From Siphonodentalium dalli (Eukaryota; Mollusca; Scaphopoda; Gadilida; Siphonodentaliidae): a stretch of DNA of 64,000 nt. Position 1 is the stretch's first letter, and every line of letters begins with the position of its first letter. Below the pieces are notes generated by a model that did not search any database, was not told the DNA's origin, and saw only the letters and a list, made by a program, of their open reading frames with translations. The stretch spans positions 127,321,030-127,385,029 of the forward strand of contig CP136067.1 of assembly GCA_032622095.1 (NCBI GenBank), given 5' to 3'. Of the stretch, positions 1 through 64,000 are shown one piece after another. A program made the position numbers and the translations under genes.

Positions 1-879
1 TGGAATAACCCAAATATAAAGCAATATGGAAAAGTATTAAATTTCACCTCCTGGCGAGAAAAGGGGGTTATCTTTTTAAACGATATGCTGGACAATACAG
101 GATGTTTTCTTACACGAGATGATCTACTAAGGATCTATAACATACATACAAACTTCATCACTCTTAATAACATCCAACATCAGATAAAATTACTTGCAAA
201 AAAACTTCAACAACCTATAACTCGAATAGTCACTCCCCTTTTACCAAATAATTTCATTAAATTGCTTAAAAACTGTCGAGGAGGACAAGACTTTTATAAA
301 ATTTTAATCGACATTCCAACTTCTACTGTAGCACACAAAAAATGGCAAGTGTTATTTCCCGACAACATAATTAATTGGTGCAAACTGGATAAACTTCCCT
401 TTCTCACGACGCCGGACACAAAGCTGCAATGGCTACAATTCCGAATAAATTCACGAATATTATCAACCAACAAGTTTCTCAAAATGTCCAATTTACGACA
501 AGATGATAAATGCGAAAGATGTAAAAGCGAGACAGAAGACATCTCCCACATATTTTGGAACTGTGTTCACGTTCAGAAATGCATTAAGGAACTCAGCGAT
601 TGGGGTAAAATTAACAGCATTGATCTCTGTCCCCAACAAACGACAATGATTCTCGGCTCTTCACCAACGGATCCTAACTTTACAACTAACATGCTATGGC
701 TCCTAATTAAACAATACATATATAGGACTAAATTCAAGCCAATTAACTTATCGCTAAATGTTTTCCTCAAAGAGTTGAATTATAGATACCAATGTGAGAA
801 GTATACCGCACGATGCCAATCGAAACAAGAAGAATTTTCGAAAAACTGGTTCCTTTTAGAAAAGGCTTTACATGTGTAA
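1..879 (+). CDS. LINE (non-LTR retrotransposon) ORF2, C-terminal end
   Basis: The frame is open from base 1 through the stop at 879, so this is the 3' part of a longer ORF cut by the window edge; the first ATG in frame is at 85. The opening residues (W-N-N-P-N-I-K ... S-W-R-E-K-G ... F-L-N-D-M-L) match the segment that follows the reverse transcriptase in many LINE proteins. Near the C-terminus is a zf-RVT-type zinc-binding segment: C-E-R-C then D-I-S-H-I-F-W-N-C. In complete elements the upstream part would hold the endonuclease and reverse transcriptase that copy element RNA at a nicked chromosomal target. The frame is intact here, which suggests a fairly young copy. The exact clade is not determined. 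Confidence 0.85.
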   Translation, partial: WNNPNIKQYGKVLNFTSWREKGVIFLNDMLDNTGCFLTRDDLLRIYNIHTNFITLNNIQHQIKLLAKKLQQPITRIVTPLLPNNFIKLLKNCRGGQDFYKILIDIPTSTVAHKKWQVLFPDNIINWCKLDKLPFLTTPDTKLQWLQFRINSRILSTNKFLKMSNLRQDDKCERCKSETEDISHIFWNCVHVQKCIKELSDWGKINSIDLCPQQTTMILGSSPTDPNFTTNMLWLLIKQYIYRTKFKPINLSLNVFLKELNYRYQCEKYTARCQSKQEEFSKNWFLLEKALHV

Positions 880-1291
880 CATATACCCACAAGTCAACAA
901 TAATCAACTTGAGTGTCCTGGAAGTGATCTCTTCACCAACTCGAAAACTCACTTAGTTATTCTAACCGGAAATACGATATCCCCGCCAATATCACAATGC
1001 CGTCTATGGTTAGATGTCGTGCCGATACGCCGTACACGGGAAGAAAGTTGAAATATTTAAAATCTGAAGTAATATATTAATTTGAACATATATTCCATTA
1101 ATTCCAACTTACATGTCAGTCACTGGGAGTGCATGTGGTGTACGAAAGACGTGTAAATGAAGCGAGCGAGATGTGAGCGAATTGGAAGAATGTCACTTGA
1201 TATATAATAATATGTACCTCTGTTTATGTTTACATTCCTTCATTGATGTATGTTAATTCCAATAAAATATTTATAAAAAAAAAAAAAAAAA
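1..1291 (+). mobile_element. LINE insertion, 3' end with polyadenylation signal and A tail
   Basis: After the ORF stop at 879 there is about 380 bases of 3' UTR, then AATAAA at 1261-1266 and a run of 17 A at 1275-1291. This is the expected end of a LINE copied from a polyadenylated transcript. The 5' end lies outside the window, so the target duplication cannot be checked. Confidence 0.85.
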
Positions 1292-1417
1292 CATCTCAAC
1301 AAAGTAGACACATCTGGACACATACTTAAAAAACGTATTACGAAAAGCATGATAACCCAGTACTCTGACAACGTCAAGTGCAAAAACAAAGGATGTCCTG
1401 ATTGCTCCAACAACTGA
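1292..1417 (+). other. Short coding-like frame abutting the LINE tail
   Basis: Directly after the A tail, 41 codons are open and end in TGA at 1415-1417. The translated segment has a C-x4-C-x2-C cluster (C-K-N-K-G-C-P-D-C) near its end and a basic stretch before it. It could be a fragment of a gene or of another element into which the LINE inserted. I do not recognise the family, and 41 codons could be open by chance. Confidence 0.25.
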
Positions 1418-1689
1418 TATTAAATTAATAATATTAGATTAAAGACATAATAAAAATGTATATGCACGTATAAGTGTGTGTATACGTATGTGTATATGTA
1501 TAGATGTATATGTGCATTTATTATACTGACAGATTAATCCTGAACCTCATCCATTATTATACTGCTCGACAACCAGAATTAAAATTAATGATCATTCAAT
1601 CACCTTCGTCGAGTAGTCACCCTTCTTACACACTGTTGAAGCCAACACAATGCCCATCTATATATACCTGGTCCGTACACGGCTTATCC

Positions 1690-1862
1690 TATAGCCATCT
1701 AATATTAATTACACTTATTAAACATGGGGTGGCAGGAAGACAGTCTATATTGGACTAAGCCGTCCCCTCTCAATATACCACATAAATTTGTTATTGTTTA
1801 TCTAGTTATTTCTATGTTATGTATGTATATGTGTATATTGGAAATAAATTATCCTATCCTAG
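1690..1862 (+). mobile_element. LINE 3' tail with (TATCC) repeat end
   Basis: The segment ends in AAATAAA followed by TTATCCTATCCTA, a short-repeat tail rather than poly-A. About 100 bases upstream of the tail align by eye, with indels, to the reverse complement of 22981-23090, which also ends in AATAAAATA followed by CCTATCCTATCC. Two copies sharing the same end identify it as the 3' end of one retrotransposon family. CR1/L2-like LINEs are known to end in short tandem repeats. The 5' boundary is not clear. Confidence 0.6.
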
Positions 1863-1903
1863 ATTTGTTTCACCCACAATTACAGTCGTTACGTTGGCAC
1901 ACC

Positions 1904-1965
1904 CAACAGGTCGCATTCCATATCTGATCGTCACCAACAGGTCGCATTCCATATCTGATCGTCAC
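1904..1965. repeat. 31-bp perfect tandem duplication
   Basis: A 31-base unit beginning CAACAGGTCGCATTCC occurs twice head to tail with no difference. It lies between two LINE remnants. Confidence 0.9.
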
Positions 1966-2079
1966 TATATAAGGTTCAACAATACATTACTAAGAAGATT
2001 AGAAGAGAAATATAGAGAAACAATTGGACACATGTCATATACAACTGTGATGGTGACGTCGCACTTTTGAGTCATAATC

Positions 2080-3010
2080 CAACTGAAGTCCAAACAACGA
2101 TGCACGACGGACCTTGAAGAGACTACTCACATACAGAGATATAAATAAATCCGAAAAACATATGCAGCCATCTCATACATACAGGTACCTACAACACCAA
2201 TTCAAAGACGAATAACAAGAAATTGAAACATGAAAATCCGTCACGCATGTTGGGATAAGGAGGAATAATATTATACCAAACAAGAAATAGAACAACTGGA
2301 ATTATTTCAAAGAAAGCCACTGAAAAAACTACAATCACCTCCTGTCAGAACTTCGTGCATAGGCACTTCTTGGTCAGCCTTCACTTGAAGTATACTTGTA
2401 CACAGATGGATATGCTCAATCTTCGGTGTCAAATTGCATAACAAGAGTCATGCATTGAGAGAGAGATTGCAAGGAGACACAGTACTATGACCAACGATGT
2501 ATTACGTCCATGCTAGCACTATATTGCCAAGCAATCAGAAAGTTGATTCATCAAAGTCAGAAAGTTGCTGTGGAAATATGAACTTCCATCAATATATGAT
2601 GTTCTGCATGGATGGATTCCCCCTGAATACATACGAATGGAAGTCCATTATGGTCAACCAGAAAGTGAATATCTATTGAGAAGATCAAATTGCTGAAGAG
2701 ACAGATCATCAGATATAAACTTTCATTGAAATTGAAAAATAGTGAAGCCGCATCACATATGGGAATCTGTCAGAAACAACTACATGTATCATGATATAAG
2801 AATGGCAGTCATTAAATCAAGTCTTCTCACACGAACCAATATCCTCAAGTCCAACTCTGCAATGTTCACCCGGAAGCATCATCACCCTGCAAAGTATATA
2901 TGGCATTGCATTGGAGGAAAACGGGGAACACATGCTGGCACCTTACAAAGATGACACTATATATGGCGAAGAAACACAAGGAAGCCATGAACAAACTTGA
3001 TAGAAGAATT
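2080..3010 (+). pseudogene. Decayed CR1-like LINE ORF2, C-terminal third
   Basis: Translations spread over several frames carry a recognisable series of LINE landmarks: an E-I-E-Q-L-E-L-F-Q-R-K segment followed by L-Q-S-P-P-V-R-T (about 2280-2350), then segments corresponding to the region after the reverse transcriptase (about 2540-2690), then I-W-E-S-V-R-N-N ... D-I-R-M-A-V-I-K ... L-L-T-R-T near 2750-2840, and a final E-H-M-L near 2928. At least four frameshifts and several stops separate the pieces, so it is long dead. It shares the + orientation of the LINE tail just upstream but belongs to a separate insertion. Confidence 0.65.
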
Positions 3011-3037
3011 CCTGCTACCTCTTTTAAACTTTGATGT

Positions 3038-3409
3038 AGGCCTATGTGAGGCCAAATTCACATTTATTAATAATTGCGCTGAAGCGCAATCCAGCTTGAT
3101 TCATATCAATTGCGCTGAAGCGCAATTATTGTTACAAGCTTACACCCCTGAATAGATAGGTTATTCCATTAATTAACTGGGGGTTCCCATATATGGGAAA
3201 ATAATTGCGCTGAAACGCAATTAATTTTCTATTGGATTTAATTAACTGGGTGGATTAGCCATATATATATATATATATATATAATTAATTTCGGTGAAGC
3301 AGCGCAATTGAATTGCGCTGAAGCACAATTGAATTGCACTGAAGCGCAATTCAATTGCGTTGAAGCACAATTATTAATAAATGTGAATTTGGCCTCCCAC
3401 AGTAGGCCT
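3038..3409. mobile_element. Small inverted-repeat element built of GCGC-TGAA-GCGC hairpins
   Basis: The left end (AGGCC... then AAATTCACATTTATTAAT) is repeated inverted at the right end, giving an imperfect ~40-bp terminal inverted repeat. The inside contains at least seven copies of the self-complementary unit ATTGCGCTGAAGCGCAAT or variants, some isolated and four in a row near 3303-3372. An (AT)n run lies at about 3262-3284. It has no coding capacity; it is a non-autonomous DNA element by structure. Confidence 0.7.
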
Positions 3410-4739
3410 GCTAACTCAGATTTTCCCAACTCAGCTTATATTGTCTGCACCACTGAACTCACGTCCACGGTATGTATAGTTCAGGCGCTGGGTGCATGAA
3501 AATGTAAGAATTGCACAAATTATGATAAAAGAATGAAACTTGCCACATGTTCCTTGGACCTTGCTGATCATTTTCAGATATAGTATGACATCCCCCACTG
3601 CACTCTACAATATAGAATTATGGAACAGAGCATATAAGTATCACCTTCATCACTACAGGGCATTAACATCTAATGAAGTCCTTCGGTGACCTTTAGTTTT
3701 ATAAATTCAATATATACCTTCATTTATTTTATTTTAACTTTTCTTGTTCTTAATCCTCCCATTTACTGAAATTCATAACTTTTTCCAACTCTCAAAGTTG
3801 AGCTAGTGTCATTGACACTTTAATTTATTCAAGACTTTAAAGTTGTCGGTTACAATTCATTTTGAATTATCCTGAGAAACTGAACTTGTCATTATTCATG
3901 CATTTGGAAATTGGCTATATCAAATCATGCAGAATGAACTGTAACAAAGTCTAAAATAAAACATGTTAGATTTAAAGGCACGGGCGGCGTTGGTTGCAGA
4001 AATATTTATATTGTTCAAAATGGCCACCAACAGAAGGAACACCAAAATATATACAGTTCCGCTCATATGCCAAACATAATTAGCGCGTGCATAGTATATT
4101 GTCAAGACGTACGATGGTGTACGTAAACAAGAGACTGCTCGTGTTATAGAAGTTGTGCTTCTGTTTACACAACACAGCACAATTCTATTGGTTAATCACA
4201 CAAAAATGATATAAACGCTCTTTATTATTTCCATATCAGGAAAACAGTAACAAATAACGCTCTTAAATTATTATGTTTACCATATCCGGGTCTAAACAAA
4301 AGCCAGGAAACGTAACGTTTTTTGCTGTTGTTTACATAACAAAGGGGGAAAATGCCAATAACATACTGTTTATGCCATATTTCTGATATGTTTATGGCGG
4401 TTTTTGACAGAGGTGAATATTTTAACAGCATACCCACCGGGTCACCGCCATGCAACGCCGCCCGTATCTTTAATACATTCTGTAATAATTTTTATGTACG
4501 TGATGGCAGTGATCAGACTAGTCTTTATTGACATCCGTCTTCTACCAATATATGCGCGGAGTCAGGTCTTCTCTGGTTATCGTCAGAACATGCATCGTTG
4601 TGAGGGACTGATTGAACTCTGCCTTTTGTTCCCGGATTCGGGAAACGGTGCATTTTAGCGACGTTTCCACGGAACGGTGAACCAGTTCCGTATTTAATCA
4701 TATACCAGCGATGTATCTCATTTGCGTTCATGCATATAC
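3410..4739. other. No gene seen; part shared with 63.5 kb
   Basis: AT-rich DNA with only short chance frames. Bases about 3505-3600 resemble 63490-63570 (shared ATGAAACTTGCCACAT and following text), so at least that part is a dispersed repeat. Bases 4525-4758 have an open frame on the minus strand without recognisable content. Confidence 0.5.
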
Positions 4740-4757
4740 ACAGACTGCCACTATGCA

Positions 4758-5992
4758 ATGAGTGCCACGACGGTGCTGCTGGTGGCCTTGATTCAGGGTT
4801 GGTGATTTTTTAAAATAAAATTTAAAAATCGATTTATTTGATTTAAATCAAGATTTTTTTGATTTTCATTTATAACTGTTATGAAAAAATGTAATTGTGC
4901 CATTTCTCTGATAAATGAAGGTTCTGAAAGGTGTTGCTTATTATATCCAAGGCTGGATTAATCAGAATTCTTTGATCGTATTAGTATTTAATATTGTTTG
5001 TATGCCAATCAAACACAAATATCATGGCAGTACAGATATAGCGATCATGTACTTTATGCATACACTATAGTCCATGTGGGTTCCAATGCTGTGATATCTG
5101 GAAATATAGACCTGTGCTTAAACTTTTACAATTAAATTTAGTCAATTTTCACTGAACACTGAATATTATCAACCACGTTTGCTCTCAGTGACAGTAATCA
5201 CATCATATATCGAGTATAGACACCAGACAACTAAAGTAGTTAGATGGCAGAGTATATGGTACAGTTACTCAGTTAGCATTTACATGTATGGCAATCAGAA
5301 AAGGGTAGATAATTAAACAGTGTAGTTGCAAACAATACTAACAATGCTAAGTGGAACAGGCCATTTGCTGGGGGAGTATAAATACGGTACCATGCAGTAT
5401 ATATACTGATAGGATTGATAATTACAGTACAATTGCATATCTATTATCCAATTTGTATACTGTTTAATAATAGTCATGTTATAGTTTTACAAAAAACATT
5501 GTTAGATATTGCAGTTCTTGACTTTTATCATGATTTAAACAAATTTGACTTAAATCAATGATTTTTTTGAGAAAAAAAACCCAATGATTTATAACTTGAT
5601 TTAAATCGGCCAACCCTGCCTTGACTACCTCTGTTTCGAAGCGAACAGATGAACTACCTGAATGTTTGGTGGCTATTGAAGAATGGATGAAGAATTCAAA
5701 AGCCGCCAATGGTTACGGTGCGTCTGATGACGTGGGAGGGGATAAACAACCCCCACCCATCAAGTGGCATTGTATTTCAAGGACAGTCGACAACATATTA
5801 TCTTGGATGTTCCCGTTTGCTTTCACATCTGACAGACTGGCACATTGGTCTATTATTTTTGCGTTGTTAGTCAAGCCAAGTAACGAATTGATGGAAATAA
5901 GATTCTTTGACAAAAAGAGATGCACAAATATTGTGACCCGTACCATGCAGCCAATGCCATTAATATCTACTCAGTTAAACGCCCGTAAGTGA
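4758..5992 (+). pseudogene. Cys-loop ligand-gated ion channel fragment, interrupted by a hAT element
   Basis: Just before the hAT insertion the frame reads S-A-T-T-V-L-L-V-A-L. On the far side it continues T-T-S-V-S-K ... E-L-P-E-C-L-V-A-I-E-E-W-M. This resembles the pore-lining M2 helix and the M2-M3 loop of Cys-loop receptors (T-T-V-L ... L-P ... A-I-D-x-W). A later segment, I-K-W-H-C-I-S-R-T-V-D then W-M-F-P-F-A-F ... H-W-S-I-I-F, resembles the pre-M4 and M4 helix of anion-type subunits. The M3 helix expected between them is missing, and the stop is at 5990-5992. Such channels are pentameric neurotransmitter receptors in the plasma membrane. No other exons were found nearby, so I read it as a dead fragment. 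The match rests on short motifs. Confidence 0.55.
4794..5618. mobile_element. hAT-family non-autonomous DNA transposon
   Basis: The ends are CAGGGTTGG and CCAACCCTG. They are flanked by CCTTGATT (4786-4793) and CCTTGACT (5619-5626), an 8-bp target duplication with one mismatch, as expected for hAT. Sub-terminal GATTTAAATCA-type repeats occur at both ends. The 825-bp body has no transposase frame. It sits inside the channel M2 coding segment. Confidence 0.85.
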
Positions 5993-6000
5993 GGCCTTTT

Positions 6001-6410
6001 TCACATTTATTCCTTATTTGCACTTCAGCGCAAATCATTTACACTTCAGTGTAAATCATTTGCGCAGCTGAAGGGAAAATACGCGTATACGCGCGCAAGA
6101 CCAACTGGCTTCCATCAGATGCTGAATAATATCATATTATAGTATATGTGTCGAGTTTGCTTCTAACAAATCATTCTTGACACCAACACCAGGCCTATGC
6201 TTGAGTAATGTCTTCATGGCCTGAGTCAATTAGAATTTAGTGGGAAGAAATCGCTGTATGTTAATTTTTATATGAATTACGTACGCTTCAAAGTAAATAT
6301 TATGTATTTCGATTCAGTGCAAATGATTTGCACTTCAGTGTAAAAAATTGTGCTTCGTCGCAAATATCCCCTATTATTTGCGCTTCAGCTCAAATAAGGA
6401 ATAAATGTGA
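6001..6410. mobile_element. Small inverted-repeat element, relative of 3038-3409
   Basis: TCACATTTATTCCTTATTTG at 6001-6020 is repeated exactly inverted at 6391-6410. Inside are several TTTGCGCTTCAGCGCAAAT-type self-complementary units. The hairpin core is the same GCGC-TTCA/TGAA-GCGC seen in the element at 3.0 kb, and both termini share CACATTTATT, so the two are related families. A GAGGCC at 5991-5996 parallels the GAGGCC at the end of the other element. Confidence 0.75.
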
Positions 6411-6620
6411 ACAAGACAGTCAAAGACTGTGGGGTCGCTTACCAGACTGCAAAGACTGGGACTCTGGAGACCACAACAGTCAGAACTTTTCATAATCACT
6501 TTAAAAGAAGTAGATCTAAACAGGATATGTGGCTAGAGAGGCTTCATGTATGTAGATCGGTGAATATCTACCTTGAAATTACCAACTGTACACTACTGAT
6601 CACCCCCTCCTCCAGCTCAA
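6411..6620. repeat. Dispersed repeat shared with 26.2 kb
   Basis: Begins ACAAGACAGTCAA and continues with AAAACTGGGACTC-like text, then ends near a run of C followed by CAGCTCA. The same order of blocks, diverged, occurs at about 26195-26390. Function unknown. Confidence 0.5.
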
Positions 6621-6689
6621 CAAGTCCCCTCCGGACCGGGCTCCAGACTCCCAAGTCTTAGGTTGGAATTTCACAACCGACATCTCAAA

Positions 6690-8325
6690 CTTTCTCAATT
6701 GTTGGAAATTTCCAATCTCACAAGCGCCTTTTTATGAAACCATTTAGACATGTTTGAAGCCCAATTATCCATGGACCCAAAACACCAGACATGTATGTCA
6801 GATTAATCAGCCAGGTAGTTCCAAGGTAGATGTTTTAATGAATTTTGTATTTTAATGATTTTATTAGACCAAAAAGTGTTAAGTCCCCATAGCCCCGTCA
6901 TTTCTTAACAGGTTGACCTCATGTTAACAAATCTGAATCTCAGTCACTAAAGGATCCTCCATACTATATGTAAGCTAAATAGTCCAACCTCTCTTGAGAA
7001 GACATTTGAGTATTACTATAGAGACATACATTTATGTCCCTGGTCCCACCCTATTTAACCTGGTGACCCCATCTGAATAAATTTGAATCCCAGACACCAA
7101 AGAACCCTTCATACTAAATATCAGTAAAATAGACCTGATGGTCCTTGTGAAGGAAGCATATTAAGAAGAAAACTGTCCTTCGCTTGGTCCCTATTTGACC
7201 AGGTGACCACATTTAAAAAAATCTGAATTGCAGTCAAACAAGAACATTCCATGCTAAATAAGCCAACTAGTTCTTGGCTCTTGCAAACATATTTTAAGAA
7301 TTACTTTGTGGTGAAATAGTTTTGTCTCTGGCTCTGCCCTTATTCGACTTGGTGATCCCATTTTCACAAATCTGTCACCCAAGGTAATTTCATACCAAAT
7401 ATAAGCAAAATAGGCCATTTGATTCTTGCATAGAAGACATATCATGAATTAATATGGAGAAGACATATCATGAATTAATATGGAGAGAAAGAGTAATGTA
7501 GCTGGCCTTGCACCTACTTGACCTGGTGACCCTGATTGAACAAATCTGAATCACAACCAAAGGAGCCTCAATATTAAATATGAGCTAAATAGAGCTGGTG
7601 GTTCTTTCAAAGAACACTTTTCAAGTGGATGTGGGAGTGTTAAATGTCATGTTGAAAGATTTGAACAATACATATGATAGATTGTTGTTGTAATTGGGAA
7701 TTAATGACCTCTAGCAGATCTCCAGGGAATGTTTATAAAATGTCAGATTTCACTTGACATGTGTATGCATACCCCACATACAGTTCGAGCCAAAGTAAAT
7801 GCTTCTTATTAATGATTCTCTGTCAAGAATTTGAGTAAATATTATTTTTGGGACCAGGGTGGCAGAAGCAGTGAACTTGAGTAAAGGGCCAGGGGGCATA
7901 TAATTGACCATGGAGTTAAATAAATTCTTTTTTAAAAAATATTTGTTGGAGTTATGTCCCTGGCCCCACCCACATTTGACCCAGTGGCCATTTGAACAAA
8001 TCTGAACCCCAGACACCCAAGGATCCTTCATACCAAATATGAACCCATTTGGCCTGATGGTATTTGAGAAGTTGTTTAAAAGAATTACTATGGAGGGAAA
8101 GAGTTATGGCCCTGGCTTCGCAACTATTTGACCCAGTGACCTCATTTGAACAAATCTGAATGAGAGTCACCTAGGGAACATCCACACCAAATATGAATCC
8201 ATTCGGTCCTATGGATTTAAAGAAGATGTTCAAAGAATTGTTGATGGATGGACCGACGAGGAGTGATGACTATAGCTCCACCAGAGACTTCGTCTCAGGT
8301 GAGCTAAAAGGCCTCACATAGGCCA
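6690..8325. repeat. Degenerate ~155-bp tandem array
   Basis: A block with the order CCTATTTGACC-x-GGTGACC..., AACAAATCTGAAT..., CC-AAGGA-CCTTCATAC, AAATATGA...AAATAG, GATGGTTCTT, AAGAATTACTATGGAG returns about nine times with strong divergence. The array ends in GGACCGACGAGGAGTGATGACTATAGCTC and then GTGAGCTAAAAGGCC, an ending I associate with mollusc repeats. A perfect 26-bp duplication (GAAGACATATCATG...) lies at about 7433-7484. No coding content. Confidence 0.7.
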
Positions 8326-8639
8326 GTAGATATCATATTCCACAACTTCAAACCCTGGAAACTGCAGTCTTGACGAGGAACAATATACGGTAACATTCTC
8401 AAGATTGCAAGAGTTAGCAGGTTTTACTCTGTGACACAAACATGTGGAAACATGAAGATTCCCAATGTTTATCATGAAAGTCTCACAAGTCACCTAAATC
8501 ATGCAATCTCGCTGAGCTGGGACTTTCACTTTCTGTGAAATACATCAATGAACATTATGTACTAAAAATTATATTACCTGCGTTATTTGTTCAATATTAT
8601 AAAGTACCAGTTATAAGATATATAGTAATTTGATTGCCG
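8326..8639. other. No feature seen
   Basis: AT-rich sequence with no convincing frame or repeat. Confidence 0.4.
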
Positions 8640-9050
8640 TTACAATAATTTGAACAAAGCGATTTCATTTGGTATATGGATCTTTCACAACAATATCTTG
8701 ATGGAAGGTAACAAACAAGGTCTGTTCAATTAATTTGACCTGAGTTATGGCCCTTAGTTTGTCTATTTTTAGCAATTACTGGCATTAGCGCGATAACATG
8801 AACAAACATCATCGGATTCAATTCATATCTGCTCAATGGATCTTTCACAACAAAATATAGACCGATTTCGACAACCAGGTTTGTCCAAATTTTTTTTATG
8901 TGAGTTATGGCCCTTAGTTTGTTGCTTACAGACTCATAATCCCGTTCGGTGTTCGGATTGGAGAGGTTTCGGATTACAGAGGTAATTATTAGTGATAATG
9001 GACTTGGTTGAATCTGGGACCGGGCAGTTTGTTCGATCATATGAAGGGGA
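8640..9050. repeat. Two-unit tandem repeat, inverse of the 17-kb array family
   Basis: GGATCTTTCACAACAA and GAGTTATGGCCCTTAGTTTG each occur twice about 160-180 bases apart. The text is the reverse-orientation counterpart of the CAAACTAAGGCCCATAACTC units at 17-18.6 kb. It ends in TTCGGATTGGAGAGG and AGGTTTTACTGTAC, also seen in diverged form near 20.75-20.88 kb. Confidence 0.55.
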
Positions 9051-9096
9051 GGTTTTACTGTACTACTTCCAATGTTGATTCTATATTTTGCAGTCC

Positions 9097-9573
9097 TTAA
9101 AGGTACTCAACCCGATAAAACTCCTCTCAATTACTATTTCAATGGCTTCGGGGGTCAAAAATATTTGATTCGAGTCGAGGAAGTCACCCATCAAACCTCA
9201 GATTTGTTAGATATCGATTTTAGAAATCTATTATTTTTCATTATCGGGAATACTATCTGGCCCAGAACTCAGTCAAAATTGCGTTAAAATTACCACTTGA
9301 TTTTAGAGTTATTCATCCTTGTCTGTTTGAATAGATTTGGAGTACACATCCAGAGCAGATTACGGCAGTTATTGGTACTCATCTCGAGAACATAACAAAT
9401 TTGAAAAATCAATATTGAATAACTCTGAGCTTTGTTTGATGGGTTCCTCGACTCGAATCAAATATTTTTTACCCCCAAAGCCAAAGAAATAGTAATATAG
9501 GACCCTCTGATCGGATTGTTGTTGTTGGAATCTGTTGAGATGGGGACCCTCTTTACGGGTTGAGTACCTTTAA
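9097..9573. mobile_element. TTAA-flanked foldback element, family KGT
   Basis: Left end TTAAAGGTACTCAACCCG, right end CGGGTTGAGTACCTTTAA. Inside, TTTGATTCGAGTCGAGGAA (about 9163) is repeated inverted at about 9447. I call this dispersed family KGT here; other copies or pieces lie at 14.8, 15.2, 35.8/50.9, 51.2, 52.2 and 56.3 kb. TTAA target sites are typical of piggyBac- and Kolobok-type elements. No coding capacity. Confidence 0.75.
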
Positions 9574-9717
9574 TACCCTTATTTATATATATATAACAAA
9601 TATTCTTGAAAATGTTCTTGAATATGACTTCAGGGACACAAGGTACTCGCAGGGTAAATTTGAAATATTATAATTTTTAGAAAAGTCTGTAAAACAAATA
9701 AATGTGCATCAGCATCC

Positions 9718-9967
9718 AAGCCTTGAAATAGTGAGCCTGTCATTTGCAGAAATGAGGTTCCCAGAGGGTGAATTTAGTGATGCTATCCCGCACAGTGGGC
9801 TAGCATCACCAAATTCACCCTCTGGGAACCTCATTCTGCTAAGGCCTAAGCAGAATGAGGTCCTCAGAGGGTGAATTTAGTGATGCTATCCCGCAAGCGG
9901 GCTAGCATCACCAAATTCACCCTCTGGGAACCTCATTCTGCAAATGACAGGCTCATTATTTCAAGGC
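9718..9967. mobile_element. Nested double-hairpin element
   Basis: An outer inverted repeat (AAGCCTTGAAATA-TGAGCCTGTCATTTGCA) brackets two consecutive ~50-bp-stem hairpins made of the same arm: GAGGGTGAATTTAGTGATGC and its complement. The hairpin loops are only a few bases (near 9790 and 9895), and the centre of symmetry of the whole is at AAGGCCT, about 9840. The arms are nearly identical, suggesting recent formation or ongoing conversion. Confidence 0.85.
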
Positions 9968-10159
9968 ATGTCAGCATCAAGTACATGTAAATGGTTGTTC
10001 TCATATTTATTACCAGCTGAAACAGGCTCCCTTCACAAAGGGCTCCTGTGGCCCCCTTTGCGTACATTTTGATCTTAGACAGTCTTTATTCAGTGGCCCC
10101 TTTGTGTGCAAAGTGCACATTTTCATGGGATATGAAATCATAACATCAAAAGGAGACAT

Positions 10160-10640
10160 CAGGCAGAGTTCAGACCCAATGAATAAAATGTGAAATCCAA
10201 GATGGCCACTATGTTTTTTAATGAAATTTATAAAAATGTTATGGCTCCCATCTAGTGGTCACCCCAAGGAACCATATGAAGTTTTATGACGATCATTGAG
10301 GGATGTGGCCTGTAGGGTGTGCCCAAGTCATTCGAAGAGTAAAATCTCAGATGGCTGCGGGCAGCCATGTTTTCATTGAAAACCATTCAAATTCAAAAGG
10401 TCCCATCTAGAGTGATCCTAAAAAAATTCAAAACCATTCTCCAATAAATGTGAGCTGCAGGGGGTGCCAATGAATTCAAAATGTGAAATCGAAGATGGCT
10501 GCCGATGGTCATGTGTTCCAATGAATTTTGGAAAAAATCAATGGCTCCCATCAAAGATCCATATGAAGTTTGGTTAAGATCGGATGAGGGATGTGGGGTA
10601 TGGTGATGACAAGACACAACGATGGATGCCAACCCAAGGC
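10160..10640. repeat. ~180-bp degenerate tandem repeat with AAGATGGC boxes
   Basis: About three units with the order AAATC-AAGATGG, CATGTTTTCATTGAA, GGCTCCCATCTAG-GGT, CCATATGAAGTTT, GATCGGATGAGGGATGTGG. The same repeat recurs at about 29520-29840 and shares its AAGATGGC box with the arms of the foldback at 57.8 kb. No coding content. Confidence 0.6.
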
Positions 10641-12549
10641 AGTAGCTCAAACATGACTTTGTCAAGTTGAGTTAAAAATAACTTTTACAATGACGTTACC
10701 CATCAAAGTACAGTTTGTCCAATAAAAGTTTAATCAAAACTTGACCGTAATTTTGGTAAATAATAATAATAATTGATCCATTTATATAGCACAGTATACA
10801 GTGAATTAGTTACAATTTACAATAATTATTACCTCGGTCATAGGGCATGTCACCAATGTCACTAGCGATGTGCATTTAAAAATGTCATTACGGTTTTGGT
10901 TTTACTCAATTGTAGAACGAGAGGCCGATCACGATCGGCAGATGTTTAACCCATACCTTGGCGATAGCGACTAGCCATAACTGATAATTTGTCAAAAATA
11001 TGATCACAGGAATTAATCCATATATCAGTACCCAACTTGAAATAAAAAGCTCAAATAATTTGTCTTAAGAAAGGGTTAAAGTATTTGGGTTGGGGAGGAG
11101 TAGTTTTAAATCTCATAACTCTGTCCCTATTCACACAAGGACCTCTCACTGTGAGATCCAATTGTTTAGTGATTTCGGAGGACATGTTTAGGAGTTAACT
11201 CATTGGAAGCAAAAGTGATAAATCCCTATCTTTGCCACTTTTGACATGCCAGATATTCAAAATTTATTATTCACTTCTAAAGAGAAATTATAATTGTTGA
11301 CAAGCCAGACTGCTTAGAACGACATATATGTAGGGAATTCCATCTCGTATTTAAATGGTACTTTAATTACCCCCCCCCCCCTTCTCCGCAGTTATTTGTT
11401 TATCAAACATGGACAGATATAAGATCAGATCTGACCTGTGTATTAAATAAGATTAAGTGTTTCATAACAGGGGTGTATGGTTTTCAAAAATATATGTAGT
11501 TTATACAATTCAAAAGTATTATCTATATAATGTTATACAGACATAATATGATGGGGATGCTGGCCCCTATGACCACTAAATCGTTCATATAAAAGAAAGT
11601 AAGTTAGCCCTCATTTGAATGGTTTCACACATTACAATGTTTTACAAGTAGCTTGGGCACTAAAAGCCACAACCTTCAATGTTAATCTTCTAAGTGCTCT
11701 GTGGCCCCTAAAATTCAATCAACCATGAAAATGTGAACAAATGGGAAAATAAGGTTCCTGGAAATACTAACATCTACCATATTGATTTTCAAAACAAGTC
11801 ATCACTTACAATAGTCATGTATATTTATCTGCCTGTTTCCCCATTGCATAGATAAATCATATTGGCTATCAGCTGTTGTTTTAATTTTGAAAGCACGTGT
11901 CTGAAGGGTTAATATATTTTTCAAAAATCAATTAATCAGTCAATACCAAAATTGATAGAAGTGAATAGTGTGCAAAGATACCCAATATATATTAAGAGAT
12001 ATGAGGAAGAGTCCATGTACATTATAGCATGTGTCTATGGAAACCTTGGAAAGGGTTAATTATTTTTGAAGCAAATTAATGGAATTTAGAAGACACTTAT
12101 ATATCTCTCTCTCTTGTGCTGCCATTAATCAATTTGACAGTTAGAATAAACAAACAGCCAGCCACCGGTGTTGTTTATCTTGCTTGACCCACCAGAGCTC
12201 TGTATCATATGTCATCACTCATTTCATAACAGATTTCACTTGGAATGACAACATCTATAAAAATCCTCTCATATACTCTGGATGTTGGATGATCACATGG
12301 TAATTTATTGATATCATTATATTACATGAAACTATTGCAATAAAATCTTCATATTTTCAAAACAGGATATCACACCTAATTAATCGTATAAAACTAAAAT
12401 AAATGAAAGTGTCAATTTGTTTTTATTATTTAAAAATTTTTTTTATTGTTATTAAAGTTCAAACAAAATTTAATATCTGTATATGCTAAATTTAGCAAAG
12501 AGCTAAATCTAAAAAAATAGAATTTTTTTCTCTATTTTTTTTTTCTCGA
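10641..12549. other. Mostly featureless AT-rich DNA
   Basis: Contains AATAATAATAATAATTGATC followed by CATTTATATAGC at about 10765-10790 (a motif common in invertebrate dispersed repeats) and a 10-C run near 11370. No gene or element could be supported. Confidence 0.4.
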
Positions 12550-12790
12550 AAAATGGTCATAACTCCTTTAAAATTAATCGGATCAAACCCATATTCGGAC
12601 TCGATCTGTATTTTGGGCTGTGAAACTCACATACCAAATTTGGTTTCGATCGGATAGAAAATTTGTGAGTTATCGCATTACTCGTAAAGTTTCTACAGAC
12701 AGACAGACGGACAGACGGACAAACGACGAGTGGTCAATCCGGGCAACGACACTATGTTTACCATACTATGGTATGGGTAAACATAAAAAC
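12550..12790. repeat. Dispersed repeat with GACA/GACG block and terminal hairpin
   Basis: Reads GGTCATAACTCC ... GATCGGA... CAGACAGACAGACGGACAGAC ... and ends in the hairpin TGTTTACCATACTATGGTATGGGTAAACA-type sequence at 12754-12783. A second copy with the same order is at 18236-18455. It is a common repeat type in mollusc-like genomes as far as I recall. Confidence 0.65.
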
Positions 12791-13088
12791 CAGATTTTGG
12801 ATTCAGTTATGGTTTTACTCAATATACCAATATACTATGTGCCCAGAGCAGATGATACAATATTTGACATAATATTTGCAGCCATTTTGCAGTGATTTCC
12901 ATATTCAACGCGTTACGGCAATATGTGCCATTATCGCTCAAATGACACCCAAATTGAAACTGTAACTAGTAATGGTGGCAAATAGCAGCTGACAACAGTG
13001 CGCGCTAACCACATTTATTATATGATCATATGTTTCCTTCCCCCAATTCCTATGTTAAAACGTAACAAAAAAATCGAGATATCCAATG

Positions 13089-13219
13089 ATGTCAGCCCTC
13101 TTAATTCAGATTGTTTGGCTTCGGCAATCCGCTACGGCAACACTATGCTGTGGCCCAGTTTGCTTCAGCAAATTGCTTCGGCAATGCTGATTGCCGTAGC
13201 CAATTATGAAGGCTGATGA
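13089..13219. mobile_element. Possible small inverted-repeat element
   Basis: TGTCAGCCCTCTTAATT at the left and the inverted ATCAGCCTTCATAATTGG at the right bracket repeated TTCGGCAAT and CTACGGCAA blocks that pair with each other. Structure only; divergence makes the boundaries uncertain. Confidence 0.4.
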
Positions 13220-13575
13220 TGTTCACCTCATTAATGAAACAACAGGTTAATAACAGGGGTTAACATAACTTATTATCAGACCTGAAAATAGATCATGTTT
13301 TCTCAGCGACGTTCAACGTCATTGAAACTGAATGAATAGGTTTTACAGAATATATCAGTTGCGGTTTGGTTTTGAAAAAAAACGAATAAGAAAACCGAGA
13401 AACTGTAAAACCACAGCAAATCACTAATTGTCACTCCCATCCTCCAAATCACTAATTGTCACTCCCATCCTCAACCCCAGCTGCAACAAATGTTGGAAAA
13501 ATTTCCATGTTGGAAAAAGGTCAAAGCATTTAAAACTATTCCGAAATTGTATTTTAACTAAAATATCTGAACTTA

Positions 13576-13705
13576 CAGTAATGCCCTAATTAATCGACTC
13601 CATAACCACAGCGGAATTATGGGTAACTTTTCTGGATTTAGTCGGAAATATGGCTTGTTGCAATTCATCGGAAAGCTCTCGGGTCGATTAATTAGGGCAT
13701 TACTG
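13576..13705. mobile_element. TA-flanked MITE, mariner-like
   Basis: CAGTAATGCCCTAATTAATCGA at the left is repeated inverted at the right, and both ends are flanked by TA. A TA target duplication fits Tc1/mariner-type transposition. The 130-bp body shares CCACAGC-GAATTATGGG and GGATTTAGTCGGAAAT with the copy at 15803-15925. Confidence 0.8.
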
Positions 13706-13726
13706 TAGTACACAATTAGTGATGTA

Positions 13727-14783
13727 TTTATGTAGTACCCACCCACCACCCCATGCCACCACCAATAGTATCTTATGCGCCCCTAGATAATTAGAGTATT
13801 TATGTAGTACCCACCCACCACCCCATCCCGCCACCTATAGTATCTTATGCGCCCCTAGATCATTAGAGTATTTATGTAGTACCCACCCACCACACCCCAT
13901 TAGAGTATACTATGGGTGACGGGATTGGGTGGTGGGTGGGTACTAGATCATTAGAGTATTTATGTAGTACCCACCCACCACCCCATTAGAGTATACTATG
14001 GGTGGCAGGATTGGGTGGTGGGTGGGTACTACACCACCCCATCCCGCCACCCATAGTATTTATGTAGTACCCACCCACCACCCAATCCCGCCACCCATAG
14101 TATCTTATGCGCCACCGGCGTCCCTAGATCATTAGAATATTTATGTAGTACCCACCCACCACCCCACCCACAGTATCTTATGCGCCGCAGGCGCCCCTAG
14201 ATCATTAGAGTATTTATGTAGTACCCACCGACCACCCCATCCTGCCACCCATAGTATCTTATGCGGCGCCGGCGTCCCTAGATCATTAGAATATTTATGT
14301 AGTACCCACCCACCATCCCATCCCGCCACCATAGTATCTTATGCGCCGCAGGCGCCCCTAGATCATTAGAGTATTTATGTAGTACCCACCGACCACCCCA
14401 TCCTGCCACCCATAGTATCTTATGCGCCGCAGGCGCCCCTAGATCATTAGAGTATTTATGTAGTACCCACCCACCACCCCATCCCGCCACCCATAGTATC
14501 TTATGCGCCGCAGGCGCCCCTAGATCATTAGAGTATTTATGTAGTACCCACCCACCACCCCATCCTGCCACCCATATTATCTTATGCGCCGCAGGCGCCC
14601 CTAGATCATTAGAGTATTTATGTAGTACCCACCCACCACCCCATCCCGCCACCCATAGTATCTTATGCGCTGCAGGCGCCCCTAGATCATTAGAGTATTT
14701 ATGTAGTACCCACCCACCACCCCATCCCGCTACCCATAGTATCTTATGCGCCGCAGGCGCCCCTAGATCATTAGAGTGTTTAT
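13727..14783. repeat. 81-bp minisatellite array
   Basis: The unit runs ATCATTAGAGTATTTATG, TAGTACCCACCCACCACCCC, ATCCCGCCACCCATAG, TATCTTATGCGCCGCAGG, CGCCCCTAG: 81 bases, so the minus strand stays open through successive copies (27 codons each). The distal copies are regular. The proximal ones (13727-14110) are scrambled, with short units and inverted pieces (GGGTGGTGGGTGGGTACTA at about 13930 and 14012 facing the normal CCCACCCACCACCCC). Confidence 0.9.
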
Positions 14784-14948
14784 GTAGTTATGTTGATATA
14801 TAACACAATTTGGGAAATTTTATACCATAATTGACAGTGGTCAGAATTATTTTGCTGCAATTAATCGATTCTGATAACAAGCAAATTTTTAAGAAATGTT
14901 GTTGTTGTTGTATCTTGATAACCACCTGATCAGATTGAGTACCTTTAA
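14783..14948 (-). mobile_element. KGT element fragment, terminal 165 bp
   Basis: Ends in GATTGAGTACCTTTAA and includes GTTGTTGTTGTTGTATCTTG, as in the copy ending at 51092. Its inner break, at ATGTTGATATATAAC, lies within a few bases of the point where the 14.8-kb foldback interrupts another copy of the same family. It abuts the 81-bp minisatellite. Confidence 0.6.
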
Positions 14949-15244
14949 CAATGAATTTTTGCTGAATGCAGACTTCCACAGTGCGACACTAAGACAAGAT
15001 CTGCAGCAATTGGTTTCAATTTGCACAAGACATTGACAGATTCTGAAATTTGCCTTGGCTAAAAAATAGCTGAAGAATTTTATTTTTGTTTCGGCAATTG
15101 CCTCGTCTCAGTCGACAGCCGACACTAATTAACAGGACTGGTATATGGACTGACTTAGAGAATAAACTGATTGAAACTCTCATTGAAGGAATTTGATTCG
15201 ATGTTCTCCATATCATCAGATTCAACCAACAACTAATATTTTTT

Positions 15245-15612
15245 AAATGCTGCTTCAGTTATCAGAATCGAGTAATTGCCCAAAAATAATGCAATCAACT
15301 ATAGTATAAAATTGCCCAAAACATGTTATTTATCAACATTTTGTTCAATGAAATTTTGCCGGTTTATCAAATATCTGACACAAAAAAGCCACTTGATTTT
15401 AGAGTTATCCATCTTCATCTGCAATTTGGTCAGAGAAAGTCTTCTCATCGACTGTTCTGTTTACTGGGCCACTGAAAAAATTATCAGTGGTGAAAACTAA
15501 TAGATTTAAAAAATCGATATCTGATCACTCTGAGCTTAGATGGGTGGGTTCCTCGACTCAAATCGAATATTTTTTACCACCAAGGAAATAGTAATTTGCG
15601 AGCGTTAATTCG
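15245..15612 (+). mobile_element. KGT element copy lacking its left ~70 bp
   Basis: Runs from GCTTCAGTTATCAGAATCGA through GCCACTTGATTTTAGAGTTA and GGTTCCTCGACTCAAATCGA to GAGCGTTAATTCGGATTATG. At 15336-15344 it contains the uninterrupted ACATTTTGT (complement ACAAAATGT), i.e. an empty version of the site occupied by the 14.8-kb element. Confidence 0.7.
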
Positions 15613-15802
15613 GATTATGCATTTTTCAATTAATTTTGTGAACCAAATGAGGTAAATTTTATGTATTAATTCAACAAAACTTAATATATGTGTACGTATA
15701 TGCTTTATTTAGATTTTTTATTAACAATGCATCAAGTTGGTGTAAAGTGGTGGAATTAAGTTGTCCTCACTTGTTTGTAATAGTTTACCACATAAACATG
15801 TA

Positions 15803-15925
15803 CAGTAATGTCCTAATAATCAACCCCTAAACCACAGCAGAATTATGGGAAATTTCCGACTAAATCCTGAAAAATTTCCCATAATTCTGCTGTGGTAAAA
15901 GGGTCATATACTTCGGAAATTACTG
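15803..15925. mobile_element. TA-flanked MITE, second copy
   Basis: TA-CAGTAAT at the left and ATTACTG-TA at the right. An internal near-perfect inverted repeat CCACAGCAGAATTATGGGAA folds the centre into a hairpin. Related to 13576-13705 by the shared ends and core. Confidence 0.75.
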
Positions 15926-17029
15926 TAGGAACAGCCAGCATTGGATTTCCAACCAAAGAATAGATCATAGTTCCTCCATAGGCATAGACAGTTGATGACA
16001 GCCGAGGAACTGTGCTACCTGTAGTATTTGAACACTGTTACACCATTGTAGTTAATTGAGAACATCAAAGTTGGTATCTGCAGTACATGATGGCGAATTT
16101 GGTTTCTCAAAAAGAATTTATCCATGGATTTGTGCAGTAGATATTTCAAGCTGAAGAATGTTAATTGAAATTTGCTGCTATTCCTGAAGGTAATCCATGT
16201 CCATCGATAATCGATTCATTCCAGTGTTGATAGTCTATGATGATTTTGTCCACTCCTCAATTGGTGGCCGTTCACTTGGGAAAGTAAATTTCTTGTAGTC
16301 GTTGTTTGGAGCCATGAACTGAAACAAAATATATATATATTGGAGACTGGAGAAAAACACACTTCAATTTATCAGAAGACTCACTTTTATTAGAATAATG
16401 TCCATTCTTCTAGACTATGGAACAAGGATTGCACATTGAAGATACCAATTGCGCGGAGTCTCAACTGCCACGTGAGAATTGGTTCTAAATCGGCAGACGA
16501 CATGGTGCTAAATCGCGCATGTCACGATGCTATGCTGCATTTTTCTGTCAAAAAAGGGAGTCATCACGGAAAATGGTGAGTGTGTCTTTTTATTTCCGAT
16601 TCCGAATTTATTTTCAGCGCTCATATTTAGTAGTTGATCTAAATTTTATAACAATACTAACCAATCGCTTTTTTCACTCTCATAGAAAAAACTTCCAAAA
16701 TTGAACTGATCAGTTTGGCAACATAATCTCCATTTTCCCCTTTCAAATGTTATCTTCACAACAAAGCGAATGTCCCATGGCAATAGATGGTAATAATTCA
16801 CTGAAGGGATGCATATTGATCCAAACACGATGTGGAATTCTGGAAATTTTAATGAATTTGCACCATAAACAGCATTTAATTTACACAGCATGCATGCGCC
16901 AGTGCGCTTCCTGTGCAGCAAAAGTCGCCTGTTTGAGAAAAACAAGGGGTACGCATCTAAGATGCTATGTCGAGTTTATTGGCAGTCGAAAAAAACTTCT
17001 GCCAATAACTTGGCAATAAGGCCCACACA
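15926..17029. other. No gene supported
   Basis: Contains an (AT) run near 16330 and several short frames. No repeat family or protein was recognised. Confidence 0.35.
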
Positions 17030-18650
17030 AGGCCCAAAAAGTCGGACAAACCTGGTTTCCGAACTCGTCTGAGATATTATTCCAATAGAATTATATTATA
17101 TATACCAAATATAAATTGAATGATTGGTTAATATCTCATAGAGTTAACGGTGATAAAATTGCCAAAAATTGACAAAGTAAGACCCCTAACGCCGGGGATT
17201 TTTTTTTTGGACAAACCTGGTTTTTGAACTCGTCCGAGATATTGTTGCAAGAGACTTATATACCAAATATGGTTTGAATCAGTTAAAATTTAATTGAGTT
17301 ATCGCACTAGCGGTGAAATTTTTTTTGCTAAAAATAGACAAACTAAGGCCCATAACTCCTGGGAAAAAATTCAGACAAACCTGTTTTTCGAACTCGTCCG
17401 AGATATTGTTGCAAGAGACTCATATATCAAATATGGTTTGAATCAGTTAATATTTGATTCAGTTATCGCATTCATTGAGTTATCACGCTAACGGTGAAAA
17501 AATTGCTAAAAAAAATGGTTTGAATCAGTTAATATTTGATTGAGTTATCGCGCTAACGGACAAACCTGGTTTTCGAACTCGTCCGAGATATTGTTTCAAG
17601 AGACTCATATATCAAATATGGTTTGAATCAGTTAATATTTGATTGAGTTATCGCGCTAGCGGTGTTTGAATCAGTTAATATTTAATTGAGTTATCGCGCT
17701 ATTAAACAGTGAAAAACATGCTAAAAATAGACAAACTAAGGTCCATAACTCAGGGGAAAAAATTTGGACAAACCTAGTTTCGAACTCGTCCGAGATATTG
17801 TTGCAAGAGACTCATATATCAAATATGATTTGAATCAGTTAATATTTTATTCAGTTATCGCGCTAACGGTGAAAAAAAATGCTAAAAATAGACAAACTAA
17901 GGCACATAACTCTGGGGAAAAAATTCGGACAAACCTGGTTTTTGAACTCGTCCGAGATATTGGATGGAATTGGTGAATTGGGTTTAAAGTCGCTCCAAAC
18001 AAATTTACCAGTACATAACACAAAGTTATGGACCGATTTAAACCAAATTTGGTGTGGTGACTTGGGGTACCATTGGCAGAGTTATAATGGTGTTAGTTTT
18101 TCAAATTCTGTTACTTGAAATTTTTATTTTTTTTATTTTTAATATTTAAAAACAAAAAATATTTTATTATATATTATTTTTATTTATATATCCATATTCA
18201 TTTTATTTTTGTTAAATTGAGCAAAGAAATCAATCTAAAAATAGTCGGATCAAACCCACATTCGAACTCGATCTGTCTTTTATGCTGAGAAATTCATATA
18301 CAAAATTTGGTTCCGATCAGATATAAAATGTTCGAGTTATCGCACCATGTGTAAAGTGTCTACAGACAGACAGACGGACGGACGGACTAACGACAAGTGG
18401 TCAATCCGGACAACGACACTATGTTTACCATACTATGGTATGGGTAAACATAAAAATAGACAAACTAAGGCCCATAACTCCAGGGAAAAAATTCGGACAA
18501 ATCTTGTTTTCGAACTCGTCCGAGATATTGTTGCAAGAGACTCATATATCAAATATGGTTGTAATCAGTTAATATTTTATTGAGTTATCGCGCTAACAGG
18601 TGATAAAATTGCAAAAAAAGTAAGCAAAGATGGATAACTCTTGTCAAAAA
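17030..18650. repeat. ~160-bp degenerate tandem array
   Basis: About nine units of the order GACAAACTAAGGCCCATAAC, GGGGAAAAAATT, GGACAAACCTGGTTTTCGAA, CTCGTCCGAGATATTG, AAGAGACTCATATATCAAAT, GGTTTGAATCAGTTAATATT, GAGTTATCGCGCTAACGG. Some units are truncated (17510-17720). A different repeat (18236-18455) sits inside. The family also occurs inverted at 8640-9050. Confidence 0.75.
18236..18455. repeat. Second copy of the 12.55-kb dispersed repeat
   Basis: Same order as 12550-12790: GGATCAAACCCACATTCG..., CAGACAGACAGACGGACGGA, and the terminal hairpin around CCATACTATGG at about 18428. Embedded in the ~160-bp array. Confidence 0.65.
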
Positions 18651-19009
18651 GTTTGGACGTGACCCATTTTCTACAGGCAGTAAATAGTCATTGGGAGCAA
18701 CTCACATACCAATTTTTTTTTTAATCCGTTCACAAATGTCAAAGTTATAAGGCATTCTTTAGGTCCGCTGCCCGCCCGCCAACCGTCCCTCGTCAAACCA
18801 TAAGTCAAGTTTTTGAAAAACTGGACTAAAAAACATGGAATCCCTCAGAATGGTATCGTTCTGTACATCTGATCAATTGTGGAAATATACACTGAGTTTT
18901 ATCTTTCTCTTTGATATATATAGTGTATGCGCATTGAGAATTTGTGTGTTATCTGTTATTGTAAGGAGTGGTGACTACTGGTGCAATCAATGTTAAAAGG
19001 TATACTGTG

Positions 19010-19100
19010 AATGGCTTTAAATTCGTTGGTATCAATTTTCGTGGTTCAGCGATTTATGACTTTTTCGTGGGTTCGTAAATTCGTGGTTCCGCCGGTGCTA
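19010..19100. repeat. TTCGTGG-type dispersed repeat
   Basis: AATTCGTTGGTATCAATTTTCGTGG ... TTCGTGGGTTCGTAAATTCG is a phrase I recall as frequent in bivalve-like genomes. Only one copy is here, so support is by recollection. Confidence 0.3.
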
Positions 19101-20599
19101 AATGTCACCTCCAAATCCCCAATAACAACAATCAAATCCATCTAATAGACGTGTAGACACATCGACCAGCTGTCGGTTATTGCGCATCCGCACTGCAGGC
19201 GTAATTAGCACATTGCGTGTCCAAGATTTTGTTGCCGGCTATCGAGAATATTAACGACGGGATTGTATTACTTAAGCATACAAAAGCTAGGTGAAAGTAC
19301 TCACTTCTCAAAACAATCAATGTGAGACTGGGGATTATTTACTGAAGCCAACATCTATTAGTCTGCACCATATGAAATACAACCCCAAATGGTCAACAGC
19401 ATAATGCAAATATGTCTCTTAAAAACTGGTTAAAAAGTGGTAAGATTCATTTTCGTCCTCCTACAACTTCTGGATTACCTGCGATTATTCTGCGTTATTG
19501 AACAGGAAGGTTAGTGAAACACCTGTGAGGGGTATGCGTGACCAGTAATTGTTGATGTGTTATTGTTATGTTATTTATTTATATGAAGTTAGATTGATTA
19601 AACATTGTAATTAGATCGTAGCTACTCTTCCATTAATGTACTCCCAGTTTGATAGAGTTACCTCCCTAGGCTTTGATTTTAAATTGGGACAATAGAGGTA
19701 CCTCCCACATGACATTTCTTATTTCTCAAAATCGATCTAGTTTCGAAGATTAATTTTTACGCTTGTTTTCTATTTATTGTTTATTTCATTATTATATACA
19801 TGTGCTAGTATACATGACTGAGTATATAAGATTTTATTGATGCCACATATCTCATGTTTAATACCATTTTCAGTTTCCTTCATATATACAGATGTTTCTA
19901 CTGCAAGAACAAGCAAGAGCGATTCGTGTGGTGCGTTGGAACATGCATTCTGACCCAGATACATGTTTTGCTGAAGAGAAATGTGGTGGGAAATCCCAGT
20001 GGAAAACTGAATTATCGCGTCTTCTGATTTGGAGTTAAACCATGTGAGATTCAAGGAACATTGGGTGGGTGGAGTGTCAATGAGACTTTAGAGCCAAAGA
20101 CAGCACCCCCACCAATTGATTACTAGACCCCAACCCCATCGACTCATACCTAACCAGAAATAAACAGAGTGTTATATGGTGTTACTGATTACTACCTCAG
20201 CTGGAAATAAAATATGAGTCATTATACTCCAGCAAACAAGATAAAACTGATACTACAACTGCAACAAATAAACACGCACAGATTCGGAACTGGGGCATAT
20301 ATCTGATCGAATGCGAACCCAACTGTTAACATTTGATCACAAGTGCACCGTACATTTTAAAAGATATAGTTTGTGGCACAAAATTAAAACACCTTGGGCA
20401 ATAACGTCTTTGTAAACGTGGGAATATATTCACATTTTCTCAAATAATACATCATACAAGCCACTGACTCGCTACCAGTAAGGAATTTGGGGGATAAAAT
20501 TGGGGTTAAATTCTGAATAATTTCACCTTTATAGTTTAAAATATTTTACATTCAACTTGTGGTGAGTTTGTAACTTTTCTTACTGTGTCATCTGCATAT
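19101..20599. other. No gene supported
   Basis: Only short chance frames, the longest on the minus strand at 19770-20054 with no recognisable content. Confidence 0.35.
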
Positions 20600-20900
20600 T
20601 TAGAATTGATTCTCACATGGCAGATGAGGCCCCGTGAGAAAATAATAACCTCAACATCAAGTATGTGCGTTTGGTTGGTAATGTTTTCTGCATTTGGATT
20701 TCGGAGGTGAAAAATTTGTTCACTTTTGGGACTAGATAAGCCGTCCGATGTTCGAAATAGAGTTTCGGTTTAGAGGTAAATTTTAGTGATAATGCACTTG
20801 AGCAAATTCGGGACCTGAACATTTTGTCGATATGGAGAGGGATTCAGTTTCCAATATAGTTTGGAGAGGTTTCAATGTACCAACTTCAGAAATGGCCAAA
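20600..20900. repeat. Dispersed repeat related to 8.9-9.05 kb
   Basis: Shares GTTCG-AATAGAGTTTCGG, TTAGTGATAATGCACTTG and GAGAGGTTTCAATGTAC-type ending with 8930-9065. Function unknown. Confidence 0.4.
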
Positions 20901-21699
20901 ATATTGGCCAAAATAATTTGACCCTGCCAGCGTGAACCATGTCAATGAAGATAGGCACGAGCAGTATACCAGTAATGTGGGGGTATAATTATCACAAAAT
21001 TTTGACAAATTTTCTTCCTAACATTATTTAAATATATACTAACTTTATATTGCCAGGTGATATCATGCTTTGTCCAGGGCTCATTCATTTTTGTCTTGTT
21101 GAAGCTGCAAATAAAACTTGTTCATTAAAGATATGTTCAGGGTGCGAGACTTACATTTTTATGTATAAGAGAAATCTAAAATCTGAACATGATAAAGGGG
21201 GACTGTACTTTATTTGAGAAGGAATAAAACATGTTTCTTGACCAAAATCTGCCAACGTTCACTGTCTACAGAGTACAGGTACGACATGAGCTGGAATACA
21301 AATATTTTATAGATGGCAGCGAAACTGGAATGTAATGAATAGAACGCTCATTGTCAAGATTTTTCGTTTTTTATTTGCACCATGCGTAAAGTACGGACAG
21401 ATGGACATTGTTGAGCAATTCTCATCTGCTGAATATCAACAAAATCATATTTGTTTTATGTTACAATAATCAAAATTCATAAAAATTGAACTGATTAAGG
21501 GCCATAACTCTCCCCAAAGTAGGCGAACCTGCCAGTTGTCGAACTCGATTGGGGGCTTCTACACCCAGTGGAGTTATTTCCCGGTTATATTGATCCTATG
21601 CTCTGGACACCAGCTAAACGGACAACTTTGTGATGCTGCCCAGCTGCTGAAATGATCGAAATCAAAACTATAAATCACTAGATTCAACACTAATGTCTT

Positions 21700-22127
21700 C
21701 ACCCTATGTGTGCCGATCGGTGTATTGCTGTGGGTCGGTGTAGAGCTGTTACCTGCGGGAACTCCCGTACGAGGGGTAGATTGGAAAATGTGGTTTGTCA
21801 AAGCACATAATGAAATTTTTTTTTGCTTTAATCATCGAACAAAGGACCCAACAAACAGTAAGTATGATTGCCTAGTTAATAATATCGCATAATCGCGTCC
21901 CTTCAATACTTTTATCACAGCTTTTGCCTCGAAAAAGGTAAAATTCCTGTTTAAAGCTCCATAACTTTTGCAAACCAAGACCTTTACTTCGGGAAACCAA
22001 TTGAAATTATAGGCAAATATATTGAGAATCGATTTGGGTGCGTAAACCCAACCATCGAAGCTATATTTCTTGGTGAAAATTTAGTTTGACGGAGGGCACT
22101 ACCGAGAAAAATGGCACGAATATAGCA
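21700..22127 (+). repeat. Left arm of a 428-bp inverted repeat
   Basis: Runs from CACCCTATGTGTGCCGATC to GGCACGAATATAGCA and is matched, inverted, by 24232-24659 with few differences. The 2.1-kb spacer holds the zinc-finger pseudogene. Confidence 0.9.
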
Positions 22128-22566
22128 CGAGAAGATCATCTGATAGTTACGGTTTAACCGCAAATGTCCGGGAAATAGCAAATTATTGACATTCCAGTTT
22201 CATTGAGATTTTAATGGAATTTGAACGAAATGCAGCTGTTTCCTTATTCGATGATCTGTTGGAATATGCAATTGATCTAATATCGATATGGCATGTCTGT
22301 AATAACCTACAACATTGTATTTATTACCTATCTAGTATATATGTGTGATTTATAAAGATTTCCCAGTTAATTATCAGGTAGGCCTATATATGTGTATTGT
22401 CACTGCCGAAATTGACGTAATTTCCCCTTTGACGTTTAATTTCTTTTTGTGAAATTTCGTGCATAAATTGTCTTTTAAAAGTTGTTCCCAACAATTTAAA
22501 CCACACACCAAGCTGCCAAATTTCTAGCTGGTATATGTAATGAACAGAATAATCAACAGGCTGCGA

Positions 22567-22669
22567 TGATTACGTGATATAACGCACTCAGTAGCTGTAC
22601 TAACTTGTAAACTCCTTCATTCGGGTTTCTGTCAGGTCCATCCACCTTGTGACGTATATCACGTAATCA
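22567..22669. promoter_or_regulatory. 14-bp palindromic pair TGATTACGTGATAT
   Basis: TGATTACGTGATAT at 22567-22580 is repeated exactly inverted at 22656-22669, about 60 bases upstream of the first ATG of the zinc-finger pseudogene. The TTACGTGA core resembles a bZIP (CRE/ATF) site. A diverged copy of the left half with its flanks (AACAGAATAA...TGATGATTACGTGA) is at about 56070-56110. A promoter role is inference. Confidence 0.4.
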
Positions 22670-22726
22670 TTGAATCCAGTTGATTTATCTCAATATAATT
22701 AAGTAAGTGCCATAGTATTCATTCAC

Positions 22727-24024
22727 ATGGTGATTTCTCTCATCGTTTCGGGGATGGTGCAGGCGTTTAAATGTTTTCACTGTGGATCAAAGTGGACGAA
22801 CCTGAGTGATATTGTAGATCACAATGTCACAGATCACGGACAATGTGAGTTGCGCTATTTGGAAAAGTTTTTGGACCATGGAACAGGGACAGAGAAATAC
22901 GCGCTGAAAGTTCATCGTGGTGTCATTCCAACAGACCTAGTCTCAGAGGGGAGAAAGGTCGATGTTAAGGACGAGTCAATAGGATAGGATAGGGTATTTT
23001 ATTTAAATATACACATATTAATGCATAATACATTTGACAAATATTATGTTGTATATTCGAGGGGTGGCATAGTCAGGCTAGATTATTCATTGTCAATGTG
23101 AAATCGAAAGTAAAAAAATTCAACACACCTGTCAAGCGAAAACTAAACTATGAATCAGAACTAGTTGATGAACAAGAAGACAGTTCAATGGATGTACCAG
23201 TGTCAGTAGTATCCCAATAGATGAAACGGAATTTGAAGTTGAGATTGAGGAACTAACAGACCTGCTGCCAAAAGTGCAACAACAGTTAGAAGGTGAGGGG
23301 CATGTCGATCTGTATATGGAGATGAATCGACTGATCGCTCATGTCTCACTGCCCTTAGACAATATATGTTATTTGTTATTCTTGGACTTAGTCCGGTTAT
23401 TTTCTTTGCCAACTACATCAATGATGCGATTTCCAAGAGAAACCAAAACGTTCTGGTTAGCTGGATATCGGCTATTTAGAGGAAAATTTCTTCGTTTCAT
23501 GCGGGTCCTCAACACATTGGCGACATAACTCAAGGATTAACAGATAAAAACTACTATGACCCTCTAACAGCTAAGCTGAATGTTGCCGCACCCCATAGAC
23601 TCAACCTTATGACAAAGGACCAAGAATCTAAAAAAGACCAAGAATCTAAGGGTTATCTTCCTGGTATTCGCCAAGACGTTATCCAGCAAGTAGCACATGT
23701 GTTTGGAACAAAAATAGTTAAGATAGCAGTCGACGGAAAAAAGATATGCAGAGGAAAAGTCAAAGTTCTTGGTGATGTTGATTGTTGGGGAAGAGAGACG
23801 GAGCCAACTCTGGAAGACAGACGGAAAACACTGGAGAAGGACAAAGACGCAGTATCAAGATGTTTGGAAATTATAGAAGATTGTGAGGCCTGTGGAATCG
23901 ATGACTTGGAGTCAGTCTTATCTTCTGCATCTTCGGAATTAGTCGAGATAATACAACACATCATCACAAGACTCGTTGAGACCAACATAATTCTAAAAGC
24001 TAATGCAACTATGGCTAAGTCATA
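22727..24024 (+). pseudogene. Broken C2H2 zinc-finger gene of unknown function
   Basis: Starts with a C2H2-like finger (F-K-C-F-H-C-G ... D-H-N-V-T-D-H) in the first 86 codons (22727-22987). It is then interrupted by a LINE tail, continues as a K-rich linker (about 23100-23219, ending in TAG), shifts frame to a hydrophobic and aromatic segment (to about 23500), shifts again, and ends with an open 138-codon stretch at 23609-24025 containing V-D-G-K-K and G-D-V-D-C-W-G and an acidic C-terminal helix. I recall multi-copy uncharacterised invertebrate proteins with an A-V-D-G-K-K ... G-D-V-D-C-W-G pattern, but cannot name a function. Three frame breaks plus the insertion make it a pseudogene. It lies exactly between 428-bp inverted repeats. 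Confidence 0.6.
22981..23090 (-). mobile_element. LINE 3' tail inserted in the zinc-finger pseudogene
   Basis: Reverse complement ends AATAAAATACCCTATCCTA-type, matching the family at 1690-1862. GTCAAT occurs on both sides (22976-22981 and about 23091), a candidate target duplication. The insert is only ~110 bases, i.e. strongly 5'-truncated. Confidence 0.65.
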
Positions 24025-24231
24025 ATAAAACGATATTTGCACCTGGCGTAAATGTTTATACGATATGTTTAGTCATGATCAATCAGTCCCATATATGTTC
24101 GAAGAATGTCCTGAGAATAACACCGCCTAAACCTGTTAAAATACCAGCATATATGAAGGTTTAATTTCAGCTATCATCCCGTCTTTGACAGCTTTTCCCC
24201 GATCATACCATGTTTTGTCTTTGCTATATTC

Positions 24232-24659
24232 GTGCCATTTTTTCTCGGTAGTGCCCTCCGTCAAACTAAATTTTCACCAAGAAATATAGCTTTGATGGTT
24301 GGGTTTACACACCCAAATCGATTCCCAATATATTTGCCTATAATTTCAATTGGTTTCCCGAAGTAAAGGTCTTGGTTTGCAAAAGTTATGGAGATTTAAA
24401 CAGGAATTTTACCCTTTTCGAGGCAAAAGCTGTGATAAAAGTATTGAAGGGACGCGATTATGCGATATTATTAACTAGGCAATCATACTTACTGTTTGTT
24501 GGTTCCTTTGTTCGATGATTAAAGCAAAAAACAGTTAAGAAAATTTCATTCTGTGCTTTGACAAACCACGTTTTCCAATCTACCCCTCGTACGGGAATTC
24601 CCGCTGTTAACAGCTCTACACCGACCCACAGCAATACACTGATCGGCACACATAGGGTG
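24232..24659 (-). repeat. Right arm of the 428-bp inverted repeat
   Basis: Inverse of 21700-22127. It starts 22 bases below the donor site of the NDUFA4-like exon, so on the gene strand it occupies the following intron. Small indels (for example AACTGTTTTTTG at about 24525) distinguish the arms. Confidence 0.9.
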
Positions 24660-24680
24660 GTCTTGGTAATTATTACATAC

Positions 24681-24769
24681 CAAATATCAGGACTTCTGAC
24701 GCACATGCGACCAACATAGTATGTTGCCCAGGCCACACCACCAGCAACACAAACGAAGAGTGGTATGAG
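24681..24769 (-). CDS. NDUFA4: NDUFA4/COXFA4-like exon (partial gene)
   Basis: On the minus strand a pyrimidine-rich TTTATTTTCAG acceptor precedes 89 coding bases that begin L-I-P-L-F-V-C-V-A-G-G and end V-R-S-P-D-I, followed by the donor G|GTATGT. NDUFA4-family proteins have the same order: L-I-P-L-F-V, a glycine-rich membrane helix, then S/N-P-D-V just before C-W. The family is a small inner-membrane subunit of mitochondrial cytochrome c oxidase (formerly assigned to complex I). Only this middle exon is found; the next exon could not be identified in the intron side (21.7-24.6 kb), and the first exon would lie above 24.8 kb. It could be a relic exon. Confidence 0.65.
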
Positions 24770-24819
24770 CTGAAAATAAAAAAATAATATAATTGATAGC
24801 ATAGTATGGATCATTTAGA

Positions 24820-25587
24820 CACTAGCAGAATCCTCCCTGATGGCTGCGAGTTTATTAGCAGGAATTTTCATAGATCAAAACAGCAAATATTTTGGGTTCC
24901 AGTGTACCTACTGGGTCCAAGTTTAGCCTTACTCTGTTAACTTATTTTTCGATTATAATTGGGTGGGGGAAACAGTTATCCCATATTCCGTAACATATAC
25001 AAATTTTAGTTTTTAATGGCCAATTATCTGACATCACAGACTTTGTTTGTGTCTGGCTTAATATTGTTTATTTTCATGTTACTAGTATGTAGCCCTTGTG
25101 TAATACAAGTAGAAATTTAATAATCCTTTAAATGTTGCCACAAAACAACATTAATATAAAACCAATACTAAAATTTACATAATATCGCAGCTTCCAGTCG
25201 TCGAAATTGACCATGGCAATAAGCAATGCCACAGGAAACGCTGTGGCAACATGTGGAATACGAAAACAGCGCTAAATGTACCATGGGACATTTTTCCTAA
25301 TTTCGAGGGCTGAGCTTCTGAAATTTACCTCAGCTAAAAAAAATGGCAAGCAAAATAATTTTTCCTCATTTGCCAAGGCTCAGGTCACTCATCTGGGAGC
25401 TGACACTACTCTCAGGTGCCTACTAAAAGTGTCAGCATGATTATTAATTTTGGAAAAATTCCCAACAATCACTATTATTTGGCATTGAGACATAGAGTGA
25501 AATTGCCATCACTATTATTAATTTCAGCTGAAATCCCCACCAATCACTATTATTAGGCCATCATGCTTATTAGGCACCTGAGAGTAA
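24820..25587. other. No feature seen
   Basis: AT-rich DNA with no convincing frame. If the NDUFA4-like gene is alive, part of this is its upstream intron. Confidence 0.35.
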
Positions 25588-25987
25588 TTAACCCTTTACC
25601 CAACAGAACGGCCCTGTGCCAATGCATTCTCTTATATATGCGAGTCGACCATAGGTCGCCTCACATATATAAGAGAATGCATTGGCTTAACACATTAAAA
25701 ATTATAAAATTGTTAAAGAATGTAAGAAAAAATGGTAAAAAGTGTTAAAAAAAGATTTTTTTTAGGCCAATGCATTCTCTTATATATGCGAGGCGACCTA
25801 TGGTCGACTCGCATATATAAGAGAATGCATTGGCACAGGGTATAACTATAACCATCACAATGTGGTCAATGAGCCGGTTCCAATGATATCCATATTTGTA
25901 TGGTTTTATTGAGACAGACCGAAGATATTTTAGGCTGTTGAAGCTTTATTTGGCCGGTTTTGGCCGGTTTGTTGGGTAAAGGGTTAA
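25588..25987. mobile_element. TTAA-flanked element with two internal hairpins
   Basis: Ends TTAACCCTTTACCCAACA and, inverted, TGTTGGGTAAAGGGTTAA. Inside, GCCAATGCATTCTCTTATAT forms hairpin 1 (about 25617-25685) with its complement across the centre TCGACCATAGGTCGC. The same hairpin recurs inverted at about 25768-25835. TTAA at both ends is the likely target duplication. No coding capacity. Confidence 0.85.
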
Positions 25988-26194
25988 CAGGCGAGCATGA
26001 CACCAAAGCCACACCACCATAAACACAAAAACAGTGTCAATAGGATAATGCTACACAAGACTCACAAGTACAGTTATTGAGCGATAAGGAATGCGAAAGT
26101 TGAAATGTTTAAGTAATACTGGATGTCAACCCAGAGGGTCACAATAAGTTTGGGATCAATCAGATAAAAATGTTTTTTTGCAGGCATGTCAAAT

Positions 26195-26390
26195 GATTAA
26201 CAAGACAGTCAATGACTGAGGAGACTGTAAAAACTGGGACTCGGAAGACCATAAGAGTTAGTACTTGTCAAAATCACTTAACAACAAGCAGTCCTAAAGG
26301 GGTATGTAGCCAGAGGGTCTCCGTTGAGCAGGAGGGTGTCCATCTTAAAATTTTCAACTGCATGGCCCTGATCCCCCCAGCTCACATACC
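26195..26390. repeat. Dispersed repeat, partner of 6411-6620
   Basis: ACAAGACAGTCAATGACTG, AAAACTGGGACTCGGAAGAC and TGATCCCCCCAGCTCA appear in the same order as at 6.4 kb, diverged. Confidence 0.5.
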
Positions 26391-26986
26391 GGTATCTCTC
26401 AGCAACTAATTTTTCTACAAATCGGTTATTGATTGTGATTCTATAAGCGCTAATTATCATCATCAAAAACATAGAATTAGTTTCCCCGATGATGACGTAC
26501 ACGTGTATCGTCTGTGCCTTGGTAATTGTTTTGAACATCGTTTTGTTTACATTCTGGTGATGCTGAAATGGAGTCTATAGTAAAGTTAAGTAAACAAGTT
26601 TGTGTTTGATACAAAACTTTTAATTGGAATAAATACATCTTGCACATGTTATTTGTGGTTTAATAACACACAAACAGCCATAAATTGTGATATATACAGC
26701 TCAAACGAAAGGTGACCCTTTACTGCCTGAATTGACCCCTTATTGCCTGAATTTCGTGCTATCTTTAATCGCGTATTTTAAACAGAAAGAGCAAAATTTG
26801 TGAACATCACATAGGATGTATGATAGAGCTAGGTTTTATGAACAAAATGATATATAAATTTGTATCCATTGTACTTGCATACAGACAGGTGCAGCACAAA
26901 CATAAAAAGTGACCCTTTACTGCCTGAATGACTGTACGGTACTATTATTAGCTCGATTAAAGTTTAAACCCTTATTTTTCGGTGAC

Positions 26987-27280
26987 GCGTTATGCAGTAG
27001 GTCCCTAGATTTGCGTAGGTCTCCGTAGGTCACTCAATTCGCGTAGATCCCTGCAGTAATGCAATATATAGTAGGTCTACATGATTTATTGACTGATAAA
27101 ATGGAATGATACCACTAAATGATCATGTTAAATGTTACTTTGCATCTTTTTTTTATAATTAATTTCCCAAATCTGATGGGTTTGTTTGCTTAGTGATACT
27201 TAGACTAGAGGATGAAGCCTAACTAAATTTACGTGATTTCTGATCGGGAAAATAAGAGGATTATCTTGCTGGCTTCGGGA
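26987..27280 (+). repeat. Left arm of the 7.8-kb element
   Basis: Begins GCGTTATGCAGTA, then short repeats GGTCCCTAGATTTGCGTAGG, TCTCCGTAGGTCACTC, and ends GCTTCGGGAT. It matches 34481-34787 inverted with scattered mismatches and small indels. Confidence 0.85.
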
Positions 27281-29289
27281 TTTAAGATTTAATTTTTTAA
27301 GTTAGGACTGACAAGTGATCAGGACGTTACTAAACATAACTTATTTAACTGAATGGTAAATTTAGACAGCCCAACCACATGGGTGACCATTAATCAAATT
27401 GTTTGCGAGACTGGGTGTTTTCTTTGCGAAAAGGATCTGTCCTCTTTGAAGATTCATTTCGGCAATGTCTGTTGTGATATAGTTGTGACTAATTATCAAC
27501 TGGTGTTAGTACTTTTTCACCTACTCATAGATGAGTGACAAATAAATAATTAAATTTCAATGTTATACTTACCATTTTATTTGTATACAAATGTAACTAC
27601 AATGCACGATCGCCTATCTTACTATATAAATAAAGCCATCTGTTCAAATTTTACAATTAATCAACACCTGTTGATTAAACGCGCCTACTGTTGATTAAAC
27701 TTCGCAGAGTGGATTAAAAATTCCGGCTAATTAAGTGATCGTGTTTTGATTGGACATATATTTTTCTAATGGTCATCTCTGCGTTCTGATTGGTCAAATA
27801 GTAATGTCGAGTTTTGTGCAGAAGAAATTCGGAAATTATTTATAATAACATGTCATATACAGTCTCAACAACTCCAATAAAAAATAATTATTTAAAGTTA
27901 CCATCGGATCGGTATTGGTGTATATTTAAATGAGATATTGAGTAGGATGGCGGATACTATATTAATTCGTTTTCCCATTTTATTATTGTGAATTATTTAG
28001 TATACTTGGGCATTTTTCAAAAAATGTGGCCGATTTGGGTATTCAAGAATCAAAAAATTATTTCAACGAGAAAACATATATTAGCCGCTTTTCGTGGTTG
28101 AGGGTATCCAGTAGATCAGAGGATAGTAAAATGCAACCTTAATCACCCCTAGATCCTGTCTGAATCAGGTCCAATGACGATGCACACACACCTAGTGTCC
28201 CTACTGTTGCCATTATGTTTTTCAATGTAAATATGATTTTGAGTGACATATAGGTGGAAAATAACATATGCGCAACATGTGCATTGTGTGGTAATCAGAA
28301 TTTGCAAAAATAAACACCAAAATATGATGAGTATAACGAGATATGATAATGTATATGTGATATGCATAAATTTCCGATATCCAGGTATCGAGTTTTCTCG
28401 ACATGGAATGGTGTGCATTTCTGTTTGATTATGGCCATATATTTTTCCGAAGATTAAGGTAAATACTCCACAATTCTATCGGGATGTGGGATTCCAATTC
28501 ATATTAATCTCGATACGACAGAAAAACTCGACGGTAACAGATGGGACAAGCCAATAACAGGAGAGACACTTGACGTAACAGAAGGGACAGTTTTATTATG
28601 AACATACTTGTGGGAACATTATTTCCAACAATAAAACAAAATGTCACTTTCCATAAGTGAACGAGACCCAACTGGACCAAATGCGTACCAGACCTGGAAA
28701 CAAAATGTATTAAACGATAGTCTGATGCATATTAGCCTATCATTTGGTAACAGGAAGGACTGGTAGTAACAGGAAGGACTCATATATACCAAATGTGACC
28801 AACAACACAATATAGTATGCGATCCGGCATAGGATAACTAAAAGCTAACGTTCTGATCGTCAAATATAGGTGCAATTGATGAAATCTATGACACACACGC
28901 CGCAATTGGTCTCCGGTAACAGGAAGGACATTAACGTAACTATAGCATATTGGCAATTAATATTTGTTGTCAGACTATAACCGTAGATTTATTTTTCGTA
29001 TGATGTATTATTACAGAACTGTGTGACAATTTTAACTAGAACCAGAGATCACATACTGGTAATGGCATATTGATACAATACAGAGTGACAATAAGCAAGA
29101 CACACATGAACATTGTGTTTAAATATAGTATTGAAATGATAATACAATAATACATTTCGCACGATGTTCATTGACATCATGCGCAAAATTTGATAAAATT
29201 ACCTCGTCCGACGCATACATGCGTACATCTGTTGTATCGTGAACAAAATATGTTTTGTTTGAAATTCCACTAATCAGGGGGAGGGATCA

Positions 29290-29470
29290 GGAAAAAAATT
29301 CCGGATGCTAGGCGCTTTTTTATTTTTCTGACCTGTTGGTACTCACCACCCCCTAATTGTTTTCCCATTCTGTGATAGGGATCCACCCCTCCAAACTGCT
29401 TCAAATGACTATTTACTCAGTTATCATGATCTTATCTGATCAATGTTCCATATAATGATTATAGAAGCAT
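29290..29470. repeat. Dispersed repeat shared with the window's right end
   Basis: Contains ACCACCCCTAATT-like text and CTGCTTCAAATGACTATTTA...CTTATCTGATC, matched in order at 63820-64000. Confidence 0.6.
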
Positions 29471-29519
29471 TTCTTCTTTTATTTACAAACAAGACTAATG
29501 TTTCAAAACAAGTCTCCAA

Positions 29520-29840
29520 TAAATGTGGGCTGTATGGTATGCTGGTGGATTGACATTTAAAGTCCAAGATGGCAATGTTTGTTTGAAACAAATTTTGGGG
29601 AAAACATGGAGGCTCCCTTCTAGAGGTCATTTCGAAGATCCATATGAAGTTTTGGTGACGATTGGATGAGAAATGTAACCTGCAAAGTGCGCTAAAGGAT
29701 TTGGTCACACAAAGAGTAAAATCCAAGATGGCTGCCAGCGGCCATATTTTTCATAAAAAAATCATTCAAATTTGGCAACTCCCATCTAGAGGTGACCCCA
29801 GATCTATATACCGAATATCGTTGAAATCGGTCAAAGTTTG
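29520..29840. repeat. ~180-bp AAGATGGC repeat, relative of 10.2 kb
   Basis: Two units with AAGTCCAAGATGGC, CTCCC-TCTAGAGGT, GATCCATATGAAGTTTTGG, as at 10160-10640. Confidence 0.55.
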
Positions 29841-31257
29841 TTCTAACACCTTTGTTTTATTTTATTATGTTTTTTAGAATATTCTATTTTGATTTGAAGA
29901 GTTCAGTGAAGAGTTCACATTTTTTTTAAGAATCTTTTTTTGTGTTGTTTTCATTTATATCAGGTTGAATAAATCATTTTATTAGAACTATTTAAATCTG
30001 AGCCTTTCCGTGTCAATGTACATTGATAGATCCTTGATGAAAACATTTAGCAAGCTGACCTTTTTATTGCCACTTGGTGTCAACATCATTATTAACTGAT
30101 GGTGAACTCAAACCCCCCTACCAAGAGTTAAGTACATATCTATTACATACATGTAATAGAAGCAATCTTAAAACCGTATGTCCCATCATTTTGAAGACAA
30201 TTGATTCGAGGAAAAAAGTTACAGGGCCAGGGGAAAATGTGTCAGTCGGGCTGCTGAAAGATTCACCCACCAACCCGCCTAGTGTTCGGAAAAAAATTGC
30301 AGACCCCCCCCAACCTGCTGTAACTGGCTTTAAAATAAATTTTGATTTGGTTACTAGACAGGTTTAGATTGAACAACTTCTGACGTCTGCAGCATGGCAT
30401 GTGGTTATGTACAATGGTAGTGCACCTTTTACTACCAGTATGTTGATAGCTAATATCCAGTTAACACCGTTTGCTCATTGCTATTTGTTTACACACGAGT
30501 AGCGGTCTCGTTAAATACTGATTATAGTAAACTCTGTATATTTCGTGTATGTCGTAGATGAATAATGGAATCGCTGCGGAATGATGGAGATACTTTGTTT
30601 GCAATTAGAATATAGTACCTTACAATTAAATGACTTTTCACATACATGTACATGTACCTTGTGCATGACCGCAATAATTCAATTTCGTGAGTTTTTGAAA
30701 TCATAGCATATCAGCAGGTCTACCAGCATCATAGCATATTAGCAGGACCACTTGATCAGGTGTGTGTCTATATCTGACAGTTTACACGGGTTTGTGTTGG
30801 GCATGGGAATTGGCCCTAAGTGAATTTATGTGAAAACTGTTTGATCATTGCAAATGAGCACGTATACTTTCATTTACTGGATCTCAATCAAGTATAATAG
30901 AAAACATTCTATATCAAAATGAGTGTGTGGAAGACAGAAATGGAAGGCGTTCTGCAAGGAAAAACAAATATATGTCAATTCACTGCCAAAAATAACAACT
31001 GTGTAATCTATTGTCACTGCTGTTACCGCAATGTCCCTCCTGTTACCACATCCAGCATTATCTGACTGAGACAGGAATGATGAGTAAAATCTGTGAAAAT
31101 ATTGATGTTATAAGCCAGGAACCAGAGCATGGTGATGTCAAAATCATTACGACATGCAAACTAATACTTACTCATGCCATTTTTTTTAAATTTTGTCCAT
31201 GCTGTTACCAAAGTATTCCCTACTGTTACAATTTAAAAGGTAACAGTAGGGAAGGTA

Positions 31258-33550
31258 AGGCCTAAAAAAAATTATACCGTGTTTCTGCTAACGGGACCTC
31301 TCCAGGGTAGGGTAGGTAGGTAGGGATTTAAATTTTTTTTTTTTTTAATTTTATTTTTTGTTCACACCCCGATCACAGGTTCCAAGCTGTATTTATGCTA
31401 TTTGGACAACCCAGTGGTCATATACAGTCTTAAATTGTATTCCTAAATAAAGGGAAGGAACATTTTGACAAACATTGAGAGTGGATATATAGATAATTGG
31501 ATAATGTATACAGCCTATAATACAGGGTATAGAATGGATGGATAACATTCACAATGTCGAATAATTTTATTCAGTATTAAAATATATGTATTAAGACATT
31601 TACATATAAAAGGCCCCCATTACAAATTGGCTTAATTTTACAATTTGTAGGTTTCATACAGTGAAAATTTCTGTTGAAGTAATAATATTCATGTATATAA
31701 TCTTACAATTCAGCTATTTCTCAAATACATGTACACCCAAAATGCTTAGGCAGTTTCCGATCTTGTATCCTACATGGTAACAAGTCATACCCTGGATGGC
31801 AGCAGTGACTGTGCATTAGTTGTGGAGAGAATCTTCGCTTGTAAACAAAATATGATTAATTGGCCAATTGACATAAATAGAACTAATTTATGTCAGGCCT
31901 TAACAACCATAATGTTTTGTGAGAATCAAAATGCAGCATTTCTACAGCGAATCGGCTTATTAAGAATCATGATTCTCTTTCTAGTCAGGTTTAGTCTAGT
32001 CGGGCTAAAACAGCTATTATATATATCCATTCAATTGAGTTGTTTGTGATGAAAATGTCGAAAACACTAAATAAAATTGGTTGCATTTCACAAAAGAAAT
32101 ATTATTTCACAAAAGAAGTATTATTTTGATATAGTGTGTATGATTATTCCAATCATCAGGCAACACAACGTCAACTGTGCGGTGAATTATCTATATACGC
32201 ACTTATACGATACTACTTTTTAGACAATAGGCTTTTGCATGAATTGTAAGACAAATTACATACATATAGGTTATCACCACGTTGCGTGTTCCCGAGATAG
32301 GTATTCATGTCCTGCAACCAGAGAAGCTTGAATATGGATCTTGGAAATGCACAACACATGGTGATAACATATATGTATTCAATTTGAATATTTCCTTGCT
32401 ACAACTGGCTGCAACCCATCTTCTTGACAATTAGGACAAATGGGTGTCACAACCTTGTACATTTGCCTTAGAGACAATTTTATAGCCCCACCCAATTCCC
32501 CACAACGGACGCATCGATCAGCTTCTACTATTCCAGAGGCATAATATTGTGATTCAATCGGCGAGGCACATTCCAGGGTTTCACGGGTAACTGCGACACC
32601 ATACAATTGATGATCATCTGGGCAAAGTGGTGCCAGTTAGCTGACATTCCAAAAAATGCCATACGTGCCTGAAATGTTTTTTCCGACCCCCCCCCCCCCT
32701 GCAAAAATCAGATTAAGAAGTCACCTTGCCACTGGAGTTCGCAAACACAAGAGGTACATGGTGATCTTAAAACAACTGTGTTAAATATTATGAGCCATGA
32801 ATGCTGCTATGTGATATTCTATATTCTAATATAGTAGTAGTTAGTAGTAGTAATTGTTATATTAAAATTAATAGTTCTAATATATGTACATGTATGATCT
32901 TGATATAAGTGAGTATTTAGACCTGATATAAGTGAGTAGTTAGACCTGCCAAAAAAATTCCCACCCTCCCACAAATGCTCAATGTTATGCATCCATACTT
33001 GTGTTACACCTTTTACTGGCTAACAATCACTCATATTTAACGGCAGAATGTTGAGAAATTCTATGAAACATTCACTTAGTTTAAACAATATTTTATTTTG
33101 AACAAAATTAGAAACAATCACTTGTCATATATGTCCCAGCTCATTTAAGTTATATTAACCAACACCCCTTCACATATCAAAGTTAATAAAGGTCTATATA
33201 GGCTCAAACATGGACCAAAAGACATCGTTTTATGTTTGTTTAATGTTCCCTATTTTCGAGGTAGTCCGTAAATTCGCATTTTTGGAAGTTTGTTTCCAAT
33301 TAACTCCGGTTTGATGGGTTTTGTGAACACGATTTTCACAGTTAATTAGGCTAATGACTCATTGAATTAAATTAATGACTGCAAGTAATAGAAAATACAA
33401 GATAATTTTGCATATTTGGAAAGACCAATGCAAAGAAATCACCGTGGTCCAGGAAAAAAATAAAATTACGTTCGGCAAAAATTAGGGTCGGGGGTTTTGA
33501 ACATGGGTCGGTCGGGTTAGCAGAAACACGGTATAATTTTTTTTAGGCCT
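31258..33550. mobile_element. 2.3-kb element with perfect 35-bp terminal inverted repeats
   Basis: The left end AGGCCTAAAAAAAATTATAC... (31258-31292) is identical over 35 bases to the inverted right end (33516-33550). The direct repeat AACAGTAGGGA lies on both sides (31242-31252, five bases from the left end, and 33551-33561, abutting the right end). It is also an instance of the GGTAACAG motif, so it may be the target site. The interior carries a Cys-rich coding-like fragment on the minus strand. Confidence 0.75.
32379..32637 (-). pseudogene. Cys-rich coding-like fragment
   Basis: An open minus-strand frame without a good ATG reads into C-V-R-C-G-E-L-G-G ... V-V-T-P-I-C-P-N-C-Q-E-D-G and stops after K-Y-S-N. 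The two C-x2-C pairs about 25 residues apart look like a zinc-binding module. The frame is closed by TAA just upstream (about 32638). Amino-acid composition is coding-like, unlike the surroundings. It could be an exon or relic of a gene carried by the 2.3-kb element. Family not recognised. Confidence 0.4.
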
Positions 33551-34480
33551 AACAGTAGGGACGTTTCGGGTTTATAAAGGGGATTCCCACCAGTCGTCCA
33601 TTGTTATGTAACAAAATGTATGTGTTGCCCCACGGGGATCACATTGGACAAAACTAAGAAGAGAAACATTTGTGTAATAATAAACTCACAGACCTGTATC
33701 TATCGGTAACAGTAGTGACACACACCCAATGTACTCACCTGTCTAATGAATGATACTGTCAATTAAGGGCAAATTAATTGCACCGACCAGCGGATAACAG
33801 TTGTTTAGCCATGTGTATTGATGAGTAGTACTGGAAACCAATTTGCACTTCCTCATTCGCCAATGCCAGGACTGTTGTATTATGTGTTTCTCTCTTGGTA
33901 ACAGTAGGGACCACGAATCGTGGGACAGTTTTGTGACCTAAATTATGTTACTTGACTTGGTAAAAATTGTGCATATTTTGTGATTTTATGATCAGGCGTG
34001 TTACATATGATGCAAATTGTCTAATAAAGTGGTATTTAATGGTCATATTTTATACAAAAATGTCTGTTTTTGGGTAGATTTCGGAAAATGGGACAGGCAT
34101 AATTGGCCATTTTGGCCATATTACAAGCCTCTGGATTGTAGATATATCAAGGAGCGGATGATATAGGGTCTGCAACAAGTCGACCCCATCCCATATTATA
34201 TCTCAAAATAAAAAAATGTGATCATTAATAAACTTTTCTAAAAATAAATGGTGATGGACAGAAATATGCCACTTTTTTTGAAAAATGCCCACTTGTTGCA
34301 TGTTTTGATATTCAATAAACTATGAAAATTATCAAATTCTCCTAGCTAACGCATCCATGCCCACTCACCTATAGTGATGAATCGAGAAATCTGATAATCC
34401 TCTTATTTTCTGCTCCAAAAGCCACACAAATCAATGCAAAAATACAATCAGTTAGCCTCCAGGCTCCAGTTAATATCTTA

Positions 34481-34787
34481 TCCCGAAGCCAGCAAGATAA
34501 TCCTCTTATTTTCCCGATTAGAAATCACGTAATTTTAGTTAGGCTTCATCCTCTAGGCTCTAGTCTAAGTATCACTTAGCAAACAAACCCATCAGATTTG
34601 GGGAAATTAATTATAAAAAAATATATGCCAAGTAACATCGAACATGATCATTTAGTGGCATCAATCCATTTTATCGGTCAATAAATCATGTAGACCTACT
34701 ATATATTGCATTACTGCGGGGACCTACGCGAATTGAGTGACCTACGGAGACCTACGCAAATCTAGGGACCTTAGTACTGCATAACGC
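34481..34787 (-). repeat. Right arm of the 7.8-kb element
   Basis: Inverse of 26987-27280. Contains GACCTACGGAGACCTACGCA and ends GTACTGCATAACGC just before ACGCAGT and the direct repeat ACCCTTATTTTT. Confidence 0.85.
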
Positions 34788-35128
34788 AGTACCCTTATTT
34801 TTGGGACTTTATCATTATGTCCAGTAACTGTGAATATACATAGTAATGACTAATGGGTTAAACATGTCCATTTTCTTTCTTTCTGACCTCTGTATGAAAA
34901 ATAAAATTAAAAAAATAAAATAAAATCATATCCATGGCTGGCTGGTTGGATTTTTTTTTTGGGGCAAAATATCAAAACGCAATTTTTTTGGCCCGAACAC
35001 CCTCCAATTCGGGAAGCAAAGCCACCTATTGAATGTAAAGTAAACAAATAGCGCATAACAAGAAGTGGTTACTGGTTACGGAACACTGACTGCTGGGTGG
35101 GCTTTCAAATCTGTGACGCGAAGTCCCT

Positions 35129-35434
35129 TCATATTAGCAAAAGTCTGTTTTTTCTCGAAACGAGTTCCCAACTATCCACAAAAATGACCTTGGAGTTGAC
35201 ACCGCGATACGAAGATTGACGAGATCTGCCGATCTGCGGCTTATTTTTACGGACAAGAGTTATCGTTCGTCGAATGAGCACCTGTAAATTACCGTAATGC
35301 ACAATCCATGTTAGTCTGATTGACGGTCGTCTTGTACCAATAGACGGAGCTGGAGTCAGGTCCGTCCTGGTTAATTCCACGTTAACAGCTGACTCAGCTG
35401 AGCGATGAGAGTAGAGGAGGGTATCATGAGACAC
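35129..35434 (-). other. 101-codon open frame, unknown
   Basis: A minus-strand frame with fairly even composition and many Arg/Ser codons (…R-T-D-L-T-P-A-P-S-I-G…), less AT-rich than the flanks. No motif or family recognised. Its end runs into T-rich, splice-like sequence, so it might be an exon. It could equally be chance. Confidence 0.2.
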
Positions 35435-35831
35435 AGTTTAAGATCGAGTGATCTTCTTCTTCCCCCCACAAGGGGGACTATAAAAAGCTGCTTACCAACC
35501 TTTTGTAGGATCCTGAATACAGGTTAATTTTGGGCTATGAACCCCGAGTACACTAGATAGCACCCACTAGTCGTCGCATTGACGCAAATTCATCGTCGGT
35601 TTGACGTCGCTGGTTGACATCTATACGCTGTGATGTTGGCCGTCAGAAATGGAAAGTTACCTTAAAAAACTCAAAACATTTGATTACATGAGACTAATCA
35701 CTAAAATCAGAATTAGCGCTCATAAACTGAGAATAGAAACAGCATGATACTCAAAACATGCCAAAAAGAAAGGAAATATAAATTTGTTAGCCTCAGTTGA
35801 AAAACAAAAGTCAGAAAATAAGAAAATATGT

Positions 35832-36110
35832 TTAAAGGTACTCAATCCGATCAGACGCTCCTAAATTACTATTTCTTTGGCTTCAGGAGTAAACAAAATA
35901 TTTGATTCGAGTCGAGGAACGAGGAACCCACGCATCAAAGCTCAGAGTGATCAGATATCCGTTTTTGAAGTTTGCTATTTCTCGAGATGTGTAGTAATAT
36001 GTGGCCCAGAAACACGTGGTCAAATTGCGGATGAAGATGGATAACTCTAAAATCAAGTGGTAATACGGTTAAATTTCGTGATACTTTATAGATAATGTTG
36101 AACAAAATGT
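35832..36110 (-). mobile_element. KGT element, left half, split by the 14.8-kb insertion
   Basis: TTAAAGGTACTCAATCCGAT start, then TTTGATTCGAGTCGAGGAAC and GGATGAAGATGGATAACTCT as in uninterrupted copies read in reverse. It breaks off at ACAAAATGT (36102-36110); the rest of the element continues at 50911. Confidence 0.85.
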
Positions 36111-39100
36111 AGGTCCGTGAAGTTGGATCGAAGTTCGAAGTTCGAAATTCGGTGGAGATTCGCGTGAAGTTGGATCGAAGTTCGAAGTTCGAAATTCGGT
36201 GGAGATTCGACCCCCACTTTGTTTTGCATCAAGTGCGTTGTTGTGTTCCAATTCGTGCTCCCCTGCTCGAATTTTGGGTCAAAAGTGATTTTTTTCACTT
36301 TTTCTGAGATACTGTTGGACTTAGAAAATTTAGGCACGGCGCTGGACTTAGAAAATTTCGCCTTCAATATTAAGGTGCCGAAGGGAAGTGGCACTGTTTA
36401 TGGCTGGATCGGACTGAAACTTGGCAGTTTTGATACTTTCCATCAGAGAATCTAGCAAGTCAACGCTCAGCTTCGAGAAATTACTCGATCTATAGGTTTG
36501 AATTTCAATCTGAGCGTTCGAAATTCGGTGGAGATTCGTTCGAAATTCAGATTGAAATTCGACCCCCACTTTTTTGTGCCTTAAGTTCATTGTTGTGTTC
36601 CAATTCGTGCTCCCCTGCTCGAATTTTGGGTCCAAAGTGATTTTTTTCACTTTTTCTGAGATACTGTTGGACTTAGAAAATTTAGCCACGGCGCTGGACT
36701 TAGAAAAATTCGCCTTCAAAATCAAGGTGCCGAAGGGAAGTGGCACTGTTTATGGCTGGATCGTGCTGAAACTTGGCATTTTTTACACTTTCCATAAGAG
36801 AATCTAGCAAACTAACGCTCAGCTTCGAGAAATTACTCGATCTATAGGTTTGAATTTCAATCTGAGCGTTCGAAATTCGGTGGATATTCGTTCGAAGTTC
36901 GAAATTCAGATTGAAATTCAACCCCCACTTTTTTTTGCCCCAACTTCGTTGTTGTGGTCCAATTCGTGCTCCCTTGTTCGAATTTTGGGTCAAAAGTGAT
37001 TTTTTTCACTTTTTCTGAGATACTGTTGGACTTAGAAAATTTAGGCACGGCGCTGGACTTAGAAAATTTCGCCTTCAATATTAAGGTGCCGAAGGGAAGT
37101 GGCACTGTTTATGGCTGGATCGGACTGAAACTTGGCAGTTTTGATACTTTCCATCAGAGAATCTAGCAAGTTAACGCTCAGCTTCGATAAATTACTCGAT
37201 CTATAGGTTTGAATTTCAATCTGGGCGAATTTCGATCTGGATTGAAGTTCGAAATTCAGATTGAAATTCGACCCCCACTTTTTTTTGCCTCAAGTGCGTT
37301 GTTGTATTCCAATTCGTGCTCCCCTGCTCGAATTTTGGGTCAAAAGTTATTTTTTTTCACTTTTTCTGAGATACTGCTGGACTTGGAAAATTTAGCCACG
37401 GCGCTGGACTTAGAAAATTTCGCCTTCAATATTAAGGTGTTGAAGGGAAGTGGCATTGTTTATGGCTGGATTGAGCTGAAATTTGGTATGTTTGATACTT
37501 TCCATAAGAGAATCAAGCAAACTAACGCTCAGCTTCGAGAAATTACTCCATCTATAGGTTTGAATTTCAATCTGAATTTCAATCTGGGCGAATTTCGATC
37601 TGGATTGAAGTTCGAAATTCAGATTGAAATTCGACCCCCACTTTTTTTTGCCTCAAATGCATTGTTGTGTTCCAATTCGTGCTCCCCTGTTCGAATTTTG
37701 GGTCAAAAGTGATTTTTTTCACTTTTTCTGAGATACTGTTGGACTTAGAAAATTTAGGCACGGCGCTGGACTTAGAAAATTTCGCCTTCAATATTAAGGT
37801 GCCGAAGGGAAGTGGCACTGTTTATGGCTGGATCGGACTGAAACTTGGCAGTTTTGATACTTTCCATCAGAGAATCTAGCAAGTCAACGCTCAGCTTCGA
37901 GAAATTACTCGATCTATAGGTTTGAATTTCAATCTGAGCGTTCGAAATTCGGTGGAGATTCGTTCGAAATTCAGATTGAAATTCGACCCCCACTTTTTTG
38001 TGCCTTAAGTTCATTGTTGTGTTCCAATTCGTGCTCCCCTGCTCGAATTTTGGGTCCAAAGTGATTTTTTTTTCACTTTTTCTGAGATACTGCTGGACTT
38101 GGAAAATTTAGCCACGGCGCTGGACTTAGAAAAATTCGCCTTCAAAATCAAGGTGCCGAAGGGAAGTGGCACTGTTTATGGCTGGATCGTGCTGAAACTT
38201 GGCAGTTTTGATACTTTCCATCAGAGAATCTAGCAAGTTAACGCTCAGCTTCGAGAAATTACTCGATCTATAGGTTTGAATTTCAATCTGGGCGAATTTC
38301 GATCTGGATTGAAGTTCGAAATTCAGATTGAAATTCGACCCCCACTTTTTTTTGCCTCAAGTGCGTTGTTGTATTCCAATTCGTGCTCCCCTGCTCGAAT
38401 TTTGGGTCAAAAGTGATTTTTTTTCACTTTTTCTGAGATACTGCTGGACTTGGAAAATTTAGCCACGGCGCTGGACTTAGAAAATTTCGCCTTCAATATT
38501 AAGGTGTTGAAGGGAAGTGGCATTGTTTATGGCTGGATTGAGCTGAAATTTGGTATGTTTGATACTTTCCATAAGAGAATCAAGCAAACTAACGCTCAGC
38601 TTCGAGAAATTACTCCATCTATAGGTTTGAATTTCAATCTGAATTTCAATCTGGGCGAATTTCGATCTGGATTGAAGTTCGAAATTCAGATTGAAATTCG
38701 ACCCCCACTTTTTTTTGCCTCAAATGCATTGTTGTGTTCCAATTCGTGCTCCCCTGTTCGAATTTTGGGTCAAAAGTGATTTTTTTCACTTTTTCTGAGA
38801 TACTGCTGGACTTGGAAAATTTAGCCACGGCGCTGGACTTAGAAAATTTCGCCTTCAATATTAAGGTGCCGAAGGGAAGTGGCATTGTTTATGGCTGGAT
38901 TTAGCTGAAATTTGGTATGTTTGATACTTTCCATAAGAGAATCAAGCAAACTAACGCTCAGCTTCGAGAAATTACTCCATCTACAGGTTTGAATTTCAAT
39001 CTGAGCGTTCGAAATTCGGTGGAGATTCAGTGGAGATTCGTTCGAAGTTCGAAATTCAGATTCGACCCCCACTTTTTTTTGTCTCAAACATTTCGCCTTC

Positions 39101-41660
39101 AATATTATGATAGGGGTGGTGTCGGAGGGAAGTGGCACTGTTTATGGTTCGATCGAGCTGAAACTTGGCATTTTTGATACTTTCCGGTAGAGAATCCAGA
39201 AAACTAACGCTCAGCTTCGAGAAATCACTCGATTTATAGGTTTGAATTTCAATCTGAGCGTTCGAACCTTCAGTGGCGCTTCGTTCGAAGTTCGAAATTC
39301 GGTGGAGATTCACCCCCTAATTTTTGTTTTGCCTCAAGTTCATTGTTGTGTTCCAATTCGTGCTCCCCTGTTCGAATTTTGGGTCAAAAGTTATTTTTTT
39401 CACTTTTTCTGAGATACTGCTGGACTTGGAAAATTTAGCCACGGCGCTGGACTTAGAAAATTTCGCCTTCAATATTAAGGTGTTGAAGGGAAGTGGCATT
39501 GTTTATGGCTGGATTGAGCTGAAATTTGGTATGTTTGATACTTTCCATAAGAGAATCAAGCAAACTAACGCTCAGCTTCGAGAAATTACTCCATCTACAG
39601 GTTTGAATTTCAATCTGAGCGTTCGAAATTCGGTGGAGATTCAGTGGAGATTCGTTCGAAGTTCGAAATTCAGATTCGACCCCCACTTTTTTTTGTCTCA
39701 AACATTTCGCCTTCAATATTATGATAGGGGTGGTGTCGGAGGGAAGTGGCACTGTTTATGGTTCGATCGAGCTGAAACTTGGCATTTTTGATACTTTCCG
39801 GTAGAGAATCCAGAAAACTAACGCTCAGCTTCGAGAAATCACTCGATTTATAGGTTTGAATTTCAATCTGAGCGTTCGAACCTTCAGTGGCGCTTCGTTC
39901 GAAGTTCGAAATTCGGTGGAGATTCACCCCCTAATTTTTGTTTTGCCTCAAGTTCATTGTTGTGTTCCAATTCGTGCTCCCCTGCTCGAATTTTGGGTCA
40001 AAAGTTATTTTTTTCACTTTTTCTGAGATACTGCTGGACTTGGAAAATTTAGCCACGGCGCTGGACTTAGAAAATTTCGCCTTCAATATTAAGGTGTTGA
40101 AGGGAAGTGGCATTGTTTATGGCTGGATTGAGCTGAAATTTGGTATGTTTGATACTTTCCATAAGAGAATCAAGCAAACTAACGCTCAGCTTCGAGAAAT
40201 TACTCCATCTATAGGTTTGAATTTCAATCTGAATTTCAATCTGGGCGAATTTCGATCTGGATTGAAGTTCGAAATTCAGATTGAAATTCGACCCCCACTT
40301 TTTTTTGCCTCAAATGCATTGTTGTGTTCCAATTCGTGCTCCCCTGTTCGAATTTTGGGTCAAAAGTGATTTTTTTCACTTTTTCTGAGATACTGCTGGA
40401 CTTGGAAAATTTAGCCACGGCGCTGGACTTAGAAAATTTCGCCTTCAATATTAAGGTGCCGAAGGGAAGTGGCATTGTTTATGGCTGGATTTAGCTGAAA
40501 TTTGGTATGTTTGATACTTTCCATAAGAGAATCAAGCAAACTAACGCTCAGCTTCGAGAAATTACTCCATCTACAGGTTTGAATTTCAATCTGAGCGTTC
40601 GAAATTCGGTGGAGATTCAGTGGAGATTCGTTCGAAGTTCGAAATTCAGATTCGACCCCCACTTTTTTTTGTCTCAAACATTTCGCCTTCAATATTATGA
40701 TATGGGTGGTGTCGGAGGGAAGTGGCACTGTTTATGGTTCGATCGAGCTGAAACTTGGCATTTTTGATACTTTCCGGTAGAGAATCCAGAAAACTAACGC
40801 TCAGCTTCGAGAAATCACTCGATTTATAGGTTTGAATTTCAATCTGAGCGTTCGAACCTTCAGTGGCGCTTCGTTCGAAGTTCGAAATTCGGTGGAGATT
40901 CACCCCCTAATTTTTGTTTTGCCTCAAGTTCATTGTTGTGTTCCAATTCGTGCTCCCCTGCTCGAATTTTGGGTCAAAAGTTATTTTTTTCACTTTTTCT
41001 GAGATACTGCTGGACTTGGAAAATTTAGCCACGGCGCTGGACTTAGAAAATTTCGCCTTCAATATTAAGGTGCCGAAGGGAAGTGGCATTGTTTATGGCT
41101 GGATTTAGCTGAAATTTGGTATGTTTGATACTTTCCATAAGAGAATCAAGCAAACTAACGCTCAGCTTCGAGAAATTACTCCATCTACAGGTTTGAATTT
41201 CAATCTGAGCGTTCGAAATTCGGTGGAGATTCAGTGGAGATTCGTTCGAAGTTCGAAATTCAGATTCGACCCCCACTTTTTTTTGTCTCAAACATTTCGC
41301 CTTCAATATTATGATAGGGGTGGTGTCGGAGGGAAGTGGCACTGTTTATGGTTCGATCGAGCTGAAACTTGGCATTTTTGATACTTTCCGGTAGAGAATC
41401 CAGAAAACTAACGCTCAGCTTCGAGAAATCACTCGATTTATAGGTTTGAATTTCAATCTGAGCGTTCGAACCTTCAGTGGCGCTTCGTTCGAAGTTCGAA
41501 ATTCGGTGGAGATTCACCCCCTAATTTTTGTTTTGCCTCAAGTTCATTGTTGTGTTCCAATTCGTGCTCCCCTGTTCGAATTTTGGGTCAAAAGTGATTT
41601 TTTTTTCACTTTTTCTGAGATACTGCTGGACTTTTGCCACGGCGCTGGACTTGTGACTTG
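36111..41660 (+). repeat. Left outer arm: 13 tandem ~355-bp units with higher-order structure
   Basis: The marker AATTCGTGCTCCCC recurs near 36250, 36600, 36960, 37312, 37674, 38026, 38378, 38741, 39354, 39968, 40330, 40944 and 41557. Spacings alternate about 350 and 362, then become 613/614 with one 362. The 614 unit contains an extra shortened monomer (ATTATGATAGGGGTGGTGTC). Each unit contains AAGTTCGAAATTC-type palindromes and CTTTTTCTGAGATACTG. Unit lengths are not constant multiples of three, so the open frames here are not genes. The first ~90 bases are a doubled GAAGTTGGATCGAAGTTCGA block. Confidence 0.95.
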
Positions 41661-41764
41661 ATTTGTGATTTCTAGATGGACTAGTGGTGCACAAGAAGAA
41701 TCCACAAGGATAGCCCCGTGGCTGCTGTGGTTATCCATAAAAATTAGGGGTTGAATCTCCAGCA

Positions 41765-42300
41765 GAGTGAATTTCGTTACTTATTCCTTATTCAAAAAAA
41801 TTGGGGAAATGTTGCAAATGACCATGGCAACGTCTTAAGGCGAGACGAAATTTCCTGTGATAAAAAATCCGGGAAAAAAGTAAAAAATGTCTCGAAAGTC
41901 CGAAAATAAACGGAAATTGGCCGAAAGAAGTGCTGGGTCATTAATGGCCACATCGGCCAAAAATTTGGGCCGAAATGTTTTTGGGCCGAGTCCTAAAATG
42001 TTGGCCGAATTTCAGTTTTCGCTCTGCTCTGTCGGGAAAATTTCTGAAAATGTGGCAAACTGTCACATATTAAAAAATGGTCACCTGGGCCGAACTTTTT
42101 GGGCCGAAAAGTTTTTGGTCGAGTCCGAAAAAGTGGGTCAAATAGAAATTCCCGCTCTGCTCGGTCAGGAAAATTTGGGGAAATGTGACAAACTACCATG
42201 GCAACGTCTTTAGTAAGGCGAGACGAAATTTCGTGTGAAAAAAAGTCCGAAAATAAACGGAAATAGTCCGAAACAAGTGCGTGGTCATAAATGGCCACCT
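41765..42300 (+). repeat. Left inner arm (second repeat family)
   Basis: From GAATTTCGTTACTTATTCCT through ACCATGGCAACGTCTTAAGG, CGAGACGAAATTTC, GGGCCGAA... and GCTCTGCTCGGTC to AAATGGCCACCTCC. It is matched inverted by 48200-49425, which has about three units where this arm has a little over one. Confidence 0.85.
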
Positions 42301-42303
42301 CCA

Positions 42304-42325
42304 GGGGGGGGGGGGGGGGGGGGGG
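42304..42325. repeat. 22-base G run
   Basis: An uninterrupted run of 22 G at the inner edge of the left inner arm. Other G or C runs of 9-12 lie at about 43259, 43737 and 43851. Confidence 0.95.
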
Positions 42326-43928
42326 TCTGCAAAAAAAAAATCCGTATATAGGGCCGGAGTGGTTGGGTGATTGGTCCAGAGGCCGAAAAAATCGTGCTTG
42401 TAAATTTTTTCAAAAATGGATTTTTAAAAAACAATTTACAAGTACTGACCATGTAATGTTGTTTGTAAGCATGTTAGTACCATGCTTATTGATATAGGGC
42501 TATATAGGCAGCTATAGTGACTCTTTAGCCTCAGATTTAGCAACATTCTGGATTTTGCATAACATGAAATTGAAAAGGGTATCTCATAAATTTCTAATGT
42601 CTGAAATACTGTCTTGTTCTGGCATGTAATCAAATTCATTCCTTCTGGTTATTTCTGATCTTGAATGTTAATTTGCAACAATTATCCAAATAAAACTGAA
42701 TTGGTTATGATGAATGACCGTTACTGAAGGTGACGCTATTCTCATTGAATTTCCGAACTTCTGCTTTACTGTTCAACAAGACTAAACTAAAATACTAATA
42801 TATATACTGTTATCACTTACAAATAGATGAACTGAAATAATGTGATGCAATCAGATGCATTGAGAAATGACATTCTTCAATGTCTTCAAAGTTCAAACTA
42901 AAAGTAAAATCAAGAATAAACTCTGACTGAGACTAGACTGCAAACTCTAGTGCACAAATGTGCATACAAATATTTAAAATCCATAGCAACTGAAGCTCCA
43001 CTAAAACTCAACAGTTCTTGAACATTTGATAATATTTAGGTCCACACATTCTATTTTCCTTTACTGATATGGTTAGTCAAAAGCAGTCATGTCACAACCC
43101 GTGATATTATGCATATTCGTTCCCCATTTCTGGTCCGTCACCATGCCATAGGGCATCAAAATATGACAACCGTCTCTTGAGTTATAATGCAAAATGTTTG
43201 TACGGACGGACGCACGGACGGCTCGAGACGTCAACTATATACCCGCCGACTAATATCGGGGGGGGGGGGTATAATAACCATATATCTATGTGTATACCTA
43301 GCAAAAACAATTCCCCTCCCCATCCCACCCGGTGGATAAGACTAAAGAGTTCTTTGGTCATGTACAAATAATTGTGGAACCCCTGACCTGTTTACCACTA
43401 TTTACACTGGCCAGTGTTCTCAGTCAGACACAACAAACTCGATATATTAAGGCTATAACGGGGTCTAGGGTGATTTGAGACATATATTGTACCTGCACAA
43501 TGCTTTATTATTGTTGTTAGATACTGAAAATACCTGGAAACACCTGGAAATACAGTTTATTTTTCGTTTTTCTGATCTGTGTTTACCAATTAAGCATGTT
43601 ATTGCTCGAGTCTTAATGGTACACAACAAGAGTTTGCACCAAAAAAGGATAAAGGAATGGGTTTGGAAGGCAGTTAGCACAGTTATTGAAGAACGGCTAA
43701 AAAAAACTCTGAAATTTTGATAAAAACATGAGAAAGGGGGGGGGGGTCCCCAAAATTTTGGAGGAAATATTTTTGTTTTGCACAAATGGGGTGGTGGGTC
43801 ACTCGGGGTCGGAAAAAAGTTTTTGGGTCCTATATGTGCATTTTTCCCCCAGACCCCCCCCCCTGCCACCTCGGCCAAAAATGTTCGGGCCAAGTCCGAA
43901 AAAGTGGGCCTATGGGCTGAATATGGGA
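42326..43928. other. Core of the foldback, left non-coding part
   Basis: Ordinary AT-rich DNA followed by a CGGACGGACGCACGGACGG block and a GGGGGGGGGTATAATAA ending at about 43196-43278, which looks like the end of another dispersed repeat nested in the element. The long minus-strand frame at 43465-44148 has low-complexity content and is not taken as a gene. Confidence 0.4.
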
Positions 43929-44140
43929 TATGGACCATTTTCGAGAACACTGAGGATTTCGGCCAATTTGACGGCATGGGTGGGTGGGTGGCCTGTCTCA
44001 AATACCCCCTAGAGACATCTCTACCCCCACCATCACCCCAGATGGTACCACCCTGAGGAGGTGAAAATGTGGTATGGACCAACGGTAAGGATTTCGGCCA
44101 ATTTGACAGCATGAATGGATGACCCGCGCCAAATACCCGC
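43929..44140. repeat. Diverged direct repeat, ~145-bp period
   Basis: TATGGACCATTTTCGAG...GGATTTCGGCCAATTTGACG and TATGGACCAACGGTAAGGAT...TTTCGGCCAATTTGACAGC carry the same phrase twice. It contains GGCCAA and CCGAAAAAGTGGGCC words also present in the inner-arm repeat. Confidence 0.6.
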
Positions 44141-44363
44141 CGAAACATTTAGAGTCTTGCCACCTCTTAGTCGCTAAGTTTGGTATCATAATTTCGGAAC
44201 GGAACTGTAAACGGTGTTTTACTGACTTCTCATTTGGTATATAGTATATATACATAAGTTCGTGTCTATTCTGTTGTATAAGATCTGACCATTTAAAACT
44301 GTCACTACGGTGACATCGGTTACTTATTCCCAGTTTCTTATTCCTTATTCTGAAACATATTTT

Positions 44364-44645
44364 GACCAAATAAACGGTGCGGTAGGGTGACCCACCCCAA
44401 AAATAAAATATAAAAACCGAACACCGCACCGCTCTAGCCCGTGCGGTTGCCACAGGAGGTGGCCAAATTGGCAACCATAGCCCTTTTGGTATTTATGAAC
44501 CGATTCTGACCAAATAAACGGTGCGGTAATGTGGTCCACCCCAAACTATACTATAAAAACCGAAAACCGCACCCTCTAGCCCGTGCGGTTGCCACAAGAG
44601 GTGGCCAAAATGGCAACCATAGCCGTTTTGATATTTATGGACACC
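44364..44645. repeat. Two 144-bp direct repeats with CGGTGCGGT/ACCGCACCG inverted words
   Basis: GACCAAATAAACGGTGCGGT starts copies at 44364 and 44508. Each copy then has TATAAAAACCGAA, ACCGCACC, CTCTAGCCCGTGCGGTTGCC and GGCAACCATAGCC. The inverted CGGTGCGGT and ACCGCACCG words can pair across a T/A-rich loop containing TATAAAAA. Position upstream of the gene cluster suggests a control or origin region; that role is inference. Confidence 0.75.
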
Positions 44646-44890
44646 AGATACGAACAGACGAATATGATGGCTATACAGTATTATACTACAGCGATGAAAT
44701 AAAGATGAACATTTACTTAAACCAACACTTTATTAATTAAAATTCTCCGAATTCAACCAAACCACCGTTCAAGTCACGACTTTCAAACTAATTATATGGT
44801 ATGCTGCATCGTCACCCTCTATCGGACGATTCATCACCTGTGATGCAGTGGTTTCGGTTCACAACTATCATCTTATACTGTACAAAGGAG

Positions 44891-45036
44891 CAGCAGGGGG
44901 TGAATGCACCAACTGATTCGGGCCATAAACGGGCTCCACTGAGCCTCCCAGCCCCTGTCCACAGCAGGGGGTGAATGCACCAGCTCATTCAACCCAAACA
45001 ACTCTCTGCCCCTGTTCCCAGCAGGGGTGAATGCTC
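44891..45036. promoter_or_regulatory. Three iteron-like CAGCAGGGG-TGAATG repeats
   Basis: CAGCAGGGGGTGAATGCACC at 44891-44910 and 44962-44981, and CAGCAGGGGTGAATGCTCC at 45019. The second and third are preceded by CCCCTG, so each can form a CCCCTG...CAGGGG hairpin. They lie 110-250 bases before the first gene of the cluster. Confidence 0.65.
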
Positions 45037-45099
45037 CCCGGTATCAAGCATATAGACCTCCACGTACTCAAATAATTGGGACAATGCATTCTCCTTTTA

Positions 45100-45125
45100 G
45101 ATATACCCGTTGTTATGGGTATACC
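45100..45125. promoter_or_regulatory. Short hairpin just upstream of the gene cluster
   Basis: GATATACCC and GGGTATACC pair across an 8-base loop; the hairpin ends 18 bases before the ATG at 45144. A role in expression is possible but unproven. Confidence 0.4.
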
Positions 45126-45143
45126 TGAACTTCCTGAAGTAAT

Positions 45144-45380
45144 ATGAAGGGTCAACATTCATGCCGGTGGCTTACCTTGAACTCTACAGAGCTCTGTTCC
45201 CTACGCTGTCTGGGTGAGTACTGTAAAGTTCATCTGGCCCGATTGCGAAAAGGATTATGCACAAAGCCGTGCCGTGTTTGCGGTAAGGGTGCAACGAACC
45301 AAATATCACTCTACTTGAGGTGTGGTTACAGAAAAGAAAAGGGATTTGCTCGGTTGGCGGCCATTTACGTTTTCAATTAG
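45144..45380 (+). CDS. 78-residue Cys-rich zinc-binding-like protein
   Basis: Complete frame from ATG at 45144 to TAG. Cysteines fall in two groups: C7, C18, C22, C27 with H30, then C43-x2-C46 and C60 in a zinc-ribbon-like spacing, with basic residues between. Such small Cys-rich proteins often bind nucleic acid or act as adaptors. It is the first gene of a same-strand cluster, and the next ORF starts 13 bases after its stop. GC content is visibly higher than the flanks. I do not know a named family. Confidence 0.6.
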   Translation: MKGQHSCRWLTLNSTELCSLRCLGEYCKVHLARLRKGLCTKPCRVCGKGATNQISLYLRCGYRKEKGFARLAAIYVFN

Positions 45381-45393
45381 AGATGTGGTTACA

Positions 45394-45741
45394 ATGAATA
45401 TACCTATCCAGGACATGTCTATTATACGCAAGCTTCGAGCCCAAGCCAAAGATCTCGGCTTGAGGGAGTATTCCTCTCTTCGAAAGCCTGATCTAATTAA
45501 GGCGATTGCCGACGTCCGTGCTGCAGAGTTTGTTTCACGTCTGCGGCGGGCCATGAAGACAGGCCGGTTCCCGGCCATTCGTGAGGATGTGGACAACACA
45601 CACAGGCGCGGTCAGAGACACCGCAAGCTTAAACTGATCGACGCCGAGGTCACGGCGTGCGAAACCATCAAGGAGAGACTGCAAAGGAACCCAATCAGGA
45701 GAAAAGAACCGTTGAGGCACATTGGCGAAAGGAAGTGGTGA
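45394..45741 (+). CDS. 115-residue Rho_N/SAP-like DNA-binding protein
   Basis: The ATG at 45394 is preferred; the frame is open further upstream only in the shadow of the previous gene. Residues about 10-36 (I-I-R-K-L-R-A-Q-A-K-D-L-G-L ... Y-S-S-L-R-K-P-D-L-I-K-A-I) fit the helix-extended-helix of Rho termination factor N-terminal or SAP-like domains, which bind DNA or RNA. The rest is highly basic (R-R-G-Q-R-H-R-K). The stop TGA (45739-45741) overlaps the ATG of the next frame as TGATG, an arrangement typical of viruses or prokaryotes and unusual for animal genes. Confidence 0.6.
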   Translation: MNIPIQDMSIIRKLRAQAKDLGLREYSSLRKPDLIKAIADVRAAEFVSRLRRAMKTGRFPAIREDVDNTHRRGQRHRKLKLIDAEVTACETIKERLQRNPIRRKEPLRHIGERKW

Positions 45742-46164
45742 TGGAATGTCGTGCGGAGCATTATGCGAAAAGGCCCTGGGGTCCTCAGAGAATCGGACTT
45801 CAGATAAATGAGGGAGAGGGGACAATTTGACCTGGATGTCCAGGTCCCGCACTCGGTGGGGATCCCGGCAGACGAACCTTGGGTTGACATGATGAACGAT
45901 GCCAAAAACGAGTTTGAAGTCGACGGCGCAGCCGCAGTCCTCTCCACATGGAGGGTAGAGAGTGTCGACTCAACAGATTCGACGGTCGTATGGCAGATAA
46001 GAGAGCAGCTTCCCGAACGAGAGTACACCCTCAAAGTTAAGTTCTTGAGGCAGCATGATGACGGCAACTGGGTGGTTGCAGACAAGTTCGACCCGGTCAG
46101 AGCCGAGAGGAAGAAGGGACAAGGCGTCGTTGAGATCATTCATGCCATAAGCCCGGTGTGCTGA
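45741..46164 (+). pseudogene. Unknown third gene of the cluster, frameshifted
   Basis: Starts at the overlapping ATG (45741) and runs 29 codons before stopping near 45830. The downstream frame (open from 45808 to the TGA at 46162-46164) continues in coding-like fashion for 118 codons, so one frameshift near 45825-45830 has split the gene. The second part is acidic with alternating hydrophobics (W-R-V-E-S-V-D ... W-Q-I-R-E). No domain recognised. Confidence 0.5.
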
Positions 46165-46169
46165 CGCCA

Positions 46170-48150
46170 GACGGGTATTGACCGCCCATACTATGAGAAT
46201 GCCTACCCCGTCACTGCGGTCGTCTATGGCATCTATCCCCGATCCTGCAAACCTAGCACCAATGAAGGACGGCGACATCAACTGTGTTGCCCAGTGGAGG
46301 AACACGTTGAAGGTGTGCTGAGAGGGCAGGGACTCACGCCCACGAGGAGAAAGAAAATTCAGAAGTGAGAGGAGCGAGTTCATCAAACAGGCCGCGGTCG
46401 GGGATGTCGCCGTCCTCGAGAAGATACTGAAGCGTGCGATCATACTCCGAGATATAGCCGATGAGGACATCTACACCAACTGGAAATACCAGCTTAGGGG
46501 CAACGGGATCAGAGGTAAAGTAGAGCTCATCTGCCACAACAGCCACGCCTGGTCCAAAGACCCCCAATTCCCATGCTCCAGGCAGGCTCACTTCTATGAA
46601 GGCGATATCTGGGAGGCCATTCGAAACGCAACCCAGGACGAGCCGATTGCAGTCTGTCTGCTAGGGGGTGCAAGACAGAGCTCAGTATGGACCAGATTGT
46701 GTTCCAAGACGGCCGCACACACAGGACACTGGAGACTGACCAAAACCTCCAGGAAGCCTTGCTGAATTGGGCGATGAGTCCCTCGCAGACCGAGCCGTCG
46801 GTGTGAACCACACAGCCAGTATCATGACAAAAGAGCACAACGGCTGGAAACCGACCCGGCTAATCTCGGACATGACACCCAGAAAGCATGTGTCGAGCAT
46901 GGTCATGGAGGCATCTGGAACGCGACGGGCTGCGATATAAGAGACGTCGCCAGCATCGACATGAAATCCTGCTAACCGGCCAGCTTCCAATGCCATGGCG
47001 AGGCCAAGCCACATTTTGACAGATTCGGGCACCCCACCCACCGCATGACCCGGTCCCAATCAACGCCCTCTCCCCAAGATATCGGCACCGGTTTCGCCGA
47101 GGTATAGGAATGGGAGTTCGCCCCTAACTGCCATCCCGTCATCCCCGCCTGGTTCGGAAAGCATTTCGCATATCAGGGCTGTGCCCCCACACACCTGCTC
47201 GCCTTTCTGGTTGAGTCAGATCTCCTGAAGAGCCTGAAGGTCCACGAGGCCATCATCACCTTTGAGCAACGAACCGAGGTCTGGCTCCCTGAAGATCGTG
47301 ATGAAGGCTGCATCATCATAGGCAAGTTCACCCAGGACAGCAATGGCGACGGCAAAAGACTGACACGGAGGCTTGTGGTCGACCAGGGAAAGCTTAACTT
47401 TTTGGTAAGGGACACCCCCCAAAGTGGCACTCTGGTTGGCGCCCCCAACAGTGTCCCCTGGGCCACATTCTCACATACGACGATGGCTCGCAGCACCAGT
47501 ACACCCACTTGAGGGCATCAATGCTGGCCACACCAACCTCTTGCTATGCTGGCAAGATGTGAACCCGATGAAGCTTTCCGGGTGGCCACTGATAGCATTT
47601 ACGCCCAGAAGACCGCGTTGCAGAAGCTTGACGGTGTCAAGGCGTACGTCGCCCCCAACTATGTGACTGTGGTGAGAAATTGTGTGTTAACTGCTTGACT
47701 GTGGATCCATTCCTCTTACCGGTGGGCTCGGCTCAGTGGCGTGATAAGGGGGAGCAGTTGTACATGCCGCAGGAACACGCGCGTACCTCTCCAAGCCAGA
47801 ATACTGTAGCCATGCCACACCGATGGTCGAATCAACGGCGCCCAGCTACAATGACTCACTGACCCGGCACCAGCTGAGCTACTTTAATGGTGGCGGGGGC
47901 AGTGGCAAGACTACAGGAGCGATCGAGCTCTTCGGGGTAAGAGGCCCCCTCGTGTTTACCCCGACCCATCGCATCGCCAATGAAATGCGGATCCGAGGGG
48001 TCAAAGCCCAGACATACCACATCTTCTTCCGATGGAGCGATCAAAATGACTGGACGCCCGATCGCATGGGGTAGAAGTTCATCCCACGTGTCATCATCTG
48101 GGACTAGGTCTGCACTGTGCCCGGCCTATCTTGGAGATGTTCTTGAACTG
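46170..48150 (+). pseudogene. Family-B DNA polymerase plus SF1 helicase fusion, decayed and truncated
   Basis: Open stretches in shifting frames form one long broken gene. Polymerase motif A is recognisable at 46958-46978 (D-M-K-S-C, stop, P, where the family has D-x2-S-x-Y-P). Motif C is V-A-T-D-S-I-Y-A at 47582-47605. Helicase motif I (GGGGSGKT) is intact at 47889-47912, followed by F-T-P-T-H-R and a T-Y-H-I-F-F-R-W segment resembling motifs Ia/Ib. Motif II is broken: TAG at 48105-48107 follows its Asp. Other in-frame stops include 46973, about 47104 and 48072. The gene ends abruptly where the right inner arm begins. Family-B polymerases and Pif1/Dda-like helicases replicate viral or plasmid DNA; a combined gene suggests a self-replicating element. 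GC-rich compared with the host. Confidence 0.7.
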
Positions 48151-48199
48151 GATTGACCAATATGGAGTTCATTTAATTTGCTGAGGGGATCAAGGACAG

Positions 48200-49425
48200 C
48201 CACAGGAAATTTCGTCTCGCCTTACTTAACACGTTACCATGGTCATTTGCCACATTTCCCCAAATTGTCCTGACCGAGCAGAGCGGGAATTTCTATTTGA
48301 CCCACTTTCTCGGACTCGACCCAAAAAATTTCGGCCCAAAAAGTTCAGCCCAGGTGGCCATTTTTTAATATGGGACAGTTTGTCACATTTTCCGAAATTG
48401 ACCCGACCGAGCAGAGCGAAAACTGAAATTCGACCCACTTTTTTTTAACTCAACCCAAATTTTTTTCGCCTTATTTAAGACGTTGCCATTGTCATTTGCC
48501 ACATTTTCCTAACCGAGCAGAGCGGGAATTTCTATTTGACCCACTTTTTCGGACTGGACCCAAAATATTTTCGGCTCAAAAAGTTCGGCCCAGGTGACCA
48601 TTTTTTAATATGGGACAGTTTGCCACATTTTCCGAAATTGACCCGACCGAGCAGAGCGAAAACTGAAATTCGACCCACTTTTTTGGACTCGACCCAAAAT
48701 GTTGTTGACCCAAAATTTTTGGCCGAGGTGGTCATTTATGACCCCGCACTTGTTTCGGACTATTTTCGTTTATTTTCGGACTTTGCCTATTTTGGAGGCA
48801 TTTTTGAACTTTTTTCCCGGATTTTTTTCACACGAAATTTCGTCTCGCCTTACTTAAGACGTTGCCATGGTCATTTGCCACATTTTCCCAAATTTTGCCT
48901 ATTTTCGAGGCATATTTGAACTTTTTTCCCGGTTTTTTTTAACACGAAATTTCGTCTCGCCTTACTTAAGACGTTGCCATGGTCATTTGCCACATTTTCC
49001 TAACCGAGCAGAGCGGGAATTTCTATTTGACCCACTTTTTCAGACTCGACCCAAAATATTTTCGGCTCAAAAAGTTCGGCCCAAGTGGCCATTTTTTAAT
49101 ACGGGACAGTTTGCCACTTTTTCAGAAATTGACCCGACCGAGCAGAGCGAAAACTGAAATTCGACCCACTTTTTCGGACTCGACCCAAAACAAATTTGGC
49201 CCAACATTTTTGGCCGAGGTGACCATTTATGACTCAGCACTTGTTTCGGACTATTTCCGTTTGTTTTCGGACTTTGCCTATTTTGGAGGCATTTTTGAAC
49301 TTTTTTCCCGGATTTTTTTTCAAACGAAATTTCGTCTCGCCTTACTTAAGACGTTGCCATGGTCATTTGCCACATTTTCCCAAATTTTGTGATAAGGAAT
49401 AAGGAATAAGTAACGGAATTCACGC
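48200..49425 (-). repeat. Right inner arm, about three ~440-bp units
   Basis: Units begin CGAAATTTCGTCTCGCCTTA, contain GACGTTGCCATGGTCATTTG, ACCGAGCAGAGCGGGAATTT and ACCCACTTTTTCGGACTCGA, and end near TTTTGAACTTTTTTCCCGG. Inverse of 41765-42300; its outer edge GATAAGGAATAAGGAATAAG also matches the left arm's TTACTTATTCCTTATTC. Confidence 0.85.
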
Positions 49426-49429
49426 TGCT

Positions 49430-50910
49430 TGAATCTCCACCGAATTTCGAACGCTCAGATTGAAATTCAAACCTATAGATCGAGTAATTTCTCGAAGCTG
49501 AGCGTTAGTTTGCTTGATTCTCTTATGGAAAGTATCAAACATACCAAATTTCAGCTCAATCCAGCCATAAACAATGCCACTTCCCTTCGGCACCTTAATA
49601 TTGAAGGCGAAATTTTCTAAGTCCAGCGCCGTGGCTAAATTTTCCAAGTCCAGCAGTATCTCAAAAAAAGTGAAAAAAAATCACTTTTGACCCAAAATTC
49701 GAACAGGGGAGCACGAATTGGAACACAACAATGCATTTGAGGCAAAAAAAAGTGGGGGTCGAATTTCAATCTGAATTTCGAACTTCAATCCAGATCGAAA
49801 TTCGCCCAGATTGAAATTCAGATTGAAATTCAAACCTATAGATGGAGTAATTTCTCGAAGCTGAGCGTTAGTTTGCTTGATTCTCTTATGGAAAGTATCA
49901 AACATACCAAATTTCAGCTCAATCCAGCCATAAACAATGCCACTTCCCTTCAACACCTTAATATTGAAGGCGAAATTTTCTAAGTCCAGCGCCGTGGCTA
50001 AATTTTCCAAGTCCAGCAGTATCTCAGAAAAAGTGAAAAAAATAACTTTTGACCCAAAATTCGAGCAGGGGAGCACGAATTGGAACACAACAATGCATTT
50101 GAGGCAAACAAAAGTGGGGGTCGAATTTCAATCTGAATTTCGAACTTCAATCCAGATCGAAATTCGCCCAGATTGAAATTCAAACCTATAGATTGAGTAA
50201 TTTCTCGAAGCTGAGCGTTAACTTGCTAGATTCTCTGATGGAAAGTATCAAAACTGCCAAGTTTCAGCACGATCCAGCCATAAACAGTGCCACTTCCCTT
50301 CGGCACCTTGATTTTGAAGGCGAATTTTTCTAAGTCCAGCGCCGTGGCTAAATTTTCTAAGTCCAACAGTATCTCAGAAAAAGTGAAAAAAATCACTTTG
50401 GACCCAAAATTCGAGCAGGGGAGCACGAATTGGAACACAACAATGAACTTAAGGCACAAAAAAGTGGGGGTCGAATTTCAATCTGAATTTCGAACGAATC
50501 TCCACCGAATTTCGAACGCTCAGATTGAAATTCAAACCTATAGATCGAGTAATTTCTCGAAGCTGAGCGTTGACTTGCTAGATTCTCTGATGGAAAGTAT
50601 CAAAACTGCCAAGTTTCAGTCCGATCCAGCCATAAACAGTGCCACTTCCCTTCGGCACCTTAATATTGAACAGTCCAGCGCCGTGCCTAAATTTTCTAAG
50701 TCCAGCAATATCTCAGAAAAAGTGAAAAAAAATCACTTTTGACCCAAAATTCGAGCAGGGGAGCACGAATTGGAACACAACAACGCACTTGATGCAAAAA
50801 AAAGTGGGGGTCGAATCTCCACCGAATTTCGAACTTCGAACTTCGATCCAACTTCACGCGAATCTCCACCGAATTTCGAACTTCGAACTTCGATCCAACT
50901 TCACGGACCT
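49430..50910 (-). repeat. Right outer arm: four ~355-bp units
   Basis: Inverse of the left array; the marker GGGGAGCACGAATT occurs near 49712, 50066, 50423 and 50763. One unit is shortened by a deletion near 50670. It ends with the same doubled terminal block and TTCACGGACCT. Thirteen units left versus four right gives strongly unequal arms. Confidence 0.95.
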
Positions 50911-51092
50911 ACAAAATGTTGATAAATAACAAGTTTTGGGAAATTTGATACCATATAGTTGACTGTGGTTAGCATTATTTTGTTGCAATAAATCGATTCT
51001 GATAACTAAAGCGTATTTTGAAGAAATGTTGTTGTTGTTGTTGTTGTATCTTGATGGTATGGAGACCGTCTGATCGGATTGAGTACCTTTAA
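50911..51092 (-). mobile_element. KGT element, right half
   Basis: Resumes with ACAAAATGTTGATAAATAAC, passes GTTGTTGTTGTTGTTGTTGT and ends GGATTGAGTACCTTTAA. Together with 35832-36110 it forms one KGT copy, in the reverse orientation relative to 51203 and 56312. Confidence 0.85.
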
Positions 51093-51202
51093 ATTATGAT
51101 GACAAACCAGTTCAGGCTGAAGTTCACTTAATTTTGAAATGTTAAAATTACAATAATATTAGAAACAGTTTATAGATGAAATAAATACAATTAAAAAAAA
51201 CG

Positions 51203-51650
51203 TTAAAGGTGTTCAATCCGATTCGAAGGTCCCCATACATGTATAATCAGATTCCAACAACAACAACATTTAAAAAAATGCCGCTTCAGTTATGGAGAAT
51301 CGATTAATTGCCCAAATAATGCTAACCCTGTCAATTATAGCATAATATTGCTTGAAGCGTGTTATTTATCAACATGTTGTTCGACTAAATTTTGCCTTAT
51401 TATCAACAGAAAGCCTCTTGATTTTAGAGTTACCCATCTTCATCCGGAATTTGGTCCGAGACTGTCGGGACATCGACTGTTTACTGGGCCACTAGTAATT
51501 CTCGATGGTGAAAAATAATAGATTTCAAAAATCGATATCTAATAACTCTGAGCTTTGATAATATATGCTGGTTCCTCGACTCGAATCAAATATTTTTTAC
51601 CCCCGAATCCAAATAAATAGTAATTGAGGGGCGCTTAATTGGATTATGCT
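51203..51650 (+). mobile_element. KGT element, near-full copy
   Basis: Starts TTAAAGGTGTTCAATCCGAT, contains AACAACAACAACATTT, GCCTCTTGATTTTAGAGTTA, TCGACTGTTTACTGGGCCAC and GGTTCCTCGACTCGAATCAA, and ends near GGATTATGCTTCTT. Confidence 0.75.
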
Positions 51651-52161
51651 TCTTAAAAAATCTCAGCAAAAAGCGAGATCACTGAGTCTCGGCCATATTG
51701 GATTCATCCAGCCCCGTCCCGCGGTTTAAGTGCTATAGGTTCTGGAGGTGCATTCTATATATTGAACTTTTGAATATTCATGATTCCAGGTTATGCGTGT
51801 TCTTTGTATTATCCGTTTGTAAATGATTGTTTTAACCTTGAAAATAATAAAATAACACTAGTATAACACAGTAATTTCACCAGATTTCTACAATTTGTTA
51901 CAATGTGTAAATACCGATACAAAAGCATTGGAAATTTATTTGCCGTTGTTTTTGGTCACCCAGAAACACATTTCTTTTTAAATACGCAGCAACATTCGAT
52001 TGTTTTTCACCTTCTGTTAGTTTGACAACGGCAATTGGAGAGAATTAAGTTTGAAAATTGTGAAAAAAAACCCACTCCTGTTCACCAATGATTTATCGGT
52101 TCACTCACGCAATTAAATTAACATCTAAGTGCAGGTTGCTCATTCCATTCAACTCTTGGCA
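51651..52161. other. No feature seen
   Basis: Slightly GC-richer stretch near 51670-51760, otherwise AT-rich. No frame or repeat supported. Confidence 0.35.
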
Positions 52162-52240
52162 TGTTTAAAGGTACTTAATCCAATTCGATTGTCCCCATAT
52201 CATCCAGTTACAACAACCACGATATCATTTTTGCCTAAAA
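52162..52240 (+). mobile_element. KGT element, terminal fragment
   Basis: TTTAAAGGTACTTAATCCAA then GTCCCCATATCATCCAG, the family's left end; the match fades after ~75 bases. Confidence 0.5.
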
Positions 52241-52369
52241 GTTATACAATAACGGGATTTCTTGGCAGTTTGGAGGGTTAAAGAGTGTGGTTTACAACTT
52301 GATCTTGTGTTCATCATGTTTCGTCGTATGCATAGAAGTATAGAAGAAATTCTCATTTCTTATCAAATG

Positions 52370-52490
52370 GCGATGTGTCGATCAGAGTGGCTCATTGAGA
52401 TGTCTCTCAAATGAGATCAATCTTAAAACTCGGTCCCGATTTTCGCCCATGCCGTGATTTGAACCCGCGCCAACCTCGCACACACATATG
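52370..52490 (-). mobile_element. Possible tRNA-derived SINE
   Basis: On the minus strand AGGTTGGCGCGGGTTCAAATC resembles a tRNA T-arm with an RNA polymerase III B box (GGTTCAAATC), followed by GGCATGGGCGAAAATCGGG and a body of ~80 bases. A clear A box was not found upstream, and no second copy is in the window. It could also be a tRNA relic. Confidence 0.4.
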
Positions 52491-52788
52491 TAACACGTAT
52501 AGATGGATCATTGTGGATGTAATTATATCAGCAGTGTGTTAAACGCAATTGCAACTGACAAAAAGTAAAGAATACATATAAACGGTGTGTCTGTATCCAT
52601 TTTAATAGACCAATAAGCATCAACATAAATTATATATTCCACGAAAGAACAATTTCAACACGAACATATGAATTACAGTTAAAATTCTGGATAATGTAAG
52701 TGATTGATTTCCAAATGTGTGAACTGGAGCAACAACCTACTGACTGGATCGTGTTACAAGTTAACTGGATGATACATGACACCTCACC

Positions 52789-53347
52789 TTAAAGGGGTAC
52801 TGTACGCCAAATGTTGTTGTTGGTTTCTATAGTCTCCGAGTCGGAGAATAAGGTAACAATTTTTCCATTATTTGAAAGTCTGTTGAGTACGAAGTCATGT
52901 TACGGATGACAAATTTACCGGAATGCAAAAATACAAATTGTCGTTGTCGAGTAATTTTTGTAAAGTTTTCAACCAAATGAATCAAATAAAAGTTATATTA
53001 TATGCATACTAGTCCCATATAATCATTTAAGTTATTGTATCGTCGCTAGTCAGTGAGTGGCTTGAGTGTTCTCCCCGTATCATCATAATATTTTAAGCAA
53101 TTGTGTGTGCGATCGGTTTAAAAATCCAATTCGTAATTTAATTGACGCCATTTTATGGCTCCAGTCATAAATTCAATTTATATCAAATTATTAACTTTTA
53201 AATTATTAAATTTTAAGATAGCCTATTAACCCGAGCGTTTACAGAATACATCTTCGACTCAAATTACTTATGTTTCTATATATTATCGATATTAGATCGT
53301 TGTTGTCACCGGAAATTTAATGAAAATGGCGTACAGTACCCCTTTAA
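52789..53347. mobile_element. TTAA-flanked MITE
   Basis: Ends TTAAAGGGGTACTGTACGCC and inverted GGCGTACAGTACCCCTTTAA; TTAA at both ends is the likely target duplication. The 559-bp body has no coding capacity. Confidence 0.8.
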
Positions 53348-54902
53348 TCAATTATATATAGCTTTTGTGGACAATTTTAACATTTACACCCGCTTATTTC
53401 AATGACGGGATGTCTATAAACAATTAGCGCGTATGCTTACCGTTTACCACACATGGACGTGCATTTGGTATAGAAACCAATCAATATTCGAGCGTTTGCG
53501 CTATTTTTTTTTTTTTTTTAGAAGAAAAAGATTAATAAGTGACCATTATCGGACAATGTACACGTACAACACTTAAACATGCACTTTCTCACAATCAAGC
53601 ATTAGGCATATATACATATACACGTATTACACTAGACACACGCACTGACATATACTGAAAATCCTTCTTTGGTCGTCCAATACATACAATTTTCGAGTCC
53701 ACTATTCGATATTAACATCGAGTTAACTGGACCATACCGGCAGTGAACTGGATGGAAAATCATAAGTGGAGCTCTTTTCAATATTAAGGAGCAGTTCCCC
53801 CCAATGAACGTCCAATCGGAGGTCTTTATGGACGTCTTCCGCTCTAAAAAAAAAAAAAGAATGTCGGAAAAGATGAATCAGTATTGATTATTTATTGAAA
53901 ACGTTGTTGAATAATATTTATGTTGCTTTATGTTGTTTTGATCCTGTATCCAATAAAAATAGTCCTGCAAATGGATGCCAAAACAAATAAAATAAAAAAA
54001 TAAAATAAAAAATATGCAATGAAAAATGTTTCATTTATTTTCTTGCAGACAGTCATGATTTCAGATGGTAGACTGAGTGCATACCCTAGTTGGGTTCATA
54101 GTCTAGATAATACAGTGTGTTTTTTGAAAATATTTCCTGTCAAACTGTCTATCAACATGAAAAAAGGGTTGTTTTTATTTTAAAAAATAAAATAAATATT
54201 TTTTCTTCTTAAATCGGTCATATCTCTCGTATTGTGAGGACAACACGTGTTGTTATATTACTATAGCATACATTGGTTCTAAAGGATAATTATCTTCCCC
54301 TTCAAATTGATTGTTTGAAATTGAGATTGTTTGAAAATTCACGAATGTCGCGCCTTAATTTACGTACATAGCCAGAACTGTTGTTTGCATTTTTCAATTT
54401 TAGTATCAACGTTTTTTACGAATACTTTCACCCCTTTTACCGCGGCAGGGTAATACAACTGCTCACCGGTTGACCACGGCAGACAGATGTATCGACCCCG
54501 ACTTAGTAATATGGGAAATTCAGCAGTGAGCCAGAGTGAGCATCGTCATTTATTTTTTAATAATTTGTTTTAATATTTTTTAAAGCAGCAATGACTGTGT
54601 CACCCAATTTCGCAGTCATATATATATTTGCCGTAATATGCATGATTGTTTATGTTGCATTTCGTCGCTTGGGCACATTTATCACGATTCAGCCCGTTCT
54701 GAAGATGCGATGGGCCTGATGAACAACATTCAATAACAACAATCTTTGGCTAGGACATCTCTGCAAACCTCCATCACATTTATTGATGTTATTTTCTGGT
54801 ATATGCAGGTATATTCGTATCTTCATGTATATTAGACAGGTAATGTATATGCACGTGGGCATACCTGGACATGTGAGCAGCTTAATTAATTATATATATA
54901 GA
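53348..54902. other. No gene supported
   Basis: A T run at about 53506-53519 and an A run at about 53847-53859 bracket 330 bases without recognisable content. ATAAAATAAAA low-complexity lies at about 53990-54012. No retained ORF. Confidence 0.35.
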
Positions 54903-55050
54903 GGATCTACAACGAGTCCCCAGTTTATAGCGGAATTTACAAACGAGTCCAGTAAATTAGGTCTGGACCGAGCCTTTGGCGAGGTACAGACCTAATTTAC
55001 TGGACGAGTTTTGTAAATTCCGCTATAAACTTGGGACGAGTTGTAGATTC
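54903..55050. mobile_element. 148-bp foldback element
   Basis: About 66 bases from GATCTACAACGAGTCCCCAG to AATTAGGTCTGGACC pair with the inverted second half across a ~14-base loop (GAGCCTTTGGCGAG). Only a few mismatches, so it could form a long hairpin RNA if transcribed. Confidence 0.85.
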
Positions 55051-56059
55051 TATTTATTACATGATCCAGAACCTCGACAAAACATACTTAAATCAACAAA
55101 TGGGACGCGAAACTAACATCAACTTCTATAAGGCATGCGATGACGTTTCTCACAACTCTACGTTGTTTGCCCGCGCAAAGAAATAGTCCCAGATAAATAA
55201 AGACTGTTTGGCGTATTTAATGGCGTATATTTAATGACATAACTTTTCAAAATCTTCATTCATTATAGTTTGTTGAAATTATATTGGAAGCCATAGTATT
55301 TTGAGACGTAGCGTATGGAATGTAAAGAAACCACAAACCGGAAGTCAAAGGTCACCTGGCACTATTTCCTGTTATTAAACGAACGTTTAATATCACAATT
55401 TATAGAATGGGTTTATTGAATGGAATAAAGGTAGGATCATGTAATAAATATATATATTCAATCTGGCAGAATTAGGAGGATAATATTAATTTTGATAAGC
55501 TGTTTGGACATGCATGTGTGTGATATTTTCAGTCATGTTGAATTTTATCTAGGTAGGATCAGAGTGGATAGTGGATATGGATGAGATATTGAGTGAGGGA
55601 ACGGTACAGTGTAATATACAAGAACAGTCTGGAAAAGCTTGGTAAAGTCAATTGAAAATGGAGTTTTTTGGGGGGGGGGGGTCAAAAACCTGCACGGAAA
55701 TGGGGTGCTGCTGCTGCTCCAAAAATAAAAAATCAGCCCTCTGTCTACAATTTGTTTTGGACACGAAATTGGTTGGACATTACAGACCCAAAAACAGAAT
55801 GGAATTGTTTTGATATTTAGATTTTTCAAACAATATTTAGTATGAAATTTGTTAGGCCGTCGAATATTTTTCTACTTTCGGTTTCGGACTCTAATCAGTT
55901 TTATTACACACTTAGCCGTGATTTATTAGGATTTCTTGGTGAATTGAAAGTGATAATGTCACACCTAATTCACACGTCCCCTGTGAGCGCGCGCGACCAG
56001 CTGGTCGGGGACTATCTTGTCACATATTAACTTTAGAATTAACGATTTTAGTCGTGGAA
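55051..56059. other. No gene supported
   Basis: Contains a 12-G run near 55671 and short frames only. Confidence 0.35.
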
Positions 56060-56130
56060 AGTGCGTAATAAACAGAATAAACAATTGGTTTTGATGATTA
56101 CGTGACACAATTCACTCGCTGAGTTGGTCC
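56060..56130. promoter_or_regulatory. Diverged copy of the 22.55-kb upstream block
   Basis: AACAGAATAAACAATTGG...TGATGATTACGTGACACAAT...CACTCGCTGAG matches, with changes, the text around 22540-22610 that precedes the zinc-finger pseudogene. No gene follows here, so it may be a remnant of the same repeat family. Confidence 0.4.
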
Positions 56131-56311
56131 TATAGCCTACTGGTAATACCCTTGTTCGCTCTGCTCACTCGAATTTAACCAGGGCAGACTCCCCCGATCG
56201 TGAATTATTTTAAATAATCAAACGTCATACGCAGACTCCATCTACATGTATAACAACATACCCGGCCCGACTTATTGATGGATGTATATATACAGTATCA
56301 GAAAACACAAA

Positions 56312-56770
56312 TAAAGGTACTCAATCGGATTCGATGGTCCCCATATCACCAGATTCCAACAACAACAACAACAACAACAACAACAAATTTTCAAATGCCG
56401 CTTCAGAATAGATTAATTGCCCAAAAATAATGCTAACCACAGTAAACTATAGTATAAAATTGCCCAAAACTTGTTATTTATCTACATTTTGTTCGACGAA
56501 AGTTTGCCGGTTTGTCAAATATCTGACGCAAAAAAAAAGCCACTTGATTTTTGAGTTATCCATCTTCATCCGCAATTTGGCCCCTGACCGTCTTCTCGTC
56601 GACATTTTAGTGGGCCACTATTAGTATAGGTGGTGAGAAATAATATATTTCAAAAATCGATATCTGATCACTCTGAGCTTTGATGGGTGGATTCCTCGAA
56701 TCGAATTAAATATTTTTTACCCCCGAAGCCAAGGAAATAGTAATTTGCGAGCGTTAATTTGGATTATGCA
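56312..56770 (+). mobile_element. KGT element, full copy with empty insertion site
   Basis: Starts AAAGGTACTCAATCGGATTC, has an (AAC)n run, GCCACTTGATTTTTGAGTTA, TCCTCGAATCGAATTAAATA and ends GCGTTAATTTGGATTATGCA. ACATTTTGT at 56484-56492 is the single-copy counterpart of the 9-bp repeat flanking the 14.8-kb element. Confidence 0.75.
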
Positions 56771-56956
56771 TCTAGAAATGCTGCTTGAGTCGCGCCCTAT
56801 TCGACCACAAATTGGTATAATCCTATTCTTGAGTCAGACGTTTTCGCCATGTGAATCACTGAATGCATCAAATTGATAAATGGTTAGACACATTACGATT
56901 ATAAATTTACAAGTTCTAAATTATCGCCGACACATACATGTAACGTCAGATTCAGA

Positions 56957-57690
56957 TTGAGATTTTTATTACGCCTTTCGTCGCATTTGACATAACAGGC
57001 GATTCAATTATAAATAGTGTACATAATATAAATGTGATAAATGTGAGATGACATAATATACATACGCAATACACACAATATAGGTTGGAGTTATTAGTGT
57101 ACTACGTGTACATGGTATCTTGATTGAGGGTAGCTATCAGATGTGGTGTTTAAAGTAAGTGGGTCGGAGTGTTGTGTGAGTCAACTGTCTTTTAACACGA
57201 CTATTTTTAGAAATTTCATATATATTTATATATCGTGGTGCGTTAATCATAGCCTCAAGAGTAGATCTGGCAAGAAACGTGTTTCTTGCCATATATGCTC
57301 AGGAGTGCAAAACAATTTCTAGGGCTTTCTTTATAAACAGTGAAAGGTTTCTGATCTTGTGATTATTGCGGGAAGTAAAGAGCTGCTGTAGTTTAAGAAC
57401 ATTTGGTCTTCTGAAGTAATACGGCTTGATAAATTTAGTTCTGAGGTCATTTAGAAATTCACATTTCAGGACAAGGTGGAATTCATCTCCGAGTTCTGAC
57501 TTGCAAAGGGTGCATACTCTTGCTGAGTAGTCGGTATTATACAAGGAGCCCTGCTCAACTGGTAGTCGATGGTTTCGTGTGTATATGATGTTTTGGTCTT
57601 CGTGCAGCAGGTATCGTTCCCGACTAATGTCATTTATATGGAAAATGTGTCGCTCGCAACATCGTCTGCTTGGGTATTTATCTATATTAG
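56957..57690 (-). mobile_element. LINE 3' end with zf-RVT segment
   Basis: On the minus strand an open frame from about 57690 to the stop near 57299 reads R-N-H-R-L-P-V-E then C-T-L-C-K ... L-G-D-E-F-H-L-V-L-K-C and R-R-P-N-V-L-K, the standard C-terminal zinc segment of CR1-like LINE ORF2 proteins. A 3' UTR of ~340 bases follows and ends in AAAAATCTCAATCTGAATCT, a short-repeat tail. It is 5'-truncated near 57690. The frame is intact, so the copy is fairly recent. Confidence 0.75.
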
Positions 57691-57826
57691 AGCTTGAGCT
57701 GCATGTAGACCCCCTCCCCCTATGCGGATTTTTGGTGGTTATATGACATCTTTGTAGAACTATATCAGTCCTTCAATTTGCCGTTTGTTTGTCATCTGGC
57801 TATGGGCTTTATAGAGTTATCGGTCT

Positions 57827-60800
57827 TTGAATCCAAGATGGCCGCCAACATTGAATATCTGACCATGTAAAATTCATTTCGCAATTACTCAGGAAGTTTA
57901 TGAGTTATTACGTCGTGCGATATGTCATTCTATTGATAATTGAGTAATACTCCTTATTTATAGGTATGCATAAATTTCATATACAAAAAATGGCCGCCAA
58001 AATGGCCACCGGAAGTGAAAAAATGACACCTTTTCACTAATATCTTCTATATCGGTTTCTGCTGTTTGAAACTGTTCGAGTATTGTCACTTTATTTTGTA
58101 CATTTTATATTAACTGATCATTGGGGCAATGAAATAAGAAATTCTTTGGATCCTAGCCCCTTCCGATCTGTGAAAAAATTGATTTTTCAGAATGCGGTAT
58201 AAAATTTTCACAAAAAAATCACAATTGGGATTCTAGTCACATTTCAAAAAGTAATGAGCAGAACTGTGTTATGTAAGTGAGGCATACCATTACCCGTAAA
58301 TATTCCAAGTCATTGGAACCAAAATTGTTAATTAATTACTTAATTAGTTACTTAATTGCTCAAAATGGCCACCAAAATGGCCTCCAAAATATGGAAAATT
58401 GTAAATATTGCCCCAGCGTTCCCTGCAATCGCTTACAAGTTGTGGTTGATGAATAAAGTTGGCTATTCTGCCTTTTATCCGTTGAAAACCGACATGTCTG
58501 ATTCACCTTGGTTAATTTTTAGTATTGTAACCACTGACATTACAAGAAATATTGGATTTTACTCTCACAAACTTGACATAAATATCGGCAAAAATTAACT
58601 TTTTAGGTACGGACCATTTAAAAAAAAAGTAAACTTTAACTAACTTTGGTATGAAAGGTGCTTATTTTTTTTATCTATTTTAAATGTGTCACACTAAGGT
58701 GTCGAAAGACCAAATTACTCAAGATGGCTTCCAAAATGGCAACTAACTTGGGTAAAAAGTTCATTTTTCACATATATCCGGAATATTAATCTCTGCTGTA
58801 TGGTCCTGTGTGAGGTCAAGGGAGGTCAAGCATCATGAGTGGGGTGTCTATTGTGAGATGTATAGGCATACAGGTAGTGGCTGTGTGGTCATGTGTGAGA
58901 TGAATATGTTTACAGGGAGTGACTGTATGGTTGTACGGTAATGTGTGGATGTACGGGTATGTACGATGTGGCTGTATGGACAATGATATGGTGTGTGGAT
59001 ATAAGGAGGGTAGCTACATGGTCATCTCTGTGTTGTTTATGTATCTATGGAGTGACTGTATGGTCATGGTGGGATGTACATGTGTATATTGGGTGGCTGT
59101 ATTGTCACAGGTGTTTGTACATGTATACATGTGTTGTCTGTGTGATCATGGGTGGGGTATATGGATACATAGGGAGTAGTTGGATGGTTATGTGTAATGT
59201 GTATAGGTGTACATGGAATGAATGACAGTACGGTCATGTATTATCATGCATGGGGTATAGCTGGGTGGTCGTCGGCGAGCGTGTGTGTATATAAGTCGTG
59301 GATGTACATTGTCATTGGTGGATGTACAGGTAGACATGGAGTAGCTATATGAACATGGATGGTGTGTGTGGTTGTACAGTGAGTGGCTGAATAGTCATGT
59401 GTGGGGAGTATGATTGGCCGTGTGTGCGAAGTATTGGTACATCTGGAAGGACCGTATGGTCATTGGTGATGTGTATGTGTACACCTGGAGTAACTCTGTG
59501 GTCATGTGTGGGGTGTATATGTATATATAGAGTGGCCATATATGGCTATATGGCCACGAGTATGTCGAATAGATATGCAGGGAGTGACTGTGTGGCCATT
59601 GGTGAGATGCATATGTGTACAAGGAGTAACTGTGTGATTAGCAATGTGGTGAATAGGTATACATGGAGTGACTATATGGTGATGGTCAGCTGTAGGAGTA
59701 TACCACGTGAGCATGTATGGTGACTAAAGCTGTATGGTCATGTGTTGTGTACGGGTATACCCAAGTGTGGCTGTTTAGTCATGGGTGAGGGCTATGTGTA
59801 TAGCTAGTGTGGCTATATGACCATTGGTGATTTACATATGTATACCTGGAGTGACTCTATAGTCACGAGTGGGGTCTATATGTTTATCTTGAGAATGGCT
59901 ATTTCGGAATGGGCGTGGCGAGTAGATTTACAGGGAGTGAACGTATGGCCAATGGCGTGGTGAATACCAGTAGTACCAGTAGGGACTGTATGATCATGGA
60001 TGTGGCGAATAGGTATACATGGATTTACCTGGTCTACCTGTATGTTGACTAATGACTGTGTGGGTTGTATGGGTATATACAAGTGTGGTATTGACATGGC
60101 TCAGGGGTATGTGTATAAAACGAGTGATTATATGACCATTGGTGAGGTGCATATGTATAACTGGAGTGACTGTATGGTCATGGTGGAGTACATATGCATA
60201 TATTGTGTGGCTATTTGGCCATGGGTGTGGGAAAATAGGTACACATGGAGTGAATATGGCCAATGGTGAGGTCAATAGGTATACACTTATTGACTATGAT
60301 CATGAATGTGGTGAATATGTATGCATACAGTGACTATATGGTAAATGGGTGACTCTATAGTCACGGGTGGGTGTATGGGTATACACATGTGTGGTATTGT
60401 CATGGGTGAGGGTATGTGTATAAAGCCAGTGATTATATGACCATTGGTAAGGTTCATGTGTATACCTGGATGAGGGGTATTTGAATAAAGCGAGTGATTA
60501 TATGACCATCGGTGAGGTGCATATGTATACCTGGTGTGACTATATATGGTCATGGTGGAGTGTATATGCATATATTGAGTGGCTATTTTGGCCATGGGTG
60601 TGGGGAATAGGTACACATGAAGTGACTGTATGGTCAATGGTGATGTCAATAGGTATACAATGATTGACTGTATGATCATGAATGTGGTGAATATGTGTAC
60701 ATATTGTGACGATATGGTCATGGGTCAAGTGTAGGTCCTATACCTGGTGTACCTGTATTGTTGCTGATGGGTGTATGGTCATGTGTGATGTGCATGGGTT

Positions 60801-62247
60801 TTCACAATTATTGGTGAACGGTGATGGGTGAGGTGTATGTGTAAACAGCGAGCGACTATATTGTCAGCTGTGTGATGTTTATTTATATATGAAGTGACAT
60901 GTTACTGGTGGGTTGTACATGTGTATCTTGGGTGGGTATCGCTTTCCTCAATAACTCAATGATATGTTAATCGATAGAGAGGTCACGTCCGAGAGTCCTC
61001 CGTCTGGTGGCGTTTATACACAATGGAGGAAATGCTAAACGACTTTCCTAACAACAGTTGATAATTTTTTATGCTAATAGGCTAGAGTAGCCACATATTA
61101 TGGTCCCTCTCAGTTCCGTTTCAAAGTTCTGCAAATTTCTTTTCAAAAACATGACCAGAATCCCAAAAAAGACGTTTTCGCACAATTCCACACTTCGTAC
61201 TTTAACATTAAATGATAATGACTCATAAATAATGCACTAATATTTAGTTGTCAGTGATTAACTAACATGTCTAATAACCAAGTGAGTCACACTGTGCTAC
61301 CTTTTCAGAACGTCAGAGCATTATGTTCCGGATATATGTGAAAATAAACTTTTTACCCAATTTATTTGCCATTTTGGAAGCCATTTTGAGTAATTTGGTC
61401 ATTAAACACCTTAGTGTGACACATTTAAGATAGATCAAAAGAATAAACACCTTTCGAAACTAAGATAGTTACATTTTGCTTGAAAAAAACGGTTCAAACC
61501 TGAGAAGAAATATTTTGCCGATATTTATGTCAAGTTTGTGAGAGTAAAATACAATATTCCCCAGTAATGTCTTTGTTACAATAGTGACAATTAACCAAAT
61601 TGCATCAAGTATATTAGTTTTCAATGTATAGAAGGCAGAATATCCAACTGTATTCATCAACCACAACTTGTAAGCGATTGCAGGGCACACTGGGGCAATA
61701 TCTACCATTTTATATATTTTGGTGGCCATTTTGAACCAAAGTAACAACTTTTGTTCCTATGAGTTGGAATATCGATGGGTAATGGTATGTCTCACTTACA
61801 TTCCACAGTTCTGCTCATTCCTTGTTGAAATATGTATAGAAACCCAATTGTGATTTTTTTTGTGTGAAAATTTTATACCGCGTTCTGTAAAATCAAACTT
61901 TTGAGGGATCGGAAGGGGCTATGAACCCAATAATTGCTTTTTTCATTACCCCAATGATAACATAATATAAATATACAAAAATAAGGTCACAATCCTCAAC
62001 CAGTTCCAAACAGTAGAAACTGATATAGAAGATATCAGTGAAAAAAAAGTCATATTTTCCACTTCCGGTGGCTATTTTGGCGGCCATTTTGAATAAATGA
62101 TATTTATTCATACATATAAATAAGGAGTGCTCAATTATCAATAGAACGACATATCGTACGACTTAATACCTCATAAACTCCCTGAGTGATTGCGAATTAA
62201 AATTTGCCAGGTCAGATAATCAATTTTGGCGGCCATCTTGGATTCAA
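57827..62247. mobile_element. 4.4-kb foldback element with minisatellite loop
   Basis: Arms of 966 and 922 bases (57827-58792 and 61326-62247) start TTGAATCCAAGATGGCCGCC and are inverted copies differing at perhaps 15-20% of sites. The 2.5-kb loop is mostly a degenerate minisatellite. No target duplication was seen and no transposase is present. Confidence 0.85.
58830..60940. repeat. Degenerate ~45-50-bp minisatellite (loop of the 4.4-kb foldback)
   Basis: Dozens of variants of the phrase GTATACATGGAGTGACTGTATGGTCATGGGTG with GTGTATATGTGTAC-like linkers. All short frames here are by-products of the repeat. Confidence 0.85.
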
Positions 62248-63460
62248 TGGACTCGAAACACGTGACCATTGCCTACCTATATACATCCATGTGCTCGTGG
62301 AATATTGTAGAAACTGCCCTGGCCTATGTTCTCGTGGAAAATCATGAAAACATCGGTATTGTTCATAGTTTAATTACGTTATGCATGCGTAAGTTCACAC
62401 ACTGTACTTTTTCCGATATATCTTCAAAATAAATAAAAAATAATATAATCGGTGTCACTTTAAGAAAAATATCGAGTCAGGTGCCCATGTAACGCTATCG
62501 ACGTAGACAATTATTATATACAGTTTGAATAAAACTGAGTTTGATAATATACATATAGTTTTAGTATTAATTTTGAGATAAATATTTCCCCTACCCCCAA
62601 TAAGGATTTTATCGCAAAAAATCACAGTAGTTTGTTGAAAATCGCTATAAAATGAAAAAGCCCCCACGCCCGAGTGGCAAACGAGCAGAAAAATGTGTGA
62701 AATACATCCCTCTATCGGAAAAAACATAGTCGGCAAAAATCCACACAGGGGGGGGGGGGGAAGGGTGGCCACATGGTAGCTCACGGTCTATATGTTTAAC
62801 CAATATCTATTAATTTAGTAATCAGCTAGGTCTGACAAAATGTGAAAATCCAGCTATACACTTATAGCTGGCTGTCAGGTTTGTTTGAACATGTCACGTG
62901 TAGGGACACGGCGATAGAGGGTTCGGTGTACGTACTTATATTGCATGGAGCAATGTCTATTCATATTAAAAATGATTTATAATCATGTTATGTACATGTA
63001 TGCCAACTTTAATGTTTTACCATAACATTCACGATTTTGTCCTCTATATGCCCCACTAATGCCGTGGTCACAGTATATTGGGAAGAACAATTTCTCATTT
63101 TAGGGGTGGGCATAGTCCCGGCGCATGTTTCATACAATATCTCTCAATCGAGTAGTAATCACCCGATGGATATGATATATGGTTTAAAATAAAGACTATT
63201 ATTTCCAGAATGTTACGAAATATCAATATGATGCTACACATTGAGTCATCACGAAGACAAATAATATAATCTAAAGTGATTAAATACTAAAAAATTTAAC
63301 AATGACATTGACCTTTCACGATGACATTGACCTTTGGGTTGAATACAGGCGGTCCATCATGTAGAATATACACATCCAAATATGATTTTTGACTATATCC
63401 ACCAAAATCTCAACAGCTATCACTAAAATACATCAAATTTATTTTTACATATGACGGTAG
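62248..63460. other. No gene supported
   Basis: AT-rich DNA with a G run near 62749-62760 and ACGATGACATTGACCTTT doubled at about 63300-63340 (a common invertebrate repeat phrase). Confidence 0.35.
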
Positions 63461-63489
63461 TCCAGGCGCTTGCTGTAGAACTACACAAG

Positions 63490-63800
63490 AATTGTGCAAA
63501 AGGGGATACAAGCATGAAACTTGCCACATATGTTCCATATACACTACTGATAATTTTTGCATATCGAGGCATTCGCGGGATGTCCATCCTTAGCAACGGT
63601 TGCTATGCAACTACCCGACATCGAAGAAATGCATAAATGACTGGTATTATGTCAATTTTAACATGTAACATTTTTGTTATGTTGAAACAATTATACTAGT
63701 TGTTGTTAGTGTGGACCTGACAGAAAAATTACCACATTTCTTACTTACAGGAGTGGTAACGGTTGCTATGGCCATACCCAGAATCGAGAAATGCACATAT
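63490..63800. repeat. ~180-bp tandem repeat, diverged copy of 3.5 kb
   Basis: GCATGAAACTTGCCACATAT matches 3533-3550. AACGGTTGCTATG...CGA-ATCGA-GAAATGCA...ATGAC occurs twice (about 63594 and 63758). Confidence 0.5.
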
Positions 63801-63819
63801 GACAGGGGTGGTCTGGAAA

Positions 63820-64000
63820 TAATTTACGGACACTAAGCGCAATTTTATTTTTGCCGACCTTAGGGTAACCACCACTCCTAATTTTTTATTTTTTTCCGAT
63901 TCTGGGATAGGGAGGGGCCCACCCCCTTCAAGCTGCTTCAAATGACTATTTACACAGTTTTCCTGATCTTATCTGATCTATGTTCCGTATCATGATTATA
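63820..64000. repeat. Dispersed repeat shared with 29.3 kb, cut by window end
   Basis: ACCACTCCTAATTTTTTATT, GGATAGGGAGGGGCCCACCC, GCTTCAAATGACTATTTACA and CTGATCTTATCTGATC follow the order seen at 29290-29470. Confidence 0.6.

Follow-up and report, generated by a model that had tools for sequence, protein, structure and literature searches.

One foldback transposon inside another: a nested locus in which the inner element carries a broken polymerase-helicase-like gene

Tetris of Drosophila virilis contains ~220-bp units in its ends that include a stretch common to the terminal domain; it gives rise to 8-10 bp duplications, and no transposase was found for it (PMC4079207). Tm1 of Meloidogyne has units of ~14 bp and a target duplication of 9 bp (PMC3169594). 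Muta1 of Aedes aegypti (3198 bp) is characterized by its own transposase, 8- or 9-bp duplications and tandem repeats in its ends, and its non-autonomous copies keep the ends alone, with ~20% of them aligning inside to host genes (PMC5225508).

Our analysis of the window, that is, of the whole 64-kb stretch of DNA to which all positions refer, indicates that 36111-50910 is one foldback transposon within another and not a single 14.8-kb element: a KGT element contains an outer foldback, which contains an inner one, which in turn contains a hAT-like element (Table 1). Each of these three nested insertions exhibits its own target duplication and matching uninterrupted sites within the same 64 kb. 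A window-wide scan for exact 9-bp flanking repeats combined with inverted ends matching at no fewer than 14 of 20 positions returned 30 pairs, among which the outer pair ranks first (20/20) and the pair 41761-49429 of the inner foldback second (18/20); it is because the same scan puts this inner pair second that the 14.8 kb are read as a nest. Among the best 25 of the 30 pairs, 22 are register hits inside the outer arms, and ten Markov-resampled controls yielded 0, 0, 0, 0, 1, 0, 0, 0, 0 and 0 pairs. A scan with exact 10-base ends misses the inner pair, since position 6 differs between the two inner ends. A single 14.8-kb element as the simplest reading was dropped once the inner 9-bp duplication was known. 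Another inverted pair in the window (57827-58795 / 61314-62247), considered as an extra foldback, was rejected as having no 7-12 bp duplication near its ends.

Table 1. Features of the nested locus, in window coordinates.
Feature	Position	Strand	Basis or remark
KGT element, target of the outer foldback	35832-51092		TTAA at 35832-35835 and 51089-51092
Outer left 9-bp target duplication, ACAAAATGT	36102-36110		
Outer foldback	36111-50910		Ends, arms, joined-flank alignment
Outer left arm	36111-41652	+	47-bp terminal repeat twice, followed by 17 matches to a unit of ~352 bp
Outer loop (putative), ~86 bp	41653-41738		
Inner left 9-bp target duplication, TGAATCTCC	41752-41760		
Inner foldback, 7669 bp	41761-49429		Own arms, duplication, inverted ends
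Inner left arm, first part	41761-42301	+	Resumes at ~43865 past the nested insertion
hAT-like element in inner left arm	42302-43864		Duplication and uninterrupted homologous sites
Open frame with Rho_N match	45319-45741	+	Directly upstream of the remnant
Decayed polymerase-helicase gene, pPolB-S1H (Tlr1-like) kind	45814-48200	+	Alignment to P0027
Inner right arm	48201-49429	-	Internal repeats of ~494, 240 and 112 bp
Inner right 9-bp target duplication, TGAATCTCC	49430-49438		
Outer right arm	49439-50910	-	4 units, inverted order
Outer right 9-bp target duplication, ACAAAATGT	50911-50919		

The original prediction had described, at 36102-50919, a foldback-type element with inverted ends and perfect flanking 9-bp repeats, which splits a TTAA-flanked KGT element, and had pointed to uninterrupted KGT copies containing the 9-mer once (15336-15344 and 56484-56492). 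All of this is borne out: ends and duplications were located exactly, and when the KGT flanks were joined with the 9-mer present once and submitted to BLAST, they aligned across the junction both with the KGT copy at 56.3 kb (340/468 identical, 65 gaps, E 3e-76) and with that at 15.2 kb (309/443 identical, 61 gaps, E 5e-48), the 9-mer occurring once in either copy and the alignment being gap-free at the junction. The outer foldback has thus entered a KGT element and duplicated 9 bp of it. Less the insertion, this KGT element, with inverted ends AGGTACTCAATCCGATCAGACG, measures ~0.44 kb (counted by hand), and subtraction of the inner element, together with one copy of its 9-bp duplication, leaves 7122 bp (7.1 kb) for the outer foldback. 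Its ends are perfect inverted repeats of AGGTCCGTGAAGTTGGATC (36111-36129 on the plus and 50892-50910 on the minus strand), which has no further occurrence in the window when as many as 3 mismatches are allowed. The arms, of unequal length (5.5 vs 1.5 kb), are identical over their first 110 bp and 93.8% alike across 1478 columns; 12 of the 17 unit matches in the left arm are at least 327 bp long and 5 are partial. A 25-mer of the terminal 47-bp repeat (at most 3 mismatches) occurs at 16 sites, 12 in the left arm and 4 in the right, with 0 expected. The outer element exhibits the features of the FB type, namely inverted ends of tandem repeats and a duplication in the 8-10 bp range with an uninterrupted site.

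The inner foldback has in turn inserted, with a 9-bp duplication, into one ~350-bp repeat unit of the outer right arm, whose innermost 22 bp (41739-41760) now lie across the inner element from the remainder. The sequence reads AAAAATTAGGGGTTGAATCTCC on one side of the insertion and ACCGAATTTCGAAC on the other, compared with an uninterrupted AAAAATTAGGGGGTGAATCTCCACCGAATTTCGAAC in four units of the outer arms (minus strand; 39325, 39939, 40915 and 41529), each of which contains the inner 9-mer once. On its left side, the insertion is bordered by only a short stretch matching the outer unit (the 9-mer and 13 bases, with one difference), and the BLAST alignment of the joined inner flanks begins at the 9-mer. 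The inverted ends, AGCAG(A/C)GTGAATT(T/C)CGTTAC, match at 18 of 20 positions, and without the hAT-like insertion the element amounts to ~6.1 kb. FB-type features are again seen: tandem-repeat inverted ends and a 9-bp duplication with an uninterrupted site, albeit with the short left match. The hAT-like element is flanked by an 8-bp duplication, GCCACCTC, or, if its end is placed at 43865, by one of 7 bp (CCACCTC), and homologous sites devoid of it exist in both inner arms. Its ends agree at 14 of 20 positions; in the 8-bp register the right end is without the first C, and in the 7-bp register both ends read CAGGGG. No transposase was seen within the element, whose CAGGG-type ends may be those of a hAT.

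Both foldbacks generated a 9-bp duplication, inside the 8-10 bp (commonly 9) range of Mutator elements (MULEs), and both probably belong to a Mutator-type superfamily. Because no transposase domain was seen in 41601-49402 (Pfam, six X-masked frames), the assignment is based on duplication length and arm form, and neither element is filed as a MULE, a MULE-type DDE transposase with these ends not having been found. Non-autonomous copies are by nature devoid of a transposase. Further copies of the outer or inner ends were detected neither elsewhere in the window nor in viral contigs, and a comparison of the outer end with a genomic contig collection gave one match, at chance level by our own estimate. 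We consider it likely that neither of the two nested foldbacks is autonomous, that both were probably mobilized in trans by a transposase of Mutator type, and that one of them contains a captured replicase piece. Such a transposase, encoded elsewhere and probably of the Mutator superfamily, would bind the terminal motif that recurs along the arms, and each foldback would have moved by cut and paste; the arms may have grown through unequal exchange of units, and the replicase piece would be a captured fragment, as in Pack-MULEs, playing no role in transposition.

As to the polymerase-helicase cargo that had also been proposed, the gene is present, but it is broken and 3'-truncated and belongs to the inner element; its polymerase part is assigned by motifs only. 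The pieces of the remnant, spread over three frames and interrupted by in-frame stops, align in order along residues 18 to ~851 of P0027, a relative of 1167 aa, and its 3' end is cut at the inner right arm, where the remaining helicase and the HNH region are absent (~27% missing). The open frame with the Rho_N match may be part of the same gene; Rho_N was not among the Pfam families of the aligned relatives, and the Rho_N piece as protein query gave 26 candidates, 0 of them at E 0.001. The replicase as a separate element in the inner core was tried and rejected: a scan for 2-10 bp duplications returned a single weak 5-bp hit (43979-47042, 15/20 ends), which terminates inside the gene. A whole polinton-like virus was likewise rejected, no capsid, packaging ATPase or integrase domain having been found in 41601-49402 (Pfam, E 0.01, six X-masked frames).

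The long relatives of the replicase number 37 and range from 772 aa (a limit set by the search) to 1367 aa, and the few named ones come from a sea slug and symbiont MAGs. Their regions follow the order N-terminal part, OTU-like Cys/His motifs, PolB-like motifs, superfamily 1 (SF1) helicase and HNH, and a helicase of that superfamily after the polymerase region, the mark of Tlr1-like pPolB-S1H proteins, is present. Among 26 aligned relatives, the motif A pattern is present in 24 and xTDS in all 26, the first Asp of PolB-like motif C being replaced (ATDS); a palm fold is predicted from the motifs only, and no polymerase appeared among the Pfam or PDB sequence matches of the relatives. The putative OTU is likewise defined at motif level (Cys in 20/26, His in 24/26), with no OTU family in Pfam for these proteins. 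Structure models were weak (mean pLDDT 61 and 51), the second one, of P0040, being too weak to use. Foldseek against the PDB gave mostly helicases among the matches listed, the best 50 of which cover only model residues 700-1062, which is compatible with a polymerase; the best match among viral models, H6WBE3, spans 1127 columns, but with a TM of 0.19-0.22. Searches of viral contigs produced 13 stretches fitting a pattern with the helicase piece and 24 with alignment A2, none of them relatives. Against phages, the helicase piece had no match, and P0019 matched 11 records, with 31-32% identity over just 10% of the query, all of it in the helicase region. No title or abstract opening in the open-access literature searched concerned pPolB-S1H in a foldback or in molluscs.

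One may ask whether the inner foldback is instead a decayed member of a family that uses the polymerase-helicase-HNH protein as its own replicase, i.e., a capsid-less, self-copying element of polinton-like descent with long repeated arms as ends. The inner ends enclose the gene, which in the scan above showed no convincing flanking unit of inverted repeats; long relatives are many, and the HNH pattern is reached in 24 of the 26 aligned. The ends of Tetrahymena Tlr elements contain tandem repeats, from which this explanation gains. Many contigs of polinton-like viruses are also described as having long inverted ends (PMC4642659). However, the gene terminates at the inner right arm, the integrase, capsid and packaging ATPase domains are lacking in the region scanned, and a 9-bp duplication is of Mutator/foldback length, so that we judge such a family improbable here. 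Slightly more doubtful still is the fuller proposal that the inner element is what remains of a lineage of self-copying foldbacks not yet described in animals. These capsid-less polinton-like descendants would have kept a single polyprotein (OTU-like protease, protein-primed polymerase, SF1 helicase and HNH nuclease), and they would replicate from ends formed by long inverted arms of tandem repeats and duplicate 9 bp on entering a chromosome.

For two non-autonomous foldbacks inserted one into the other, the sequence is compatible with either order of events, and KGT is linked with no ends but the outer ones; the inner foldback could have entered an outer copy elsewhere, with the 14.8-kb composite then jumping into KGT. 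We regard this as very unlikely: two separate insertions of smaller elements account for everything, and according to a review no Pack-MULE in one survey was longer than the 7-kb full-length element, and transposition efficacy falls above 6 kb of cargo (PMC6431247). The transposition of a nearly 15-kb unit, as originally claimed, is unsupported because 7669 bp of the interior are a second foldback with its own duplication and a further insertion; the outer duplication speaks for the outer ends alone. An assembly artefact, with arms or nest arising from false joining of tandem and inverted repeats, is the least credible explanation, for although long inverted tandem arrays are difficult to assemble and the locus is read here from an assembly, the arms differ in length and sequence, and mis-joining would hardly produce a pair of perfect 9-bp duplications plus a third of 8 or 7 bp, all with uninterrupted sites.

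The locus is unusual and instructive, yet its parts are of known kinds. It shows that an apparent giant transposon can arise by stacking, so that there are no longer grounds for claiming a record foldback cargo of 15 kb. The cargo is the more interesting lead: data from a sea slug and from symbiont MAGs contain relatives of up to 1367 aa with polymerase-like motifs, an SF1 helicase and an HNH pattern, and animal elements with such polymerase-helicase-HNH relatives merit a census. In region order, these relatives resemble the Tlr1-like helicases, or pPolB-S1H proteins, known from polinton-like viruses and transpovirons (PMC11071308, PMC12721341), whereas the copy found here, inside a foldback transposon, is truncated and broken across frames, and no capsid, packaging ATPase or integrase domain was found near it. 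With the derivatives of Muta1 the locus shares a duplication of the 8- or 9-bp class, tandem repeats in the ends and probably captured sequence; in contrast to Muta1 itself, no transposase is seen, and the piece inside is of a replicase of mobile-element or virus type. Also close are Tetris and Tm1, with long inverted tandem-repeat ends, duplications of similar length and copies without transposase, and, for Tetris, arm units that have sequence in common with the outermost end. The locus differs from both in its units of ~350 bp (vs ~220 and ~14 bp) and in being a foldback within a foldback, the inner one with a replicase remnant.

Three insertions lie nested within one another, each with a duplication and with uninterrupted sites. 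The original prediction had been of one 14.8-kb giant foldback with a 9-bp target duplication and empty sites in the window; its ends are real, with ACAAAATGT on both sides, and the 19-mer of the outer end, with up to three mismatches allowed, is present at both outer ends and nowhere else in the window. The outer left and right arms are identical over the first 110 bp. The empty sites likewise stand, as the joined outer flanks, with the 9-mer kept once, match across the junction (BLAST) two other copies of KGT, an element with TTAA at either side and 22-bp inverted ends (letters compared by eye); identities are 340/468 and 309/443, and the gap columns, 65 and 61 respectively, all lie away from the junction. 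When the whole window was scanned for exact 9-bp repeats with inverted ends agreeing at 14 or more of 20 positions, 30 pairs were obtained, led by the outer foldback and, in second rank, the inner one; 22 of the best 25 of these 30 are register hits within the outer arms, and ten Markov-resampled controls yielded one pair altogether. Neither foldback turned up a second time in the window or in viral contigs.

Repeats and elements in the window (window positions)
Feature	Position	Flanking duplication	Inverted ends	Remarks
Outer foldback	36111-50910	9 bp, ACAAAATGT	20/20	7122 bp without inserts (by subtraction)
Inner foldback	41761-49429	9 bp, TGAATCTCC	18/20	about 6.1 kb without insert (by subtraction)
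hAT-like element, 1.56 kb	42302-43864	8 bp (or 7 bp)	CAGGGG-type	splits inner left arm
Replicase remnant	45814 to ~48200			colinear with relatives (P0027 residues 18 to about 851 of 1167)
142-bp tandem pair	44359-44639			upstream of replicase remnant
Palindromic unit, ~254 bp	9717-9970	8 bp, TCAGCATC	18/20	probably a small non-autonomous element
Minisatellite array, 81-bp unit	13724-14788			adjoins KGT-like sequence; perhaps expanded inside a KGT copy
KGT-like sequence	14790-14948			matches 50916-51092
Inverted pair, ~970 bp, 81%	57827-58795 / 61314-62247	none of 7-12 bp around ends		diverged repeats in between
Open frame	1-876			zf-RVT match slightly under Pfam cut-off; likely end of a non-LTR retrotransposon

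The outer arms are FB-like, since they combine tandem units with repeated terminal sequence. Inward of two 47-bp terminal repeats (100% matches), a ~352-bp unit is matched 17 times in the left arm (five matches are partial, and the other 12 span at least 327 bp) and four times in the right. With up to three mismatches allowed, 16 sites match a 25-mer taken from the terminal repeat, against 0 expected; the left arm has 12 of them and the right arm 4. In the left arm a 1.9-kb block recurs 1580 bp away, 96.4% identical, which suggests unequal exchange.

The inner foldback, with internally repeated arms of its own, lies within the outer right arm, because its duplication falls in an outer-arm unit that is uninterrupted elsewhere. 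The sequence spanning the insertion is AAAAATTAGGGGTTGAATCTCC / ACCGAATTTCGAAC, the 9-bp duplication falling within such a unit, and uninterrupted AAAAATTAGGGGGTGAATCTCCACCGAATTTCGAAC is found on the minus strand in four outer left-arm units. Rightwards from the 9-mer, 206 of 209 bases match in each of at least three left-arm units; leftwards the match is short (13 bases, one difference), and this side is thus the weaker half of the empty site. For the third insertion, the joined flanks align through the junction at two places in the inner right arm (75/81 at both) and at one in the left (63/70).

The polymerase-helicase cargo resides in the inner foldback, its matches split among three reading frames and interrupted by in-frame stops. 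They extend in tblastn to 48223, ~20 bases into the inner arm, and 48200 was taken as the limit; about 316 residues, which make up the remainder of the helicase plus the HNH region, are missing. Rho_N was the sole Pfam match at E 0.01 or better in six X-masked frames of 41601-49402. Ten open frames were also scanned singly, nine of them in the inner foldback and one at the left end of the window: Rho_N exceeded its cut-off in one, and AAA_19 fell below its own in the helicase piece. Lying just upstream, the Rho_N frame may form the front of the cargo gene; Pfam found Rho_N in 0/26 aligned long relatives. These 26 exhibit polymerase-like motifs and an SF1 helicase, with an HNH pattern in 24. 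Of 21 candidates obtained with the helicase piece, 18 are short relatives, 8 of these named from Candidatus Thiodiazotropha MAGs; of 136 further candidates, 37 (P0019-P0055) are long relatives (772-1367 aa, the lower bound set by the search), two named from Elysia crispata and one from Thiodiazotropha. We infer an invertebrate, perhaps molluscan, origin for the window and that the symbiont MAG matches are host DNA. Since contigs reach 3 Mb and one cluster represents 46 sequences, the long relatives may constitute a multi-copy animal element family.

The foldbacks would have moved by cut-and-paste with transposase supplied in trans, and agreement of outer and inner ends at 11/20 positions (counted by eye) hints at a single transposase family acting on both. 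Arms of FB type and duplications of 9 bp are consistent with the Mutator superfamily (PMC3169594, PMC5225508); we claim no membership because Pfam found no transposase in the six X-masked frames of 41601-49402. The truncation of the replicase would fit gene-piece capture: about 20% of non-autonomous Muta1 copies align internally to host genes (PMC5225508), and, just as such copies hold gene pieces, the inner foldback holds a truncated replicase, possibly captured in like manner. Finally, the outer-arm units have sequence in common with the extreme end, as is described for Tetris (PMC4079207).
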